Shown here in pieces: positions 1-64,000 of a DNA stretch of 64,000 bases. This DNA comes from Acidobacteriota bacterium (lineage in GTDB: Bacteria > Acidobacteriota > Aminicenantia > Aminicenantales > Saccharicenantaceae). The DNA is taken from contig JBDKSB010000012.1 of NCBI GenBank assembly GCA_039683095.1, forward strand, positions 776,293 to 840,292. Reading direction: 5' to 3'. Both the position numbers and the translations under genes were made by a program. The notes below the pieces were generated by a model. The model did no database searches and was not told where the DNA came from. It was given only the letters and a program-made list of their open reading frames with translations. The stretch's first letter is position 1. Each line of letters starts with the position of its first letter.

Positions 1-1509
1 TTCCGGAGCTACCGGCCCCGCTACACACTGACCCTGTCGCATCCGGCGGTCCGCTGGCATTACGCCGAGCTCGTGCGCCGGCTGATGAAGGAAGTGCCCG
101 AGCTGGGGTACATCTATCTCTGGACAAACGACAGCGGCTCGGGCTTCGAGTACACGGCCAGCCTCTACGCCGGGCGCAACGGCGGGGCCTATCTCGTCCG
201 GGAATGGAAATCGCACGAGTCGATCGCCCGGGCGGCGGCCGAGAACGTCCTGCGCTACTTCCGGGTCCTGCGGGACGCCGCCGCCGAGACCCGTCCCGAT
301 TTCCGGCTGCTTTTCAACCTCTTCTCCTTCTCGAACGAGGAAGCGTTCATCCTCGACGGCCTGACCCCGGGGCTCGACCTCTGGGTCGCGCCGAAGGAGC
401 TCGACGATTCGCCCCGGGGCCGGCGACTCAAGGCCCTGCCGGCCAAGGGCAGCGAGATCTTCACCACGACGCGCCTCCAGAACAACTACCTTCTCGGCAT
501 CCCTTCCCCGTGGCTGGCCGCCGAGGAGGTGCGCGGTCTCCAGGCCGCGGGCTTCGACAAGGCCCAGGTCACGGTCGACCCGCAGCCGCTCGCGCCCTAC
601 GACGTCAACCGGGAGGTCCTGCGGGCCATCAACTTCGATCCGGCCGCGGACGTCGACGCCGTCGTCGCCGCGACCGCGGCGCGCTGGGCCGATCCGCCGG
701 CCGACGCGGCGCTGGTCAAGGCCTGGCGGCTCTGCGACGCGGCCGTCCGGGGCTTCCCGCCGATCATGCTCTACGGCGACAACAACTGGAGCTTCCCCTG
801 GTACCGGCTGCTCGTCCGGCCGTTCGCCCCGGACATCGGCAAGATCCCCGAGGCCGAGCGGGCCTATTACGAGAAGTTCATGACCGTGACCTTCAACAAT
901 CCCAACCTCGTCGACCTGGGCATGGACATCCTTTGGACGCTCATGACGACCGCCCAGGCCGATGCGGCCGTGGCCCAGGCCGACCGGGCGACGTGGCCGC
1001 CGCTCGACGAGGCCATCGCCGTTCTGGGCGCGGCCATCGATCGCGTGCCCGACGGGGTCCGGATCGAGCCGGACGGCCGCCGGCGTTATAGCGGCGACGT
1101 GGAAGTCCTGGTCGATCAGCTCGACCGGCTCCGGGCCCTGCGCTGCTATTTCCGGACCCTGCGCAACACGGCCGCCTGGGTGGCCGGCGTCCACGGCTAT
1201 CTCGAGGCCAAGGACCCGGCCGAAAAGGCCCGCCGCCGGACCGCCGTGCGGGCCATGGTCGACGACGAGATCCGGAACGCCGCGGACCTGGCCGCGCTCT
1301 TCGAGACCTCGAAGGTCCGGTTCATGCCCATCGACCCGACGGGCGAGACCTTCAACATGTACGGCCCGAACCTGGCCGAGCTCATCCGGAAGAAGATCGC
1401 CCTGATGAAGGAACACCGGGACGACGAGCCCCGGATCGATCCCGACTTCATGTGGCGGATGCCGCCGGACTCCGGCCTCGACCCCAAGGCCTATCTGAAA
1501 TACCGTTGA
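1..1509 (+). CDS. Glycoside-hydrolase-like protein, 3' part (5' end outside window)
   Basis: The reading frame is open from base 1 and ends with TGA at 1509, so the true start lies upstream; a GTG at 73 is only an internal codon. The visible 502 residues look like the second half of a TIM-barrel carbohydrate enzyme followed by a helical C-terminal region. Near the N-terminal edge there is a barrel-strand-like stretch, YIYLWTNDSGSGFEY, with acidic residues, and further on MLYGDNNWSFPWYR. The aromatic and acidic content resembles GH20- or GH67-like proteins, but I cannot name the family. It lies upstream of a sugar-modifying operon, which fits a role in glycan or glycoside breakdown. The gene is secure; the function is an inference. 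Confidence 0.6.
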   Translation, partial: FRSYRPRYTLTLSHPAVRWHYAELVRRLMKEVPELGYIYLWTNDSGSGFEYTASLYAGRNGGAYLVREWKSHESIARAAAENVLRYFRVLRDAAAETRPDFRLLFNLFSFSNEEAFILDGLTPGLDLWVAPKELDDSPRGRRLKALPAKGSEIFTTTRLQNNYLLGIPSPWLAAEEVRGLQAAGFDKAQVTVDPQPLAPYDVNREVLRAINFDPAADVDAVVAATAARWADPPADAALVKAWRLCDAAVRGFPPIMLYGDNNWSFPWYRLLVRPFAPDIGKIPEAERAYYEKFMTVTFNNPNLVDLGMDILWTLMTTAQADAAVAQADRATWPPLDEAIAVLGAAIDRVPDGVRIEPDGRRRYSGDVEVLVDQLDRLRALRCYFRTLRNTAAWVAGVHGYLEAKDPAEKARRRTAVRAMVDDEIRNAADLAALFETSKVRFMPIDPTGETFNMYGPNLAELIRKKIALMKEHRDDEPRIDPDFMWRMPPDSGLDPKAYLKYR

Positions 1510-1703
1510 GAAGGGGGCGCCCCCTCCTTTCACCGGATCTCGGACGGCACCTTCAGCTCGGGCGAGACCGTCCGCAGGAGATAAGGGCAGTGCCCGGGAA
1601 AGCGGTGCGGCGCTGCGGGATCTCATCCAGACCTCCTCATGACGAGATCAAAGCCTGCTTGACGGTCCCGGACAAAAGGACGGGGACGTTTGCGGCCGGG
1701 CCC
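1510..1703. other. Intergenic, hairpins and possible gene remnant
   Basis: Just after the stop codon a short perfect palindrome GGGGGCGCCCCC lies at about 1513-1524, and a 7-bp inverted repeat CGGACGG/CCGTCCG at 1541-1547 and 1568-1574; either may end transcription of the upstream gene. On the minus strand a short open stretch ending in TGA near 1532 reads like a protein C-terminus (GHCPYLLRTVSPELKVP), with a continuation in another frame. It could be a decayed gene. A GGACGGGGACG motif near 1678 resembles motifs in other intergenic regions of the window. Confidence 0.3.
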
Positions 1704-2186
1704 TCAGGGCAGGATGGGGATCCGGGCGGCGTAAGCTTCCACCTTCTCCTGCCAGCCCTCCTCGAGGGGCCCCTTGATGCCCATCACCATGACCTTGCCC
1801 TCGGCCACCCCGGCCAGTCCTTTGCCCTGCAGGAGGCCGCGCATGATCGGGATGACGCGCTGCAGCCGGGCCAGCTCCTCCTCGTTGGGCGGCCGCCCGG
1901 TCTCCTTTTCGGGCTTGGGCGCGCCTTCCGTGGTCAGGATGGCGTACTTCGTCCCGGCCGGCAGCCGGAGCTTCTTCAAGAACCGGCGCATGCGCCCGAT
2001 CGGCCGGCCCATCCGCCCCGGCGAACTGAACACGTACAGGTCGGCCGGGGGCATCTCCTTGGGCTTCGCGTCGCGGACGTGATGGACGTTGACGGTGACT
2101 CCCCGCGCGGCCATCCGCTTCCGGAACTCCTCGGCCACCAGGGCGCCGTTGCCGTACTTCGAGGCGTGGAAGTATTCGATCATCAT
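1704..2186 (-). CDS. Flavodoxin-like protein
   Basis: A 160-residue cytosolic protein of flavodoxin fold. The N-terminal strand leads into SKYGNGALVAEEF, which matches the phosphate-binding loop of flavodoxin-like proteins, and ADLYVFSSPGRMGRP corresponds to the second FMN loop. Flavodoxin-family proteins carry electrons on FMN or act as small quinone/protoporphyrinogen-type oxidoreductases; the partner here is unknown. An upstream in-frame ATG adds ten residues, but AGGAGAGG sits at good distance before the ATG at 2186, so that start is preferred. It is transcribed alone, divergently from the sugar operon. Alternative: NADPH-dependent FMN reductase-like protein. Confidence 0.75.
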   Translation of the reverse strand: MMIEYFHASKYGNGALVAEEFRKRMAARGVTVNVHHVRDAKPKEMPPADLYVFSSPGRMGRPIGRMRRFLKKLRLPAGTKYAILTTEGAPKPEKETGRPPNEEELARLQRVIPIMRGLLQGKGLAGVAEGKVMVMGIKGPLEEGWQEKVEAYAARIPILP

Positions 2187-2213
2187 GGCGTTCCTCTCCT
2201 CTTTCCCATAACG

Positions 2214-2241
2214 CATATAACAACAGGAGGCCCGAAATCAA
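2214..2241 (-). promoter_or_regulatory. Candidate sigma-70 promoter of the flavodoxin-like gene
   Basis: On the minus strand TTGATT (2241-2236) and TATATG (2219-2214) are separated by 16 bp. The predicted start of transcription is about 20 bp before the ATG at 2186, leaving room for the AGGAG site. Confidence 0.45.
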
Positions 2242-2358
2242 GCCCGGTTCTTGCGGCCCCCGGACCGGCGGCGGGGCCCCGGGGCCGGGCCGGGAAGAGG
2301 GACAAGCCCCCCGGCGGGAAGAACTCCGAGGGGCCGGGCGCCCGGCTATCGGCGCAGG

Positions 2359-2388
2359 TTGAAATGCCGCCCCGCTTTTTAATAGAAT
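2359..2388 (+). promoter_or_regulatory. Candidate sigma-70 promoter of the sugar operon
   Basis: TTGAAA (2359-2364), 18-bp spacer and TAGAAT (2383-2388), in a locally AT-rich patch. It would give a leader of about 130 nt before the GTG at 2525. Confidence 0.45.
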
Positions 2389-2524
2389 CGGCGTGCCGTG
2401 GCTGCATCAAACGCGCTCCGCGATCGCCGTCTCCCTTCGCCCCGGACCCGTCGCCGCACGACATGAGCATCGGGCCTCTGGAGTCCGCTTTTGCCGCCCG
2501 GGATCTCCGCCTAGGAGGACGAAT

Positions 2525-3463
<939 letters not shown>

Positions 3464-3546
3464 AGAAAAAAGAGGGGGGCGAACCCGCTTTTGCTCGTTT
3501 TTGGGCAAAAAGCGGGTTTGACCCCTTCCGGAAAAGGAGAACATCG

Positions 3547-4833
3547 ATGAGCGAGAATCACGAGCTGACGCGCCGGGACTTCCTCAAGACGGCTTCGGTC
3601 GCCTCCATCGCCTCGGCGGCGACGCTGGCCGGCGCCATGTCCGGGGCCGGGGGGCTTTTCGCCGGCGGGTCGGACACGATCAAGATCGGGGTCATCGGCT
3701 GCGGCGGCCGGGGCACGGGCGCGGCCGTCAACGCGGTCGAGTCCTCCCCGGGCGTCGAGATCATCGCCCTCTTCGATCCCTTCAAGGACCGGATCGAGGG
3801 CTGCCTCAAGACCCTCGGCGAAAAGGTCCCGGCCGCGCTGAAGGTAAAGCCGGAACGCTGCTTCACGGGCCTCGACGGCTACAAGAAGCTCCTGGAGATC
3901 AAGGACATCAACTACATCGTCACGGCCGCCCCGCCCGGATTCCGGCCCATCCACCTCAAGGCCGCGATCGAGGCCGGCAAGAACGTCTTCATGGAGAAGC
4001 CGGTCGCCGTCGACCCGGCCGGCGTCCGCTCGGTCATCGCCAGCTCGGAGCTGGCCGCGTCCAAGGGCCTGGCCATCGTCGCCGGCACGCAGCGGCGCCA
4101 CCAGAAGAGCTACCTCGAGCTCATGCGGCGCGTCCGCGAAGGGGCCATCGGCGAGATTGTCGGCGGCCAGTGCTACTGGAACCAGGGCGACCTTTGGGTC
4201 ATCAGGAAGACGCCGGAGATGAGCGAGATGGAGTGGCAGTGCCGCAACTGGCTCTACTTCTCCTGGACTTCCGGCGACCACATCGTCGAGCAGCACGTCC
4301 ACAACATCGACGTCATGAACTGGGCCCTCGGCGCAACGCCGGTCAAGGTCATGGGCCTGGGCGGCCGCCAGGTCCGGACGGCTCCGGAATACGGCAACAT
4401 CTTCGACCACTTCGCCGTCGAGTTCGAGTACCCGAACGGCGTCCGGGTCGCCAGCCAGTGCCGCCAGATCAAGGGCTGCGCCGACCGCGTCGAGGAGAAG
4501 ATCGTCGGCGCCAAAGGCCAGGCCTTCGGCTACGGCGAGATCCTGGGCCCGAACGCCTGGAAGTTCGAGGGCGACGAGCCCAATCCCTACGTCGTCGAAC
4601 ACGCCGACCTGATCGCCAGCATCCGGGCCGGCAGGCCGCTCAACGAGGGCAAGCGTATCGCCGAGAGCACGATGTGCGCCATCATGGGCCGCATGAGCGC
4701 CTACACCGGCCGGGCCCTGTCCTGGGATTGGGCCATGAACGCCTCGAAGCTAGACCTCTCGCCGGCGAAATACGAGTTCGGGCCGAACCCGGTCGACCCC
4801 GTGGCCGTGCCGGGGGTCACCCCGCTCGTCTAG
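3547..4833 (+). CDS. Tat-exported Gfo/Idh/MocA family oxidoreductase
   Basis: 428 residues. The ATG at 3547 follows AAGGAG and gives a signal TRRDFLKTA at residues 8-16, then a hydrophobic stretch to about residue 36. The mature part starts with a Rossmann nucleotide loop GCGGRGTG and has the family motif EKP at residues 150-152, followed by the C-terminal alpha/beta domain with EQHVHNIDVMNWALG, where His and Asp probably form the active site. Members oxidise or reduce sugar hydroxyls with NAD(P), often held tightly; Tat export fits folding around the cofactor first. The gene sits 83 bp after the isomerase gene and is followed by a second such enzyme. The substrate is not predictable. Confidence 0.85.
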   Translation: MSENHELTRRDFLKTASVASIASAATLAGAMSGAGGLFAGGSDTIKIGVIGCGGRGTGAAVNAVESSPGVEIIALFDPFKDRIEGCLKTLGEKVPAALKVKPERCFTGLDGYKKLLEIKDINYIVTAAPPGFRPIHLKAAIEAGKNVFMEKPVAVDPAGVRSVIASSELAASKGLAIVAGTQRRHQKSYLELMRRVREGAIGEIVGGQCYWNQGDLWVIRKTPEMSEMEWQCRNWLYFSWTSGDHIVEQHVHNIDVMNWALGATPVKVMGLGGRQVRTAPEYGNIFDHFAVEFEYPNGVRVASQCRQIKGCADRVEEKIVGAKGQAFGYGEILGPNAWKFEGDEPNPYVVEHADLIASIRAGRPLNEGKRIAESTMCAIMGRMSAYTGRALSWDWAMNASKLDLSPAKYEFGPNPVDPVAVPGVTPLV

Positions 4834-4879
4834 CCGGACGAAGGATCGCCGGATGGCATCATTGAATCCTGGAGGACGC

Positions 4880-6196
4880 ATGAGCCAAATGAACCGTCGG
4901 CATTTCCTCAAGACCGTCGCGGCGGCGGGAGGCGCGGCCGTGGCCGGCTTCCCGGCCATCGTCAAGGCCTCGGCCCTGGGCCGGGACGGGGCCGTCGCTC
5001 CGTCGGACCGGATCGTCATGGCCGGCATCGGCTTCGGCATGATGGGCCCGGACAACATGGCCAACTTCCTGGAGAAGCCCGAGGTCCAGTGGGTGGCCGC
5101 CTGCGACCTGGACACGGAGCCGCTGGCCCGGGCCAAGGCCACGGTCGACAAGAAATACGGCAACAAGAGCTGCGCCACGTACCACGATTTCCGCGAGCTC
5201 TATCTGCGCAAGGACCTCGACGCCGTCTCGATCGCCGTGCCCGACCACTGGCACGCCATCCTGTCGATCGCGGCCCTGCGGGCCGGGCTCGACGTCTACG
5301 GCGAGAAGCCCCTGACCCACAACCTGCGCGAGGGCCGGGCTCTCTGCGACGCCGTCAGGCGCTACGGCCGGGTCTGGCAGACAGGCTCCTGGCAGCGCTC
5401 GGTCGAGAACTTCCATCAGGCCTGCGAGCTCGTCCGCAACGGCCGCGTCGGCAAGATCAAAAGGATCGAGGTCGGCCTGCCGCAGGGCCACTACGATTTC
5501 GCCGGGACCTTCGGCCAGGAGGCCCTGGTCCCGCCGCCGCCGAACCTGGACTACGACTTCTGGATCGGACCGGCGCCCTGGTGGCCCTACTGCAAGGCCA
5601 GGGTGCACATGAACTGGCGCTGGAACATGGATTTCGGCGGCGGCCAGTACATGGACTGGATCGGCCATCACCTTGACATCGCCCACTGGGGCATGGGCTG
5701 GGACGAGACCGGCCCGGTCGAGATCGAGGCCAAGGGCGAGTTCCCGGCCTCGGGCATCTACAACAGCCCGATCCGCTATTACGTCCAGGCCAGGTACGCC
5801 GACGGGACGCCGCTGGTCCTGGCCGGCGGCCACGACGAGATCTGGAGCGGGACCAAGTGGATCGGCGAGTACGGCTGGATCTGGGTCGACCGGGGGCAGT
5901 TCGAGACCGAGCCGGCCGGCCTCAAGCGCGAGGTCATCGGGCCGGAGGAGGTGCGTCTCTACAAGAGCCGCGACCACCAGCAGAACTTCCTCGACTGCGT
6001 CCGCAGCCGGGCGGCGACGATCGCCCCGGCCGAGACGGCCCACCGCTCGGCCAGCGTCGGCCACCTCGGCGTCATCGCTATGGAGGTCGGCCGCAAGATC
6101 AAGTGGGACCCCCGGACCGAGACCATCATCGGCGACCCGGAAGCGGAGCGGCTCCTCGGCCACTCCTATCGCCAACCCTGGCAGCTGCCGGAGTGA
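4880..6196 (+). CDS. Tat-exported Gfo/Idh/MocA family oxidoreductase
   Basis: 438 residues. GGAGG at 4871-4875 selects the ATG at 4880 rather than an in-frame ATG at 4853. The twin-arginine signal is NRRHFLKTV (residues 5-13), and the putative cleavage region is near IVKASA. The Rossmann domain has a degenerate glycine loop (GIGFGMMG), and EKP lies at residues 142-144. The C-terminal domain is rich in Trp and Tyr (PAPWWPYCKARVHMNW, MDWIGHHLDIAHWGMG), typical of the long planctomycete/acidobacterial branch of the family. It probably works on the same substrate class as the preceding enzyme, since both are exported and co-transcribed. The specific reaction is unknown. Confidence 0.85.
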   Translation: MSQMNRRHFLKTVAAAGGAAVAGFPAIVKASALGRDGAVAPSDRIVMAGIGFGMMGPDNMANFLEKPEVQWVAACDLDTEPLARAKATVDKKYGNKSCATYHDFRELYLRKDLDAVSIAVPDHWHAILSIAALRAGLDVYGEKPLTHNLREGRALCDAVRRYGRVWQTGSWQRSVENFHQACELVRNGRVGKIKRIEVGLPQGHYDFAGTFGQEALVPPPPNLDYDFWIGPAPWWPYCKARVHMNWRWNMDFGGGQYMDWIGHHLDIAHWGMGWDETGPVEIEAKGEFPASGIYNSPIRYYVQARYADGTPLVLAGGHDEIWSGTKWIGEYGWIWVDRGQFETEPAGLKREVIGPEEVRLYKSRDHQQNFLDCVRSRAATIAPAETAHRSASVGHLGVIAMEVGRKIKWDPRTETIIGDPEAERLLGHSYRQPWQLPE

Positions 6197-6207
6197 GGAG
6201 AGCAGCC

Positions 6208-8199
6208 ATGAAGAACGCAGGAAGACCGATCGCCGTCGCGGCTGCCCTACTCGCGGTTTCGCTGGCGCTTGCGGCCCAGCCGGCGGCGAGCCAGATGGAC
6301 GATAAGACCAAGCGCGAAATGGGCCTCGTCGTCGAGTCCCTGGACCTCATCCTCAAGGATCTCCAGGCTTACGATGCGTCCGATGTCGGCCCGGCGATGC
6401 GGCTGCGGGCCTATGTCTTCGCTCGCAAGGACAACGCCCAGGCCCGCCTGGAGGCCGAAGCCGCGCTCCTCAAGTTCGTCCAGGGCTCGCCTGCGCCGGC
6501 CGGGCTGATGGCCGCCTGCCGGGCCCTCCGGCTCATCGGCGGCCCCGACTCGGTGCCGGTCCTCTCCGGACTCGTGCTCAAGCCCGGGACGACGGGCCCG
6601 GCCCGCTATGCGCTCGAACGGATCCCCGGCGGCGAGGCCGACCGGGCCCTGCTCGGAGCGCTGGACAAGGCGCGGGGCGACATCCGCCGCGGCGTCGTCT
6701 TCTCGCTCGGCGAGAGGCGGTCCGTCGCGGCCGTTCCGGCGCTGGCCGGGCTGGCCGGCGGCCCGGACGCCGTCCTGGCGGCCGACGCCGTCAAGGCGCT
6801 CGGCAAGACCGGCGGACCGGAGGCCGTCAAGAGCCTGACCGCCGTGCTCGGCAAGGCCAGCCTGTCGCTGAGAGCCGAGGCCGCCTCGGCCCTGATGCTG
6901 GCCGCGGAACAGGCCCTGGCTCACGGCGACAGGGCCGCCGCGGCCTCCGTCTATGACCGGGTTTTCGCGGCCGGCGCCACGCCGGTCCTGCGGCAGGCCG
7001 CGTTCAAGGGCCGGCTGGCCACGGCGGCCGCGGCCAGGGACATGATCCTCAAGGCCCTGTCCGGGAAGGACGCGCTGCTCTACGCGCCGGCCCTGGCCGC
7101 GGTCCCGGCGAATTTCGCCGCGGCGGATATCGCGGCGGTGGCCGGTCTTATGGACCGCCTGCCGGTGGAGAACCGCGTCCAGCTCGCGGCGCTCCTGGCC
7201 AAGTACCCAGCCGAAACGGCAAGGCCGTATCTCCTGGCCGCGGCGGAAAGCCCGGCCCTCGAGGTCAGGCTGGCCGCGCTCCGCTCGATCACGGCGGCCG
7301 GCGACGGCAAGTCGGTCCTTTTCCTGGCCGCCAAGGCGGCCCGGACCGCCGGCGCCGAACAGGATGCGGCGCGGGACGCCCTGATCCGGCTCAGGGGAAA
7401 GGATGTCGATGAGGCCGTCCTCGCGCATCTCCTCAAAACCTCCGACGACGCGATCAAGGCCGAGCTCATCCGCGCGGCGGGCGAGCGGCGCGTCGCCGCG
7501 GCCAAGCCCGCGCTGATGGACGCCGTCAGGTCCGCGGCCCCGGCGATCCGGTCGCGCGCCGCCTCGGCCCTCAGGACGCTCTGCGCCCAGGGGGACATCC
7601 CGGCGCTCGTCGATCTTCTGGCCGGCCTCGACGACGAGCAGGCCCGGGAGACCATGGAAGATACGGTGGCCGCCGTGGCCCGGACCAATCCCCGCGAGCT
7701 GGCCCGCGCCGGCGAGGTCATGGCCCGGCTGGCCGCCGATAAGGACCCGCAGAACAGGGCGGACCTGCTGCGCGTCCTGGGCAAGATCGGCGACGACTCG
7801 GCTCTCCCCATGGTCAGAGACGCGCTCGGAGGCCCCGACGGGGTCGTGGTGGACGCGGCCGTCCGGGCGCTGGCCGATTGGCCGACGATCACCGCCCGCG
7901 ACGACGTCCTCGGTATCGCCGGATCGGCCACGGAGCTCAACCACAAGGTCCTGGCGACGCGGGCGTATATCCGGATGATCGGGCTCGAGCCCTACCGGGC
8001 GCCCGAAAGCGCGGCGGCGGACCTGGTCAAGGTCCTGTCTCTCTCGCCGCGGACGGAGGAGATAAAGCTCGTCCTTGGAATGCTCGGCCGCTTCCCCTGC
8101 GCGGCCAGCCTGAAGACGGCGGAATCGCTCCTGGGCGACGCGGCGGTCGCGGCGGAGGCCAAGGCGGCGGCCGACCGCATCCAAAAAGCCCTAAAGTAA
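6208..8199 (+). CDS. Secreted HEAT-repeat protein
   Basis: 663 residues, starting at the ATG at 6208, twelve bases after the previous stop. Residues 1-29 form a Sec signal peptide (hydrophobic core AAALLAVSLALAA, then QPAASQ). The rest is alanine/leucine-rich and built of repeated helical pairs of roughly 30 residues (for example DAVLAADAVKALGKTGGPEA, AIRSRAASALRTL, VVVDAAVRALADW), the pattern of HEAT/PBS-lyase-like repeats. No catalytic motif is visible. HEAT proteins usually act as scaffolds; within this operon it could hold the exported oxidoreductases together or bind a sugar polymer, which is speculation. Similar secreted HEAT proteins occur in glycan-degrading loci. Confidence 0.75.
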   Translation: MKNAGRPIAVAAALLAVSLALAAQPAASQMDDKTKREMGLVVESLDLILKDLQAYDASDVGPAMRLRAYVFARKDNAQARLEAEAALLKFVQGSPAPAGLMAACRALRLIGGPDSVPVLSGLVLKPGTTGPARYALERIPGGEADRALLGALDKARGDIRRGVVFSLGERRSVAAVPALAGLAGGPDAVLAADAVKALGKTGGPEAVKSLTAVLGKASLSLRAEAASALMLAAEQALAHGDRAAAASVYDRVFAAGATPVLRQAAFKGRLATAAAARDMILKALSGKDALLYAPALAAVPANFAAADIAAVAGLMDRLPVENRVQLAALLAKYPAETARPYLLAAAESPALEVRLAALRSITAAGDGKSVLFLAAKAARTAGAEQDAARDALIRLRGKDVDEAVLAHLLKTSDDAIKAELIRAAGERRVAAAKPALMDAVRSAAPAIRSRAASALRTLCAQGDIPALVDLLAGLDDEQARETMEDTVAAVARTNPRELARAGEVMARLAADKDPQNRADLLRVLGKIGDDSALPMVRDALGGPDGVVVDAAVRALADWPTITARDDVLGIAGSATELNHKVLATRAYIRMIGLEPYRAPESAAADLVKVLSLSPRTEEIKLVLGMLGRFPCAASLKTAESLLGDAAVAAEAKAAADRIQKALK

Positions 8200-8217
8200 G
8201 AATAGAGGGGGCAAGCC

Positions 8218-9396
8218 ATGATCGAAGGACAAGCCTCTGGAACGAGATCTCCCAAGCTCCGCTACGGCATGATAGGCGGCGGGCCGGGCGCCTTCATCGG
8301 CGACGTCCACCGCAAGGCCATCGCCATGGACGGCAAGGCCGAGCTCGTCTGCGGCGCCTTCTCGCGGAGCTACGAGAACACGCTGGAAACGGGCGGATCC
8401 CTCGGCCTTCCGAACGAGCGCCTGTACCGGACCTTCGAGGAGATGCTCCGGGCCGAGGCCGGCCGGGCCGACAGGCCCGACTTCATCAGCATCGTCACGC
8501 CCAACAGCTCCCACTACCCGGCCGCCAAGCTGGCCCTCGAGCTCGGTTTCGCGGTCGTCTGCGAAAAGCCGCTGGCGACGAGCTCGGGCGACGCCGAGGA
8601 CCTGGCCTGCCTCGTCCGCGAATCGGGACGCCTCTTCTGCGTCGCGTACGCCTACTCGGGCTACCCGATCGTCAAGCATCTCCGCGACCTCATCCGCTCC
8701 GGCGAGATCGGCGAGATCCGCTTCGTCAACGGCGAATATCCCCAGGAGTGGCTGGCGACCAGGCTCGAGGACACGGGCCAGAAGCAGGCCGCCTGGCGGA
8801 CCGACCCGGCCCTGGCCGGCGCCTCCAACTGCGTCGGCGACATCGGCAGCCACATCGAGTACATGGCCGCCTACATGACCGGCCTGGAGATCGAATCCCT
8901 CTGCGCCCGCCTCGATCGCTTCGGCCCGAACCGCCCCCTCGACGACAACGCCACGATCATGTTGAACTACCGGGGCGGCGCGAAGGGCGTCTATTGGTGC
9001 TCCCAGATCGCGGCCGGCCACGACAACGCCCTGCGCCTGCGCATCTACGGCGACAAGGGCGCCGTCGAGTGGTTCCAGGAGACGCCCAACACCGCCCGCG
9101 TCTCGTTCCTGGACCGGCCGACCGGAACGATCTCGCGCGGCCGCGACCCGATGTCGCCGCGGGCCCGATCGCTCTCGCGCCTGCCGTCGGGCCATCCCGA
9201 AGGCTACTTCGAGAGCTTCGCCAACGTCTACTCGACCTTCATCGGCGCCCTGGCCAAGAGTCTCCGCGGCGAGCCGCTTGCCGGCGACGACCTCGACTTC
9301 CCGAACGTCGACGACGGCGTCCGCGGCCTGCGCTTCATCGAGGCCTGCGTCGAGAGCTCGGCCAGGGGCGCGGTCTGGATCAAGATGGGGATATGA
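8218..9396 (+). CDS. Cytosolic Gfo/Idh/MocA family oxidoreductase
   Basis: 392 residues without signal peptide, unlike the two exported relatives in the same operon. The Rossmann loop is GGGPGAFIG and EKP lies at residues 116-118. The C-terminal domain carries DIGSHIEYMAAYMTG with candidate catalytic Asp/His. The stop codon overlaps the next gene's alternative ATG at 9393, and the two are probably translated as a pair. It probably processes the imported product of the periplasmic steps, with the following isomerase. The family includes myo-inositol, 1,5-anhydrofructose and keto-sugar reductases; I cannot choose between them. Confidence 0.8.
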   Translation: MIEGQASGTRSPKLRYGMIGGGPGAFIGDVHRKAIAMDGKAELVCGAFSRSYENTLETGGSLGLPNERLYRTFEEMLRAEAGRADRPDFISIVTPNSSHYPAAKLALELGFAVVCEKPLATSSGDAEDLACLVRESGRLFCVAYAYSGYPIVKHLRDLIRSGEIGEIRFVNGEYPQEWLATRLEDTGQKQAAWRTDPALAGASNCVGDIGSHIEYMAAYMTGLEIESLCARLDRFGPNRPLDDNATIMLNYRGGAKGVYWCSQIAAGHDNALRLRIYGDKGAVEWFQETPNTARVSFLDRPTGTISRGRDPMSPRARSLSRLPSGHPEGYFESFANVYSTFIGALAKSLRGEPLAGDDLDFPNVDDGVRGLRFIEACVESSARGAVWIKMGI

Positions 9397-9407
9397 AGGA
9401 GAATAAC

Positions 9408-10397
9408 ATGGCACGACCCGTCACCATCTTCACCGGCCAGTGGGCCGACCTGCCGTTCGAAGAAGTCTGCAAGAAGGTGAGCGGGTGGGGCTACGACGGC
9501 CTGGAGATCGCCTGCTGGGGCGACCACATGGACGTCCGCAAGGCCGCCGCCGACCCCGCGTACATCCGCGACCGGAAGCGCATCCTCGAGAAACACGGCC
9601 TCAAGTGCTGGGCCCTCGGCGCCCACCTCGCCGGCCAGTGCGTCGGCGACGAATATGATCCCCGCCTGGACGGTTTCGCCCCCGACGCCGTCAAGGGCAA
9701 GCCCGAGGCCATCCGCAAATGGGCCGTCGAGGAGATGAAAGCCGCCGCCCGCGCCGCCCGCAACATGGGCTGCTACGTCGTCAACGGCTTCATGGGCTCG
9801 CCCATCTGGAAGGCCTGGTACTCCTTCCCCACGACGACCGAGGAGATGGTCGAGGCCGGCTTCCAGAAGGTCCTGGCCCTCTGGTCGCCCATCCTCGACG
9901 AGTTCGACGAGCAGGGCGTCAAGTTCGCCCTCGAGGTCCACCCGACCGAGATCGCCTTCGACGTCTACACGACGCGGCGCCTGCTCGACGCCTTCAACGG
10001 CCGGCTGGCCCTCGGCCTCAATTTCGACCCGAGCCACCTCGTCTGGCAGGGCATCGAGCCGCATCTCTTCCTCCGCGACTTCGCCGACCGCATCTACCAC
10101 GTCCACATGAAGGACGTGGCCGTGACCCTCGACGGCCGGGCCGGCATCCTCGGCTCGTTCCTGCCCTTCGGCGACGTCCGCCGCGGCTGGAACTTCCGTT
10201 CCCTCGGCCACGGCGACGTCGACTTCGACGCCGTCGTCCGCGAGCTCAACGCCATCGGCTACGACGGCCCGCTCTCGGTCGAGTGGGAGGACAACGCCAT
10301 GGACCGCGAGTTCGGGGCCAGGGAAGCGCTCGAGTTCGTCCGGACGATGAACTTCGCGCCGTCCACGGTCGCTTTCGACAAGGACATGAAAAAATAG
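9408..10397 (+). CDS. Cytosolic sugar phosphate isomerase/epimerase-like TIM barrel
   Basis: 329 residues, AP-endonuclease-2-like barrel. AAGGAG lies about seven bases before the ATG at 9408; an in-frame ATG at 9393 overlaps the previous stop. The likely metal ligands are Glu in FALEVHPTE, Asp/His in NFDPSHLVW, His in YHVHMKD and Glu in LSVEWEDN. The same set of residues is seen in IolE, IolI and related isomerases. No signal peptide. Genes of this type are regularly paired with Gfo/Idh/MocA enzymes, where oxidation and isomerisation or dehydration of a sugar are consecutive steps. Last gene of the operon. A role as inosose dehydratase/isomerase-like enzyme is possible but not shown. Confidence 0.8.
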   Translation: MARPVTIFTGQWADLPFEEVCKKVSGWGYDGLEIACWGDHMDVRKAAADPAYIRDRKRILEKHGLKCWALGAHLAGQCVGDEYDPRLDGFAPDAVKGKPEAIRKWAVEEMKAAARAARNMGCYVVNGFMGSPIWKAWYSFPTTTEEMVEAGFQKVLALWSPILDEFDEQGVKFALEVHPTEIAFDVYTTRRLLDAFNGRLALGLNFDPSHLVWQGIEPHLFLRDFADRIYHVHMKDVAVTLDGRAGILGSFLPFGDVRRGWNFRSLGHGDVDFDAVVRELNAIGYDGPLSVEWEDNAMDREFGAREALEFVRTMNFAPSTVAFDKDMKK

Positions 10398-10410
10398 GGT
10401 TCTTCTCCGG

Positions 10411-10447
10411 ATCCCGGGAAGCTCCTCTCTCCGGCTTTGCCCGGGAT
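10411..10447 (+). terminator. Possible terminator hairpin after the sugar operon
   Basis: An 8-bp perfect stem ATCCCGGG/CCCGGGAT with a 21-nt loop begins 13 bp after the stop codon at 10397. There is no U-run after it, so this is a weak call. Confidence 0.3.
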
Positions 10448-10504
10448 ATGCCTCTTGCTCCCCGGCCTCCCCGGTAGCGGGAAGCGGACCCCTGGGAGCG
10501 GCCG

Positions 10505-10544
10505 GGCAGAATCGCGGCTTCGAACACTCTGCTGCGATTCTGCC
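10505..10544. repeat. 11-bp perfect inverted repeat
   Basis: GGCAGAATCGC at 10505-10515 is repeated in inverted form at 10534-10544, with an 18-bp loop, followed on the plus strand by an AT-rich stretch. It may be a terminator of the convergent genes or a protein site; the sequence does not decide. Confidence 0.4.
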
Positions 10545-10681
10545 AAGTATTTAAAAAAGCACTCTCTGAAGACATCTCTCAGTCGCTTCGAGGACCCCGC
10601 TCACTGCCGTACATCCCTTGCGCCTCGGGAGGTTCCCCGGAAACGGGAGATGAACAAAAATGGGGACGGTCCGTCGCCGCC

Positions 10682-13054
10682 TCAGCGGTCGCCGCGGCGG
10701 GAGGGGGAGACGACCTGGAAGTCCCGGGCCAGCCGCCGGCCCTGGTCGTCCGTCAGCACCAGCCGGTGCGGTCCGGGCTCGGGCGCGACCCCGATCTGGT
10801 GGAAGACGCGGGTCGAAGCGAGATACGTCTCGTCGAGGTACCAGTGGATGGTCGCCCCGGCCTCGCGGTGCACGGCCTCGAGCACGACTTCCCCGGCCTG
10901 GCCGTCGAGGCCGATGGGGACATAGACCGAGACGTCCGGCTCGGGATAGATGAGGCTCATCACCCGCGATCCCCGCTCGCCGGCCGGCCCGCCGCCGCAG
11001 TCGCTGCGGAAGGGCGGCAGGGGCCGGTACTCGGCGTGGTCGGCCCGGTAGAAATACTCCTGGACGGGCGGCAGGACGAACCACGATTCGTGGCGCATCC
11101 GGTCGACCGGCAGGCAGCGGCTGTCCACCCGGAAGCGTCCCGTCTCGTCGAGGTGGACGGTCTGGTGGAACGTGCACATGCGGTCGAAGCGGCTCTCCTC
11201 GGGCACCTGGGCCTCGACCGCCGGGCAGAGGTCGGTCGCCAGGTACCCCGAATCGCGGCAGACGCGGAGCGTCTTGAGCCCCGACCGCGGCCGGGCGATC
11301 TCGCCGCCGCCGTCTGTCGCGCCGAGGAGGTCGAAGAGGACCGGGGCCGCCGCGCCGAGGCCCGTCAACCCGGGCCGGCCCTCGCCGTCCGCGTTCCCGG
11401 CCCAGACGCCGATCGTGTAGTTGGGCGTGACGCCCACGGCCCAGGCGTCCCGCAGCCCGAAGCTCGTGCCCGTCTTCCAGGCGACCCATCGGGACGAGCT
11501 GAAGTTCCGCCAATAGCCCTCGTCGTCGGGCCGGCTGACCGCCGTCAGCGCCTGGAGCGTCAGGTAGGCAGAGGCCGCCCCGAGCTCCCGCATCTTCGAA
11601 GGCGACTCGGGCTCGTCTCTCAGCAGCCGGACCTCCCGGCCGCCTCCCGGCGCGCCCGAGGCCAGCTCGGCCAGCTTGGCGTAGAGCCCGGCGATCTCGA
11701 TCAACCGGCCTTCCGCGCCCCCGAGCACCAGGGTCAGGCCGTAATCGTCGGGCGGCCGGTCCAGGGTGGTCATCCCCCACTGCCTCAGCCTGTTCTCGAA
11801 GCGGGGGATGCCGTAATCGCGCAGCTCGCGCACGGCCGGGACGTTGAGCGACCAGGCCAGCGCCGCCCGGGCCGGCACGGCGCCGCGGAACTTGCGGTCG
11901 AAATTCTCCGGCCTGAAGCCCTCGAAGCGCACGGGGGTGTCGGGGACGAGGGTCAGCGGCGTCAATCCGCCTTCCTTGAGCAAGGCCGCGTAGAGGAACG
12001 GCTTGAGGATGCTGCCCGTGCTGCGCCGGCTCTGGAGGATGTCGACGTCCTGTCCCTCCTCCCCGGCCCGGCCGGTCCCGACGTTCCCGACGTAGGCCAC
12101 GACGGCGGCGGCGCGGTTATCGATGACGACGGCGGCCAGGTTGCTGATGCCGCGCTCAGCCAGCCTCCTGCCGTGCTCCTCGGCGATGCGGCCGACCGTC
12201 CTCTGCAGGTCGGCCGCGATGAACGACCGGAACGGCGAAGCCGCCCCCGGCCGGGCGGCCAGCGAGTCGAGGAGATGCGGCGCGTCGCGCGGCACGGCCC
12301 GCAGCCGGGAGGGCTGCGGCTCGGCCAGGGCCAGCCGGCATTCGAGCGCGGGCATCGCCTCCGAGGCCCGCAGCCTCTCGAGCAGCCGGTCCCGCTTCCG
12401 GAGAAGCCTGGCCCTTCCCTCCGCCGTGGCCGGCAGCCCCGGATCGTTGGGCAGGACGGCCAGGAAGGCGGCCTCGGCCCAGCTCAGCTCGTCGGGGCTC
12501 CGCCCGAAATAGAGCCAGGAGGCGGCGTCGAGCCCGACGATATTGCCGCCGAAGGGCGCGTGGGCCGCGAAGAGCGCGAGGATGTCCTTCTTCGGGCGCC
12601 GCGTTTCGAGCCGCAGGGCCAGGATCGTCTCGACGACTTTTTCGATGTAGGTCCGCGGCCGGTTCTTGCGGGCCAGGCGCACGACCTGCATGGTGATCGT
12701 GCTGCCGCCGCTCCGGACCCGGCCCGACCGGAGGTTCTGGCGCGCGGCCCGGCCGATGGCCAGCGGATCGACGCCGGGATGGGAGTAGAAGCGCTTGTCC
12801 TCGAAGCGGACGAGGGCCTCGAAAAAGCGCTCCGGCGCGCGCTCCCCCGGCGGGAAGCGCCACTGGCCGTCGGCGGCCGGCCTGGCCCCGAGCAGCCGTC
12901 CCTCGGCGCTGAACAGCACCGGCGAGACGGGATCGTGAAAATGGACGACGGGAATGGCAAACCAGGAGACGATCAGGGCAACGAGCGCCGATCCAATGGC
13001 CATGATCCTTCGGGATCTGTGAGGCCGGGTGACGGATCCCCTCAAGATCTTCAT
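10682..13054 (-). CDS. pbpC: Penicillin-binding protein 1C
   Basis: 790 residues, bifunctional peptidoglycan glycosyltransferase/transpeptidase-like protein anchored in the inner membrane by one helix (about residues 18-36). The glycosyltransferase 51 domain has the catalytic signature FEDKRFYSHPGVDP and GGSTITMQ. The penicillin-binding domain has TGSILKP (active-site Ser-x-x-Lys), SLN and WKTGTSFG. The C-terminal about 90 residues (VMSLIYPEPD onward) are the extra beta domain specific to PBP1C. The ATG overlaps the stop codon of the alpha-2-macroglobulin gene (ATGA), so both proteins are made together. This pairing is conserved in E. coli (yfhM-pbpC). The proposed family role is cell-wall repair coupled to trapping of attacking proteases. 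Confidence 0.95.
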   Translation of the reverse strand: MKILRGSVTRPHRSRRIMAIGSALVALIVSWFAIPVVHFHDPVSPVLFSAEGRLLGARPAADGQWRFPPGERAPERFFEALVRFEDKRFYSHPGVDPLAIGRAARQNLRSGRVRSGGSTITMQVVRLARKNRPRTYIEKVVETILALRLETRRPKKDILALFAAHAPFGGNIVGLDAASWLYFGRSPDELSWAEAAFLAVLPNDPGLPATAEGRARLLRKRDRLLERLRASEAMPALECRLALAEPQPSRLRAVPRDAPHLLDSLAARPGAASPFRSFIAADLQRTVGRIAEEHGRRLAERGISNLAAVVIDNRAAAVVAYVGNVGTGRAGEEGQDVDILQSRRSTGSILKPFLYAALLKEGGLTPLTLVPDTPVRFEGFRPENFDRKFRGAVPARAALAWSLNVPAVRELRDYGIPRFENRLRQWGMTTLDRPPDDYGLTLVLGGAEGRLIEIAGLYAKLAELASGAPGGGREVRLLRDEPESPSKMRELGAASAYLTLQALTAVSRPDDEGYWRNFSSSRWVAWKTGTSFGLRDAWAVGVTPNYTIGVWAGNADGEGRPGLTGLGAAAPVLFDLLGATDGGGEIARPRSGLKTLRVCRDSGYLATDLCPAVEAQVPEESRFDRMCTFHQTVHLDETGRFRVDSRCLPVDRMRHESWFVLPPVQEYFYRADHAEYRPLPPFRSDCGGGPAGERGSRVMSLIYPEPDVSVYVPIGLDGQAGEVVLEAVHREAGATIHWYLDETYLASTRVFHQIGVAPEPGPHRLVLTDDQGRRLARDFQVVSPSRRGDR

Positions 13055-16000
13055 TGCACGATCTCGACCCATTGTCCCTTCGTGTTGGCATGGAGCGCGG
13101 CGTCGTACATGGCCTCGACGGCCAGGCCCGGCTGGTAATAGCGGCCGCGGAACGAAGCGTTGAGGACGACCTGGAAGACCCGCTCCTCGCCGGCGCCGAG
13201 CCCGAAGTAGGTGTAGACGCGGTCGTCGCGGACATCCTGGTAGTTGACCGCCGCGGCCGCGCCCGTCTCCCCGGCGAAGCGCGGATTCTTGATCTGGAAG
13301 CCGGCGGCCAGGAGATGGGTCAGGACGAGGTTCTCGAGCCGGCCCACGGTCAGGTTCCTGACCCGGACCTCGGCGACAAGGTCCAGCCCCTGCGCGACCT
13401 TGTCGATCGCGATCCCGTTCATCTTCATGTCGCGCATGCGGACGTCGATCGAAAGCCCTTCGGACGACGGCGTCTCGGCGCCGGCCGCGGGCACGCCGCG
13501 CCGGTAGATGGTGACGTAAAGGACCGCCGCGTCTGGATTGGTCACGGCCAGGGTCCGGCCCTGGAGCGGGAACGAAGCGAACTCGCGCCGGTCGAACGGC
13601 GTCGAGGATTCGACGTCGACGGCCTTGTCCGCGTCCCAGGCGAAGCGGAAGCGGAAGGGCTTGATCCCCTCGCTGCCGTAGAACGCGGCCAGGGCCATCA
13701 GGCCGAACGACGTCTCCTGCGTCGAGAGCCACTGGTCCGAGCCCAGCGTCCCGCCGATATCGGCGACGAGCGGCCGGGCCTGGCCGGACCGGCCCATCTG
13801 GACGAAGGCCCGGGCGGCCAGGGCCTTGTCCCGGAAGTCGGAGCCGAAGGTCAGGCTGTCGCCGCGGTAGGCCTTGAACTCGAGCTTGGCCCGGCCGGCC
13901 AGGTCCGCGGCGGCGTCCGCCTGCCCGGTGACGTGGAAGGCCGCGGCCAGCATCAGCCCGGCCAGCCCGGGCAGGCCCTCGCTCTCCCGCAGCCGGTTCA
14001 TCGCCCCGAGGTCGGGGTCGCGGGCCAGGGCCAGCACGAACAGGCGGAAAGCCTGGATCAGCCGGTCCGCGCCGCTCCCCGTGACAAAATTGTTGGCCAT
14101 CATCTTCTGGTTGGCCCGCCAGGCGTCGAGCATGGCCTGCGGCACGTGATAGCCGAGCCGGGAAGCCTCGATCAGGAAATACCCGGCGTAGGCCGTGGTC
14201 CACTCGTGGCCCTCCCGGTCGCCGGGCCAATAGGAGAACGCGCCGTTGGTCATCTGGAAGGCGGCCAGCTTCTCGACCGCCGCCCGGACGTGCTCCTCGA
14301 CGTCCCGCGCTTGCTGGGCGTCGAGCCTGACCAGGCCCTTGAGATAGAGCTGGGGAAAGGCCGCCGAGAGCGTCTGCTCCAGGCAGCCATGGGGATAGCG
14401 GATGAGATAGTCGAGCCGCTTCTCGAGAGCGAGCGGCGGCACGGACGACGCCTCGACGATGACCCGGTTCGTGCCCTCGAGGCCGAAGGGAACGACCTCC
14501 TGCCTCGCCGCCTGGCCCGGCTTGACCTCGAGCCGCGTCGTCCGGGTGACGGCCGGGTTGCCGGCCAGGATCGGGATGGCGATCGCGTCCTCGGTCCGTT
14601 CGGCGCCGCCGGCGGCCCGGAACCTCACCTCGCCCTGGCCGATGCCGCCCGCGGCCTTGAGCGCGAACGGCACGATCTCGTCGCCCGGCCTGGCGAAGAC
14701 GACGGTCCGGGTCCGCTCGCCGACGACCTCGAAAAGCGGGTTGGTCTCGACGCCGACCGTGACCTCCCTGATCGCCGGGTTGGCGACGAAGACGGTGACC
14801 GGCATGACCACGTCCTCGCCCGGCCTGACGACCCGCGGCAGCGTGGCCAGGGCCATCAGGTCGCGCCGCACCGGCACCGACTTCTCGGCCCGGCCGAAGG
14901 CGCCGTCGCGGCCGCCCACGACCATGATCCGGACGGCCCCGAAGTACTGCGGCATCGTCAGTTCGTGGACGCCCTTGCCGCCGGCCGGGAGTTCGAACGG
15001 CCCCTCGAACAGCACGACCGGCGGGAACCGCCGCGGCTGCTTGGCCTTGTCCTTGGATTCGCCGCCCTGGTCGCCGCCCAGGGCCAGGATGCGGGCCATC
15101 TCGGCCCCGTAGGCCTCGGCCACGATGTCGAAGAGGTCCCAGGTCGTGACCCCGAGGGCCTCGCGGGCGTAGAACCCCTGGCGCAGGTCGGGCGTCGCGA
15201 ACCGGGTCAGGCCGAGGAGGCCCTCGTCGACCACGGCCAGCGTGTAGCTCATGGGCCGGCCGGCCGTCTCCCTGACCTCGACCCGGAACTTCTCACGGGG
15301 CCGGATCTCGTCGGCCGCCCTGATCACGGGCTCCAGGCGCGTGGCCGGGTCCTCGACCAGGATCGGGATGACGCCGTAGAGGCGGATGGGCGTGTCGGCG
15401 ATCTTGTCGCGGTGCGGCTGGATGAGGGTGACGTGGACGTAGACATTGGGGGTCATGGCGGCCGTCAGCGGGACCTCGAAACGGTTCTCGCCCTTGACCG
15501 TCGGCACCCAGAACTTGTCGAGGACCGACGTCCCGTTCTCGATGGAGACCAGGGCCCGGCCCTGGACCGCCTCGGGCAGGTAGATGACGGCCTTCTCGCC
15601 GACCTTGTAGGAGGGCTTGTCGGCCGTGAAGCTGAGGGCCGTCGCGCCGGCGCCGCCCTCCTCGCGGGACCGGCCGGCCCAGCCCGGCCAGTCGATGTAG
15701 ACGATCTGGCCCGCGGCGTGGCCGCTCACCGGGTCCTCGGCCCGGACGAGATAGCGGCCCCAGTCGGGATAGCGGATCTGGAAGGTCCACTGGCCGGCGC
15801 CGTCCCGGGTCGCCACCTCGCCCTTGAGCAGCGGCCGGGTCTGGACGCTCGAGACGTACTGGGCCAGGGACTCGCCGCTGCGGTCCCACCACCACCGCCA
15901 ATCGAGCTTGTAGAGCGAGACCAGGATCTTGTCCCGGGACACGGGCCGTCCGGCCGTGTCGACCGTGGCGATCGACACGACCTGGTCCTTGTCGGTCAGG

Positions 16001-18573
16001 AGCATGCCCCGGGCCTGGTCGCCCTTGGGCGCCCGGACCCCGACGTAGGAGTCGTAGGGATGGAACGGCAGCGAGAACGAATCGACGCTGAAATCGCCGC
16101 TCTCCTCGAAGACCCGGCTGGTGAAGGCGGCCTCGAGCAGGCCCGGGCTCGGCTGCCGCGGCTCGATATCGATGCGGGCCTGGCCGCGGCCCTGGGCGTC
16201 GAGCGTGCCCTTGGCCGCCTCGACCGTCGCGCCTTCGAAGTCCCGGGCGGGATCGTCGAAGGCGTAGTCCGGGTAGCGGTCGAAACGGGTCGGCCGCCTG
16301 GACAGGCGGACGGAGACGTCGAACTTCAGGTTGGCGGCCGGCGCGCCGTGGAGCCATTGGGACGCGACCGAGGCCTCGAACGGCATGTCCTTGCGGACCA
16401 GGACGTCGCGCCCGGCGTCGAGCGTGATCTTGAGCCGGTTGGGCACGACGGTCTCGATCTTGAGGGTCTTGGCGAACGTCAGGCCGCCGACGAGGATGCG
16501 GGCCTGCCAGTTGCCCGTCGGGGCCGACTCGTCCGTGTCGATCCTGAAGCCGTAGAACGGCTCGACGACCTTCTCCGGCCTGGCCGTCAGGACGACCTGG
16601 CCCTGGGGGTTGGCCAGCTCCAGGAGGACGGGCTGCCCGGCCGGCAGGGCTTTCAGGCGGTCGAACAGGGCGAAGGTCAGGTGGAGCGTGTCGCCGGGCC
16701 GCCAGACCCCGCGCTCGCCGTAAAGGATGCCCTTGACCCCCTTTTTGTGGACCTCGCCGCCGACGTCGAAATGGCTGACCGGCAGGGCGCCCTGGCCGGC
16801 GATGCGGAGGTAGCCGATGTCGCCGCCGCCCTCGGCCGAGACGTAGAAGGCCCGGTCCCTGAGGGCCAGCATGGCGAACCCGCTGCCGTCGGTGGCCGTT
16901 TCGCCCAGGACCTGGTTCTGGTAGTTGTAGGCCTTGACCTTCAGCCCGGGGAGCGGCCTGGCCGTGCCGATGTCCGTGGCCACGACGTGGAGGCCGCCGC
17001 TCTCCTCGAGCTTGGCCACCAGGCCGATGTCGGAGGAGAAGAAGTTACGGCCGACGGCGGCCCTGTGATTGTAGCGCGGGATGTAGTAGGCGTCGGCGCA
17101 GGGGTCGTTGCGGCGCGACCAGTCGCCGGAATCGTAGGCGTAGCCCTCGTCGTAGTAGTCCCAGTTCGAATAGCGGCTGTAGCTCTCGTCGTCCATGTTC
17201 TGGAGCGGCGGCTCGGTCACGACCGGCGCGCCGCCCGAGGCGCAGGGATAGGTCGAGTTGCCGCGGTTGAACGACAGGACGAGGCGGAAGAGGCTGCCGG
17301 GGCTCTCCTTGAACAGGGGCGTCACGTCGAGGTCGTAGCGCGTCCACCCGCCGGTCACGGCCGGATCGTCTGAGAGCGGCACCGTCCTGCGCCAGAGATA
17401 GCGGCCGACCCGGGCCAGCTCCTCCGAGCCTTCCAGGCTGTTGACCTGGAAGAACTGGGCCATGTTGCCGGGATAGATCTGGAAGGCTGCGACCTGGACG
17501 CTCTTCAGGTTGACGGCTTCGATCGGCACGGTCAGGCGATCCTTGCGAGGCAGGATGAGGCCGCGGCCGACGAAACGGACCTGGGGTTGGAGGGACTCGA
17601 AGGTCACGGTCCGTTCCAGGCCGTCCTTCAGGCGGCGGTTGAGGAAGTTGCGGATGCCGGGCAACACCTGGACCGGCAGGCTGCCCAGGAAATTCCGGGT
17701 CGAGTAGGCCCGGACGACGTTGCCTTCGATCTCGAAGGTCAGGGGCCGGTCCTCGATCCGGATGAGGCCCTTGAGGTCCTGGTCCCTGGCCAACCTGTCG
17801 GAGAAGCGCACCAGGACGTGGCGGGCTTCGCCGGCAACGGCCTCGACGGAGACGACTTCGAAGGCCCCCTGGGCCGGGACGGCGACGTCGCGGCGGCCGC
17901 GGTTGTCGATCCGGACGGGCGCCCCGTCCCAGGACAGGGTCACAGCGGAATCTTCCTCTTTCCGGGCGATGTCCTTGACCGAGAAATAATGGTTCAGGCC
18001 CTCCTGGGAGTGGCTCCACTCGACCGTCAGGGCCTTCCCGTCCTGCTCGGCCTCGAGGACCTTCTCGACCAGGGCCTTGTCCTCCATGTCGGAGGTGACC
18101 AGGCGGCCCCGCAGGACCTGATCCTGGGGCCGCTCCGGGTCCTCGGCGAACAGCCCTTCGAGCGAGACCTCCAGGCTCGGCTTGACGACGCCGAAGCGGA
18201 ACTCGAACCGGGCGAAGGCCTTGGGCAAATCGAGGATCTTGCCGACCCGGAGGACGGCCTTGTACTCCTGGCCCGGCTTGAGCTCGCCCTTGGGGACAAA
18301 GACGAGCTCGCGCGGGTTCCTCCACTCGGCCGCGCCGTCGATGGCCGGCGAGAATTCGAACAGCCCCGGCGCGGCCGGGCCGGGCCTTCCGGCGTTGTCG
18401 ACGAAGAGGACGCGCACGGGGGACTTGCGGAAGATCGTCCCCGAGGTTAAGGCGCTGATGTAGCGGTACCACTCCTTTTCGGCTTCGGCCGCGGACGGCT
18501 TCTTCGGCTTGCAGCCGGCCAGCCCGAGGACGCAGACGGCGGCGAGAACGGCGCACACGGCTTTTTTCGTCAT
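13051..18573 (-). CDS. Alpha-2-macroglobulin lipoprotein
   Basis: 1840 residues. The start ATG at 18573 follows GGAGGGG. Residues 1-20 are a lipoprotein signal with lipobox LAGC, so the protein is anchored to a membrane facing the periplasm. It consists of consecutive macroglobulin (beta-sandwich) domains, a central region, and a C-terminal alpha/alpha thioester domain. The thioester motif PHGCLEQT is intact, with Cys near residue 1397, so it is the protease-trapping type able to link covalently to attackers. The length is slightly above the about 1650 residues of E. coli YfhM. The last four bases overlap pbpC. Transcription is from a promoter divergent from argR. Confidence 0.93.
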   Translation of the reverse strand: MTKKAVCAVLAAVCVLGLAGCKPKKPSAAEAEKEWYRYISALTSGTIFRKSPVRVLFVDNAGRPGPAAPGLFEFSPAIDGAAEWRNPRELVFVPKGELKPGQEYKAVLRVGKILDLPKAFARFEFRFGVVKPSLEVSLEGLFAEDPERPQDQVLRGRLVTSDMEDKALVEKVLEAEQDGKALTVEWSHSQEGLNHYFSVKDIARKEEDSAVTLSWDGAPVRIDNRGRRDVAVPAQGAFEVVSVEAVAGEARHVLVRFSDRLARDQDLKGLIRIEDRPLTFEIEGNVVRAYSTRNFLGSLPVQVLPGIRNFLNRRLKDGLERTVTFESLQPQVRFVGRGLILPRKDRLTVPIEAVNLKSVQVAAFQIYPGNMAQFFQVNSLEGSEELARVGRYLWRRTVPLSDDPAVTGGWTRYDLDVTPLFKESPGSLFRLVLSFNRGNSTYPCASGGAPVVTEPPLQNMDDESYSRYSNWDYYDEGYAYDSGDWSRRNDPCADAYYIPRYNHRAAVGRNFFSSDIGLVAKLEESGGLHVVATDIGTARPLPGLKVKAYNYQNQVLGETATDGSGFAMLALRDRAFYVSAEGGGDIGYLRIAGQGALPVSHFDVGGEVHKKGVKGILYGERGVWRPGDTLHLTFALFDRLKALPAGQPVLLELANPQGQVVLTARPEKVVEPFYGFRIDTDESAPTGNWQARILVGGLTFAKTLKIETVVPNRLKITLDAGRDVLVRKDMPFEASVASQWLHGAPAANLKFDVSVRLSRRPTRFDRYPDYAFDDPARDFEGATVEAAKGTLDAQGRGQARIDIEPRQPSPGLLEAAFTSRVFEESGDFSVDSFSLPFHPYDSYVGVRAPKGDQARGMLLTDKDQVVSIATVDTAGRPVSRDKILVSLYKLDWRWWWDRSGESLAQYVSSVQTRPLLKGEVATRDGAGQWTFQIRYPDWGRYLVRAEDPVSGHAAGQIVYIDWPGWAGRSREEGGAGATALSFTADKPSYKVGEKAVIYLPEAVQGRALVSIENGTSVLDKFWVPTVKGENRFEVPLTAAMTPNVYVHVTLIQPHRDKIADTPIRLYGVIPILVEDPATRLEPVIRAADEIRPREKFRVEVRETAGRPMSYTLAVVDEGLLGLTRFATPDLRQGFYAREALGVTTWDLFDIVAEAYGAEMARILALGGDQGGESKDKAKQPRRFPPVVLFEGPFELPAGGKGVHELTMPQYFGAVRIMVVGGRDGAFGRAEKSVPVRRDLMALATLPRVVRPGEDVVMPVTVFVANPAIREVTVGVETNPLFEVVGERTRTVVFARPGDEIVPFALKAAGGIGQGEVRFRAAGGAERTEDAIAIPILAGNPAVTRTTRLEVKPGQAARQEVVPFGLEGTNRVIVEASSVPPLALEKRLDYLIRYPHGCLEQTLSAAFPQLYLKGLVRLDAQQARDVEEHVRAAVEKLAAFQMTNGAFSYWPGDREGHEWTTAYAGYFLIEASRLGYHVPQAMLDAWRANQKMMANNFVTGSGADRLIQAFRLFVLALARDPDLGAMNRLRESEGLPGLAGLMLAAAFHVTGQADAAADLAGRAKLEFKAYRGDSLTFGSDFRDKALAARAFVQMGRSGQARPLVADIGGTLGSDQWLSTQETSFGLMALAAFYGSEGIKPFRFRFAWDADKAVDVESSTPFDRREFASFPLQGRTLAVTNPDAAVLYVTIYRRGVPAAGAETPSSEGLSIDVRMRDMKMNGIAIDKVAQGLDLVAEVRVRNLTVGRLENLVLTHLLAAGFQIKNPRFAGETGAAAAVNYQDVRDDRVYTYFGLGAGEERVFQVVLNASFRGRYYQPGLAVEAMYDAALHANTKGQWVEIVQ

Positions 18574-18638
18574 AAAGGCCCCTCCCCTGAGATCCGGACG
18601 ATCGCTCCTGCCCCCGACGGCGGGCACCACAGGCCGGA

Positions 18639-18667
18639 AGCGTAATCCCGGCTCCCGCCGATGTCAA
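18639..18667 (-). promoter_or_regulatory. Candidate promoter of the A2M-pbpC operon
   Basis: On the minus strand a perfect TTGACA (18667-18662) is followed after 17 bp by TACGCT (18644-18639), a weak -10. The leader would be about 60 nt. It lies back to back with the argR promoter. Confidence 0.45.
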
Positions 18668-18703
18668 CTCCCCGGCCGGGGCGGCCGATCTTCGCGGAGG
18701 GGC

Positions 18704-18731
18704 TTGACAAGCGGGCCCGATTGTGGATAAT
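18704..18731 (+). promoter_or_regulatory. argR promoter
   Basis: Perfect TTGACA (18704-18709), 16-bp spacer and GATAAT (18726-18731, five of six to consensus). The -10 hexamer lies inside the first ARG box, so bound ArgR would block RNA polymerase. The predicted transcription start is near 18738, about six bases before the ATG at 18744. Confidence 0.75.
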
Positions 18732-18758
18732 TATTCGATTCATATGGATAAATATTCA
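18724..18758 (+). promoter_or_regulatory. Tandem ARG boxes (ArgR operator)
   Basis: Two sites fit the known ArgR core TGAATWWWWATTCA: TGGATAATTATTCG (18724-18737, 12 of 14) and TGGATAAATATTCA (18745-18758, 13 of 14). Their centres are 21 bp apart, the spacing of paired ARG boxes in E. coli operators bound by one ArgR hexamer. The second box runs into codons 1-5 of argR. AT-rich sites of this quality stand out in this GC-rich DNA. The inference is autorepression by ArgR with arginine. Confidence 0.75.
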
Positions 18759-19208
18759 GTCAAAGAACGGCGCCGGCTCCTGGCCCGGGTCCTGCGCGAG
18801 GAGCCGGCCGGAAGCCAGGAGGCCCTTCTCAAGGCCCTGCGCCGGCACGGCCTCAGGACCGTCCAATCGACGCTGTCCCGCGATCTCCGGGAGATCGGCG
18901 CCGTCCGGGTCCCGGCGCCCTCGGGGGGCTTCCGCTATGAGGTCCCGGCCGCCGGCGGCGCGTCCGGGTCGCCGCGCGAGAAGCTGCGGGCGATGTTCCG
19001 GTCCCTCGTCTCCGGCGTCAAGGGGACGGGATCCCTGGTGCTGGTCAAGACCTCGCCCGGCAACGCCGCCGGGATCGGCGTCCTGATCGACGCCCTCGAC
19101 CATCCGCATATCCTGGGCACGGTGGCCGGCGACGACACCATCCTCGTGGTCGCCGACGGCGACGAGCACGGCCGCGCCCTCCTGGGGGAATTCCGTGCTT
19201 TCCTCTAA
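18744..19208 (+). CDS. argR: Arginine repressor ArgR
   Basis: 154 residues from the ATG at 18744; a GTG at 18723 would add seven residues but lies upstream of the predicted transcription start and inside the operator. The N-terminal winged helix is about residues 1-70, with the recognition-helix region RTVQSTLSRDLREIG. The C-terminal hexamerisation and arginine-binding domain has VKTSPGNAAGIGVLID and the family signature GDDTI, whose Asp pair contacts arginine. The protein represses arginine biosynthesis when arginine is plentiful. It is directly followed by argG-argH, which it probably controls along with itself. There is no Shine-Dalgarno before the ATG, so translation may be leaderless. 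Confidence 0.93.
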   Translation: MDKYSVKERRRLLARVLREEPAGSQEALLKALRRHGLRTVQSTLSRDLREIGAVRVPAPSGGFRYEVPAAGGASGSPREKLRAMFRSLVSGVKGTGSLVLVKTSPGNAAGIGVLIDALDHPHILGTVAGDDTILVVADGDEHGRALLGEFRAFL

Positions 19209-19340
19209 GTTCTTCCCGACCAGGGGCATGTTCCGGCGCCGGGGCTCCCGGCACAACTGATCACCCCCCGTCACCACCGTCCCGGCCCTCGCGGCCGGTC
19301 CCGAAAACCCATTCTTCCGGTCAATGAAAGGATCTTTCTC

Positions 19341-20597
19341 ATGGACAAGGTCATCCTCGCGTACTCCGGCGGCCTCGACACGTCGGTCATCCTCAAGTGG
19401 CTCGTCGAGCGCGGCTTCGACGTCGTCGCCTACGTGGCCGACGTCGGCCAGGACGACGACATGGCCGCGGTCGAGGCCAAGGCCATAGCCACCGGCGCCT
19501 CCAAGGTCTATGTCGAGGACATCAAGGACGAGCTGGTCGCCGATTACGTGTTCGCCGCGGTCAAGGCCAACGCCATCTACGAAGGCCGCTATCTCCTGGG
19601 GACCTCGCTGGCCCGGCCGCTGATCGCCAAGCGACAGGTCGAGATCGCCCACAAGGAGAAGGCCCAGTACGTCGCCCACGGGGCGACGGGCAAGGGGAAC
19701 GACCAGGTCCGCTTCGAGCTGGCCTACCTGGCCATCGACCCCGCCATCAAGGTCATCTCCCCGTGGAAGGACAAGGAGTTCCTGGCCTCGTTCCAGGGCC
19801 GGCCGGACCTGCTCGCCTACGCGGCCGCCCACGGCATCGACGTCAAGGCCTCGCGGGAGAAGCCGTACTCCGAGGACGCCAACCTCATCCACATCAGCCA
19901 CGAATCGGGGATCCTCGAGGACCCCCGGACCGCGCCGGACGAGGGGGTCTTCTCCTGGACGCGGAGCCCCAAGGACGCGCCCGACGCCGAGACCAGCCTG
20001 GAGATCCAGTTCAAGGACGGCGTCCCGGTGCGCGTCACCGACCTGACCCGGGGGCTGACCAAGACCGGCCCCTCGGCGCTGTTCGCCTATCTCAACGACG
20101 TCGGCGCGGAGAACGGGATCGGGCGCGTCGACATGGTCGAGAACCGGTTCGTCGGCGTCAAGAGCCGCGGGGTCTACGAAACGCCGGGCCTGACCATCCT
20201 CCGGGCCGCCCACATGGACATCGAGGGCATCGCCATGGACCGCGAGGTCATGCGCCTGCGCGACACGCTCACGCCCAAGTTCGCCGAGATCGTCTACAAC
20301 GGCTTCTGGTTCTCGCCGGAGATGGATTTCCTGATGGCCGCGGTCAACAAGAGCCAGGAGGTCGTCGACGGCATCGTCCGCCTGACCCTGTACAAGGGCA
20401 ACGTCACCGTCACCGGCCGGGAATCGCCGAGCTCGCTCTACGACCAGGACCTCTCCAGCATGGACATCGAGGGCGGCTTCAACCAGCAGGATTCGCGCGG
20501 CTTCATCGCCATCAACGCCATCCGCCTCATGGCCCACAACGCCATCATGACCCGCCGGGGCAAGAAGGTCACGGACTTCATGAGGAACGGGCAATGA
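19341..20597 (+). CDS. argG: Argininosuccinate synthase
   Basis: 418 residues, full family length. It condenses citrulline and aspartate using ATP to give argininosuccinate, the penultimate step of arginine synthesis. The N-terminal ATP pyrophosphatase loop is AYSGGLDTS, followed by the conserved segments [28 protein letters not shown] and [13 protein letters not shown]. The ATG at 19341 follows AAAGGA. A 132-bp gap separates it from argR; I found no clear separate promoter or ARG box there, so the three genes may form one transcript starting at the argR operator. The stop codon overlaps the start of argH (ATGA). Confidence 0.97.
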
Positions 20598-21973
20598 GCG
20601 GCAAGGTCTGGGAGCGGCGCTTCGCCGGGCGGAAGGCCGTCCCGGCCCTGGAAAGCTACAACGCCTCGATCGGCGAGGACGCCTTCCTGCTCAACGCGGA
20701 GATGGACGCCTCGCGGGCCTACGCCCTGGCGCTTTCGTCGGCCGGGGTCCTGGACAGCGAAGAGGCGGCGGCGGTCCTGAGAGGCCTGGCCGCCGTCTCC
20801 CGGCGCCTCGCGGCCGGCGAGGACCTGTCCCGGTTCGAGGACGTCCATTCGGCCGTCGAGCTCCTGCTCATCGAGGAGGCGGGCGAGCCGGGGCGGAAGC
20901 TGCACACGGGCCGCAGCCGCAACGAGCAGGTCGCGACCGACGAGCGCCTGTACCTGAAGTCCTCCCTGCCCGCCGTCGCGGCGGCCGTCGCCGGCGTCCA
21001 GGAGGCCCTGCTGGAATTGGCCGAGGCCGCCCCCGGCGCGGTCATGCCCGGCTACACCCATCTCCAGCGCGGCCAGCCGATCCTTTTCGCCCATTACGCC
21101 CTGTCCTTCTTCTGGGCGCTCGAGCGCGGCAAGGGCCGGATCGCCGACGCCCTGGAGCGCCTGGACGTCTGTCCGCTGGGGTCGGGAGCTCTGGCCGGGT
21201 CGACCGTCGCCCTGGACCGCGAAGGCCTCCGGGCCGAGCTGGGCTTCGCCGCCGTGTCCGAGAACTCGCTCGACGCCGTGGCCGACCGGAGCTTCATCCT
21301 GGAGAGCCTCGGCGCCATGGGCCTCGTCCTGATCGACCTGTCCCGCCTGGCCGAGGACCTCATCATCTTCGCCTCGGCGGAATTCGGCTTCATCGCCCTG
21401 GCCGACGCCGCGGCGACCTCGAGCAGCCTGATGCCGCAGAAGAAGAATCCCGACGTGCTCGAGCTCCTGCGGGCGGCCCCCGGGCGGCTGTTCGCCCACT
21501 ACTCCCGCCTCTTCCTGGTCCTCAAAGGAACGCCCTGGTCCTACAACAAGGACCTGCAGGAGGACAAGGAGCCGCTGCGCCGCGGCGTCGAGGACGCCCT
21601 CCGGGCGCTCGAGGCAGCGCGGGCCGTCCTGCGCTGCGTCCGCCCCGTGCCGGAGCGCATGGCCGCGGCCATCGACCCGTCGATCTTCGCCACCGACCTG
21701 GCGGATACGCTCGTCGAGCGGGGACTGGCCTTCCGCGAGGCCCACGGCATCGCCGCCGAGGCCGTCCGCCTGGCGGAGAGCTCGGGCCGCCGCCTCGACG
21801 GCCTGGCGCCGGACGAACTCCGGGCCCTTCATCCGGCCCTGCAGGACCTGCCATCGGGGCTCTTCGACCCGCATCATTCGGTCCGGCGCAAAAAGACGCC
21901 GGGCTCGACCAACCCCGACATGGTCCGGCGGCAGATCAGGAAGGCGCGGGCCGTCCTCGGCTGCGCGGGCTGA
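20594..21973 (+). CDS. argH: Argininosuccinate lyase
   Basis: 459 residues. It splits argininosuccinate into arginine and fumarate. The fumarase/aspartase superfamily signature is [12 protein letters not shown], in the mobile loop carrying the catalytic Ser. Other conserved parts are [14 protein letters not shown] near the N-terminus and [11 protein letters not shown]. The enzyme works as a tetramer in the cytosol. Its ATG overlaps the argG stop, so translation is coupled. There is no N-acetylglutamate branch gene nearby, so the earlier steps of arginine synthesis must be elsewhere. Confidence 0.97.
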
Positions 21974-22056
21974 TGAGCGGGGCTCCCGCGGCCTCTTCAT
22001 CGGGGCCTCCCTTTATAGTATGATGTGCTGTCCTCAACCGAGGCAGGAGAGACACG

Positions 22057-23439
22057 ATGGCCCACGCAGCCAAGACGCCGGAGGCCGAACGTATCAGCCG
22101 CCGTGATTTTCTGAAGACATCGGCCACGGCCGGGCTCGGCGCCGCCCTGGCCGGGACCGCGTTCGGACAGGCCCCGCCCCAGGCCGGGCCGGCGGCCTCG
22201 GCCGCGAAGTCCGCCGACGAGCTCCGGGTGGCCGTCATCGGCTGCGGCGCCCAGGGCCGGGTCCTCATCGAGTCGATGCTCCGCATCCCCTCGGTCCGCG
22301 TCGCGGCCATCTGTGACATCTGGTCCTACAGCCGCCAGTACACCGGGAACTATCTCAAGAAGTACGGCCATGTCGCCAAGGCCTACGAGGACTACCGCGA
22401 GCTCCTGGTTTCCGAAAGAAAGGGCCTCGACGCGGCCGTCGTGGCCACCCCCGACTGGATGCACGCCGAGCACGCCAACGCCTGCCTGCGGGCGGGCCTT
22501 CCGGTCTACTGCGAAAAGGAGATGTCGAACTCGCTCGACAAGGCCCGGTCCATGGTCCTGACCGCACGCGAGACAGGCAAGCTCCTCCAGATAGGCCACC
22601 AGCGGCGCTCCAATCCACGCTACATCCACGCCATCGACCGGCTCATCCGCGAGAAAAAGCTCCTGGGCCGGGTGACGGTGGCCTACGCCCAGTGGAACCG
22701 GGCCAAGGCCGACCTGCTGGGCTGGCCCGAGAAATACGGCATCGACCGGGCCACGCTCGACAAGTACGGCTACGGCTCGATGACCGAGTTCCGCAACTGG
22801 CGCCTGTACAAGAAGTACGGCGGCGGGCCGATGGTCGACCTGGGCTCCCACCAGATCGACCTGTTCAGCTGGGTCCACGGCGCGCCGCCCAGATCGGTCG
22901 TGGCCAGCGGCGGCCTCGACTACTACAAGAACTGGCAATGGTACGACAACGTCATGGCCATCTACGAGTACGAGACCCCGGACGGCCCGGCCCGGGCCTT
23001 CTACCAGGTCCAGACGACGACCCAGCACGGCGGCTTCTACGAGACGTTCATGGGCGAGAACGGCTCGCTCGTCCTGTCGGAGATCCCCCAGCGCGGCAAC
23101 TGGGCCATGCGCGAGCCCCACGCGCCCGAGTGGGACTCCCTGGCCAAGGCCGGTCTGCTCCAGTCGGAGGCCGTGCCCATCCAGAAGTCGACGACCAAGA
23201 ACATCTTCGTCGACGTCCGGGTGACGGCCGAGGCCGGCCGCTGGCCGCTGCCGGTCGAGCTGGCCAAACCGGCCCATCAGCCGCATCTGGAGAACTTCTT
23301 CGACGCCGTGCGCAGCGGGACGCCGCTCAACTGCCCGGCCGAGCTGGCCTACGAGTCGTGCGTCGCCGTGCTCAAGGCCAACGAGGCGGTCAAGGCCCGC
23401 CGGATCATGGAGTTCCGGCCGGAGCAGTTCAAGGCATGA
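22057..23439 (+). CDS. Tat-exported Gfo/Idh/MocA oxidoreductase coupled to a cytochrome
   Basis: 460 residues. GGAG lies eight bases before the ATG at 22057. The twin-arginine signal SRRDFLKTS (residues 14-22) precedes a hydrophobic stretch ending near AFGQA. The Rossmann loop is GCGAQG. The usual EKP motif reads EKE (VYCEKEMSN), a change at a residue that normally shapes the cofactor/substrate site. The C-terminal domain contains GGPMVDLGSHQIDLFSW with the usual Asp/His pair. Its stop overlaps the ATG of a multihaem cytochrome c gene, and a b-type membrane protein follows. That context suggests the enzyme hands electrons to the cytochrome instead of a soluble nicotinamide. The substrate is unknown, probably a sugar or sugar alcohol. 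Confidence 0.85.
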   Translation: MAHAAKTPEAERISRRDFLKTSATAGLGAALAGTAFGQAPPQAGPAASAAKSADELRVAVIGCGAQGRVLIESMLRIPSVRVAAICDIWSYSRQYTGNYLKKYGHVAKAYEDYRELLVSERKGLDAAVVATPDWMHAEHANACLRAGLPVYCEKEMSNSLDKARSMVLTARETGKLLQIGHQRRSNPRYIHAIDRLIREKKLLGRVTVAYAQWNRAKADLLGWPEKYGIDRATLDKYGYGSMTEFRNWRLYKKYGGGPMVDLGSHQIDLFSWVHGAPPRSVVASGGLDYYKNWQWYDNVMAIYEYETPDGPARAFYQVQTTTQHGGFYETFMGENGSLVLSEIPQRGNWAMREPHAPEWDSLAKAGLLQSEAVPIQKSTTKNIFVDVRVTAEAGRWPLPVELAKPAHQPHLENFFDAVRSGTPLNCPAELAYESCVAVLKANEAVKARRIMEFRPEQFKA

Positions 23440-25835
23440 GCCCCGCCGGACGGACCGCTTTCCGGGTTGCGGGCGCGGCCCTCTTCGCCGCGCTCGTCAT
23501 GGCCGCGGGCCTCGCGGCCCAAACCAATCCGCAGGGCGCGGCGCCGGCCGGGACCGGGCAGCCCGCGTCGGCCGTGCCCGCCCCGGCCCCCAAGCCCGCG
23601 GCCTGGGACGGCCACCGGACCATCACGACCCACCTGCTGCCCCTGCGCGATGAGAACGACGAGCCCATCATCCCGACCGAGGCCGAGCCCCTGCCGTACT
23701 CGGCCCGCTATACCTGCGGGCCCTGCCACGACTACAAGACCATCCAGGGCGGCTGGCACTTCGGGGCCATGACCGCCGGCCGGAGCGGCCGGCCCGGCGA
23801 GCCCTGGTTCGAGGTCGACCCCCGGACGGGGACCGTCCTGCCGCTCTCGTATCGCAAATGGACCGGGGCCTTCGACCCGCGGGCGGTCGGCCTCGGCGCC
23901 TGGGACTTCACCATGCTCTTCGGCCGCCATCTCGCCGGCGGCGGCCCGGCCGAGCCAGCCGAGGCCGAGGTCGAAGCCGAGCCGGACGGGCGCTGGAGCG
24001 TTTCGGGCAAGGCCGAGATAAACTGCCTGGCCTGTCACAACAGGTCCGGACGCCAGGACCCGAGCGAATGGGCCAAGCAGGTCCTCCGCGAGAACCTGCG
24101 CTGGGCGGCCACGGCCTCCGCCGGGATCGGCGAGGTCGGCGGCATGGCCTCCCGGCTCAAGGGCACCTGGGACATCTACGACGGGCCAAATCCCGACGAC
24201 CACGAATGGGCCGTCGTCCCGGAGGTCACGTACCGGACGGCCGATTTCGACTCCAAGCACCGCTACTTCTTCGACCTGAACTACCAGCCTTCTGACGAGC
24301 GCTGCCTGGCCTGCCATGCGGTCTCGCCGAAGGACGAGCCCATGTGGAGCGCCGAGGCCGACGTCCACGCGGCGGCCGGCTTGAAGTGCACGGACTGCCA
24401 CCGCAACGACCTCGGCCACGCCATCGTCCGCGGCTACGAGGGCGAGGCGGCCGAGACGGGCAACAAGACCGCGGCCTCCTTCACCTGCCGCGGCTGCCAC
24501 CTCGGGGAGGACGCCGGGGGCCGGAAGACGGTCGCGCCGGGGCGGCTCGGCGCGCCCTATCCGAAGCACACGGGCATCCCCCTGGTCCACTTCAAGCGCC
24601 TCTCCTGCACCGTCTGCCACTCTGGGCCGCGGCCGAAGGAGGGCTTCACCCGGGTCCGGACGTCACGGGCCAACCGGCTGGGCATCCACGGCGTCGCCGC
24701 CTGGGCGACCGATTCCCCGGCCGTCGTCGAGCCCGTCTATAAGAAGGACGCGGCCGGCAAGATCGCGCCGCAGCGGCTGGTCTGGCCGGCTTATTGGGCC
24801 CGGCGGTCCGGCCAGGGCCTGGCACCGATCAAGCCGGCCGAGGTCGAGGCCGCGGCCGGCGACATCCTCAAGGGCGAAGACCGCATCGCCCAGGTCCTCA
24901 TCGCCCTGAGCCAGGTGACGGCCGAGGACGAGACGCCCGTTCTCGCGGCGGGACGGTTCGTCTTCTCCGCGAACGTCGACGCCGGCCTGGACGCCGCCGG
25001 GCGGCCGGGAGCGAAGGCGGACACGGCGGCCTTCTGGGGCATCCGCAAGGGCGCCGAGATCGCCCCGCTCGCGCCCGATTTCGATCCGGCCGCCGCGGAC
25101 AAGGACCCGGCCGTCGAAGCCAGGTTCCAGGAGTTCCTCCAGGCCCTGGAGACCATCGCTCCGAAGCCGGGCGAGCCGGTGATCGTCGTCCGGAAGACCG
25201 TCTACCGTCTCGTCGACGGTTTCCTCGACGCGTCCGAAGCTCCGGCCGGCCTGGCCGGAGCGGCCGGTCCGGGCTGGCTCGCCGCCGGCAAGCTCCAGCC
25301 CCTGGCCTCGGATCTCGACGTCCGGACCGCGGCCGCCAAGGCGGGGACCGAACAGACGCTGACCGAAGAACAGGTAACGCTCGTCCTCGGGGCGCTGGCC
25401 AGGGCCGGCGGGAACGGCGAGTGCGTTTACGTCTCCGGCGGCCGGCTGTTCAGGCTCGACAAGGGCGGCCGGCTCGTGTCCCGAAAGGACAAGGCCGCCG
25501 CGCCCGTGACCTGGCCCCTGGCCCACAACGTCCGGCCGGCCCAGCAGTCCCTGGGCTGGAAGGCCTGCACCGATTGCCACAGCGGCGGATCGGACTTCTT
25601 CTTCGACACGATCAAGGGCACGGGGCCCCTGCTGACGAAGAGCGTGGCCAAGCGCTCGGCCGCGTCCTTCATGGGCCTCGGCGGCCTCTTCCAGCGCGTC
25701 TTCGGCCTGTCGTTCATCGTCCGGCCGGTCTTCAAGATCGTCCTGGCCGTCTGCGCCTTCCTCGTCGGGCCGCTCCTCCTGCTGGCCGGGCTGGTCGCGC
25801 TCGGCCGCTTCGCCGGGTTCATGGAGAAGAGGTAG
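23436..25835 (+). CDS. Seven-haem cytochrome c, membrane-anchored
   Basis: 799 residues. A signal peptide covers about residues 1-29, followed by a Pro/Ala-rich linker. There are seven CXXCH haem-c sites: CGPCH (about residue 94), CLACH (197), CLACH (290), CTDCH (318), CRGCH (351), CTVCH (391) and, far away, CTDCH (711). A roughly 320-residue haem-free domain separates the sixth and seventh. A hydrophobic segment near residues 755-785 should anchor it in the inner membrane, with the haems in the periplasm. It starts on the stop codon of a Tat oxidoreductase and is followed four bases later by a membrane protein. The arrangement points to an electron-transfer complex. I cannot assign it to a named multihaem family. 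Confidence 0.85.
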   Translation: MSPAGRTAFRVAGAALFAALVMAAGLAAQTNPQGAAPAGTGQPASAVPAPAPKPAAWDGHRTITTHLLPLRDENDEPIIPTEAEPLPYSARYTCGPCHDYKTIQGGWHFGAMTAGRSGRPGEPWFEVDPRTGTVLPLSYRKWTGAFDPRAVGLGAWDFTMLFGRHLAGGGPAEPAEAEVEAEPDGRWSVSGKAEINCLACHNRSGRQDPSEWAKQVLRENLRWAATASAGIGEVGGMASRLKGTWDIYDGPNPDDHEWAVVPEVTYRTADFDSKHRYFFDLNYQPSDERCLACHAVSPKDEPMWSAEADVHAAAGLKCTDCHRNDLGHAIVRGYEGEAAETGNKTAASFTCRGCHLGEDAGGRKTVAPGRLGAPYPKHTGIPLVHFKRLSCTVCHSGPRPKEGFTRVRTSRANRLGIHGVAAWATDSPAVVEPVYKKDAAGKIAPQRLVWPAYWARRSGQGLAPIKPAEVEAAAGDILKGEDRIAQVLIALSQVTAEDETPVLAAGRFVFSANVDAGLDAAGRPGAKADTAAFWGIRKGAEIAPLAPDFDPAAADKDPAVEARFQEFLQALETIAPKPGEPVIVVRKTVYRLVDGFLDASEAPAGLAGAAGPGWLAAGKLQPLASDLDVRTAAAKAGTEQTLTEEQVTLVLGALARAGGNGECVYVSGGRLFRLDKGGRLVSRKDKAAAPVTWPLAHNVRPAQQSLGWKACTDCHSGGSDFFFDTIKGTGPLLTKSVAKRSAASFMGLGGLFQRVFGLSFIVRPVFKIVLAVCAFLVGPLLLLAGLVALGRFAGFMEKR

Positions 25836-25839
25836 GGCC

Positions 25840-26517
25840 ATGGTCTTCACGATCGTCACCGTCCTCGTTCTCGCGGCGGCGTTCCTCGGGCTCGCCTTCC
25901 ACCGCTTCCTGACGACCCGCGAGGAGGCCCGGTCGACCATCCTTTACGGCGAGCTGATCAAGAAGTTCTTCGCCTGGCTGGCCCTCCGGACGGTCCAGAT
26001 GTCCCGGCGGGCTTCGCCCCGGGCCTGGCGGGCCTGCCTGAAGGGGCTCCCCCTCTGGCGGGAGCCGGTCCTGGAGAAGTGGCTCGACATCTGTTTCTGC
26101 GGGAGCTTCCTCTACCTGGCGGCCAGCGGGTTCTTCTTCGGCGTCTTCATCCCGCGCGGCCTGTTCGGCTTCCCGCTCGTCGGGCACGTCATGTGCGGCG
26201 GCCTGTTCTCCGTCTGCCTGGCCGTCATCGTCCTGTTCAAGGGCCGTGACTTCGTCGCCGTGCCGAAGCCGGCCAGCCTGACCTTGTCCATCCTCGACCT
26301 CCGGAAGATGGGCGTCACGCCGGCCCGGGTCAGGGTCTGGGCTTTCTGGCTCTTCGTCGCGGCCGGGTTCCTGCTCATGATATCCGCCCTGCTGCCCATG
26401 CTGCCCCTGTTCGGCACGCCGGGACAGAGGTTCCTCTTCGAGTTCCACCGCTACGCGGCGCTGGCATCGGCCGCGGCGGCCGTCGTCTTCGCCGGCCTCG
26501 AGATCTTCAAGGATTGA
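25840..26517 (+). CDS. Integral membrane protein, cytochrome b-like
   Basis: 225 residues with about four or five membrane helices: residues 2-22, around 87-110, 117-137, 168-190 and 200-220. His residues inside or at the edge of helices (LAFHRF, VGHVMCGG, FEFHRYAAL) could bind haem b, as in small cytochrome b561/NarI-like quinol-oxidising subunits. It directly follows the seven-haem cytochrome c gene. The likely role is to exchange electrons between quinone and that cytochrome. The family assignment is by topology and context only. Confidence 0.6.
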   Translation: MVFTIVTVLVLAAAFLGLAFHRFLTTREEARSTILYGELIKKFFAWLALRTVQMSRRASPRAWRACLKGLPLWREPVLEKWLDICFCGSFLYLAASGFFFGVFIPRGLFGFPLVGHVMCGGLFSVCLAVIVLFKGRDFVAVPKPASLTLSILDLRKMGVTPARVRVWAFWLFVAAGFLLMISALLPMLPLFGTPGQRFLFEFHRYAALASAAAAVVFAGLEIFKD

Positions 26518-26552
26518 GGCCGGGCGGGCCGGTCCTGCGCCCCTCCGTCCCC

Positions 26553-26581
26553 TTGCTATTTCCATTTGGATGGACTATCAT
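26553..26581 (+). promoter_or_regulatory. Promoter of glutamate dehydrogenase gene
   Basis: TTGCTA (26553-26558), 17-bp spacer and TATCAT (26576-26581, five of six). The predicted leader is about 65 nt and includes a small GGCACC/GGTGCC hairpin before the AGGAG ribosome site at 26641. Confidence 0.55.
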
Positions 26582-26652
26582 TTTTTGTCGCGGGGACCGC
26601 GACGATGAGGCACCGCAAGGTGCCGCCATCACCACACTTTAGGAGCTTATCA

Positions 26653-27939
<1,287 letters not shown>

Positions 27940-27967
27940 TCTCTTCCGTTCGTCGCGACGTCGCCGT

Positions 27968-28008
27968 CCCGTCCTCCCCGGTCCGGCCGGGGAGGACGGG
28001 GCGTTATT
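27968..28008 (+). terminator. Terminator of glutamate dehydrogenase gene
   Basis: A perfect 14-bp stem, CCCGTCCTCCCCGG at 27968-27981 and its complement at 27987-28000, with a 5-nt loop, followed by GCGTTATT. It lies 28 bp after the stop codon. Confidence 0.8.
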
Positions 28009-28079
28009 GACGGACCGGACCCGGGCCGGAACAGGACCGGGCCGGCGGCCTCTCGATCAGAAAGGAGGGACGCCGCGAC

Positions 28080-31000
28080 ATGACCAATCCGCGCACGCCG
28101 ACGGCCGTCGAGACCCTGTTCTCCACGCTCCACGAGCGGGCCAAGGAGCTGAGCTGCCTCTACCGCATCGAGGAGATCCTCAGCATCTACGACGTCCCCC
28201 TGGAAGAGGTCTTCCGCCAGATCATCGAGGCCGTCCCGCCGGGCTGGCAGTACCCCGACTGCTGCCAGGCCCAGATCACCTACGGGACGGACGTCTTCGA
28301 AACCCCCGAATACGAGGAAACGCCCTACGTGCATTGCGCGGACATCCGCGTCCAGGACGCCTCGGTCGGCCGCCTCTGCGTCTCCTACAGGAAGCCGACG
28401 CCGGAGAGCGATTGCGGCCCGTTCATGAAGGGCGAGGTCAAGCTCATCCACCAGGTCGCCGAGCGCCTCGGCCAGTTCATTCTCCACCAGCGCCTGCGGG
28501 GCATGTACGAGCAGATCAGCAGCGACCGCCGCGACGGCGCCGGCGGCACGCGGGGCTGGCGGATCGCCCTGGACCTCCTCCGCAACACCAACCCGACCCT
28601 TCTCCTGCGGGTCTCCCGCAAGATGATGAACTACCTCGGCTGGCGCGGCGTCGGCGAGGCCCGCGACCTGCTGCAGCGGTTCGGCGGCGCGGCCGTGGCC
28701 GACGGCCTGTACGGGGAATCGAACCAGCCCCAGACCCGGGAGTCCCTGGACCGCTTCTTCGCCCTGACCGAGGAGACCTTCCGCTGCGCCTCGGCCAACC
28801 TGACCGACGAGGAGATCCTGGACCGCATCCAGCGGTGGATCAACGAGGACCGCTCGAGCTCGGCCGTCCAGAACCTCGAGAACGTCTACGCCGGCCTGCC
28901 GGAGGTCCTCGACAGCATGCGCCGGATCAGGATCCTGGCGCCCGAGGGCATCCAGCTGCCGCGCTCGACGGCCAACAGCGTCCGGGTCGCCCTCATCCGC
29001 CGCTTCTTCACCGAGCAGCTCGAGTTCATCAACGTCGCCAAGAAGTACGTCGACATCGAGGACTTCTTCGACCTGAGCGAGAAGATCGTCTTCCCGCCCG
29101 GCAGCCACGGCAAGCTGGGCGGCAAGAGCGCCGGGCTGTTCGTCGCCAGCCGGATCCTGGCCCAGGCGGCCCGCCGGACCAAGGCCATCGGCACGGTCAA
29201 GAAGCCCCGGACCTGGTACATCACCTCCGACGCCCTGATCGCCTTCACGTCCTACAACAACCTCGACGACGTCCACGAGCAGAAATACAAGGATATCGAG
29301 ATCGTCCGCCAGGAGTATCCCCACCTCGTCCAGGTCTTCAAGAACTCGACCTTCCCGCCCGAGATCGTCAAGGGCCTGTCGGTGGCCCTGGACGACTTCG
29401 GCGACGTCCCGCTCATCGTCCGCAGCTCGAGCCTCCTCGAGGACCGGCTGGGCACGGCCTTCGCCGGGAAGTACAAGTCCCTGTTCCTGGCCAACCAGGG
29501 CGACAAGCAGCAGCGCCTCGGGGCCCTGCTCGACGCCGTGGCCGAGGTCTACGCCTCGATCTTCAGCCCCGACCCGATACAGTACCGGGCCGAGCGCGGC
29601 CTCCTCGACTTCTACGAGGAGATGGGCGTCATGATCCAGGAGGTCGTCGGGACCCGCGTCGGGAAGTATTTCTTCCCCGCCTACGCCGGCGTCGCCTTCA
29701 GCCGGAACGAGTTCCGCTGGTCGCCGCGCATCCGCCGCGAGGACGGCCTGCTCCGGCTCGTGCCGGGGCTGGGGACGCGGGCCGTCGACCGCGTCAGCGA
29801 CGACTATCCCGTCCTCGTCTCGCCCGGCCAGCCGAACCTGCGGGTCAACGTCTCGACCGACGAGGTCGTCCGCTACTCGCCCAAGAGGATCGACGTCATC
29901 GACCTCGAGGAGAACGCCTTCGTGACCAGGGATATCCGGGAGGTCCTGCGCGAGGCCGGCCGCGATTTCCCGGCCCTGACCAAGGTCTTCTCCATCTACC
30001 GGGACGGCCTGCTCCAGCGGCCCATGGGCCTGGCCACGGACTGGGCCTCGTCCGACGCCGTGGCCACCTTCGACGGCCTGGTCGCCGCGTCGCCCTTCAT
30101 GGCCCAGCTCGAGGCCATCCTCAAGACCCTGTCGACGGCCATGGGCGTTCCGGTCGACATCGAGTTCGCCTCGACGGGCACTGACTTCTACCTCCTCCAG
30201 TGCCGGCCGCAGAGCCAGGCCGCCGAGGACGTGGCCATGGAGATCCCGGCCAACCTGCCGGACGAAGCCGTCCTGTTCACGGCCCGCAAGCACGTCCCCA
30301 ACGGCCGCGTCGCCGACATCACCCACATCGTCTACGTCGATCCGGACCGCTACGGCGGCCTGGCCGATTTCGCCGATCTGGCGGCCGTCGGGCAGGCCGT
30401 GGGCAAGCTCAACAAGCTCCTGCCGCGGCGGCAGTTCATCCTCATGGGGCCCGGGCGCTGGGGCAGCCGTGGCGACATCAAGCTCGGCGTCCGGGTCACC
30501 TACTCCGAGATCAACAACTCGGCCATGCTCATCGAGGTGGCGCGCAAGAAGGGCAACTACGTCCCCGACGTCTCGTTCGGGACGCACTTCTTCCAGGACC
30601 TCGTCGAGTCGGGCATCCGCTACCTGCCGCTCTATCCCGACGACGAGGGGATCAAGTTCAACGAGAGGTTCCTGCTCACGTCGCCCAACCGGCTGGCCGA
30701 CCTTTGCCCGGAGTGCGCCGGGCTCGCCGACGCGCTCCGGGTCATCGACGTCCCCCAGGCCGCCGGCGGCAAGGTTCTCCGCGTGGTCATGAACGCCGAC
30801 GAGGAAGCGGCGGTCGGCTACTTCGCTCCGCCCGAGGCCGCGGTGCGGACGGCCGGCGGCGCCGCCCGGGCCGGGCTGGGCGAGGACGAGGGCCAGTCCC
30901 TCTGGCGGATGCGCATAGCCGAACGGATCGCCTGCCGCTGCGGCGGCCCGAAATGGGGCATCCGGGGCGTCTATTACGTGGACCCGGGCGACGGCGGCCA

Positions 31001-31265
31001 GGCCGATCCAGCCTCGCCCATGAGGCTCGTCATCCACTTCACGGGCGGCGCCCGCCAGCGCAAGGAGCTCGAGACCTGGCTCCAGGGCTGGAGCATGTCG
31101 CTGGCCGAGGTGAACTACTTCCGGACCGGGTTCCATTCCGACGGCCTGCTGGACGTCCTCTTCCTGACGGACGAGAAGATCCAGGGAGAGAAGGACGTCG
31201 CGGCCCGCCTCAAGGTCGCTTCGAACGCCGTTCGCGGGCTCCCGCTCGGGCCCAAGGCCGTTTAA
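28080..31265 (+). CDS. PEP/pyruvate-binding (PPDK_N) domain protein with GAF-like N-terminus
   Basis: 1061 residues, cytosolic. Residues about 10-145 look like a GAF-type sensor fold (LYRIEEILSIYDVPLEE, VGRLCVSYRKPT). Residues about 340-716 match the ATP-grasp-like PEP/pyruvate-binding domain of pyruvate phosphate dikinase and PEP synthase: GKLGGKSAGLFVA, PLIVRSSSLLEDR, and DIEFASTGTDFYLLQCRPQ. The phosphohistidine swivel domain and the PEP barrel are absent, so this is not a complete dikinase. The remaining 340 residues form a separate conserved-looking module (GPGRWGSRGDIKLGV, SFGTHFFQDLVESG). An AAAGGAGGG site precedes the ATG. A regulator or phosphotransferase using ATP is plausible; the reaction is unknown. 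Confidence 0.75.
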   Translation: MTNPRTPTAVETLFSTLHERAKELSCLYRIEEILSIYDVPLEEVFRQIIEAVPPGWQYPDCCQAQITYGTDVFETPEYEETPYVHCADIRVQDASVGRLCVSYRKPTPESDCGPFMKGEVKLIHQVAERLGQFILHQRLRGMYEQISSDRRDGAGGTRGWRIALDLLRNTNPTLLLRVSRKMMNYLGWRGVGEARDLLQRFGGAAVADGLYGESNQPQTRESLDRFFALTEETFRCASANLTDEEILDRIQRWINEDRSSSAVQNLENVYAGLPEVLDSMRRIRILAPEGIQLPRSTANSVRVALIRRFFTEQLEFINVAKKYVDIEDFFDLSEKIVFPPGSHGKLGGKSAGLFVASRILAQAARRTKAIGTVKKPRTWYITSDALIAFTSYNNLDDVHEQKYKDIEIVRQEYPHLVQVFKNSTFPPEIVKGLSVALDDFGDVPLIVRSSSLLEDRLGTAFAGKYKSLFLANQGDKQQRLGALLDAVAEVYASIFSPDPIQYRAERGLLDFYEEMGVMIQEVVGTRVGKYFFPAYAGVAFSRNEFRWSPRIRREDGLLRLVPGLGTRAVDRVSDDYPVLVSPGQPNLRVNVSTDEVVRYSPKRIDVIDLEENAFVTRDIREVLREAGRDFPALTKVFSIYRDGLLQRPMGLATDWASSDAVATFDGLVAASPFMAQLEAILKTLSTAMGVPVDIEFASTGTDFYLLQCRPQSQAAEDVAMEIPANLPDEAVLFTARKHVPNGRVADITHIVYVDPDRYGGLADFADLAAVGQAVGKLNKLLPRRQFILMGPGRWGSRGDIKLGVRVTYSEINNSAMLIEVARKKGNYVPDVSFGTHFFQDLVESGIRYLPLYPDDEGIKFNERFLLTSPNRLADLCPECAGLADALRVIDVPQAAGGKVLRVVMNADEEAAVGYFAPPEAAVRTAGGAARAGLGEDEGQSLWRMRIAERIACRCGGPKWGIRGVYYVDPGDGGQADPASPMRLVIHFTGGARQRKELETWLQGWSMSLAEVNYFRTGFHSDGLLDVLFLTDEKIQGEKDVAARLKVASNAVRGLPLGPKAV

Positions 31266-31300
31266 TCCGGGGACACCGCTCCCGGCCGGCCCTTTTCCGT

Positions 31301-31329
31301 TTGATTTGGGCCGGAGAATCGGGGATACT
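31301..31329 (+). promoter_or_regulatory. Promoter of apbE-like gene (leaderless)
   Basis: TTGATT (31301-31306), 17-bp spacer and GATACT (31324-31329). Six bases separate the -10 from the ATG at 31336, so transcription should start at or next to the start codon. No ribosome site precedes the ATG. Confidence 0.55.
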
Positions 31330-31335
31330 CGACAT

Positions 31336-32295
31336 ATGCCGCCGAGCCGCGATCCGGCCGTTCATCGCTTCGCCCACGAGGCCATGTCGACGACGTTCGA
31401 GGTGTTCATCGCGGGCAAGGGCCGGACCTATGCCGGGCAGGCGGCCCGGGCGGCCTTCGACGAGATCGACCGGATCGAGTTGCTTTTCAGCCGCTTCGAC
31501 CCCTCGAGCGAGATCAGCCGGATCGGCCGGCTCGGGCCCGGCCGGTCCCTTCGCATCGGCCTCGAGACGGCCGAGGTCCTCGGGCTCGCTGCCTTCGTCC
31601 AGAGGGAAACGGGCGGCGCCTTCGACATCGATCACCTCGGCGCGGCCCGCCGGGCCGGGGGCCGGGCCAGGCGAGGGCCGCTGCCGCTCGCGGCGCTCCT
31701 CCGGATCGATACGGACGGCCGCGGGTTCGAGGTGACGCGGCTTCGGCCGAAGGGACGGGCGTCCGCCCCGGCCCTCGACCTCGACCTGGGGGCGGTGGGC
31801 AAGGGCTACGCCCTGGACGCGGCCCTGGCCGTTCTCCGGACCTGGGACGTGGGCAACGTCCTCCTCCATGCCGGGACGAGCACGGCCCTGGCCGACGGCC
31901 CCGGCCCGGCCTCGGCCGGGCGCGGCGGGGGCTGGCCCGTCGGCGCCGGCGGGGCGGCGGGGAGCGCCTCCGGACCCGGCCGCGTCCTCCTGCGCCGGCG
32001 CTCGCTCAGCGGGTCGGGCACCGAGGTCAAGGGCGCTCATATCGTCGATCCGCGCAGCGGCCGCCCGGCCGGGGGGGCCGTCGCAGCCTGGGCCTCACAC
32101 CCCTCGGCCGCCGTCTCCGACGCCCTGTCGACGGCCTTCATGGTCATGTCGCCGGCCGAGGTGGCCGCCTTCTGCCGCCGGCACCGGGCCGTCTGGGCCC
32201 TCGTGAAAACCGGCCCCGAAACGTGTAGAATATTCAATGCGGGCACGATGTCCGAAGCGCGGCCCGCGCGAAATTCAAGGAGACGTTCAAGATGA
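31336..32295 (+). CDS. apbE: FAD:protein FMN transferase (ApbE family)
   Basis: 319 residues. ApbE attaches FMN from FAD covalently to Thr/Ser in target flavoproteins, with Mg. Family motifs are present in order: MSTTFEV near the N-terminus, DLDLGAVGKGYALD (central signature), LLHAGTSTALADG, GAHIVDPRSGRP and the metal/FAD site region VSDALSTAFMVMSP. It has no signal peptide or lipobox, while most ApbE proteins are exported, so it should act in the cytosol unless the start is wrong. No obvious flavinylated target (RnfG/NqrC/FMN-bind) lies in the window. The stop codon overlaps the start of the next gene. The leader appears to be absent. Confidence 0.88.
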   Translation: MPPSRDPAVHRFAHEAMSTTFEVFIAGKGRTYAGQAARAAFDEIDRIELLFSRFDPSSEISRIGRLGPGRSLRIGLETAEVLGLAAFVQRETGGAFDIDHLGAARRAGGRARRGPLPLAALLRIDTDGRGFEVTRLRPKGRASAPALDLDLGAVGKGYALDAALAVLRTWDVGNVLLHAGTSTALADGPGPASAGRGGGWPVGAGGAAGSASGPGRVLLRRRSLSGSGTEVKGAHIVDPRSGRPAGGAVAAWASHPSAAVSDALSTAFMVMSPAEVAAFCRRHRAVWALVKTGPETCRIFNAGTMSEARPARNSRRRSR

Positions 32296-32969
32296 AGAAG
32301 CTCATGTGTGGAATAGCGATCCTCGGCCTCGGCCTGGCCGTGCTGGCGCCCGCCGCCGCGGCCCAGGAGCCGGGCAAGGAGGTCCTGAAGATCCAGCTGC
32401 CAAAGCCGATGTTCATCGGCACGCCCAAGAACATCCGCACTCCCAACCTCGAGGCCGTCACCGGCCGGCCCCGCGGGCCGTTCATGGTCCCGGTCGGCAC
32501 GGTCCTCCTCTCGGCCGGCAAGCCGGTCACGGCCAGCGACAAGGAGCCGGTCATCGGCGAAATATCCTACGTCACCGACGGCAAGAAGTCCGGCGAGGAC
32601 GGCTATTACGTCGAGCTCGGCCCGATGACCCAGTGGGTCCAGGTCGATCTCGGCAAGCCGCAGGAGCTCGCCGCCATCGTCTGCTGGCACTACCACAGCC
32701 AGGCCCGCGTCTACCGGGACGTCATCGTCCAGGTCTCGAATGACAAGGACTTCATCAGCGGCGTGACCACGGTCTTCAACAACGACCATGACAACAGCTC
32801 CGGCCTCGGCGCTGGCAAGGACAAGGAGTATATCGAGACCTTCGACGGCAAGCTCTTCGATCCCAAGGGCGTCAAGGCCCGCTACGTCCGTCTCTACAGC
32901 GCCGGCAACACGTCCAACGACATGAACCACTACGTGGAGGTCGAGGTCTACGGTCTGCCGGCCAAATGA
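32292..32969 (+). CDS. Secreted discoidin-like (F5/8 type C) protein
   Basis: 225 residues. A Sec signal peptide covers residues 1-24 (core AILGLGLAVLAPAAAAQ). The mature part has the features of a carbohydrate-binding jelly-roll of the F5/8 type C class: QWVQVDLGKPQELAAIVCW in the middle and the ending ARYVRLYSAGN...VEVEVYG. Such domains bind sugars or surfaces. It is translated from an ATG overlapping the apbE stop, with AAGGAG upstream, and its own stop overlaps the next start. A role in surface glycan binding is inferred from fold only. Confidence 0.7.
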   Translation: MKKLMCGIAILGLGLAVLAPAAAAQEPGKEVLKIQLPKPMFIGTPKNIRTPNLEAVTGRPRGPFMVPVGTVLLSAGKPVTASDKEPVIGEISYVTDGKKSGEDGYYVELGPMTQWVQVDLGKPQELAAIVCWHYHSQARVYRDVIVQVSNDKDFISGVTTVFNNDHDNSSGLGAGKDKEYIETFDGKLFDPKGVKARYVRLYSAGNTSNDMNHYVEVEVYGLPAK

Positions 32970-34540
32970 CCAAGAGGGCCTTTCGCGGGCTGTTCCTCTG
33001 CGCCGTCCTCGGCGCCCTGGCCTTCCGTCTGGTCCGCCTCGACGTCCGGCCGATGCACCCCGACGAGGCCAACCAGGCGGTCAAGTTCGGCCGGCTCCTC
33101 GAGCGCGGCGAATACCGCTTCGACCCCGGCGACCATCACGGCCCGACGCTCTATTACCTGACCCTGCCCTCGGCCTGGGCGGCCGGAGACAGGACCCTGG
33201 CCGCCCTGGACGAGCGGGTCCTGCGGCTCGTCCCGGCCCTGGCCGGGGCGGCGCTCCTCCTCGTCATCCTCCTCTTCGCCGGCGGGCTCGGCCGCGGCGC
33301 GATCCTGGCCGCGGCGGCGCTGGCCGCGGTCTCTCCCGCCTTGACCTATTACAGCCGCTTCTACATCCAGGAGACGCTGCTCGTCCTCTTCCTCGCGGCG
33401 CTCGTCGGCTGCGGCTGGCGGTACGCCCGCAAGCGCTCCCCCGCCTGGGCGTTCCTGGCCGGCGTTTCGGCCGGGATGATGGCGGCGACAAAGGAAACGA
33501 GCCTCATTCTCTTCGGCGGCCTGGCTGCGGCCTTCCTCCTGCTGTCGATCTTCGAGAGCGTCCGGACGCGCCGCCGCCCGGTCCTGACGGCCGGCGACGC
33601 TTGGGTCTGGCGCGACACCAGGACCAAGCTCCCGAGCGCCGGGCATGCCCTGCTGTTCCTGGCGGCCGGCGCGGCCGTCGCCGTGCTTTTCTATTCCTCG
33701 TTCTTCAGCAACATCCCCGGATTGGCCGACGCCGTCCGGGCCGTCGGCATGTCGTTCGCCCGGGCCGGCCGGCCCGGCGTCCACGCCCATCCCTGGCCTT
33801 ACTATTTCCAGACGCTGGCTTACTCGAAGGCGGCCGGCGGCCCGCTCTGGAGCGAGGCCTTCCTTCTCGCCCTCGCCCTGGCCGGCGGGATCGCGGCCCT
33901 GCGCCGTGACGCCGGCCGGAACGGCAGCGGGCGTTTCCTCCGCTTCATCCTCTTCTTCACGGCCGTCACGGCCGCCGCGTACAGTCTCATCCCCTACAAG
34001 ACCCCCTGGAACATGCTCCCCTTCTATCTTGGCCTGGTCATCCTGGCCGGCGACGGCGCGGCCGCGCTCGTCCGGATCGGCCGCTCCAGATTCGTCCGGA
34101 TCCTCGTCCCGGCGATCCTGGTCCTCGGTTTCGCCGGCCTGGCGGCCCAGGGCTACCGGGCGAATTTCGTCTCCCCCGCCGACCCGGCCAATCCCTACGC
34201 TTACGCCCAGACGAGCCCCGACTTCCTGAAGCTGGTCGCGGCGGTCGAGCGGGCCGCCGCCGCGGCGCCGGAGAAGAGAGAGATCCTGGTCGAGGTCGTC
34301 GCCCCTCCCGAAGAGACCTGGCCGCTGCCCTGGTACCTGCGGCGATTCGGGAAGGTCGGCTACTGGACGAGCCCCGAAGCGGCCGCGAAGGACGTGCCGG
34401 CCGGCCGGGCTCCCGTCGTCATCTCGTCCGCCGCGTTCGCCGGCGACATGGCCGCCGCTCTCGGCGACGGCTACGCGCAATCATTCTACGGCCTCCGGCC
34501 GGAGGTCGTCCTGTCCCTCTTCGTCCGCCGCGGCCCCTGA
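32966..34540 (+). CDS. Membrane glycosyltransferase, Agl23/TIGR03663-like
   Basis: 524 residues, integral inner-membrane protein with about ten to twelve helices of the GT-C type. After the first helix comes MHPDEANQ, the acidic motif in the first periplasmic loop of lipid-linked-sugar glycosyltransferases, followed by HHGPTLYYLT. The family TIGR03663 (flippase-associated Agl23) has this layout; members probably transfer a sugar from a polyprenyl-phosphate donor on the outer face of the membrane. The C-terminal about 150 residues are soluble. It overlaps the preceding gene by four bases and ends 13 bp from the convergent ThuA gene. The exact donor and acceptor are unknown. Confidence 0.75.
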   Translation: MTKRAFRGLFLCAVLGALAFRLVRLDVRPMHPDEANQAVKFGRLLERGEYRFDPGDHHGPTLYYLTLPSAWAAGDRTLAALDERVLRLVPALAGAALLLVILLFAGGLGRGAILAAAALAAVSPALTYYSRFYIQETLLVLFLAALVGCGWRYARKRSPAWAFLAGVSAGMMAATKETSLILFGGLAAAFLLLSIFESVRTRRRPVLTAGDAWVWRDTRTKLPSAGHALLFLAAGAAVAVLFYSSFFSNIPGLADAVRAVGMSFARAGRPGVHAHPWPYYFQTLAYSKAAGGPLWSEAFLLALALAGGIAALRRDAGRNGSGRFLRFILFFTAVTAAAYSLIPYKTPWNMLPFYLGLVILAGDGAAALVRIGRSRFVRILVPAILVLGFAGLAAQGYRANFVSPADPANPYAYAQTSPDFLKLVAAVERAAAAAPEKREILVEVVAPPEETWPLPWYLRRFGKVGYWTSPEAAAKDVPAGRAPVVISSAAFAGDMAAALGDGYAQSFYGLRPEVVLSLFVRRGP

Positions 34541-34553
34541 GCCGCCGCGCCGG

Positions 34554-35345
34554 TCATTTCTTCTTGAGGAGCGGGGCGTAGATGTTCATCCCGGCCGGGT
34601 CCTCGCCCATGGCCCGGGCGGCCCAGAGGAAGCCGCGCTGGACGATCGTCCGGGCCTCGGGCACGTCGAAGTCGGCCGCGACATGGCCGAGGGACGTGTA
34701 GAAGACGCGGCCCTTGCCGTAGAGCTTCTTCCACACGACCGGCATGACCTCGCCGGCGGTCCAAGGCGCGTACTGGCCCGAGAAGGTCGTCGTGGCCAGG
34801 ACCTCGTTCGCCGGATCGACGTGCATGAAGTACTGCTCGGACTTCATGTGGAAGCGGGCCTTCAGCCCCCTGGTGATGGGGTCCGTCGTGTTGGTGATGT
34901 CGACGTCGTAGTCGATGACCCCGCCGGGATGGGCGACCCACTGGCCGCCGACCATGAACTGGTACTCCACGGCCGACCGGTGGGCGTCGCCCAGGCCGCC
35001 GTGCCAGCCGGCCAGCCCGACGCCGCTCTTGACCGCCTCCTCCAGGTTCCGCTCCTGCTCGGCCGTGATGTCCGACATGGTGAAGATGTGGACGATGAGG
35101 TCGAGCTTTTTCAGTTTCTCGAGGTCCAGGTAGGCATCGAGGGTGTGAGAGATCTCGACCTTGAAGCCCTGGCTCTCGAGCCAGGGGGCGAAGATGTCGA
35201 CGCACTGTTTGGGCTCATGGCCTTCCCAGCCGCCCCAGACGACGAGGGCCGTCTTTTGCGCTGGCGGGGCCTGGCCGGCGCCGGACGAGATCAGGAGGCC
35301 GGCCGTCCCCAGCATGACCGCGGCGAGAACGATGACTTTCTTCAT
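34554..35345 (-). CDS. Secreted ThuA-like protein
   Basis: 263 residues. The ATG at 35345 gives a signal peptide (residues 1-25, [17 protein letters not shown]). The mature part is a class-I glutamine-amidotransferase-like fold of the ThuA family: [15 protein letters not shown] at the N-terminus, [14 protein letters not shown] in the nucleophile-elbow position, and [10 protein letters not shown] near the end. ThuA proteins are linked to trehalose/keto-sugar metabolism in rhizobia, and in many environmental bacteria they neighbour Gfo/Idh/MocA and DUF1080 genes, as here. It lies 11 bp after the DUF1080 gene and is the last gene of this minus-strand cluster. The enzymatic reaction is unproven. 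Confidence 0.85.
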
Positions 35346-35356
35346 GGCCTGTCCTT

Positions 35357-36133
35357 TCACTCGAGCTCGCGGAGCCAGATATTCCGGTAGCGGACCGGAT
35401 GATCGTGGTCCTGGAGCGAGATGGGCAGCCGGTCGGCGTGCGCCTTGTATGGCGGCCGGGCCTTGTGGGCCGTCGGGCCCGTCAGGACGTCGTTGTCGTG
35501 GACGAGGATGCCGTTGTGGAAGACCGTCATCCGGGCCGGGGCGAGGACCCGGCCGTCCGTGCCGAAGCGGGGCCGGTGGAAGACGATATCGTAGGCCTGC
35601 CACTCGCCCGGAGGCCGGCAGGCGTTGACGAGCGGCGGGTGCTGGCCATAGATGGCCGCCGTCATGCCGTCGGCGTAGGTCGTGTTGGCGTAGCAGTCCA
35701 GGACCTGGACCTCATAGAGGTCCATGAGGAAGACCCCGCTGTTGCCGCGGTCCTGGCCCGAGCCGCGGGCCGGGGACGGGGCCATCCACTCGACGTGGAG
35801 CTGGCAGTCGCCGAAGCCCCTGGCCGTGCGGATGCCGCCGGACTTGGGGACGACCTCCATGAAGCCGTCCTCGACCTTCCACTTCGCCGGCTGGCCCTTG
35901 GCGTCCGTCCATCCGGCCAGGCCCCGGCCGTCGAAGAGGACGACCGCGCCGGAGGGCGGCGGGACCGGCGGGCCGGCCGGGCCGGGCGTCACGACCGGCG
36001 GCTGCGGCCGGGTCATATCATGGACGGGCCACTGGATCTGAGCGGCGGCCGCGGTCGCAAGAAGAAGGACCGCGGACACGGCCGCCCGGAGAAGGGGCCG
36101 GCCCTTCGGATCGTCTCGCGTCGTCAGCCTCAT
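35357..36133 (-). CDS. Secreted DUF1080 / 3-keto-disaccharide hydrolase family protein
   Basis: 258 residues. AAGGAGG directly before the ATG at 36133 sets the start; a longer frame to 36196 would run through a terminator hairpin. Residues about 14-32 form the signal peptide. The domain begins with [14 protein letters not shown] and continues with [17 protein letters not shown] and [19 protein letters not shown], all hallmarks of the DUF1080 concanavalin-like fold. Characterised members hydrolyse 3-keto-glycosides made by an oxidoreductase. The neighbouring Tat Gfo/Idh/MocA enzyme is the natural partner: it would oxidise the glycoside at C3, then this enzyme would cleave it. The substrate is not identified. 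Confidence 0.88.
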
Positions 36134-36149
36134 CTCGGCCTCCTTGGAT

Positions 36150-36184
36150 AAAAAGAGGGACCGCCCCTTCGGGGACGATCCCTC
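36150..36184 (-). terminator. Intrinsic terminator between the oxidoreductase and DUF1080 genes
   Basis: On the minus strand a stem of about 13 bp with one bulged base (GAGGGATCG.../...GGTCCCTC) and a 3-nt loop is followed directly by TTTTT. It comes 18 bp after the oxidoreductase stop and just before the ribosome site of the DUF1080 gene. It may reduce, rather than abolish, expression of the two downstream genes. Confidence 0.7.
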
Positions 36185-36202
36185 CCAACACGGCAACTCG
36201 AT

Positions 36203-37597
36203 CTACAGGCTCCAGCCGGGCCGGTAGGGGAAGTGCAGAAGCTCGTTGGCCTCGGGCATGTTGCTGAACTCCATCTTGTCGCCGTCCCAGAGGAGCTTGG
36301 TGTTCTTGTCCTTGAGGCGGACGGCGACGTTGGCCAGGAGCATGGTCTCGGTCAGCGGGCCGGCGTAGGAGAAGTCGGTCGTCGACTTGGTCCCCTTCTT
36401 GATGGCCTCGATCCACTCCTCGCGGATGCCGAGCGAGCGGGGGATGGTCTTGGCCGGGCGCACGAACTCCTGCATCCGGCTCTCGGGAACGAGCCTGGGG
36501 TTCTCGCCGTAGGTGCCGCACATCAGCAGGCCCTTGGTGCCGCGGAAGAGGCAGCCGCCGCCGTCGTCGCCCATCATCCGGCCGGGTTCGAGCTCGGCCG
36601 GGCGCGGCGGCATCAGGCCGCCGTCCCACCAGGTCAGGGTCAGCGGAGGCATGCCCTCGCGGGCGGCGAACTCGTAGGTCACGACCTCGGCTCGCGGCGC
36701 GTAGTCCTTGGTGAAGACCGTGGACGAGGCCTGGACGCTGATCGGCGACTTGAGCTTGAGGGCCCAGAAGGGCTGGTCCATGATGTGGGCGCCCATGTCG
36801 CCGAGCGCCCCGGTGCCGAAGTCCCACAGGCCGCGCCAGCTGAAGGGATGGTAGGCGGGGTGGTAAGGCCGGAAGGGAGCCGGGCCGAGCCAGACGTCCC
36901 AGTCGAGAGTCGACGGCACGGACGGGATCTCGGCCGGCGCGTCGATGCCCTGGGCCCAGATCGGCCGGTTCGTCCAGCAGTGGACCTCGGTGACGTCGCC
37001 GAGGGCGCCGGCCCAGATCCACTCGCAGACGAGCCGGGCGCCTTCCTTGGAATGGCCCTGGTTGCCCATCTGGCTGACGATGTTGGCTTCCTTGGCCGCC
37101 TTGGCCAGGAGCCGGGCTTCCTTGATCGTGTGCGTCAGCGGCTTCTGGACATAGACATGCTTGCCCAGCTTGATGGCGGTCATGGCGATCACGGCGTGGC
37201 TGTGGTCCGGGACCGTCACCGTGACGGCGTCGATGCCCTTTTCCCTCTCGAACATGCGCCGGAAGTCGCGGTACTTGGCCGCCTTCTCATACATGGCCCG
37301 CTCGGCCGGCTCGAGATCCTCGCTGCGCAGGAGCTTGGCGATCATCTCGTCGTCGACGTCGCACAGGGCGACGATGTTCTCCGACCGGACGCCGCGCGTG
37401 TCCGAAAAGCCCATGCCGCCGACGCCGATGCAGGCGATGTCGAGGGTGTCGCTCGGCGCCTTGCGCTTCTGGGTAGCGCCGACGACGTGCCGGGGCACGA
37501 CCATGAACCCGGCCGCGGCGGCCGATGCCGCGCTGAGGAACTTCCGCCGGCTCCAGGCCGGCTGGGCGGGAGCGGCGGTCTTGTTCGACTCGTCCAT
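36203..37597 (-). CDS. Tat-exported Gfo/Idh/MocA family oxidoreductase
   Basis: 464 residues from the ATG at 37597, which follows GGAAGG; a GTG two codons upstream is less likely. The twin-arginine signal SRRKFLSAA is at about residues 16-24, then a hydrophobic run ending near HVVGA. The Rossmann loop is GVGGMG, and the family EKP reads QKP (VYVQKPLTH). The C-terminal domain has GALGDMGAHIMDQPFWAL and several Trp/Tyr-rich loops (PFRPYHPAYHPFSWRG). It heads the cluster with DUF1080 and ThuA proteins, which makes periplasmic oxidation of a glycoside to a 3-keto form the most likely job. Expression is from a promoter about 150 bp upstream. Confidence 0.87.
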   Translation of the reverse strand: MDESNKTAAPAQPAWSRRKFLSAASAAAAGFMVVPRHVVGATQKRKAPSDTLDIACIGVGGMGFSDTRGVRSENIVALCDVDDEMIAKLLRSEDLEPAERAMYEKAAKYRDFRRMFEREKGIDAVTVTVPDHSHAVIAMTAIKLGKHVYVQKPLTHTIKEARLLAKAAKEANIVSQMGNQGHSKEGARLVCEWIWAGALGDVTEVHCWTNRPIWAQGIDAPAEIPSVPSTLDWDVWLGPAPFRPYHPAYHPFSWRGLWDFGTGALGDMGAHIMDQPFWALKLKSPISVQASSTVFTKDYAPRAEVVTYEFAAREGMPPLTLTWWDGGLMPPRPAELEPGRMMGDDGGGCLFRGTKGLLMCGTYGENPRLVPESRMQEFVRPAKTIPRSLGIREEWIEAIKKGTKSTTDFSYAGPLTETMLLANVAVRLKDKNTKLLWDGDKMEFSNMPEANELLHFPYRPGWSL

Positions 37598-37751
37598 GTT
37601 CACACCTTCCTTATCGTGCGGGATTATTGACGGACGAAGCCCGGGCCGGGGCGGCGGCGGGACCGAGGGGAAAAAGGGCCGGCGGGAACAAGGGGGGAGT
37701 GGCGGGAGCCGTCGATGACCTCATGGAACCGGGCGTCGAATGCCAAAGGGG

Positions 37752-37781
37752 CTTATATCACAAAGCCTCGGACAGGGTCAA
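37752..37781 (-). promoter_or_regulatory. Promoter of the second sugar cluster
   Basis: On the minus strand TTGACC (37781-37776), 18-bp spacer and TATAAG (37757-37752). The leader to the ATG at 37597 would be about 148 nt, long enough for regulation, but no known riboswitch was recognised in it. Confidence 0.6.
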
Positions 37782-37799
37782 TCCGAAGAGGCCCGGAAG

Positions 37800-37846
37800 A
37801 GGCGAAAGAACGCCCGGGCCCCTTCGGGCGAGAAGGGGCCCGGGCG
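37800..37846 (-). terminator. Terminator of the FadL-like gene
   Basis: A perfect 15-bp inverted repeat, CGCCCGGGCCCCTTC at 37811-37825 and its complement at 37832-37846, with a 6-nt loop. Read on the minus strand it begins 15 bp after the stop and is followed by TTCTTTCG. Confidence 0.8.
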
Positions 37847-37860
37847 GAAGGACCGAACGC

Positions 37861-39105
37861 TTAGAACTTGTAGGCGAAGCTGAGGCTCGGCACCCACATC
37901 TTCATGCCGTGGACGCCGGGCATGGTGCCCTCGCCGTACGGCACGGTGACGTCCTTGCCGATGCCGTACTGGAGCGCCGCGTCGACGACGAAATGCGCCG
38001 ACTCGTAGCCGAATCCCGCGGAGAACCAGTTGTACTTGAATTCGGGCAGGAGGACGTTCTGCGTCGAGACGGGACCAGGATTCTGGTCGAGGTAGTAGCC
38101 GGCCCTCAGGGCGAGGCTCGTCGAAACCTGGTATTCCGCGCCGAACCTGTACTGGAGCGAGTCCTTCCAGAGGAAGGGGATCAACCGATCATAGGTCCCG
38201 CCGGGGCCGAACACGGCGTTCCAGGTGGGGTCCTCGAACGTGATCGGAGCCGTCTGCAGCTTCTTCCAGTTGGTCCACTGGACGTCCGCCGTGATGGTCA
38301 GCTTGTCGACCGGCTTGACGGCCACGCCGCCGCCGAGCCACATCGGCCAGGTCGCTTCGCGCGTCCCGGGCTCGGTCGTCGAGGTGACGCCCGGGATCAG
38401 GGTCGCGTAGGGGATAGTGACGTCGCCCTTGAGCTTGGCCTTGAAGGGGAACTTGTAGCTCACGCCGAAGCTGAACTGTTCGACGGGCTTGACGAGCAGG
38501 CCGATCGTGCCGCCCACGGACCAGCCCTTGAGGTCTTCCCGGTACTGGCCGAGCGCGAACGGCTGGTCCATCTTGAGCGTCCCGTAATCGATGTCCAGCG
38601 TGGCGCCGACCAGGATCTTATCGGTGATCTTGTAGGCCACGGACGGTGAAATCGTCATGATGGCCAGCTTGCTGTACCACAGCATCGGCGTGCCGCCGGT
38701 CAGCGCGGCCAGGTCCTGGCCGTTATACTCCGCGCCGACTCCCGACGGGGCGTAAAGATAGGCGCCAACGACCAGCTTCTTCCCGATGGGCCGGAAGTAG
38801 CCCACTCCGGGGATCAGGTAATGGGCCGCTTTGGACTTGGCGTCGATCCCGGCGGCGCTGAAGGCGTACGTGCCGGTGGGAATGATGTCCGAGCCGTACA
38901 GGCCGAAGGTCGCCTTGGCGATCTGGGCCAGTCCGGCCGGGTTCCAGTAGGCCGCGGTGAAGTCATTGGCCAGGCCGATGAAGGCGCCGCCCATGGCGTC
39001 CGACTTGGCGCCGGTGCCGTTCAGGTTGAGGCCGTTGGCGAATAGGCCCGCCGCCAGGCCCACGGCCAGGAGCACGGGAAGCAACACTCGAGACAGTCTC
39101 TTCAT
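37861..39105 (-). CDS. Outer-membrane transport protein, FadL/OmpP1/TodX family
   Basis: 414 residues. AGGAGG precedes the ATG at 39105. A signal peptide covers residues 1-23. The N-terminus of the mature protein has the FadL hatch-like start (GLNLNGTGAKSDAMGGAFIGLANDFTAAYWNPAG), and the remainder alternates polar and hydrophobic residues as beta strands, ending in Phe (SLSFAYKF), the usual signal for outer-membrane insertion. FadL proteins import hydrophobic compounds such as fatty acids or aromatics through a 14-strand barrel. It is transcribed alone, with its own terminator. The substrate cannot be told from sequence. Confidence 0.9.
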   Translation of the reverse strand: MKRLSRVLLPVLLAVGLAAGLFANGLNLNGTGAKSDAMGGAFIGLANDFTAAYWNPAGLAQIAKATFGLYGSDIIPTGTYAFSAAGIDAKSKAAHYLIPGVGYFRPIGKKLVVGAYLYAPSGVGAEYNGQDLAALTGGTPMLWYSKLAIMTISPSVAYKITDKILVGATLDIDYGTLKMDQPFALGQYREDLKGWSVGGTIGLLVKPVEQFSFGVSYKFPFKAKLKGDVTIPYATLIPGVTSTTEPGTREATWPMWLGGGVAVKPVDKLTITADVQWTNWKKLQTAPITFEDPTWNAVFGPGGTYDRLIPFLWKDSLQYRFGAEYQVSTSLALRAGYYLDQNPGPVSTQNVLLPEFKYNWFSAGFGYESAHFVVDAALQYGIGKDVTVPYGEGTMPGVHGMKMWVPSLSFAYKF

Positions 39106-39191
39106 TTTTCCTCCTATTCCGATTTGCGCGGGATTTTACACTATCCCCCGCTTAAAATCCAGGGCCTGGCAACATTAATTGGTAACTCATT

Positions 39192-39209
39192 TGTTATCTG
39201 TCTGTTATC
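39192..39209. repeat. Two TGTTATC direct repeats in an AT-rich divergent region
   Basis: TGTTATC occurs at 39192-39198 and 39203-39209, 11 bp apart, one DNA turn. They lie in an AT-rich island between the divergent FadL-like and DDAH-like genes, about 90 bp upstream of the FadL start. The layout suits a dimeric regulator site; the regulator is unknown. Confidence 0.35.
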
Positions 39210-39293
39210 AGGACCGGCCGGCCTCCGCGGGGCTCGGCGGGGCCCGGACCGGCCCGTTGCCGTGGGGGCCGGGGAACGAAGGAGGAGCACCCC

Positions 39294-39322
39294 TTTACGG
39301 CCGGCCCGGCCCGGGATAAGAT
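39294..39322 (+). promoter_or_regulatory. Weak candidate promoter of the DDAH-like gene
   Basis: TTTACG (39294-39299), 17-bp spacer and TAAGAT (39317-39322). Both hexamers match four of six positions, so this is tentative. Confidence 0.3.
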
Positions 39323-39349
39323 GTCCCCGGCGGCGGGGGAAAAGCCGCT

Positions 39350-40252
39350 ATGAAGGGCGTGACAATGGCTTCGAGCGGGTTATCAGAAACGGCGCCGATC
39401 CGGGAGCTCCTCCTCAAGCATCCGCGGCAGGCCTGGATCGACCGGGACGGCGTCCGGAAGCAGTGGCGGGACCTGGGCTACGCCGGGGAGCCGGACTTCA
39501 GCCGGGCCTGCGACGAATACGACGCGTTCGCCGGGATCCTCGGGCGCTGGGCGGGAGCGATCCGCTTCCTTCCCGCCGACCCCGGGACGGGCCTTGATTC
39601 GATCTACGTCCGGGACGCCGCTTGCGCCGGGCCGCGCGGCGTCATCCTCTGCCGGATGGGCAAAGAGCTCCGGCGGGGCGAGCCGGCGGCCGTCGGCGGC
39701 CTTATCCGGGGGGCGGGCCGGCCCGTGGCCGGCGAGATCCGGGCGCCAGGCACCCTCGAAGGCGGCGACGTCGTCTGGCTCGACGGGAAAACGGTCGCCG
39801 TCGGCCACGGCTACCGGACCAACGCCGAGGGGATCCGGCAGTTCCGGGAGCTCCTCGCGGCGGACGGCATCGAGGTCCTCGAGGTTCCTCTGCCCCACTG
39901 GGACGGCCCCGGCGACGTGCTCCATCTGATGTCGATGCTGAGCCCGGTCGATCAGGGAAAGCTGCTGGTCTATTCCCGCCTGCTCCCCGTGCCCTTCCGG
40001 AAACGCCTGCTGGAATCGGGCTTGGGGCTGGTCGAAGTTCCGGACGAGGAATACGGCTCAATGGGTGCGAACGTCCTGGCCCTGGCCCCGGGGAAGTGCC
40101 TGGCCCTGTCCGGGAACCCGCGGACGGCGGCCGCCCTGGAGAAGGCCGGGATCGAGGTCCTGGCCTACGAGGGCCGGGAGATCTCCGCCAAGGGCGCCGG
40201 CGGCCCGACCTGCCTGACGCGGCCGTTCAGGGAATGGCCTGGCGCCGCCTAG
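39350..40252 (+). CDS. Dimethylargininase / arginine-modifying (amidinotransferase) family hydrolase
   Basis: 300 residues (295 if the ATG at 39365, which has AAGGG upstream, is used). The guanidino-modifying enzyme fold is shown by SIYVRDAA with the first catalytic acid, GTLEGGDVVWLDG, the catalytic His in GDVLHLMSMLSPVD (about residue 192) and the catalytic Cys in GGPTCLTRP (about residue 288). Members hydrolyse dimethylarginine to citrulline or act on arginine/ornithine derivatives. The size fits DDAH better than arginine deiminase (about 400). Citrulline so formed could feed argG, but no gene link is visible. Cytosolic, no signal peptide. Confidence 0.78.
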   Translation: MKGVTMASSGLSETAPIRELLLKHPRQAWIDRDGVRKQWRDLGYAGEPDFSRACDEYDAFAGILGRWAGAIRFLPADPGTGLDSIYVRDAACAGPRGVILCRMGKELRRGEPAAVGGLIRGAGRPVAGEIRAPGTLEGGDVVWLDGKTVAVGHGYRTNAEGIRQFRELLAADGIEVLEVPLPHWDGPGDVLHLMSMLSPVDQGKLLVYSRLLPVPFRKRLLESGLGLVEVPDEEYGSMGANVLALAPGKCLALSGNPRTAAALEKAGIEVLAYEGREISAKGAGGPTCLTRPFREWPGAA

Positions 40253-40261
40253 CGGCCCTCG

Positions 40262-40388
40262 AAATTGACAGTTCGGGCGGGGAATTGTGGACGTTCCGTC
40301 CCCCTTTCCCCGCCAACCCGAGCGGGGAATTGTGGACGTTCCGTCCCCCTTTCCCCGCCTTGAAAATTGACAGTTCGGGCGGGGAATT
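40262..40388 (+). repeat. Duplicated promoter-region segments
   Basis: A 38-bp segment beginning GCGGGGAATTGTGG occurs twice without change, at 40277-40314 and 40322-40359. A 25-bp segment beginning AAATTGACAGTTCGGG occurs at 40262-40286 and 40364-40388, flanking the pair. Each 25-bp copy carries TTGACA, but only the second is followed by a -10. This looks like recent tandem duplication of an upstream region. Confidence 0.85.
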
Positions 40389-40395
40389 CTATACT
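40367..40395 (+). promoter_or_regulatory. Strong promoter of the SPT-like gene
   Basis: Perfect TTGACA (40367-40372), 17-bp spacer and TATACT (40390-40395, five of six). The leader would be about 27 nt, with AAAGGA eight bases before the ATG at 40429. It is one of the best sigma-70-type promoters in the window. Confidence 0.8.
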
Positions 40396-40428
40396 TGGGG
40401 GCTGAAATCCTACCAAAGGACGTGCAAC

Positions 40429-41661
40429 ATGGACCTTTTCGAGAAATGCAAGGGCTTTTATTCCGACCCGAAGGTCGCCCAGAAATACGGCTATCCGCTT
40501 AATCCCCGGACGGCCCAGGCCATGGGCCTGTTCCCCTTCTTCATCCCCATCGACCGCGCCGAGGGGCCCGAAGCCTATATCCACGGCAAGAAATACATCA
40601 TGATCGGCTCGAACAACTACGACGGGCTGACCACCCATCCCAAGGTCAAGGAAGCGGCCATCGAGGCCATCAAGAAGTACGGCACGAGCTGCACCGGCTC
40701 GCGCTTCCTCAACGGCACCCTGGACCTCCACATCGAGCTCGAGGGCCGGCTGGCCAAGTACGTCGGCAAGGAAGCGGCTCTCGTCTTCAGCACCGGCTTC
40801 CAGGTCAACCTGGGCTCCATCCCGGCCATCATGGACAAGGACGACATCATCGTCACGGATAAAGAGGTCCACGCCAGCATCATCGACGGCGTCCGCATGG
40901 CCAAGGCCCTGAAGAACGTCCAGATCCGGACCTACAAGCACAACGACCCAGCCGACCTCGAGCACGTGCTGAAGGGTCTGCCGGCGGGGCCGGCCAAGCT
41001 GGTCATCGTCGACGGCGTCTTCAGCATGGGCGGCGACATCGCCAAGCTGCCCGAGATCATCCCCCTGTGCAAGAAATACGGCGCCCGGTTCATGTCGGAC
41101 GACGCCCACGCCATCGGCGTCCTCGGCGGCGGCCGGGGCACGGGCTGGCATTTCGGGCTGCAGGACGACGTCGACCTGGTCATGGGCACGTTCAGCAAGT
41201 CCCTGGCCTCGGTCGGCGGCTTCATCGCCGGCCCCAAGGAGGCCGTCCACTTCATCCAGATGTTCGCCCGGCCGTTCATGTTCAGCGCCAGCCTGCCGCC
41301 GTCCAACGTGGCCGCGGTCCTGGCCTGCCTGGACATCCTCGAGGCGGAGCCGGAGCGCGTCGAACGGGTCAACAAGGTCGCGGCCCGCGTCCGGACCGAG
41401 CTCCGGGCCATGGGCTACAACATCGGCGCCTCCGAAACGCCCATCATCCCCATCGTCATCGGCGACGCGATGAAGACCCTGAAGGCCTGGAACGTCTTCT
41501 TCGAGGCCGGGATCTATACCAACGTGGCCCTGCCGCCCTCCGTCCCGCCCGAGTTCTCGTGCCTGCGGACGAGCTACATGGCCACCCACACGGACGAGCA
41601 GGTCGACCGCGTCCTCGAGATCTTCAAGCAGGTCAAGCCGCTCATCCAGACCGCGGCCTAA
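40429..41661 (+). CDS. Alpha-oxoamine synthase, serine palmitoyltransferase-like
   Basis: 410 residues, PLP enzyme of the family containing 2-amino-3-ketobutyrate CoA ligase, 8-amino-7-oxononanoate synthase and serine palmitoyltransferase. The PLP Lys is near residue 257 in GTFSKSLASVGG; upstream are the cofactor-stacking His in DKEVHASIIDG and the Asp/His pair in SDDAHAIGVLG. Segments such as IGSNNYDGLTTHP and GSRFLNGTLDLH resemble Bacteroidetes-type serine palmitoyltransferase more than BioF, and no biotin genes are near. That would make it the first step of sphingolipid synthesis. 2-Amino-3-ketobutyrate CoA ligase remains possible, and no threonine dehydrogenase is adjacent. Cytosolic, expressed from a strong promoter. 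Confidence 0.75.
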   Translation: MDLFEKCKGFYSDPKVAQKYGYPLNPRTAQAMGLFPFFIPIDRAEGPEAYIHGKKYIMIGSNNYDGLTTHPKVKEAAIEAIKKYGTSCTGSRFLNGTLDLHIELEGRLAKYVGKEAALVFSTGFQVNLGSIPAIMDKDDIIVTDKEVHASIIDGVRMAKALKNVQIRTYKHNDPADLEHVLKGLPAGPAKLVIVDGVFSMGGDIAKLPEIIPLCKKYGARFMSDDAHAIGVLGGGRGTGWHFGLQDDVDLVMGTFSKSLASVGGFIAGPKEAVHFIQMFARPFMFSASLPPSNVAAVLACLDILEAEPERVERVNKVAARVRTELRAMGYNIGASETPIIPIVIGDAMKTLKAWNVFFEAGIYTNVALPPSVPPEFSCLRTSYMATHTDEQVDRVLEIFKQVKPLIQTAA

Positions 41662-41723
41662 GCCGTCCGGACGGGGAACGGAGGCCGGCGGGGCGGCCGG
41701 AAGGCATCCGTCCGCGCCCGATC

Positions 41724-41756
41724 GGGCTGACTGGCGGCGGCCTGGGCTGACTGGCG
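41724..41756. repeat. 13-bp direct repeat
   Basis: GGGCTGACTGGCG occurs at 41724-41736 and 41744-41756, 20 bp apart, in the 198-bp gap upstream of the sigma-factor gene. The remainder of the gap shows no gene. Confidence 0.5.
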
Positions 41757-41801
41757 CTGCGCCGCGTTCTTTATCGGCTTATAGAGTCACGCCCCCGCGT
41801 G

Positions 41802-41810
41802 TGCTATCTT
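41802..41810 (+). promoter_or_regulatory. Weak extended -10 upstream of the sigma-factor gene
   Basis: TGCTATCTT at 41802-41810 fits an extended -10 element, without a recognisable -35. ECF genes are often autoregulated by a different -35/-10 pair, which I could not identify here. Confidence 0.25.
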
Positions 41811-41859
41811 CCTTCCCGGAGGCTTGCCTTAACGTATCCGCCCGAACCGGGGTAGAACC

Positions 41860-42426
41860 ATGCGGATGAACGAGACGGAGAAGGAGCTCGTCGACATGGT
41901 TCTCGCCGGCCGGGCCGAGGCTTTCGAGCCGCTGACGGCCCCGTACCGGGGCCGGCTGCTGGCGCTGGCGTCGCGGCTGACCCGGGACCGCGAGGAGGCC
42001 ATCGAGGTCGTCCAGGAAACGCTGCTAAGGGCCTACCGCTCGCTCGGGCGCTACGACGCCGCCCGGCCCTTCCGCAATTGGCTCTTCCAGATCGCCGCCA
42101 ACGAGGCCCGGGACCGCTACAGGCAAAAAGCCCGGGAGCGGGCCTCCTTCGAGGAAGCGGCCGGGCGGGCGCCGGCGGCCGAGGACCCGGAGGCCGGGCA
42201 GGACCGCCGCGAGCTGCGCGATGGGGTGCGGCGGGCCATGGCCGCCTTGAGCCCTCGGGAGCGGGAGGTCTTCGTCCTCCGGGACCTCGAGGAGCTCGAC
42301 ATCCGGGAGACGTCCCGGGCGCTGGGTTGCTCGTCGGTCTCGGTCCGGGTCCACTTGTCAGCGGCCCGGCGCAAGATGCGCGAGGCGATCCGCCGGGACT
42401 TTCCCCATCTGGAGGTCGGACGATGA
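41860..42426 (+). CDS. ECF-type RNA polymerase sigma factor
   Basis: 188 residues. Region 2 is seen in VVQETLLRAYRSLGRYD and FRNWLFQIAANEARDRYR; region 4 in LSPREREVFVLRDLEELD followed by the helix-turn-helix ETSRALGCSSVSVRVHLS. There is no region 3, as expected for ECF factors. It directs polymerase to a small set of promoters once released from its anti-sigma factor. The next gene, overlapping by four bases, encodes that anti-sigma protein, and the third gene an exported STN-domain protein, so the operon probably senses an envelope signal. Confidence 0.92.
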   Translation: MRMNETEKELVDMVLAGRAEAFEPLTAPYRGRLLALASRLTRDREEAIEVVQETLLRAYRSLGRYDAARPFRNWLFQIAANEARDRYRQKARERASFEEAAGRAPAAEDPEAGQDRRELRDGVRRAMAALSPREREVFVLRDLEELDIRETSRALGCSSVSVRVHLSAARRKMREAIRRDFPHLEVGR

Positions 42427-42941
42427 GGTGCCGAAAAGCCCGCAAGCTCGTGCCTCTCGCGGTCGGCGGCGATCTGCGGCCAAGGCAGGCCGCGGCCTTC
42501 CGGGCCCACGTTGACGCCTGCCCGGGCTGCCGGGCGGAGCTCGAACGGTTCCGGGCCGATCTGGCGGCGATCACGGCCGAGGCGAGGGCCGGGGACGTCC
42601 CGGGCTGGAGCGAGACGGAGTGGAGCGCGTTGATGGGCCGCGTGCTGTCGGAGGCCTCCCTCGAACGGTCGAGGGCCGGCGGCGGCGCGGGCCTTGCCTG
42701 GCGGCCCCGCTGGGCCGCGGCCTCGGCGCTGGGCGCGGCCATCGGCCTGGCGGTTCTATTCATTCTCTTCAAGACCGGGCCTGGCCCCGGGCGAAAAGCG
42801 GCCGCGACAGGCGCCGGGCCCGTGGTTAGCGAGGCCAAGACCCAGGAAGTCCTGACCATGACCATGGTCTCCCCCGAGACGGGGCTCCAGATCGTCTGGT
42901 TCTTCGACCGGAATTTCGACTACAAAGGAGAAAAGGAATGA
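42423..42941 (+). CDS. Zinc-binding anti-sigma factor, membrane-anchored
   Basis: 172 residues. The cytosolic N-terminus carries a zinc anti-sigma motif: an early Cys and HVDACPGC (His-x3-Cys-x2-Cys) around residues 35-42. A single membrane helix follows at about residues 99-120 (SALGAAIGLAVLFILF). The C-terminal about 50 residues would be periplasmic, with a conserved-looking end (ETGLQIVWFFDRNFDYKG) also seen in other anti-sigma proteins of this type. It starts on the stop codon of the sigma gene and overlaps the next gene, so the three are translated together. Confidence 0.88.
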   Translation: MRCRKARKLVPLAVGGDLRPRQAAAFRAHVDACPGCRAELERFRADLAAITAEARAGDVPGWSETEWSALMGRVLSEASLERSRAGGGAGLAWRPRWAAASALGAAIGLAVLFILFKTGPGPGRKAAATGAGPVVSEAKTQEVLTMTMVSPETGLQIVWFFDRNFDYKGEKE

Positions 42942-43723
42942 CCCCGAAGATGAAGAAAATGATGATCGCCCTGCTGGCCCTGGCTTTCGCCCTGGCCGCC
43001 GTCCTGCCGGCCCTGGCCGAGGACCCGGCCCCGGGGCAGGCCCAGAACGCCGAGACGAAGAACCTGCGCAAGGAGATCGTCAGGCTCAAGTACGTCCGGG
43101 CCCAGGACATCCAGAACCTTCTGTACGCGTACGTCAGCCGGGACGGCCACGTCCAGTTCAATCCCAATATGCCTTCGGTCCTGGCGGTCAGCGACACGCC
43201 CGAGAACGTCGAGAAGATCCTGGCGGCCATCCGCGAGATCGACGTCAAGCCGGCCGATGTCCTTTACACCGTCCAGCTGGTCCTGGGCTCGGAGGCCGAT
43301 GCGACGACCGACGCCGAGCTCAAGGCCGACCCCGTCATTAGGGAGCTGGGCAAGCTCCTGCGCTACAAGGGCTACACGCTGCTCGACTCGACGCTCATAC
43401 GGACCGTCAACATGGAGAACGGCAACGTTCAGTTCGGACCGAAGGCCGACTTTCATCTGGCCCTGAGGCCGGAGGTCATCGGGGACGCCAAGATGCCCGT
43501 CATCAAAACCCAGGTGCAACTGAGAAAGACAGTCGTCCGGGGCCTCGTCAAGGCCAAACCGGAAGGCGCCGAAACGCCCCAGGGACAGGTTACCAACCAC
43601 GTCACCCTGATCGAGAGCTCACTGAATATCAAGTCCGGCGACCGGACGGTCGTCGGCGTGTCCAAGCTCGACGGCGGCGACAAGGGGCTTATCCTTATCA
43701 TCTCCGCCAAGATCGTCGATTAG
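42938..43723 (+). CDS. Secreted protein with secretin/TonB short N-terminal-like domain
   Basis: 261 residues. AAAGGAG precedes the ATG at 42938; residues 1-27 are a signal peptide (MMIALLALAFALAAVLPALA). The mature N-terminal part (KNLRKEIVRLKYVRAQDIQNLLYAY... VLAVSDTPENVEKILAAIREID) has the pattern of the secretin N/STN domain, which binds peptidoglycan-linked or transport partners. There is no secretin barrel after it. The C-terminal half, ending in LILIISAKIVD, resembles a short beta-rich domain. Co-transcription with an ECF sigma and its anti-sigma suggests it is an envelope target or sensor of that circuit. Function unproven. Confidence 0.7.
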   Translation: MTPKMKKMMIALLALAFALAAVLPALAEDPAPGQAQNAETKNLRKEIVRLKYVRAQDIQNLLYAYVSRDGHVQFNPNMPSVLAVSDTPENVEKILAAIREIDVKPADVLYTVQLVLGSEADATTDAELKADPVIRELGKLLRYKGYTLLDSTLIRTVNMENGNVQFGPKADFHLALRPEVIGDAKMPVIKTQVQLRKTVVRGLVKAKPEGAETPQGQVTNHVTLIESSLNIKSGDRTVVGVSKLDGGDKGLILIISAKIVD

Positions 43724-43732
43724 CGCTGTCCG

Positions 43733-43777
43733 GGAGGGACGGTCCCCGAAGAAGGGACTGTCCCTCCTATTTCTTTG
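43733..43777 (+). terminator. Terminator of the ECF operon
   Basis: A 14-bp stem with one G-U pair (GGAGGGACGGTCCC at 43733-43746 and GGGACTGTCCCTCC at 43754-43767), 7-nt loop, followed by TATTTCTTT. It lies ten bases after the stop. The same GGGACGGTCCC core is met in other intergenic hairpins of the window. Confidence 0.85.
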
Positions 43778-43878
43778 CGGGCGCGTGTTTTTTTGCTTTC
43801 TTGGCCCGAAAACCTGTTCCCTCAAGCTTGCGGACGGCTCGAAAAAAGACCTAATTAATTGTTTTTCTTCTATTTGCG

Positions 43879-46092
43879 TTAGCCAAGGCGCTGGCTGACG
43901 TTCCGGAAGCCGGGGTTCCAGTCGCGGATCTCGCGGAACAGCGCCGCGGCCGCGTCCCGGTCGCCGGCGGCGGCCCGGACCTCGGCCAGCTCGAATAGCA
44001 GGGCGTAGTACTGATCGGTGCCCTGAGCGGCCTCGGCCAGGGCGGCCTTGAGCCAATTCGCCGCCTCGTCGAAGTTTTTCTTCTGGCGATAGCCCTCCCC
44101 GATGAGGCTGAGGCTGTCGATGGCCAGGTTCTTGTCCTTTGCCGCTTCGGTCAGCTCCTCGATGGCCTCGGCGACGAGGCCCTGGCTCATGAAGGCCAAG
44201 CCCAGCTGATAGTGGGTCTCGGCGCCCGCCGCGGCGGCCTTCGTCCGGAGCTCCTTGCGGAATTCGGACACGATCCCCGAGAGCTCCCGCTCGAGCGCCG
44301 GAGCGCCGCTGCCGAGCTGGCGCTCCCTGGCCGCGGCCAGCCAGCGCAGCTCCGCCGCGGCCGCGTCCCGGAGGTCGTAATAAGCCCGCTCGCCTGACGG
44401 GCCGCCGGCGAAGGGGATGATATCGGTCTCGGCGAAGAGGTCGGCCGTGCTGACCTTCTCGCCCGCGAGGACGTCGGCCTTGAAGTGGCCGGCCGGCGGG
44501 CGCTGCGCGTCGGCCGCCCTGTCCTCGGGTTTCGGCGGGGCGGCGGGCGCCGGCGCGGGGCCGGGCCCCTCCGGCGGCAGCTCTTCTTTCCGGGGCTCCG
44601 GCGCCGTCTTGTCCTCGGCCTTTTTCCCGGCCGCCTTCTCCTTGTACTGGGCCTCGAGGATGGTCGTTTTCTCGACCCGCCGGCGGATCTCGTCCTCGTC
44701 TATGTGCGTCCGGACCTCGTCGAGGACGGCGATCTTGCGCACGATCTGGGGATCCTCGGGATAGCGGAAGCGCAGGTTCTCGAGGAGCCGACGGGCGATG
44801 CGGACCAGCCCCTGCTGGAGGTAGAGGTCGGCCTGGCCCATGACCTCGCGGATGGCCTCGCGGTCCTTCTCGGACAGTTCCGGTGCCTCCTCCGGGACCT
44901 CCTCGACCGGCAGGTTCATCTCCTGGCGCAGGGCCCGGACCTCGCGGGCCAGCTCGGCGTCGTCTGGCCGGAGCTCGAGGAGCTCGGCGTAGACGCCGAC
45001 CATGCGCTCCTTCTCGCCGAGGCGGCGCAGCTCGTCCAGGATGGCCCGGTCGACGACCTCGAGCTTCCGGACCTCCTTGTTCGACCGGTAGATCAGGGCC
45101 AGCCGCTCCAGGGCCGGCAGGTGCGGCTTCTGGCTCTCGAGGATCAGGCCCAGGAGGCCGATGGCCTTCTCGTCGCGGTGCTTCTTGACCAGGTTGTTGA
45201 TCAGCGGCTCGAACAGCTCGTAGGCCTGGTCGAGCTTGTCCTTGAGGATCTGGATCCGGCCCAGCTTGATGCGGGCGTTGACGTTGAGCGGGTGCCCGGC
45301 GACGATCCGGGTGAAGATCTCCTCGGCCGCCCTGGTCTGGCCGGCCTCGAAGTGGAGGTTTCCGAGGATGTTGAGAAGCTGGACGTTGTCGGGGGCCGCG
45401 GCCAGCTCCTTCTCGACGAGCTCGACGGCCTTGGCCGGCTGGCCCTGGCGCTTGTAGACCTCGACCAGGGTGGTGACGCTGCGCCCGTCGCCCGGTCGCA
45501 GCAGGAGGGCCTCCTGGAGCACGCCCGCGGCCGCGTCGAACTCGCCCTTCTCGAGGCGGACGTCGGCGCTCTCGTCGAGCTGCTCCAGGGCGGCGTCGAG
45601 GTTGCCCGATTCGCGGCAGAGGCGGGCCAGGGCCAGCCTGGCGTCGTGGTCCTCCCGGTCGAGCTTGACGATCTTCTCGAAGATGGCGATGGCCTCGGCC
45701 GTCCGGCCCGCCCCGGCCAGACGGCCGGCGACCGCGGCGTAGACGCTCTTGGCTTCGGCCAGGAAGCCCTGCTGGGCGTAGAGGTCGCCGAGCTTGAGGG
45801 ACGAATCCGCGTCCTCGGGGCTGAGCTTGTGGATCTTCTTGCAGATGGCCAGGGCCTGGGAGAACAGGCCCCGCCGCTCGTACTCCTCGGCCACCCGCTG
45901 GAAGGAACGGACGGCCCGGTCGTTCTGACCGACCCGGACGTAGAGGTCGCCGATGATGTTGAGCGTGCCGACGTCCTGAGGCTCGCCCAGGGAGAGCTTC
46001 TCGTATTCGGAGATGGCTTCCTTGATCCGGCCGGCGCGCACGAATCTCTCGGCCTGTTCGATGACCCTGACCCGGTCCGTGCGCACGGTCAT
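43879..46092 (-). CDS. Large TPR-repeat protein
   Basis: 737 residues, no signal peptide. Residues about 1-400 are consecutive tetratricopeptide repeats (for example GRIKEAISEYEKL, QNDRAVRSFQRVAEEYE, GRTAEAIAIFEKIVKLD). A charged, Pro/Ala-rich linker follows around residues 490-540 and more TPRs near the C-terminus (AETHYQLGLAFMSQGLVAEA). Such proteins act as cytosolic or membrane-associated scaffolds. It starts 12 bp after rnhB and is the last gene of the ribosomal/tRNA-modification operon. Similar TPR proteins follow this operon in some deltaproteobacterial and acidobacterial genomes, but the role is unknown. Confidence 0.82.
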   Translation of the reverse strand: MTVRTDRVRVIEQAERFVRAGRIKEAISEYEKLSLGEPQDVGTLNIIGDLYVRVGQNDRAVRSFQRVAEEYERRGLFSQALAICKKIHKLSPEDADSSLKLGDLYAQQGFLAEAKSVYAAVAGRLAGAGRTAEAIAIFEKIVKLDREDHDARLALARLCRESGNLDAALEQLDESADVRLEKGEFDAAAGVLQEALLLRPGDGRSVTTLVEVYKRQGQPAKAVELVEKELAAAPDNVQLLNILGNLHFEAGQTRAAEEIFTRIVAGHPLNVNARIKLGRIQILKDKLDQAYELFEPLINNLVKKHRDEKAIGLLGLILESQKPHLPALERLALIYRSNKEVRKLEVVDRAILDELRRLGEKERMVGVYAELLELRPDDAELAREVRALRQEMNLPVEEVPEEAPELSEKDREAIREVMGQADLYLQQGLVRIARRLLENLRFRYPEDPQIVRKIAVLDEVRTHIDEDEIRRRVEKTTILEAQYKEKAAGKKAEDKTAPEPRKEELPPEGPGPAPAPAAPPKPEDRAADAQRPPAGHFKADVLAGEKVSTADLFAETDIIPFAGGPSGERAYYDLRDAAAAELRWLAAARERQLGSGAPALERELSGIVSEFRKELRTKAAAAGAETHYQLGLAFMSQGLVAEAIEELTEAAKDKNLAIDSLSLIGEGYRQKKNFDEAANWLKAALAEAAQGTDQYYALLFELAEVRAAAGDRDAAAALFREIRDWNPGFRNVSQRLG

Positions 46093-46104
46093 GACGTCGT
46101 ATCC

Positions 46105-46716
46105 TCAGCCGAGCTTGAAGGAGGTCCGGTGCAGGCCCGTGGGCCCCTTCTCCCTCAGCGCCCGGAAATGCTCCTCCGTGCCGTAGCCCTTGTTCCTGGA
46201 CAGGCCATAGCCTTCGTAAAGCGAGTCGAAGGTCCGCATCAGTCCGTCCCGGAAGACCTTGGCTATGATGGAGGCCGCGGCGATCGACCGGCTCGTCCGG
46301 TCGCCCCTCGGGATGCCCATCTGGCGGTAATGTACCTCTTTTATCGGGAAGCCGTCAACCAGGAGGACGTCGGGCGGCTCGGGCAGGCTCTCGACCGCCC
46401 GGACCATGGCCAGCTGGGCGGCCCGGTGGATGTTCAGGGCGTCTATCTCGGTGGCCGAGGCCAGCCCCACGCCCACCCCCCAGGCGTCCCTGAGCAGGGC
46501 GGCGGCCAGCTCGGCCCGCCGGGGCGCCGGAACGATCTTGGAGTCGTCGATCTCGCTCGCCCAGGCGGGAAGGCGCCGGACGAGCCAATCGGCTGGAAGG
46601 ACGACCGCGGCCGCCACGACGGGGCCGAAGAGCGACCCCCGGCCGACCTCATCGACCCCGGCGATGCGCTTGGCGCCGCCGCGGGCAAGCTCCTTCTCGA
46701 GCCTGAGGCTGGCCAC
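46105..46716 (-). CDS. rnhB: Ribonuclease HII
   Basis: 203 residues, GTG start at 46716. It removes RNA, including single misincorporated ribonucleotides, from RNA-DNA hybrids. The catalytic acids are visible in GVDEVGRGSLFGPVV (Asp-Glu), VLLVDGFP (Asp) and SIIAKVFRD (Asp), with the usual basic segment between. It sits downstream of rplS, the usual place in many bacteria, but is separated from it by 198 bp with hairpins, so its transcription may be partly independent. Confidence 0.95.
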   Translation of the reverse strand: MASLRLEKELARGGAKRIAGVDEVGRGSLFGPVVAAAVVLPADWLVRRLPAWASEIDDSKIVPAPRRAELAAALLRDAWGVGVGLASATEIDALNIHRAAQLAMVRAVESLPEPPDVLLVDGFPIKEVHYRQMGIPRGDRTSRSIAAASIIAKVFRDGLMRTFDSLYEGYGLSRNKGYGTEEHFRALREKGPTGLHRTSFKLG

Positions 46717-46768
46717 GGCCCTAGCCTGGATAATTCACGAGCCGAGGCGGCTGCAGATGCAAGGCCCG

Positions 46769-46803
46769 GAAGGGCGGGATGAGGGACAGAAATTCCGCCC
46801 TTC
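46769..46803 (-). other. Hairpin in the rplS-rnhB gap
   Basis: GAAGGGCGG at 46769-46777 pairs with CCGCCCTTC at 46795-46803, loop 17 nt. It is the second hairpin met after rplS; no U-run follows. It could be RNA-processing or decorative structure. Confidence 0.35.
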
Positions 46804-46844
46804 GGAACGAGGCAGATGCGTCCGGATCGGCTTGCCCGAATGGC

Positions 46845-46895
46845 GAAAACGCCGGTCTTGGCCTTTCTTGCGTGGCGGAGAAATCCGGCGTTTTC
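46845..46895 (-). terminator. Possible terminator or attenuator after rplS
   Basis: GAAAACGCCGG at 46845-46855 and its exact complement at 46885-46895 form an 11-bp stem with a 29-nt loop, ending in CGTTTTC on the minus strand. It lies 20 bp after the rplS stop. The long loop makes it weaker than a standard terminator; the A/T-rich ends could work in both directions. Confidence 0.5.
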
Positions 46896-46914
46896 ATGAA
46901 GATCCAGGCTAAGG

Positions 46915-47259
46915 TCAGCCCTGGTCTTCTTTGAGCCGGGCGGCCTTGCCCTTGAGATCGCGCAGGTAATAGAGCTTGGCCCGCCGGACGCTGGCCTTGC
47001 GCACGACCTCGATCTGCTTGATCATCTTCGAGTGCAGCGGGAAGATGCGCTCGACGCCGACGCCGAAGGAGACCTTGCGGACGGTGAACGTCGCCTTGAC
47101 CCCGCCGCCGCGCTTGCCGATGACGTCGCCGCGGAAGACCTGGATGCGCTCCTTGTCGCCTTCCCGGATGATGACGTGGACCTTGACCGTGTCGCCGACG
47201 TTGAAGGGCGCCAGGTCTTTCTTCAGATGTTTATCCTCGACCGCGCTGATGAGGTTCAT
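46915..47259 (-). CDS. rplS: 50S ribosomal protein L19
   Basis: 114 residues, standard length. It sits at the 30S-50S interface. Characteristic segments are [48 protein letters not shown] and [20 protein letters not shown]. The start overlaps the trmD stop by four bases (ATGA), which keeps the two in step. Confidence 0.97.
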
Positions 47260-47993
47260 TCGTCCTTCCTTTCGTTCGGGGTTTCCGCCAGAAGATCGCG
47301 GTCTTCCGGGGACAGGGCACCGGGGCCCGCAAGGTCCGGCCGCTGCCGGGCCGTTTTTTCCAGGGCTTTCTTCCGCCGCCAGCGCTCGATCTTCTTGTGG
47401 TCTCCCGAGAAGAGCACGGGCGGCACCTTAAGGCCGCGGAACTCGCGCGGCCGCGTGTACTGGGGGTAATCGAGGATCCCGCCGCAGAAGGAATCGTTCC
47501 GCACGGAGCCCTCTTTGCCGACGACCCCCGGCACGAAGCGGGCCACGGCGTCGACGACCACGGCCGCGGCCAGCTCGCCCCCGGACAGGACGTAGTCGCC
47601 GATCGAGATCTCGCCGTCGGCGAGGTGCTCGGCGACGCGCTCGTCCACGCCCTCGTAGCGCCCGCAGATGAGGACGATCTGGCGCTCGGCGGCGAGCTCC
47701 CGGGCCAGCGCGGCGTCCAGGGTCCGCCCCTGGGGCGAGAGCAGGTAGACTTTGCTCCCCTCCGCCTCGCGGACGGCCTCGACGGCGCGAAAGATCGGCT
47801 CGGGCTTCAAGACCATTCCTTCCAGGCCACCGAAGGGCCGGTCATCGACCTGGCGGTGCTTGTCCGTGGTGAAGTCCCGCAGATCGTGCACCGCGATCCG
47901 GACGACATCCCGGTCCAGGGCCCTCTTGACGACCCCCCCCGAGAAGACGCCGGCGAACATCTCCGGGAAGATCGTGATTATATCAAATCTCAT
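47256..47993 (-). CDS. trmD: tRNA (guanine-N1)-methyltransferase TrmD
   Basis: 245 residues. It methylates G37 next to the anticodon with S-adenosylmethionine, preventing +1 frameshifts. The N-terminal signature [13 protein letters not shown], the motif [17 protein letters not shown], and the trefoil-knot segments [13 protein letters not shown] and [14 protein letters not shown] are complete. It overlaps rimM at its start (11 bp) and rplS at its end. Confidence 0.97.
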
Positions 47994-48504
47994 TCAAGTC
48001 CAACAGGCCGTCGGGAGGGTCGATCACGATCTCCCCCGCTTCCGGGTCCACCTTCACGACGACGGTCTCGTTGAAGGGCACGAACACCTCGCCCGCGGCC
48101 CTCTTCACGACGAGGATGAGCGGGCCTCCGGCGGCCAGCACGCCGGCCACCTCTCCGACCTCGGCCCCGTCCCGTGTCCGGACCCGGCTGCCGAGGACCT
48201 GGAAATCGTAGTAGGCGCCCCCGTCGAGCCCCCGGAAATCACGCTGAGCCGCGAAGATCTCGCGCCCGGCCAGCGCGTCGGCCGCCTCCAGCGTGTCGAC
48301 GCCCTTGAGCTTCAGGACGTAGGCGTTGCGGTCGAGGACCAGGGATTCTACCTGGAAAGCCTCGAAGCCGCCGTCACGCTTGAGATACACCGTCGCCCCC
48401 GTGAAGCCGGTGGGGCCTTTTTCGTTGAGCCGGAGCTTGAGCCGGCCGTCGCGTCCCTGGCTCCGGACGATCCGGCCCAGGGCGACCAGGTCAGCCCTTT
48501 TCAA
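47983..48504 (-). CDS. rimM: Ribosome maturation factor RimM
   Basis: 173 residues. It helps assemble the head of the 30S subunit by binding S19. The N-terminal beta-barrel begins [18 protein letters not shown], and the PRC-barrel-like C-terminal domain contains [11 protein letters not shown] and [14 protein letters not shown]. It overlaps both khpA (14 bp) and trmD (11 bp), the usual tight packing. Confidence 0.95.
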
Positions 48505-48727
48505 TGATCTCGAGATTGAAACGCCTCTTCAGCTTCATCCCGGCCGCGCCGAGGATGATGCGAATGGCCCGGGCCGTCCGTCCCTGCTTGCCGATCACCT
48601 TGCCGAGGTCCTCCGGGGCGACTTTGAGCTCGAGGATGGTGGTCTGTTCGCCCTCGAGCTGGGATACCTGCACGCGGTCAGGCTGGTCCACCAACGCCTT
48701 GGCAATGAGCTCGACGAGTTCTTTCAC
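48491..48727 (-). CDS. khpA: KH-domain RNA-binding protein KhpA
   Basis: 78 residues, the typical size of KhpA (YlqC). The KH signature [13 protein letters not shown] contains the GxxG loop that holds single-stranded RNA. It sits between rpsP and rimM as in most bacteria. In Firmicutes it works with KhpB (Jag) in cell-size control; that partner is not in the window. Confidence 0.94.
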
Positions 48728-48751
48728 GGTGACCTCCTTTATGCTATCGCG

Positions 48752-49006
48752 TCACGAACGGGGCTTGGCGGTCTTGGAGGCCCTGTCCAGGAGCGTCTGG
48801 ACCGTGCTCGAAGGGCGGACACCCTTGGCGATCCACGTCTTCGCTTTTTCGAGATCGAGGCGGAGTCCGGCGGGGTCGTCGAGCGGGGTGTAGGTGCCCA
48901 GCGTATCCAGGGCCTGGCTCTGGCGGGCTCTCTTGGAGTCCATCACCACGATCCGGTAGGTCGGCTTCTTTTTGCTGCCGAATCTCATCAAGCGCATGGT
49001 CATCAT
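48752..49006 (-). CDS. rpsP: 30S ribosomal protein S16
   Basis: 84 residues; the exact start is one of three close Met codons (49006, 49003, 48997). The N-terminal segment MRLMRFGSKKKPTYRIVVMD and GTYTPLDDPAGLRLD are typical. It is first in the khpA-rimM-trmD-rplS chain, which here has its own promoter because ffh lies beyond an inverted gene. Confidence 0.96.
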   Translation of the reverse strand: MMTMRLMRFGSKKKPTYRIVVMDSKRARQSQALDTLGTYTPLDDPAGLRLDLEKAKTWIAKGVRPSSTVQTLLDRASKTAKPRS

Positions 49007-49044
49007 TGTGGTTTCACTTCCGCAATAGAGGTAATTGCTGGAGA

Positions 49045-49073
49045 ATCATAGCGGAATTCGGGGGTCAAGTCAA
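49045..49073 (-). promoter_or_regulatory. Promoter of the rpsP-trmD operon
   Basis: On the minus strand TTGACT (49073-49068), 17-bp spacer and TATGAT (49050-49045). The leader is about 32 nt. It lies in the region between rpsP and the opposite-strand gene, so the operon does not depend on ffh transcription. Confidence 0.75.
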
Positions 49074-49176
49074 CAGAAAACGAGCCCCCTGTCCCCCGGA
49101 GAGGACACCCCCCGCGGGGCCGCTTCCTCTCCCGGCCGTTCAATGCTATCCTACCCGCGGGAAGGAGACCAAAGAG

Positions 49177-49968
49177 ATGGCCAAGATCTACTATGTGGGC
49201 GACTGGGCGGTCCTGACCGGGCCCGTATTTGCCGAAACGCCGTTCTATCACTCGACAAAGGGGCTGGACATCTTCAATTACGGCAAGTGGCTGAAGGAGG
49301 CCCTGGAGTCGACCGGGAAGCACCAGGTCGAATCCGTCCCCGCCTGGGATTTCTACAACAGGCTCGGGCCGGGCGACTACGAGCGAATCCTGGCCGAATT
49401 TGACGTCTTCGTCTTCAGCGACGTCGACGGCAAGCTGTTCCAGCTGGCCCCCGGCTTCTTCGACCGTCAGAAGTTCGGGACGGCCGTCCTGACCTACCCG
49501 GACCGCATCCGGCTGACCATCGAGGCCGTCAAGGAGGGCAAATCGGCCATGTTCCTCGGCGGCTGGTACTCCTTCACCGGCGAGATGGGCAAAGGGGGCT
49601 GGGGCCGGACCCGGCTCCGGGAGATCCTGCCCGTCCGCTGCCTCGAGCACGAGGACCTCGTCGAGAGCACCGAGGGCTTCGACGCCGAGCTGACCGCCGC
49701 CGGGGAGCGCTTCTTCAAGGCGATCAACCTGCGGACCATGCCGCCGATCCTGGGGTACAACAAGACCATCGCCATCCCCGAGGGCCGGGTTCTGCTCGAG
49801 GTCCGCGACGCCGGGGACCCCCTCCTGGCTATCCGGAGCTGCGGCCGCGGCCGGGTCCTGGCCTACATGTCCGACCCCGCCCCGCACTGGGGCTGTAACT
49901 TCGTCTTCTGGGAGGATTACGCTGCCTTCTGGCTCGAATGCGTCGAGCGCCTGCTCGAAGGCCACTGA
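49177..49968 (+). CDS. Putative glutamine-amidotransferase-like protein
   Basis: 263 residues, no signal peptide. GAAGGAG precedes the ATG at 49177. The start IYYVGDWAVLTGPVF and the central GKSAMFLGGWYSFTG match the GATase1-like family (PF07090 type). Where active amidotransferases have a nucleophilic Cys, this protein has Tyr/Ser in GGWYSFTG, so glutamine hydrolysis is unlikely. The end (RGRVLAYMSDPAPHWGCNF) resembles ThuA-like proteins. It interrupts the common ffh-rpsP arrangement on the opposite strand and has no related neighbour. Sugar metabolism is possible given the family context. Confidence 0.75.
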   Translation: MAKIYYVGDWAVLTGPVFAETPFYHSTKGLDIFNYGKWLKEALESTGKHQVESVPAWDFYNRLGPGDYERILAEFDVFVFSDVDGKLFQLAPGFFDRQKFGTAVLTYPDRIRLTIEAVKEGKSAMFLGGWYSFTGEMGKGGWGRTRLREILPVRCLEHEDLVESTEGFDAELTAAGERFFKAINLRTMPPILGYNKTIAIPEGRVLLEVRDAGDPLLAIRSCGRGRVLAYMSDPAPHWGCNFVFWEDYAAFWLECVERLLEGH

Positions 49969-50029
49969 GGGCGAACGCTATCCGGTTTGTTGCTGAGATT
50001 CCCGTTTGAGGCGGCGAAGGCTATCGCCT

Positions 50030-51352
50030 CTACTTCAGGTTGCCGAGCAGCTTCTGGACGGAAGTCCGCTTCATCATCTTCTGCATCTCCAGGAACTGCC
50101 TGACCAGCTGATTGATCTCGTGGACCGGCCGGCCGCTGCCGCGGGCGATGCGGGCCCGCCGGCTGCCGTTGAGGATCCTCGGCTCGGCCCTCTCCGCGGG
50201 GGTCATGGAATCGATGATGGCGGCGAAGTGAACGACCCGGCGGTCGTCGATCTGGGCCTGGCCCAGATTCTTGAACGGCCCCGCCTGGGGCAGATGGCCC
50301 AGGAGATCAGAAAGCGAGCCCATTTTTTTCATCTGGACGAGCTGCTTCTTGAAATCCTCCAGGGTGAACTCCTGCTTTCGGAGCTTGCGGGCCATCTCCT
50401 CGGCCTCGGCCATGTCGGCCTGCTCCTCGGCTTTCTCGATGAGCGACAGGATGTCGCCCAGGCCCAGGATGCGCGAGGCCATGCGCTCGGGGTGGAAGAC
50501 CTCGAGCTGGTCGGCCTTCTCGCCGACGCCGACGAACTTGATGGGCCGGCCCGTGGCCGAGACGATGGACAGTGCCGCGCCGCCCCGGGCGTCGCCGTCG
50601 AGCTTGGTCAGGATGACCGAGGTCAGGCCGATCTGTTCCTCGAAGGCCTGGGCGCTGCGCACCGCGTCCTGGCCGGTCATGGCGTCCCCGACATAGATCG
50701 TTTCGACCGGGCCGAGGATGTCCTTGACCAGCCGCAGCTCGTCCATGAGCTCGTCGTCGATGTGGAGGCGGCCGGCCGTGTCGACGATCAGCGGGTCGAA
50801 GCCCCGGTTGGCGGCATAGGCCAGGAGCTCCTTGAGGGCCTCCTTCGGGGAGGCCATGCGGGCGGCCGTCATCTCGTAAAAGGGAACCCCCAGGCCGGCG
50901 GCGATCGTCCTCAGCTGGTCCTGGGCCGCCGGCCGCTTCAGGTCGAACGAGACGAGCAGGGGGTGCTTGCCGATGCCGGCCACCCGGCGGGCCAGCTTGC
51001 CGCAGGTCGTCGTCTTGCCGCTCCCCTGGAGGCCGACCAGCATGAAGACCGATGGGGGGTGCGAGGCGAACAGGAGCGGCTTCTGGCCCCCGCCGAGGAT
51101 CCCGGCCAGCTCGTCGCGGACGATCTTGATGACCTGCTGCGCCGGGTTGAGCCCGCCGAGGACCTCCTCGCCCAGGGCCTTCTCCCGGATCCGGGCCTCG
51201 AAGTCCTTGACCACCTTGTAGTTGACGTCGGCCTCGAGGAAGGCCAGGCGCATCATCTTCAGGGCCTCGGCCATGTTCTTGTCGGTGACCTTGACCTCGC
51301 CCCGAAGGAACTTGACCATCTTTTCGAGGCGCCCGGACAGTTGGTCGAACAT
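50030..51352 (-). CDS. ffh: Signal recognition particle protein Ffh
   Basis: 440 residues. The N domain, GTPase G domain and Met-rich M domain are in order. G1 is GLQGSGKTTTCGKLA, G3 DTAGR, G4 TKLDGDARGG. The M domain holds MKKMGSLSDLLGHLP and the 4.5S RNA-binding helices (IINGS-like ILNGSRRARIARGSG), ending in MMKRTSVQKLLGNL. It brings ribosomes making membrane proteins to FtsY. It is expressed from its own promoter; a gene on the opposite strand separates it from rpsP. Confidence 0.97.
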   Translation of the reverse strand: MFDQLSGRLEKMVKFLRGEVKVTDKNMAEALKMMRLAFLEADVNYKVVKDFEARIREKALGEEVLGGLNPAQQVIKIVRDELAGILGGGQKPLLFASHPPSVFMLVGLQGSGKTTTCGKLARRVAGIGKHPLLVSFDLKRPAAQDQLRTIAAGLGVPFYEMTAARMASPKEALKELLAYAANRGFDPLIVDTAGRLHIDDELMDELRLVKDILGPVETIYVGDAMTGQDAVRSAQAFEEQIGLTSVILTKLDGDARGGAALSIVSATGRPIKFVGVGEKADQLEVFHPERMASRILGLGDILSLIEKAEEQADMAEAEEMARKLRKQEFTLEDFKKQLVQMKKMGSLSDLLGHLPQAGPFKNLGQAQIDDRRVVHFAAIIDSMTPAERAEPRILNGSRRARIARGSGRPVHEINQLVRQFLEMQKMMKRTSVQKLLGNLK

Positions 51353-51372
51353 CGGCTCGTTTCCCTCCGGCC

Positions 51373-51401
51373 ATCATAGGCGAAGCCCTCAGGCCGGTCA
51401 A
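51373..51401 (-). promoter_or_regulatory. ffh promoter
   Basis: On the minus strand TTGACC (51401-51396), 17-bp spacer and TATGAT (51378-51373). The leader is only about 14 nt and just includes the AGGGA ribosome site. Confidence 0.75.
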
Positions 51402-51438
51402 CTTGCCCGGGGGACGCCCCCTGGGTCGGGGGGGAAAC

Positions 51439-51466
51439 TTGACAAACGGGGGGGCTTGCCGATAAG
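51439..51466 (+). promoter_or_regulatory. accB-accC promoter
   Basis: Perfect TTGACA (51439-51444), 16-bp spacer and GATAAG (51461-51466). It lies back to back with the ffh promoter, 38 bp away. Confidence 0.65.
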
Positions 51467-51499
51467 GTAAAAGTCAACCCTGGCGAGGTGAACAACGGA

Positions 51500-52018
51500 A
51501 TGAGCGAAAAGAACAACAAGCCGTCCGGACCTCCCGAGAGCCCTCTGGCCGGCCGGATCGACTACGACGAGGTCCGCAAGCTGATCTCGCTCCTCGAGGA
51601 GAAGAACCTCTCTCTCTTCGAGCTCGAGGTCGAGGGCTTGAAGGTCAAGATCGCCCGCAGCGCCCCGGCTCCCGCTCCCGCGGCGCCGGCCCCCGCTCCG
51701 GCGGCCTTGCCGCAGAGCCCCGAGGCCGCCGCGGCGGCCGAAGCCCAGGTCCAGGCGGACGAGGCGGCCAAGGGCCACCACGTCATGACCTCTCCCATGG
51801 TCGGGACGTTCTACAGGGCCCCCGACCCGACCTCCGCGCCCTTCGTCGACGTCGGCGACACGGTCAAGAAAGGGCAGACGCTCTGCATCATCGAGGCCAT
51901 GAAGCTGATGAACGAGATCGAGGCCGACATCGACGGCACGGTCGTCGATATCTACGTCGAGAACGCCAAGCCCGTGGAGTTCGGGCAGAAGCTCTTCGCC
52001 ATCCTGCCGCAGGTCTGA
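51500..52018 (+). CDS. accB: Biotin carboxyl carrier protein of acetyl-CoA carboxylase
   Basis: 172 residues from the ATG at 51500 (GTG at 51488 also possible). The N-terminal domain (residues about 15-55) is followed by an Ala/Pro linker ([13 protein letters not shown]) and the biotinyl domain, with the biotin-acceptor Lys in EAMKLMNE near residue 135. The carrier shuttles carboxybiotin between biotin carboxylase and carboxyltransferase in the first step of fatty acid synthesis. Seven bases before accC, same operon. accA and accD are not in the window. Confidence 0.96.
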
Positions 52019-52024
52019 GGTCCG

Positions 52025-53386
52025 ATGATCTCCAAGATCCTGGTCGCCAACCGCGGGGAGATCGCCCTTCGCATCATCCGGTCCTGCCGCGAGCTCGGCA
52101 TCAAGAGCGTCGCGGTCTACTCGGAAGCCGACCGCCAGGCCCTCCACGCCCTGCTGGCCGACGAGCGGATCTGCATCGGGCCGGCCCGGGCCTCCGAAAG
52201 CTACCTCAACGTCGCCAACATCCTCAGCGCCGCCGAGATCAGCGGGGCCGACGCCGTCCATCCCGGCTACGGCTTCCTGGCCGAGAACGCCAAGTTCGCC
52301 GATATCTGCAAGACCCAGGGCCTGACCTTCATCGGGCCCCCGCCGTCCATCATCCGGCTCATGGGCGACAAGAACAAGGCCCGCCAGACCATGAAGAAAG
52401 CCGGCCTGCCGGTCCTGCCCGGCAGCGACACGGTCATCGAGGACCTGGTCGTGGCCAAGAAGACGGCGGCCAAGATCGGCTACCCGGTTATCATCAAGGC
52501 GGCGGCGGGCGGCGGCGGGAAGGGCATGCGCATCTGCCGCTCGGCCTCCCAGCTCGAGGACCAGTTCCCGATCGCCCAGGGCGAGGCCAAGGCGGCCTTC
52601 GGCGACTCCTCGCTCTACATCGAAAAATACGTCAGCGGGGCCCGGCATATCGAGATCCAGGTCATCGGCGACCGCCAGGGCAAGGTCACGGCCTACGGCG
52701 AGCGCGAGTGCTCGGTCCAGAGGCGCTACCAGAAGCTCATCGAGGAAACGCCGTCGCCGTTCATCGACTGGAAGACGCGCCGGCGCATGATCAAGGAGGT
52801 CGAGGACGCCGCCTCCGAGGTGGGCTACCAGAGCCTGGGCACCTTCGAGTTCCTGGTCGACGAGGACCACAAGTTCTATTTCATGGAAGCCAACGCCCGG
52901 GTCCAGGTCGAGCACCCGATCACGGAGATGGTCTACGGCATCAACCTCATCAAGGCCCAGATCCGGATCGCGGCCGGCGAGAAGTACGCCCCCCCCTACG
53001 CCCTGGAGATGCGCGGGCACGCCATCGAGTGCCGTATCAACGCCGAGGACCCGGTGACCTTCGCGCCGTCGCCGGGCAGGATCGACTTCCTGGTCCTGCC
53101 GGGCGGCGAGGGCATCCGCGTCGACTCCGCGGCCTACGGCGGCTGGGTCGTCCCGCCCGACTACGATTCGATGGTGGCCAAGATCATCGCCTACGCCCCC
53201 AGCCGGGACCTGGCCATCCGCAAGATGCGGGCGGCCCTCGAAACGACGACCATCGTCGGCATCAAGACGAACATCCCACTCCACCTGGAGATCCTGTCCA
53301 ATTCTGATTTCGTGGCCGGGCGCTACACGACGCAGTTCATGGACGAGCACCTGGCCGCGAAGGCCGCGAGCGAAGAAGCGGTCTGA
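52025..53386 (+). CDS. accC: Biotin carboxylase subunit of acetyl-CoA carboxylase
   Basis: 453 residues, full length. ATP-grasp enzyme that carboxylates biotin on AccB with bicarbonate. Visible are KILVANRGEIALRI, HPGYGFLAENA, the glycine-rich ATP loop AAAGGGGKGMR, and the catalytic segment ANARVQVEHPITEMV with the Glu, Asn and Arg used in bicarbonate activation. In the usual E-M-N-x-R stretch this protein has E-A-N-A-R, a mild change. Confidence 0.97.
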   Translation: MISKILVANRGEIALRIIRSCRELGIKSVAVYSEADRQALHALLADERICIGPARASESYLNVANILSAAEISGADAVHPGYGFLAENAKFADICKTQGLTFIGPPPSIIRLMGDKNKARQTMKKAGLPVLPGSDTVIEDLVVAKKTAAKIGYPVIIKAAAGGGGKGMRICRSASQLEDQFPIAQGEAKAAFGDSSLYIEKYVSGARHIEIQVIGDRQGKVTAYGERECSVQRRYQKLIEETPSPFIDWKTRRRMIKEVEDAASEVGYQSLGTFEFLVDEDHKFYFMEANARVQVEHPITEMVYGINLIKAQIRIAAGEKYAPPYALEMRGHAIECRINAEDPVTFAPSPGRIDFLVLPGGEGIRVDSAAYGGWVVPPDYDSMVAKIIAYAPSRDLAIRKMRAALETTTIVGIKTNIPLHLEILSNSDFVAGRYTTQFMDEHLAAKAASEEAV

Positions 53387-53399
53387 GGCCGGCGGGACG

Positions 53400-53930
53400 T
53401 CAGGCCGGCCGCCGGCGGACGGTGACCGTGAACGCGCCCCCGTTGTCCCGTAGCACGTTCTCGTTGACGCCCAGATAGAGCCGCCCCTTGAAGGGCGCGG
53501 CCACCGTCCCCTCCGGGCCGACGACGAACAGGACGAAGATCTCGTCCCTGACCTCGGTCTTCGAGTCCTCGTCGACGCGACTGGCCACGACCTGGACGAT
53601 CTTGCCGATGAGGGCCCCGAGGTTGGCGTTGGGGATGGGCTGGTCGACGGTCAGGAGATCGAGGCCGGCCGGGCCGCAGACGGCCCCCGGATTGCCTTTC
53701 TGAAGGACGACCTCGCCGGTCGAGGAAAAGCGGATCTCTTCGCCGGCGGCGACGTCGATGGCCGTATCCACCCAGCCGCCTTCTCCCGCGACGGAAACGG
53801 TCTTTTCGAGCGGCGCGGCGGGAGGCGCTTCCTGGGAGAGCGCCGGGGATCCGCTCCCGGCCAACAGGGCCAGGGCGCAGAGCCCGGCCGCGGCGGCCCG
53901 GACGATGCCGGGGCGGAACTCAGCGGACAT
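53400..53930 (-). CDS. Secreted LecA (PA-IL)-like protein
   Basis: 176 residues. The signal peptide covers residues 1-33 (AAAGLCALALLAGSGSPALS). The mature domain looks like the PA-IL/LecA galactophilic lectin fold: EGGWVDTAIDVAAGEEIRFSS at the start, NANLGALIGKI in the middle, and FKGRLYLGVNEN followed by DNGGAFTVTV at the end. In LecA this last part binds calcium and galactose; here the Asn/Asp residues are kept. It overlaps the upstream phosphatase gene by 11 bp. A periplasmic or surface sugar-binding role is inferred. Confidence 0.75.
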   Translation of the reverse strand: MSAEFRPGIVRAAAAGLCALALLAGSGSPALSQEAPPAAPLEKTVSVAGEGGWVDTAIDVAAGEEIRFSSTGEVVLQKGNPGAVCGPAGLDLLTVDQPIPNANLGALIGKIVQVVASRVDEDSKTEVRDEIFVLFVVGPEGTVAAPFKGRLYLGVNENVLRDNGGAFTVTVRRRPA

Positions 53931-54729
53931 CGCGCCCTCCTGCCTGGCCGGACATCTTCAGGACGTCGATGATCGCCTGATGGAGGAGCCCGTTGGTGGC
54001 CACGATGCCGGGGGCGTCGAGAACGAACGGGCCGTCCCCGGCGTCCGTGACCAGGCCGCCAGCTTCCCGGACGATCAGGGCCCCCGCGGCCATGTCCCAG
54101 GGCTTGAGCTTGAGCTCCCAGAACCCGTCGAACCGGCCGCAGGCGACGTATGACAGGTCGAGGGCGGCCGAGCCGCAGCGCCGGATGGCCTGGGCCCGGA
54201 CGATGAGCCGGGCCCAATGGTCGAGGTTGTTGACCGGGCTCTGCCGGACGTCATAGGGGAAACCCGTGGCCAGCAGGCTGCGGCCGAGGTCCGCCACGCC
54301 GGAGACGCGGATCGGCGCGCCGTTGAGGGAGGCCCCCCGGCCGGCCTCGGCCCGGAACATCTCGTCGCGCATCGGGTCGAAGACGAAGCCCAGGGCCAGG
54401 CGGCCCTCGCTTTCGAGGGCGGCCGAAACGCTGAAGACCGGGAAGCCATGGGCGAAGTTGGTCGTGCCGTCGAGCGGGTCGATGACCCAGCGGTACCCGG
54501 AGGCTCCCGTTCGGGACAGGCCTTCCTCGGCCAGGAATCCGTGGGAGGGGAAGGCGGCGGACAGGCGGCCGACCAGGATCTCCTGGGACCCGAGGTCGAA
54601 GGGGGTCACCAGGTCGACCGCCCCCTTGTAGGAGGCCTCGATCGCCCGCCCGAGGTTGGACCGCAGATACAGTCCGGCCTCGCGGACGGCCGCCTCGCCG
54701 ATCCTGGAAAATTCGCTTATATCGTCCAT
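53920..54729 (-). CDS. suhB: Inositol monophosphatase family protein
   Basis: 269 residues from the ATG at 54729. The family metal-binding motifs are complete: a Glu-Glu pair in FLAEEGLS, DPLDGTTNFAHG, and WDMAAGALIVREAGG. The enzyme removes phosphate from inositol-1-phosphate or related sugar phosphates with Mg. In bacteria it is also called SuhB and may affect ribosome synthesis. It overlaps the secreted lectin gene. The predicted promoter lies about nine bases upstream, so the mRNA may be nearly leaderless. Confidence 0.93.
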   Translation of the reverse strand: MDDISEFSRIGEAAVREAGLYLRSNLGRAIEASYKGAVDLVTPFDLGSQEILVGRLSAAFPSHGFLAEEGLSRTGASGYRWVIDPLDGTTNFAHGFPVFSVSAALESEGRLALGFVFDPMRDEMFRAEAGRGASLNGAPIRVSGVADLGRSLLATGFPYDVRQSPVNNLDHWARLIVRAQAIRRCGSAALDLSYVACGRFDGFWELKLKPWDMAAGALIVREAGGLVTDAGDGPFVLDAPGIVATNGLLHQAIIDVLKMSGQAGGRDVR

Positions 54730-54738
54730 CGGCTCTAT

Positions 54739-54765
54739 CTTATAGGGGAAACCCGGGGCGGGCAA
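54739..54765 (-). promoter_or_regulatory. Candidate promoter of the phosphatase gene
   Basis: On the minus strand TATAAG (54744-54739) with TTGCCC (54765-54760) at a 15-bp spacer. The start codon at 54729 is only nine bases after the -10, giving a leader of about three nucleotides. Confidence 0.45.
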
Positions 54766-54800
54766 GGGGGGCGGCGAACCGGGCCGGCTGATTTACGTAG

Positions 54801-54806
54801 TATAAT
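54801..54806 (+). promoter_or_regulatory. -10 element of the efflux operon
   Basis: A perfect TATAAT at 54801-54806 without a good -35. AAAGG precedes the ATG at 54842. Confidence 0.45.
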
Positions 54807-54841
54807 AGACCGTCAACAATCGAGCCTGAAAGGTTTGCCCC

Positions 54842-56098
54842 ATGAGTGAAAGGTTCAGCTTCCTCAAGCGCCATAAAAAGCCGCTGATCGTCATCGCCGT
54901 CCTGGCTGTCCTGGGCGCCATCGTCATCGGGAACATCCGGTCCCGCCGCGAGAAGACCGTCAAGGTGACCATCGGGAAGGTCCAGAAACAGGACCTGACC
55001 TCGATCGTCTCGGCTTCCGGCGAGATCAAGCCCAAGAAGAACATCAACATCAGCGCCCAGGTCCCCGGGCGGATCGTCAAGATCGGCGTGGTCGAGGGCC
55101 AGGAGGTCAAGGCCGGCGATTTCCTCCTGAAGCTCGATTCGACCCAGTACGAGGCCAACGCCGACCGCGACCAGAACTACATCCGGGCGGCCAAGGCCGA
55201 CCTCATCCAATCGGAGGCCCGGCTGCAGCGGGACAAGAATTCCTTCGACCGCCAGCAGAAGCTCTTCGACGAAAGCCTCATTTCCAAGGAACAGCTCGAG
55301 GCGGCCAAGGCCAGCTATGACGTCTCCGTGGCCCAGGCCAACGCCATCAACTTCCAGATCAAGCAGGCCGAGGCCTCCCTCAAAAGCACCCTGGACAGCC
55401 TGGCCAAAACCACCTATAACTCCCCGATCGAGGGCATCATCACCAGCCTCCAGGTCGAGGAGGGCGAAACGGCCATCATCGGCACCATGAACAATCCCGG
55501 CACGGTCATGATGACCATCGCCGACCTGTCGGTCATGGAGGTCGAGGTCCAGGTCGACGAGACCGACGTCATCGGCGTCGCCCTCGCCCAGGAGGCCAAC
55601 ATCCGCGTCGATGCCATGCCGAACACGGTCTTCAAGGGCAAGGTCACGGAGATCGGCAGCTCGGCCATACAGCAGGCGACCGCCGGCCTGTCCACGTCGA
55701 CCAAGGAGTCCAAGGACTTCAAGGTCGTCGTCACGCTCGACAATCCCGACCGGAAGCTCAAGCCCGGGCTGTCGGCCTCGGCCGACATCATCGTCGCCCA
55801 GAAGTCCCAGGTCCTGGCCGTGCCCATCTCGGCCCTCGTCCTGAGGGACAAGCCGAACGTCCCGGCCGGCGCGCCGGCCTCGGCCCGCGAAGAGGAGGGC
55901 GTCTACGCCGTCGAAGCCGGCGGCCGGGTCAAGTTCGCGCCGGTCGTCAAGGGCATCACCGGCGGCATGGACATCGAGATCGTCTCGGGGCTCCAGGCCG
56001 GGCAGGAGATCGTCTCCGGCCCCTACGCCTCGCTGCGCGGGCTCAAGGACGGCACCCTGGTCCGGTCGGACGCCAGGAAGGAAGCCAAGACGTCATGA
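54842..56098 (+). CDS. Periplasmic adaptor protein, MacA/HlyD-like
   Basis: 418 residues. One N-terminal membrane helix (about 13-31), then the membrane-fusion layout: half-lipoyl segment [24 protein letters not shown], a helical hairpin from about 100 to 180, the second lipoyl half [18 protein letters not shown], and the beta-barrel and membrane-proximal domains. MacA-like adaptors join an ABC transporter to an outer-membrane channel. The following ATPase fits a MacB-type transporter, yet there is no MacB permease domain or TolC gene here. The stop overlaps the ATPase start. Confidence 0.88.
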
Positions 56099-56796
56099 GC
56101 GGAACCGATCCCGTCGTCATCCTTGTCGAAGACCTCTGGAAGGTCTACAAGCTCGACGAACAGGAGGTCGAGGCCCTGCGCGGCGTCTCCCTGACCATCG
56201 AGCGGAACGAGTTCGCGGCCATCATGGGCCCGTCGGGCTCGGGCAAGTCGACCCTGATGAACCTGATCGGCTGTCTCGACACCCCGACCTCCGGCACCTA
56301 CCGCCTCAACGGCAAGGTCGTCAGCGCCATGTCCGAGGACGAGCTGGCCTTCGTCCGCAACCACGAGATCGGCTTCGTCTTCCAGGTCTTCAACCTCCTG
56401 CCGCGGGCCACGGCCCTCCACAACGTCGAGCTGCCGCTCATCTACGCCGGGGTCAAGAAGGCCGAACGCCTGGACAAGTCCCGGCGGGCCCTGGAGAGGG
56501 TCGAGATGAAGGCCCGGATGAGCCACAAGCCGGCCGAGCTCTCGGGCGGCGAGCGCCAGCGCGTGGCCGTCGCCCGGGCCCTGGTCAACGAGCCCTCGCT
56601 GCTCCTGGCCGACGAGCCGACCGGCAACCTCGACTCGCGGACGGGCCGGGAGATCCTCAATCTTTTCCATCGCATCCACGAACAGGGCACCACGATCATC
56701 ATGGTCACCCACGACCGCGAGGTCGCCGCCCAGGCCCAGCGGATCATCCACATCCGCGACGGCCAGATCGAGAAGGACGAACGGATCGGAGGCTGA
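56095..56796 (+). CDS. ABC transporter ATP-binding protein, MacB/LolD-like
   Basis: 233 residues. Walker [11 protein letters not shown]-loop [13 protein letters not shown], signature [15 protein letters not shown], Walker B LLLADEP and the switch His in MVTHDRE are all intact. The sequence belongs to the LolD/MacB/FtsE class of ATPases that power mechanotransmission transporters. It is translated from an ATG overlapping the adaptor gene. The permease that would complete the transporter is absent; a Yip1-family membrane protein follows instead. Confidence 0.93.
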
Positions 56797-56799
56797 CCC

Positions 56800-57507
56800 G
56801 TGAACCTGATCAAGCGCGCCGGCGGCGTCTTTGTCGATCCACGCCGGACCTTCGAAGGCCTGGCCGCCAGGCCGGCCTGGATCGACATGCTCGTCGTCGT
56901 CCTCCTGGCCCTCATCGCCTTCAACCTCGTGGTCCTGCCCTACGCCCAGAAGGACAACCTCGCCCTGATGAAGGACAACGCCGCCCTCAAGGAGCGGATG
57001 GGCGAAGACGCCTACGCCAAGCTGATCGAGCGGACCGAGCACCCCTCGCGCTCCGGCCAGATCCTCCAGATCTTCGTCACGACGCCGCTGTTCGCGGCGG
57101 CGGCTCTCCTGCTGCAGAGCCTGCTCCTGCTCATCCTGGGACGGCTCCTCTCGACGCAGGGGACCTACGTCCAGGCGCTCGCGGCGCTCGTCCACGCCAG
57201 CCTGATCGACAAGCTGCTCGGCAACGCCGTCCGCCTGGGCCTGGCCCTGAGCCGGGGCTCCCTCATGCAGACCTCGACCAGCCTGGCTCTCCTCTTTCCC
57301 CGCCTGGAGGTCACGTCGACGCTCTACATCATGCTGACCCAGGTCGACTTCTTCCAGCTCTGGATGTTCGGCGTCCTGGCCTTCGGCCTGTCGGCCATCT
57401 TCAGGATCGCGCCGAAAAAAGCCCTGGTCCTGTCCTACGGCGTGTGGGCCCTCAAGGCGCTCACCAACATCGGCATCGGGCTGATCGGCACGAGCTTCTT
57501 AAGATAA
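56800..57507 (+). CDS. Yip1-domain membrane protein
   Basis: 235 residues, GTG start four bases after the ATPase stop. The N-terminus RAGGVFVDPRRTFEGLAARPAWID is typical of bacterial Yip1-domain proteins, followed by five membrane helices (about residues 29-50, 92-116, 130-150, 184-200, 205-228). There is no known transport mechanism for this family. Its place after an adaptor and a MacB-like ATPase suggests that it is the membrane subunit or an accessory factor of the export machine. Confidence 0.75.
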   Translation: MNLIKRAGGVFVDPRRTFEGLAARPAWIDMLVVVLLALIAFNLVVLPYAQKDNLALMKDNAALKERMGEDAYAKLIERTEHPSRSGQILQIFVTTPLFAAAALLLQSLLLLILGRLLSTQGTYVQALAALVHASLIDKLLGNAVRLGLALSRGSLMQTSTSLALLFPRLEVTSTLYIMLTQVDFFQLWMFGVLAFGLSAIFRIAPKKALVLSYGVWALKALTNIGIGLIGTSFLR

Positions 57508-57536
57508 TTGACTTCGCGTTCACCGGCCATTAAATT
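57508..57536 (+). promoter_or_regulatory. Promoter of the DUF4388-like gene (leaderless)
   Basis: TTGACT (57508-57513), 17-bp spacer and TAAATT (57531-57536). Six bases lie between the -10 and the ATG at 57543, so transcription should start at the start codon. The -35 begins directly after the stop codon of the Yip1 gene. Confidence 0.6.
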
Positions 57537-57542
57537 AATCGC

Positions 57543-58649
57543 ATGGACGACTGGTTCGCCTCCGAGGACTTCGCCCGCGCGCCCCTGGCCCGGGTGCTGG
57601 CGGAGATCTGGAGGCAGGGGCTGAGCGGCTCGCTCTACGCGCGGGCCGGCGGCGTTCCCAAGTGCCTGTCGTTCGAGCGCGGCTTCCTGACGCTCGACTC
57701 CGTGTCCTTCGAGGAGAAGGATTTCCTGCGCTTCCTGCTGACCGCCGGCCAGGCGGACCTCATCGCGCTGACCCGGGTCGAGGAGTGCGCGCAGCGGTCT
57801 GGCGGCTCGTCCCTGCGGGCCCTGGCCGAAATCCCGCTCTTCACGCCCGAGCGGCTCTGGGAGCTCCTCGAGCGCTACGCCCGCGAGGAGGCCCTGGCGC
57901 TCGTCGCAGACCCCGGGGCCGAGCGCGAATTCCATACCCGCAGCGGACCGCCGGCCCGCGTCTACGTCGAGGCCATCGACGTGCCCACGCTCCTGCTCGA
58001 GACCGTCCGGAAGACCGGGGACGCGTCCGCGCTCGCCCGGGTCCTGCCGGCCCCGGACGAGGCGATCCGGCGGCTGCCGGCGTTCTCGCCCGACGCGTTC
58101 GCGCTGTCCCTGGTCGAGCGCTACGTCCTCGGTCTCCTCGATCCGCCCAAGACCGCCGCCGAGGTCTGCGCCGAGAGCGACGCCGGCGAAGCCGGGACGC
58201 GCCGGGCCCTCTGCGCCCTGCTCCTGCTCGGGCTGGCCGGCACGGCTGCGTCCAAGCCGAAGACCGCCCGGCTCCCCGGCGACCTATCGCTCGCGGCCAT
58301 GGACCGCATCCTCGGCCAGTTCAACGCCAAGTGCGCCTTCGTCCTCAAGTACGTGACCAAGGAGATCGGCCCGGTCGCCTTCAACCTCATCGGCAAGGCC
58401 GTCGACGAGGTCCGCGGCCGCCTCGACCCGGCCCTCCAGGGCGCGGAGCTCAAGCCCGACGGCCGCCTCGAGCTCAAGTCGCCGCTCCGGGTCAACGCCA
58501 ACATCGTCGGCGACGACTGCCGCACCTCGATGCTCCGGAGCATGGACGAGGTCCTGGCCGCCGAGGTCCTGATAGTCAAGCGGACCCTGGGCCCGGAGCA
58601 CGAATCCGCCCTCGTCCGGAGCCTGGAGCGGTTCGGGGAGGCCCCGTGA
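57543..58649 (+). CDS. DUF4388-like protein of unknown function
   Basis: 368 residues, cytosolic. The N-terminal about 120 residues (APLARVLAEIWRQGLSGSLYA, CLSFERGFLTLDSV, LRFLLTAGQ) resemble the DUF4388/PATAN domain found in predatory and gliding bacteria in signalling proteins. The middle is helical, with a winged-helix-like stretch (DPPKTAAEVCAESDAGEAGT). The C-terminal third (FNAKCAFVLKYVTKEIGPVA to the end) looks like a separate helical domain. No catalytic motif. No ribosome site precedes the ATG; the gene is likely read from a leaderless mRNA. First of a row containing miaA, hflX, a lipoprotein and pgsA. Confidence 0.65.
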   Translation: MDDWFASEDFARAPLARVLAEIWRQGLSGSLYARAGGVPKCLSFERGFLTLDSVSFEEKDFLRFLLTAGQADLIALTRVEECAQRSGGSSLRALAEIPLFTPERLWELLERYAREEALALVADPGAEREFHTRSGPPARVYVEAIDVPTLLLETVRKTGDASALARVLPAPDEAIRRLPAFSPDAFALSLVERYVLGLLDPPKTAAEVCAESDAGEAGTRRALCALLLLGLAGTAASKPKTARLPGDLSLAAMDRILGQFNAKCAFVLKYVTKEIGPVAFNLIGKAVDEVRGRLDPALQGAELKPDGRLELKSPLRVNANIVGDDCRTSMLRSMDEVLAAEVLIVKRTLGPEHESALVRSLERFGEAP

Positions 58650-58726
58650 AGCGGCGCCAGCTCCTCGCCGCGCTCCTCTTCGTCTCGGCCCTGGCCGTCT
58701 GGATCCTGATCGAAATTGTGCGCTGA
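58646..58726 (+). CDS. Possible 26-residue membrane peptide
   Basis: GTG at 58646 overlaps the stop of the previous gene (GTGA), and the frame runs 26 codons to TGA at 58726. The peptide is a basic start, KRRQ, followed by a hydrophobic helix LLAALLFVSALAVWILIEIV. Its end overlaps the TTG start of miaA. It could be a small membrane protein or just a coupling ORF that brings ribosomes to miaA. There is no independent evidence of translation. Confidence 0.4.
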   Translation: MKRRQLLAALLFVSALAVWILIEIVR

Positions 58727-59639
58727 AGCCCCCGTTCTCGTCATCGTCCTCGGGCCGACGGCCGTCGGCAAGAGCCGCGCCGCCGTCGACCTGGCCCTCC
58801 GTTTCGGCGGCGAGGTCATCAGCGGCGACTCCATCCAGGTCTACCGCGGCTTCGACATCGGCGCCGACAAGCCCGGCCCCGAAGCCCGGCGCGGCGTCCC
58901 CCACCACCTGATCGACATCATCGGGCCCGAGGTCCAGTACACGGCCGCGGACTTCGTCCGGGACGCCCTGGCCGCGGCCGGCGACATCGCCGCCCGGGGG
59001 CGGCTGCCGATCGTCGCCGGCGGCACCGGCCTCTACCTCAAGGCCCTCCTCGACGGTCTCTTCCCCGGCCCCGGCCGCGACCCGGCGCTGCGCGAATCCC
59101 TCGAAGCCGAGGCCCGCGAGCGCGGGCTCGACGCCCTTTTCGGCCGGCTCGAGGCGGCCGATCCGGATTACGCCCGCAAGATCCGCGGCCGGGACCGCGT
59201 CCGGATCATCCGGGCCCTCGAAGTCCTGATGACTACGGGGCGTCCCCTGTCGGAGCATTTCCGCGAGACCCGCTCCCCCGTCGCCGGCCGGAAGCTCGTC
59301 CGCATCGGCCTGACGCTCGACCGCGAGACGCTCTGCCGCCGCATCGAGGACCGGGTCGACCGGATGTTCGCCCGGGGCCTCGTCGAGGAGGTCCGCGGCC
59401 TGCTGGCCCGCGGCGTGCCGGCCTCGGCCCCGCCCTTCCGGGCCCTGGGCTACCGCCATGTCGTCCGGCACCTGGCCGGCGAGATCGGCCGGGGCGAGGC
59501 CGCGGCCCTGACGAAGATCGAGACCCGCCAGTACGCCAAGCGGCAGATGACCTGGTTCCGGAAGATGGCGGACGTCGACTGGTTCTCCCCGGACGACCGC
59601 CCGGCCCTTGAGGAACACCTCCGAAAGCGGCTACAATAG
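58716..59639 (+). CDS. miaA: tRNA dimethylallyltransferase MiaA
   Basis: 307 residues with TTG as the first plausible start. It transfers a dimethylallyl group to A37 of tRNAs reading codons that start with U. P-loop GPTAVGKS, DSIQVYRGFDIGADKP (usual DSMQVYRGM), VAGGTGLYLKALLDG and the C-terminal TRQYAKRQMTWFRK are present. Lacking a clear ribosome site, it probably depends on translation from upstream. hfq, the common neighbour, is missing; hflX follows directly. Confidence 0.95.
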   Translation: MCAEAPVLVIVLGPTAVGKSRAAVDLALRFGGEVISGDSIQVYRGFDIGADKPGPEARRGVPHHLIDIIGPEVQYTAADFVRDALAAAGDIAARGRLPIVAGGTGLYLKALLDGLFPGPGRDPALRESLEAEARERGLDALFGRLEAADPDYARKIRGRDRVRIIRALEVLMTTGRPLSEHFRETRSPVAGRKLVRIGLTLDRETLCRRIEDRVDRMFARGLVEEVRGLLARGVPASAPPFRALGYRHVVRHLAGEIGRGEAAALTKIETRQYAKRQMTWFRKMADVDWFSPDDRPALEEHLRKRLQ

Positions 59640-59654
59640 GGGTCACGGAGCCCC

Positions 59655-60923
59655 ATGGAACGCGCCATCCTCGTCAACGTCGCCACGACCAAGTCCGAAA
59701 AGGACGAGGCCGGGGAATCCATGGCCGAGCTGGCCGGCCTGACGGTCGCGGCCGGAGCCGAGGTGGCCGGGAAGGTCTTCCAGGTCCGGCCCCGCCTCAA
59801 TCCCCGCTGGCTCGTCGGCGAGGGCAAGGTCCGCGAGATCGGACGTGAGGCCCGCCAGGCCGACGCCGATCTCGTCATCTTCGACCACAACCTCAACGCC
59901 TCGCAGCAGAGGAGCATCGAGGACGAGGTCAAGGTCAAGGTCATCGACCGGGCCCAGCTCATCCTCGACATCTTCGCCCAGCGGGCCCGGACGAACGAGG
60001 GCAAGCTTCAGGTCGAGCTGGCCCAGCTGAGCTACCGCCTGCCGCGCCTGCGCGGCCGGGGCCTCAGCCTGATGCAGCAGGGCGCCGGCATCGGCACCCG
60101 CGGCCCGGGCGAAAAGAAGCTCGAGGTCGACCGCCGCCGCATCACCGATCGCATCACCAGGATCAGACGCGAGATCGACTCGCTGGCCGGGCGCCGTTCG
60201 AGCCAGCGCGAGGGCCGGCGCAAGGGCCCCGTCCCGACCGTCTCCCTCGTCGGCTACACGAGCGCGGGCAAATCGACCCTGTTCAACCTGCTTGCGAAGG
60301 AGCGCCGCTACACCTCGTCCAATCTGTTCTCGACCCTCGACCCGCTCCTGCGCCGCGTCTCTTTCCCCGACGGCGCGTATTTCTTCCTCTCGGACACGGT
60401 CGGCTTCATCAAGCGCCTGCCGGTCGAGCTGGTCACGTCCTTCCGGGCCACCCTCGAGGAGGTCGGAGAGGCCGACTGCATCTGCCACGTCGTCGACGTC
60501 GCCTCGGCCTCGTGCGAGCGCCAGCTTGGAGCGGTCGAGACGATCCTGGCCGACCTGGGCGTCGCCGGCATCCCCGTGGTCAAGGTCCTCAACAAGGTCG
60601 ATCTCCTGCCCGACGAGGAGCGAGCGCTCCTTCTCCGCCGCAACGCCGATCCGCACGGCCAGACGGTCGCCCTCTCGGCCGGGACCGGGGAAGGCGTCCC
60701 GGACCTTTTGCGCCGGCTCCGAGAGGTCCTTTTCGCCGGCTTCCGGACCTATTACCTCCGCGTGCCCGGCGGGGCCCGGGAGATCACGGACTCGCTGGCC
60801 CGCCGGTCGCTCGTCCTGAAGAGGCGGGAGAGCGGCGGCTTCGTCGAGTTCAAGATCATGGCCGAGCCGTCCGGCATCGTCGGTTTCCTGCCTTATCTCG
60901 AACAAGGAGCCGAGCCATGGTGA
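59655..60923 (+). CDS. hflX: GTPase HflX
   Basis: 422 residues. HflX splits stalled 70S ribosomes under stress. The N-terminal HflX domain shows VGEGKVREIG and QLSYRLPRLRGRG, with GIGTRGPGEKKLE before the G domain. G1 GYTSAGKST has Ser in place of the usual Asn; G3 is DTVGFIKRLP and G4 NKVD. It starts 15 bp after miaA, a conserved pairing. The last seven bases overlap the next gene. Confidence 0.96.
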   Translation: MERAILVNVATTKSEKDEAGESMAELAGLTVAAGAEVAGKVFQVRPRLNPRWLVGEGKVREIGREARQADADLVIFDHNLNASQQRSIEDEVKVKVIDRAQLILDIFAQRARTNEGKLQVELAQLSYRLPRLRGRGLSLMQQGAGIGTRGPGEKKLEVDRRRITDRITRIRREIDSLAGRRSSQREGRRKGPVPTVSLVGYTSAGKSTLFNLLAKERRYTSSNLFSTLDPLLRRVSFPDGAYFFLSDTVGFIKRLPVELVTSFRATLEEVGEADCICHVVDVASASCERQLGAVETILADLGVAGIPVVKVLNKVDLLPDEERALLLRRNADPHGQTVALSAGTGEGVPDLLRRLREVLFAGFRTYYLRVPGGAREITDSLARRSLVLKRRESGGFVEFKIMAEPSGIVGFLPYLEQGAEPW

Positions 60924-62242
60924 AGCGGAATGCGGCTGTCCTGCTGGCCCTCCTGGGGGCCTGGGCCTGCGCCAGCGCGCCCCGCCCCGTGCCCCCAGCG
61001 TTCTTCGTCGAGGGCCTGCCGGCCGAGGCCACGATGCGGCTGAAGCTCGACGACCGGATCGCCGCCGCCGACGCCTGGGACGCCCTCAAGTCCGGCCGGC
61101 CCGAGCTGGCCCGCAAGCACCTGATGAAGCTCGGCACGGCCAGCCCGGTCCGCGAGGCCGGCCTGGCCTACGCCGACCTCCTGGCCGGCAAGACCACCGA
61201 GGCCGAAGCGCGCTTCAAGTCCTCGATCGCCGGCACGCCGGGCATGATCCCATCGCACGTCGGCCTGGCCCAGATCTACGAATCCCGGCGGGAGAAGGAC
61301 AAGACCTTCGCCGAATACCGGGAGATACTCAGGCTCGACCCGGCCAACCGCTGGGCCGGGCCGCGGTTCGAGGCATTGCGCGACGAGCTCGTCCGCGACG
61401 CCGGCGCCGCCGCCCGGGCCGCCCTGGCCTCGGGCAACCGCGAGACGGCCAAGCGGGAGTTCCTCAACGTCCTTTCCTACGCCCCCGACTCGACCTCCGC
61501 CCATCTCGAGCTGGCCCGCCTCTACCGGCAGGACAAGAACACGTCCGAGGCCCTGGCCCACTTCAGGGCGGCCATGGCCGCGGGCTCGTCGGACAAGACG
61601 GTCCTGCGGGAATATGCCGAGTTCCTGGCCGAGGCCGGCCAGCTCGGCCAGAGCCTGGAGGTCCTCGAAAAGCTGGCCGCCGCGGCGCCCAAGGACGCCG
61701 CCGTCGGCAAGCGGGTCGAGGAACTCAGGGAAAAGCTCGGGGTTTACGAGATCCCCAGCCAGTACGACGCCATCCCGGGCCTGGAGGCCGTCACCCGCGA
61801 GGACCTGGCCGCGTTGATCGGGGTCCGGTTCGAGAAGGACCTCGAGGCTCCGGCCTCGCGGACCGAGATCCTGGTCGACATCGCGACGTCGTGGGCCCAG
61901 CGGTACATCGTCACCGTGGCCTCGCTCGGGATCATCCGGGCCTCCGTCAACCACACCTTCCAGCCCCGCCGGATCATAAACCGGGCCGAGCTGGCCGACG
62001 CGGCGGTCCGGCTCATCGGCGTCCTTGGGCAGCGCGGGGCCCGCTTCGTGCCTCTGGTCGAGACGCGCCGCATCCAGGTCGCCGACGTCGCCGCGGACAG
62101 CCTTTACTACGGCCCGATCGTCAAGGCCCTGTCCTTCCAGATCATGGCCCTGACGCCCGAACGGCTGTTCGAGCCCGAGCGGATTGTCTCCGGCGAAGAG
62201 GCCATCCGGATCCTCGAGCTCATCCACGGATTGGCCCGCTAG
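60917..62242 (+). CDS. Lipoprotein with TPR repeats and SLH-like domain
   Basis: 441 residues. The signal ends in a lipobox (LGAWAC, Cys at 18). Residues about 45-275 are TPR-like helical repeats (SEALAHFRAAMAAGSS, NRETAKREFLNVLSYAPDS). The C-terminal part around residues 310-360 (EILVDIATSWAQRYIVTVASLGII... RIINRAELADAAVRLI) has the pattern of an S-layer-homology domain, which can bind cell-wall polysaccharide or outer-membrane-linked glycans. A lipoprotein holding both is unusual outside diderms with SLH systems. It overlaps hflX by seven bases. Confidence 0.72.
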   Translation: MVKRNAAVLLALLGAWACASAPRPVPPAFFVEGLPAEATMRLKLDDRIAAADAWDALKSGRPELARKHLMKLGTASPVREAGLAYADLLAGKTTEAEARFKSSIAGTPGMIPSHVGLAQIYESRREKDKTFAEYREILRLDPANRWAGPRFEALRDELVRDAGAAARAALASGNRETAKREFLNVLSYAPDSTSAHLELARLYRQDKNTSEALAHFRAAMAAGSSDKTVLREYAEFLAEAGQLGQSLEVLEKLAAAAPKDAAVGKRVEELREKLGVYEIPSQYDAIPGLEAVTREDLAALIGVRFEKDLEAPASRTEILVDIATSWAQRYIVTVASLGIIRASVNHTFQPRRIINRAELADAAVRLIGVLGQRGARFVPLVETRRIQVADVAADSLYYGPIVKALSFQIMALTPERLFEPERIVSGEEAIRILELIHGLAR

Positions 62243-62252
62243 GAACGCGACC

Positions 62253-62876
62253 ATGGAAGACCGGAACGGATCGATGGACATGGCCAGGGCGCCGCGCGGA
62301 CGGGCGCTCTGGTCCGAGCTTCTGCAGCTGCCCAATCTGCTGTCCCTGGCCAGGATCCTCCTGACGCCGGTCTTCGTCCTCATGATGCTCCAGCGGCGGC
62401 CCTGGGCGGCCTTCGGCGTCTTCCTGGCCGCCGGCGCGACCGACGCCCTCGACGGCTTCACGGCCCGGCAGCTCCACCTCAAGTCGAACCTGGGGCTGTG
62501 GCTCGACCCGATCGCCGACAAGCTCCTGCTGACCGCGGCCTTCGTCGTCCTGACCCTGCCGGCCCTGGCCGAGCCGAACGCCCTGCCCGTCTGGCTGACC
62601 GCCGTGTGCGTCGGCCGCGACGTCGTCATCTCGCTCGGGGCGCTCGTCATCGTCGCCCTGCGCGGCAAACGGCGATTCCCCCCGACCCTGGCCGGGAAAG
62701 CCAGCACGATCTGCCAGGTCTTCCTGATCTACTTCGTGCTCTATCTCAACGCCGCCGGCGGATCACCCCGGTCGCTGGCCTGGATCTACGTCCTGACGGT
62801 CCTGCTCGCGGCCGGATCGTTCGTCCACTACGTCTTCATCGCCGTCCGCATGCTCCGCCAGCCCCGCGCGTCCTAG
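62253..62876 (+). CDS. pgsA: CDP-alcohol phosphatidyltransferase (PgsA-like)
   Basis: 207 residues, integral membrane enzyme with about six helices. The family motif D-x2-D-G-x2-A-R-x8-G-x3-D-x3-D is complete: TDALDGFTARQ then GLWLDPIADK. It most likely makes phosphatidylglycerophosphate from CDP-diacylglycerol and glycerol-3-phosphate. Other CDP-alcohol products (phosphatidylserine, inositol) cannot be ruled out. AGGA precedes the ATG at 62253, eleven bases after the previous stop. Confidence 0.88.
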   Translation: MEDRNGSMDMARAPRGRALWSELLQLPNLLSLARILLTPVFVLMMLQRRPWAAFGVFLAAGATDALDGFTARQLHLKSNLGLWLDPIADKLLLTAAFVVLTLPALAEPNALPVWLTAVCVGRDVVISLGALVIVALRGKRRFPPTLAGKASTICQVFLIYFVLYLNAAGGSPRSLAWIYVLTVLLAAGSFVHYVFIAVRMLRQPRAS

Positions 62877-62955
62877 CGGCGGCCGCCGGCCGGAGTTTGC
62901 TTTTTTATCCGCCCATGATAAGATTCCTCGGGAATGCGGTATTGAGGAGCTCTTT

Positions 62956-64000
62956 ATGAATCCTGTGTCGAACTTCGACAAGCTGGCCCGCCGGATCGAA
63001 CAGTTCCGCGACGAAATGGTCGATCTCCAGGTGAAGCTCTGCGCCATCCCCGCTATCGCCCCTTCGAGCGGCGGCGAGGGAGAGGCCAAGAAGGCTGAGT
63101 TCCTGGTCGAGTGGCTCAAGGCGAACGGCTTCGTCGATGTCACCCTCGTCAAGGCCCCCGATCTCGACGCGCCGGCCGGCTACCGTCCGAACATCCTGGC
63201 CTACTACCGGGGCAAGAGCCAGGCCCGGACGGTCTGGGTCATGGCCCACATGGACGTCGTGCCGCCCGGCGAGATGTCGCTCTGGCGGGGCGATCCGTTC
63301 AAGGCCTGGGTCGAGAAGGGCCGCGTCTACGGCCGCGGCGTCGAGGACAACCAGCAGGACCTGGTCGCCTCGCTCTTCGCCGTCAAGGCCCTGAAGGCCG
63401 AAGGCCTGGTCCCGCCCTCGGACATCGGCATCGTCTTCGTCGCCGACGAGGAGACGGGCAGCCGGAAGGGCATCGATTACGTCATCCAGACCCACGGGGC
63501 CTTCCGCAAGCAGGACCTGATCGTCGTTCCCGACGCCGGCAACGAGCACGGGACGATGATCGAGGTGGCCGAGAAGACCCTTCTTTGGCTCAAGTTCAAG
63601 ACCCTCGGCAAGCAGACGCACGGCTCGACCCCCGAAAAGGGCGTCAACAGCTTCAAGGCCGCGAGCTTCTTCGTCACGGCCCTGAACGACCTCTACAAGA
63701 TCTACCCGGGCCGGGACCGGCTCTTCGATCCGCCGATCTCCACGTTCGAGCCGACGAAGAAGGAGCCGAACGTCCCGAACATCAACACCATCCCCGGCGA
63801 GGACGTCTTCTACGCCGACATGCGCATCCTGCCCAAGATCAAGGTCCAGGACGTCGAAAAGACCGTCCGGCAGATCGCCGCGAAGATCGAGAAAAAATTC
63901 CGGGTCAAGATCACGCTCGAGGTCCAGCAGAAGGCGCCGGCCGCTCCCCCGACGTCCTCCCAGGCCCCCGTCGTCCTGGCCCTCAGGAAGGCCGTCCGCG
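62956..64000 (+). CDS. M20 family metallopeptidase, 5' part (3' end outside window)
   Basis: 348 visible residues from the ATG at 62956, preceded by GAGGAGC; the frame is still open at the window edge. The zinc-site motifs of M20 peptidases are present: MAHMDVVPPG (His-x-Asp), GRGVEDNQQ (bridging Asp) and VADEETGSRKG (catalytic Glu and Zn ligand). The insert QTHGSTPEKGVNSFKAA belongs to the lid/dimer domain. Members cut dipeptides or acylated amino acids in the cytosol. A weak promoter (TTGCTT, 16 bp, TAAGAT) is upstream at 62897-62924, so it is probably separate from the pgsA row. Confidence 0.9.
   Translation, partial: MNPVSNFDKLARRIEQFRDEMVDLQVKLCAIPAIAPSSGGEGEAKKAEFLVEWLKANGFVDVTLVKAPDLDAPAGYRPNILAYYRGKSQARTVWVMAHMDVVPPGEMSLWRGDPFKAWVEKGRVYGRGVEDNQQDLVASLFAVKALKAEGLVPPSDIGIVFVADEETGSRKGIDYVIQTHGAFRKQDLIVVPDAGNEHGTMIEVAEKTLLWLKFKTLGKQTHGSTPEKGVNSFKAASFFVTALNDLYKIYPGRDRLFDPPISTFEPTKKEPNVPNINTIPGEDVFYADMRILPKIKVQDVEKTVRQIAAKIEKKFRVKITLEVQQKAPAAPPTSSQAPVVLALRKAVR

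Follow-up and report, generated by a model that had tools for sequence, protein, structure and literature searches.

A conserved gene set of Aminicenantes and other Acidobacteriota probably pairs an exported, NAD-using sugar dehydrogenase with cytochrome partners

The locus and its gene products

The stretch of DNA analysed here (the window, 64,000 nucleotides) belongs to a 3.3-Mb assembly that is 95% complete; the closest relatives with a name are MAGs that carry the label Acidobacteria or Candidatus Aminicenantes. A preliminary description had picked out in it three genes, for a Tat-exported oxidoreductase, a seven-haem cytochrome c and a b-type membrane protein; their coordinates proved exact, with genes 1 and 2 sharing an ATGA overlap (23436-23439) and genes 2 and 3 separated by a 4-bp gap (25836-25839). 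The wider cluster spans 22057-37603 and includes an ApbE, an F5/8-type protein, an Agl23-like PMT, a ThuA protein and a second Gfo that the description had missed. Its features are:

22057-23439, + strand: gene 1 (460 aa), Gfo/Idh/MocA oxidoreductase of the Tat type, scoring above the Pfam cut-offs of GFO_IDH_MocA and TAT_signal
22099-22104, + strand: Tat-signal twin arginine R15-R16 (in SRRDFLK), kept in orthologues
23436-25835, + strand: gene 2 (799 aa), seven-haem c-type cytochrome with a predicted helix at each end, a signal at the N-terminus and a membrane helix at the C-terminus
23715-23729, + strand: haem motif 1, CGPCH, absent from the remote orthologues L076, L078 and L079
24024-24038, + strand: haem motif 2, CLACH
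24303-24317, + strand: haem motif 3, CLACH
24387-24401, + strand: haem motif 4, CTDCH
24486-24500, + strand: haem motif 5, CRGCH
24606-24620, + strand: haem motif 6, CTVCH
25566-25580, + strand: haem motif 7, CTDCH
25840-26517, + strand: gene 3 (225 aa), cytochrome b-like membrane protein with five predicted helices
26185-26187, + strand: H116 of gene 3, invariant candidate haem b ligand (orthologue comparison)
26446-26448, + strand: H203 of gene 3, invariant candidate haem b ligand (orthologue comparison)
31336-32295, + strand: ApbE-like FAD:protein FMN transferase without signal peptide (PF02424, 116 bits), the sole ApbE copy in the genome
32292-32969, + strand: secreted F5/8 type C (galactose-binding-like) protein (Pfam; signal-like N-terminus), overlapping the ApbE gene by ATGA and 58-90% conserved
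32966-34540, + strand: PMT-type glycosyltransferase (TIGR03663, Agl23-like; 197 bits, cut-off 126), overlapping the F5/8 gene
34554-35603, - strand: ThuA-domain protein with its true start inside the ORF (PF06283, 168 bits, ORF residues 119-328), near the cluster in several loci
36203-37603, - strand: second Gfo/Idh/MocA protein, BT_2158-like glycoside 3-dehydrogenase (547 bits of the cut-off of 750)

By its sequence gene 1 is a member of the Gfo/Idh/MocA family in which both the Rossmann domain and the C-terminal alpha/beta domain are recognizable, with scores of 64 bits against PF01408 (cut-off 24), 48 bits against PF22725 (cut-off 27) and 43 bits against PF02894 (cut-off 22.9), and its profile hits include GFOR and GH109 structures. 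The Tat motif of the preliminary description was borne out by a TAT_signal (PF10518) score of 25 bits (cut-off 22.7), and with TatC encoded in the same genome gene 1 has both the twin-arginine signal and the translocase expected of a Tat substrate, and is predicted to be exported. Comparison of orthologues showed that: 1) the glycine-rich GxGxxG motif, here GCGAQG, as well as D87, K154 and the catalytic motif DxGxHxxD, here DLGSHQID, are conserved, D87 lying after beta-2, where it suggests NAD as the cofactor. 2) The proline of the EKP motif is a glutamate (EKE) in the gene 1 subfamily and a methionine in the copy at locus L091. 3) EKE in place of EKP, together with a GHQRRS(N/H)PRY block, sets gene 1 apart from the other Gfo proteins in the comparison. 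A stripe of four tyrosines in gene 1 (Y91, Y95, Y99 and Y103) was not used, since it is invariant within the order but not across remote homologues. The genome has 14 Gfo/Idh/MocA matches in all.

The seven CXXCH motifs of gene 2 lie far beyond the expectation from 20,000 shuffles of its own composition (mean 0.008, maximum 1), its score against Cytochrome_C7 is 40.4 bits (cut-off 24.8), and its predicted structure has helices at residues 3-29 and 750-792. With several CXXCH motifs and an export signal it is, on these features, a multihaem c-type cytochrome, in agreement with the earlier assignment. We found no CXXCK haem in gene 2 or its orthologues. The protein is weakly and locally similar to NrfA and octahaem tetrathionate reductase (OTR); it is not an OTR, given 23.6 bits against the OTR model TIGR04315 (cut-off 375) and seven motifs against eight haems. 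Its AlphaFold model has a pLDDT of 59.8, which falls below 50 over most of the haem part, and the PDB fold matches of this model, sliding clamps at a TM of about 0.1, were discarded as meaningless. Residues of about 430-700 form a haem-free insertion between haems 6 and 7 with pLDDT near 90; this insertion resembles approximately three alpha/beta repeats, is shorter in remote orthologues and returned no meaningful fold match. Five loci (L081-L085) carry distant relatives of gene 2 without a Gfo gene and possibly represent another multihaem/cytochrome b module; one of these relatives (L082:5236-7995) has its own C-terminal membrane domain, with an ArsR-like regulator nearby.

The model of gene 3 (pLDDT 84) contains five long helices, and its best folds are formate dehydrogenase-N gamma (FdnI, 1kqf_C) and the cytochrome b of hydrogenase-1 (HyaC, 4gd3_A), with a probability of 1.00 but an E of only 0.016-0.09 and a TM of about 0.5. 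Against PF01292, the FdnI/HyaC type, it reaches 10.2 of the 30.1 bits needed. H116 and H203 are invariant in 30 orthologues and are retained in the remote and fused versions. Because of this fold and these histidines the b-type label that had been given to gene 3 is well supported, though not proven; as only two histidines are invariant, the protein would probably bind one haem b. Predicted helices and the positive-inside rule would place H116 and H203 near the outer membrane face, beside the periplasmic cytochrome.

In most other genera of the order genes 1-3 are followed by the ApbE-like gene, the F5/8 type C gene and the PMT-type glycosyltransferase gene, and ThuA lies near in several. In the source genus this block is split, a glutamate dehydrogenase and a PPDK_N-domain gene (26566-31265) standing between gene 3 and ApbE; ApbE is 5-6 kb off in two congeners (L039, L043), and close behind gene 3 in most other genera. 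Here the ApbE, F5/8 and PMT genes occupy 31336-34540, each overlapping the next by ATGA, and ThuA and the second Gfo occupy 34554-37603. The model that the PMT passes is named 'flippase activity-associated protein Agl23'. Orthologues of the second Gfo adjoin ApbE in L076, L078, L079, L089 and L092, and the BT_2158-type relatives score 547 bits in the window, 513 in L078 and 486 in L089, against a cut-off of 750. The mapping of the cluster across loci covered selected families.

Conservation of the trio and exchange of the membrane partner

Among 60 related genomes, the source genome included, gene 2 is present in 43, and the exact gene 1 subfamily (profile E below 1e-100) adjoins it on the same contig in 42 of these, as opposed to 2 of the 17 gene-2-negative genomes, in both of which it lies near a contig end (Fisher p about 4e-11, with shared ancestry ignored). 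The three genes stay joined while their flanks (argininosuccinate lyase and glutamate dehydrogenase) mostly change, and several further families of the order likewise show the -4 overlap and a short second gap. The spread of the module was examined within Acidobacteriota: a strong gene 2 match occurs in six remote genomes among 396 of the phylum, which keep the pair of genes 1 and 2 at 40-50% identity, gene 1 lying directly upstream of gene 2 in all six (gene 1 at 49-53% identity). In two of them (L078, L079) gene 2 continues at its C-terminus into a fused gene 3, and in two others (L075, L080) the sequence ends before the position of gene 3. One contig scan found close relatives solely in records labelled Aminicenantes, Saccharicenans or Acidobacteria; searches of plasmid records and of PHROGs gave no match. 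The preliminary description had named a lack of conservation in related genomes as grounds for rejecting its reading; the trio is indeed conserved in relatives, which supports its being a real functional unit. Aminicenantes and other Acidobacteriota share a conserved set of genes in which an exported sugar dehydrogenase, probably one that uses NAD, stands beside a seven-haem cytochrome and a candidate haem-binding membrane protein.

Eight gene 1 copies in the phylum have no gene 2 alongside, and in seven of these a DoxX/DoxD-type membrane protein adjoins gene 1 (L089, L090 and L092-L096, e.g. L089:7334-9274), identified six times by a Pfam hit, one of them below cut-off, and once by 74% tblastn identity. 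The eighth (L091) is adjoined by a small unclassified membrane protein. In the gene 1 tree the DoxX clade is nested within the cytochrome-linked sequences with support of 0.95-1.0; on this tree the enzyme stayed constant and the membrane partner beside it changed a single time. Such a swap is not accounted for by chance adjacency and favours the partner as an electron acceptor, although not all DoxX proteins are known to be redox-active. The fusion of genes 2 and 3 and the replacement of both by DoxX support a membrane redox partner for the oxidoreductase.

The ApbE-like protein and the question of a flavin

With its domain, FAD site and catalytic Ser/His/Asp retained (residues as in PMC12052999), the protein of the cluster is, to judge from these residues, a member of the ApbE family. 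Where complete, its lineage scores about 100-140 bits against PF02424, compared with 215-243 for a separate canonical lineage in some relatives, and those relatives mostly lack the module. Taking PF02424 matches under 150 bits as module-type, we find such an ApbE in 40 of the 43 gene-2-positive genomes versus 1 of the 17 negatives. In orthologues whose start can be resolved, the protein begins just a few residues ahead of the domain, and no signal peptide is seen; the 2021 ApbE survey dropped genes without signal peptide, and orphan apbE still occurred in 4% of its genomes. The genome contains none of the FMN_bind, DUF2271 and DUF3570 proteins, the substrate families of ApbE named in PMC8238504, and the flavinylation motif D-x-x-[ST]-G-A-[ST] has no conserved site in genes 1-3. 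A candidate site in gene 2, DCHSGGS/DCHSGAS behind haem 7, was rejected as a general site: remote orthologues have CHATEAP or CHDANAP there, and NrfA has a similar CHSxxS. Either this ApbE has an unusual target site, or the protein has another role.

Modification of a Tat substrate would have to take place in the cytoplasm, which is where this ApbE appears to reside. It might put FMN on a non-canonical site of folded gene 1 before Tat export, making an NAD-FMN wire that passes single electrons to the seven-haem cytochrome or, elsewhere, to DoxX, and on to quinone. We regard this as a long shot; if true, the enzyme would represent a novel class among respiratory dehydrogenases, and ApbE would have a substrate of a new kind.

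A candidate route from sugar to quinone, and its alternatives

We tentatively propose, giving it close to an even chance, that the three genes encode the core of a quinone-linked dehydrogenase outside the cytoplasm, whose bound NAD is reoxidised via haem c and haem b. Gene 1 would fold in the cytoplasm with a nicotinamide cofactor tightly bound and then be exported by Tat; in the periplasm it would oxidise a hydroxyl of a sugar or glycan, probably within a 3-keto-sugar pathway, since ThuA and the BT_2158-like glycoside 3-dehydrogenase share the cluster. The reduced cofactor would then pass electrons to the membrane-anchored seven-haem cytochrome (gene 2), from there to the haem b protein (gene 3) and finally to the quinone pool, and speculatively a flavin step, perhaps installed by the ApbE of the cluster, may turn the hydride into single electrons. 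At textbook potentials, electrons passing from NADH to menaquinone go downhill by about 250 mV. Since NADH donates hydride whereas haems accept electrons one at a time, one expects a flavin as intermediary; chemically, a direct transfer from NADH to haem is unfavourable, and ApbE, the only hint of a flavin in the route, apparently has neither a signal peptide nor a conserved motif to act upon in genes 1-3. These points count against the proposed route, as does the absence of the MqnA/MqnD family in a search of the genome for that family of quinone synthesis. The preliminary description had further held that an exported Gfo/Idh/MocA enzyme needs a cytochrome to reoxidise its cofactor. This does not hold, as the window encodes two more without one (4853-6196, with a Tat signal, and 36203-37603, the BT_2158-family relative) and the established enzymes Zymomonas GFOR and GH109 also manage without; what distinguishes the trio is its strict co-inheritance and partner swap, not its family membership.

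The same two proteins lend some weight to gene 1 being redox-neutral with bound NAD, an enzyme of the hydrolase, lyase or epimerase type comparable to GH109 and GFOR, structures of both of which are among its profile hits; its partners would then just rescue the NADH-stranded enzyme, with little flux to quinone. We consider this unlikely, as a strictly co-inherited chain of seven haems c and a haem b would be a large outlay for rescue, and related enzymes do without it. A similarly small chance attaches to a role in the modification of cell-surface or lipid-linked glycan: the Agl23-like glycosyltransferase could mean glycan building rather than catabolism, and together with the F5/8 protein it might build or bind a glycan whose sugar gene 1 oxidises, with electrons going to quinone or DoxX for an anabolic purpose. 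The overlapping ApbE, F5/8 and PMT genes that come after the trio in most genera, and the passing of the Agl23 model, speak for such a role, whereas ThuA and the BT_2158-like enzyme point to sugar catabolism and no other glycan-synthesis gene recurs in the loci mapped for selected families.

The likeness of gene 2 to NrfA and OTR, weak and local as it is, and the distant cytochromes without gene 1 (L081-L085), one of them fused to a membrane domain of its own, would fit a unit of genes 2 and 3 that is an independent quinol-fed reductase for a nitrogen or sulphur compound and with which gene 1 is merely co-transcribed. This is improbable: gene 2 proper hardly ever occurs in the absence of gene 1, the DoxX swap leaves gene 1 with a membrane partner, and no CXXCK haem was seen in gene 2 or its orthologues. 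Nothing in the sequence fixes the direction of flow, and quinol could in principle reduce NAD on gene 1 via haems b and c, with gene 1 then reducing a keto sugar; such a reversal is very improbable, being uphill from menaquinol to NAD by about 250 mV at textbook potentials, with no energy-coupling subunit seen in the cluster.

The proposed quinone-linked dehydrogenase resembles several known systems in part. Zymomonas GFOR and GH109 either regenerate their bound NAD(P) with a second substrate or catalyse redox-neutral reactions; gene 1 has their fold family and Tat signal in common, but unlike gene 1 they have no cytochrome partner. The glucoside 3-dehydrogenase of Agrobacterium is a GMC-type flavoprotein with a cytochrome c. 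What it would share with the trio is the cytochrome-linked oxidation of sugar outside the cytoplasm, yet gene 1 has the NAD-binding Gfo/Idh/MocA domains only, and the trio is not one of these enzymes. FdnI and HyaC, the nearest folds of gene 3, are small membrane cytochromes b that link periplasmic oxidation to quinone, from which gene 3 differs by scoring below the Pfam cut-off and having just its two invariant histidines. The Bacteroides thetaiotaomicron BT2158 family (NCBIfam NF058561) comprises periplasmic glycoside 3-dehydrogenases (PMC11300592), likewise extracytoplasmic Gfo/Idh/MocA enzymes, with a close relative at 36203-37603 in the same cluster. Gene 1 is not a member, scoring 82.6 bits against a cut-off of 750, and is further distinguished by its GHQRRS(N/H)PRY and EKE signature and its cytochrome or DoxX partner. 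ApbE-dependent extracytosolic flavoprotein systems (PMC8238504, PMC11334425) likewise group ApbE in one cluster with an extracytosolic redox protein and an electron-transfer module in the membrane; in contrast to them, the present genome has no known ApbE substrate family, genes 1-3 lack the motif and the ApbE lacks a signal peptide.

Our literature search found no paper pairing Gfo/MocA with multihaem cytochromes, the slash in the family name limiting that search, and nothing on cofactor retention by GFOR; the sole other hit was a paper on DsbA substrates. This respiratory way of oxidising sugar outside the cytoplasm may not have been described before. A module that ties an exported Gfo/Idh/MocA enzyme to haem c and haem b, with DoxX as the alternative, offers a testable answer to the recycling of NAD, and if the proposed route is right, these uncultured lineages would pass electrons from sugar straight into the quinone pool and not only via cytoplasmic NADH. 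The module also gives a context for ApbE genes that have neither a signal peptide nor a known substrate.

Two further features were observed elsewhere in the window. A second sugar-type cluster (2393-9396) encodes a xylose-isomerase-like TIM barrel, three Gfo/Idh/MocA proteins, one of them with a Tat signal, and a HEAT-repeat protein, and a large bacterial alpha-2-macroglobulin-like protein is encoded on the - strand at 13051-18630.

Follow-up and report, generated by a model that had tools for sequence, protein, structure and literature searches.

A probable local tandem duplication at the promoter of a serine-palmitoyltransferase-like gene

The repeats in front of a PLP-dependent acyltransferase gene in the window (the whole 64,000-nucleotide stretch of DNA that was analysed) are probably a species-specific, ragged local tandem duplication at the promoter of that gene; slippage or a template switch, with a quasi-palindrome as its site, would have produced it. 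The array is an ordinary local duplication and not a mobile element, with adjacent direct copies that are missing at the orthologous site of relatives. It offers a clean example of a promoter region duplicated locally with a hairpin made from the promoter's own spacer, and does not indicate a new system.

Layout of the repeats

The repeats occupy the space between an arginine deiminase/dimethylargininase-like gene and the acyltransferase gene, as follows.

39350..40252, + strand: arginine deiminase/dimethylargininase-like gene, upstream (profile matches)
40262..40286, + strand: first of the two 25-bp promoter-segment copies, presumably dead (TTGACA at 40265-40270, no -10)
40277..40314, + strand: 38-bp imperfect palindrome, copy 1 (repeat search, folding)
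40315..40321, + strand: 7-nt linker AACCCGA between the palindromes (by alignment, what is left of the promoter segment in the middle copy, which is shortened)
40322..40359, + strand: 38-bp imperfect palindrome, copy 2 (repeat search)
40364..40395, + strand: live ancestral promoter AAA-TTGACA-17-TATACT (congener conservation, promoter scan)
40429..41661, + strand: PLP-dependent acyltransferase gene, predicted to be driven by the live promoter (NCBIfam/Pfam profile matches)

For the acyltransferase, the nearest NCBIfam models were serine palmitoyltransferases, matched at scores below the curated cut-offs. A gene for a sigma-70 family (ECF-like) sigma factor (Pfam) lies just 3' of it, at 41860-42426.

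Repeat search and inspection of the sequence confirmed the 38-bp segment that the first-pass annotation had described as duplicated exactly 45 bp apart: the copies at 40277-40314 and 40322-40359 are an exact direct repeat with a start-to-start distance of 45, extendable to 41 nt at 98% identity. The 25-bp segment AAATTGACAGTTCGGGCGGGGAATT forms a second exact pair (40262-40286 and 40364-40388, 102 apart), extendable to 32 nt at 91% identity. These TTGACA-bearing copies had been described as flanking the 38-bp pair; they are present, but the flanking is not simple, since they overlap the first ten bases of the 38-bp unit, GCGGGGAATT, which therefore occurs three times. The 22-mer TTGACAGTTCGGGCGGGGAATT occurred twice in the window versus 0.00 expected in shuffles, and this region was the only one in the whole 64-kb window with exact direct repeats of at least 18 nt within 300 nt. 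The array was not reported by Tandem Repeats Finder.

In both copies the 38-bp unit can be written as the imperfect palindrome (G)GCGGGGAA-TTGT-GGACG-TTC-CGTCC-CCCT-TTCCCCGCC, with a stem of 9 + 5 bp and a loop of 3 nt. In copy 1 the outer arms are GGCGGGGAA (40276-40284) and TTCCCCGCC (40306-40314), and GGACG/CGTCC surrounds the loop TTC. The GGGGAA...TTCCCC-like pairing that had been suggested within the unit is thus real; folded as DNA, the region gave z = -4.0 and beat all 200 shuffles, and folded as RNA it gave z = -3.2 and was beaten by one shuffle only. The region matched no known RNA family in Rfam at E up to 1, and a terminator scan of it found none.

Live and dead promoter copies

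The downstream copy reads TTGACA-17-TATACT at 40367-40395 (-10 at 40390-40395), agrees with the consensus at 11/12 positions and was the sole promoter called in a scan of 40100-40600. In the upstream copy the place of the -10 is taken by TGGACG, and from its sequence this copy is not expected to serve as a normal promoter. Sequence and scan agree with the earlier statement that only the copy adjoining the serine-palmitoyltransferase-like gene has a proper -10 (TATACT, 17-bp spacing). The palindromes precede the point where transcription from the live promoter should begin, so its mRNA is expected to lack them.

The genome that contains the window (3.3 Mb) has nine TTGAC-N17-19-TATACT sites including the live promoter. 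The other eight had no exact direct repeat of at least 12 nt from -250 to +60 nt, so within that sample duplicated promoters are no general feature of the genome.

Conservation of the promoter and absence of the array in relatives

The acyltransferase gene was found in 34/40 genomes, the window's own included, at E up to 1e-120. Upstream DNA was read from 10 of 12 congeners (G007 gave no match at the threshold, and the contig of G012 starts inside the gene). All 10 have TTGAC(A/T)-17-TATACT, placed so that 32-33 nt separate the -10 from the same start codon, with a conserved AAATTGAC start, a conserved GGCGGGGAAT-like spacer and an invariant TATACT. The predicted promoter has the traits of the sigma-70 type: -35/-10 hexamers, a spacing within 16-18 and conservation in front of the gene. 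The C-terminal motif of the upstream gene was found upstream of the acyltransferase gene in 9/10 congeners. Outside the genus, the eight relatives with the closest gene copies were examined: TTGAC-17/18-TATA(G/T)T occurred in five, one of which has it 108 nt away from the start codon, and three gave no match to that regular expression.

The array was absent in 18/18 relatives, comprising all 10 readable congeners and all eight more distant genomes. No exact direct repeat of at least 13 nt was found in the 250 nt upstream in 17 of these 18 (95 nt only for G035); the upstream DNA of the nearest congener, G002, has one 13-nt direct pair, of a sequence other than the repeats of the window. When the region was used as a 203-bp DNA query against 60 genomes including its own, eight genomes matched, the seven relatives among them through the live promoter and leader only. 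Since the promoter is kept in relatives and the repeats are absent from them, the downstream copy is taken as ancestral and the remainder as new in this species. The comparison with close relatives proposed in the first-pass annotation thus leaves its central claim standing, that the segment was duplicated recently and that only one of the promoter copies is live: the promoter is present in 10/10 readable congeners and the duplication in none, and conservation of the two-copy structure in relatives, which would have spoken for function, was not observed.

The same annotation took the perfect identity of the copies as a sign of a recent event. Identity with G002 is 92.0% over gene body and promoter and 78.5% over the upstream gene, so that about 3-8/38 differences would be expected between copies as old as the split from G002, versus the 38/38 identity observed. 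This contrast with the neighbouring divergence suggests either an event younger than the split or homogenised copies.

The conservation data also bear on the reading that the array is a functional cis-regulatory one, in which the two palindromes, at roughly 43-80 and 88-125 bp before the point where the transcript should begin, would tune the promoter by binding a regulator or by hairpin extrusion. Strong dyads directly upstream of a conserved promoter and the perfect identity of the two copies speak for it, but the array is absent in 10/10 readable congeners though the promoter is conserved, the 45-bp spacing amounts to about 4.3 helical turns rather than a whole number, and Rfam gave no match; this reading is considered unlikely. 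Because they are not conserved, the upstream copies and palindromes are taken to be probably inert, though they may slightly affect the promoter or the read-through that comes from the upstream gene.

Origin of the array

In the proposed duplication, the unit would be about 57 bp long and consist of the promoter -35, the spacer and a 28-nt segment that completes the palindrome. It would be present as one full copy and one middle copy shortened by 12-14 bp, in addition to the original promoter. The likely mechanism is slippage during replication, or a template switch, where the promoter's own GGCGGGGAATT spacer forms the core of a quasi-palindrome. The three rows align as follows.

Row 1: GCC-CTCGA-(AATTGACAGTTCGG)-GCGGGGAATT-GTGG...CCCC
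Row 2: GCC-AACCCGA-(gap)-GCGGGGAATT-GTGG...CCCC
Row 3: GCC-TTGAA-(AATTGACAGTTCGG, one A more)-GCGGGGAATT-CTATACT

With a 14-nt gap, the middle copy can be aligned to this unit of about 57 bp, and the spacings add up (102 = 57 + 45). By alignment, the palindrome arms repeat or invert the spacer of the live promoter: the arm TTCCCCGCC complements the promoter spacer, with the distal arm of copy 2 (40351-40359) complementary to 40378-40386. The spacer is old and largely conserved in the genus consensus. No source was found for the 18 nt at the palindrome's centre, GTGGACGTTCCGTCCCCC. The 28-nt segment had no convincing match in the upstream DNA of relatives (2/20 congener comparisons were slightly above the 95% shuffle level, with about one expected), and to that extent copying does not account for the insert. 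Against the duplication also stands the linker AACCCGA, which gives no clean junction.

Searches for dispersed copies

The first-pass annotation had offered a short mobile palindromic unit as an alternative to slippage, and the genome-wide check for dispersal was run as a mismatch search. With up to 3 mismatches, GGGGAATTGTGGACGTTCCGTCCCC gave two matches in the 3.3-Mb genome, both at this locus, and none in 147 other genomes (relatives); the same arms with any loop of 8-32 were found in the own genome at this locus only. A candidate dispersed palindromic element was rejected, the unit being restricted to one locus of its genome and absent from the 147 relatives. In genome_contigs the core 18-mer was matched exactly five times, in line with chance (a rough estimate gives ~7 for 257 Gb at an even base composition), and in viral_contigs it had no match; these contig databases possibly omit records of the genome to which the window belongs.

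Shorter words were also searched. A 13-mer with one mismatch occurred at 21 places in the own genome, exactly only at the two in this locus. A looser 17-mer (one mismatch) matched 7/148 genomes, the own included; the other six were single matches, with 100-nt flanks judged by eye to be unlike this locus. One of them, G002:C1:243570-243586 (L013 1501-1517), lies behind a stop codon and consists of a perfect stem, GGGGACG-GAA-CGTCCCC, with GTTTTT directly after it; from this sequence it looks like an ordinary terminator, and the core of its hairpin is similar to the central part of the palindrome in the window.

REP/REPIN-type elements have many dispersed intergenic copies and share sequence with the flanks of Y1/RAYT genes; neither property was found for this unit. 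A REP/MITE-like short mobile palindromic element inserted beside the promoter and then doubled is improbable here and already largely refuted. The unit is palindromic and of REP-like size, its central 18 nt lack a local source, and two Y1-transposase-like genes (L088, L089) lie about 14 kb apart on contig C9 of the same genome. Against this stand the single locus and the empty search of 147 relatives, the chance-level and absent core matches, and arms that match the old promoter spacer and not a foreign unit; moreover, no 11-mer was common to the repeat region and the two Y1_Tnp loci with about 1.5 kb on either side.

Assembly error and a regulatory switch

Misassembly in what is a single, probably metagenome-derived, assembly is likewise a doubtful explanation. 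The array is known from a single assembly, and short tandem repeats and hairpins are error-prone, but the locus lies well inside a 1.29-Mb contig. A simple expansion error, moreover, would not yield copies with different linkers and flanks and a shortened one in the middle. It is very unlikely that the array is a newly arisen regulatory switch in which the palindrome arms (40351-40359) would compete with the live promoter spacer (40378-40386) for strand pairing, whereby hairpin copy number or extrusion would tune expression of the sphingolipid-type gene.

Comparison with known systems

Mobile promoters occur as near-identical promoter copies before unrelated genes. As in these, the promoter segment is present more than once, but here the copies lie side by side at one locus and the extra copy has no -10; with up to 3 mismatches the promoter pattern was found in the own genome only at this locus, and not before unrelated genes. 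The array resembles REP/REPIN and BIME elements (PMC8049555) in that short palindromic units, two in a row in this case, lie between genes, and differs in not being dispersed and in sharing no sequence with the Y1 transposase loci. Quasi-palindrome-associated template-switch mutations and slippage duplications are known, for example in E. coli (PMC7202029). The likeness to these template switches lies in the imperfect inverted repeat and, under the proposed origin, in a local templated change and a neighbouring stretch copied inverted; here the event is larger and apparently multi-step, includes one segment for which no source was found, and has a mechanism deduced from sequence alone. The comparison of relatives also reveals that, in front of the serine-palmitoyltransferase-like gene, promoter and leader (40364-40428) are strongly conserved across the genus.
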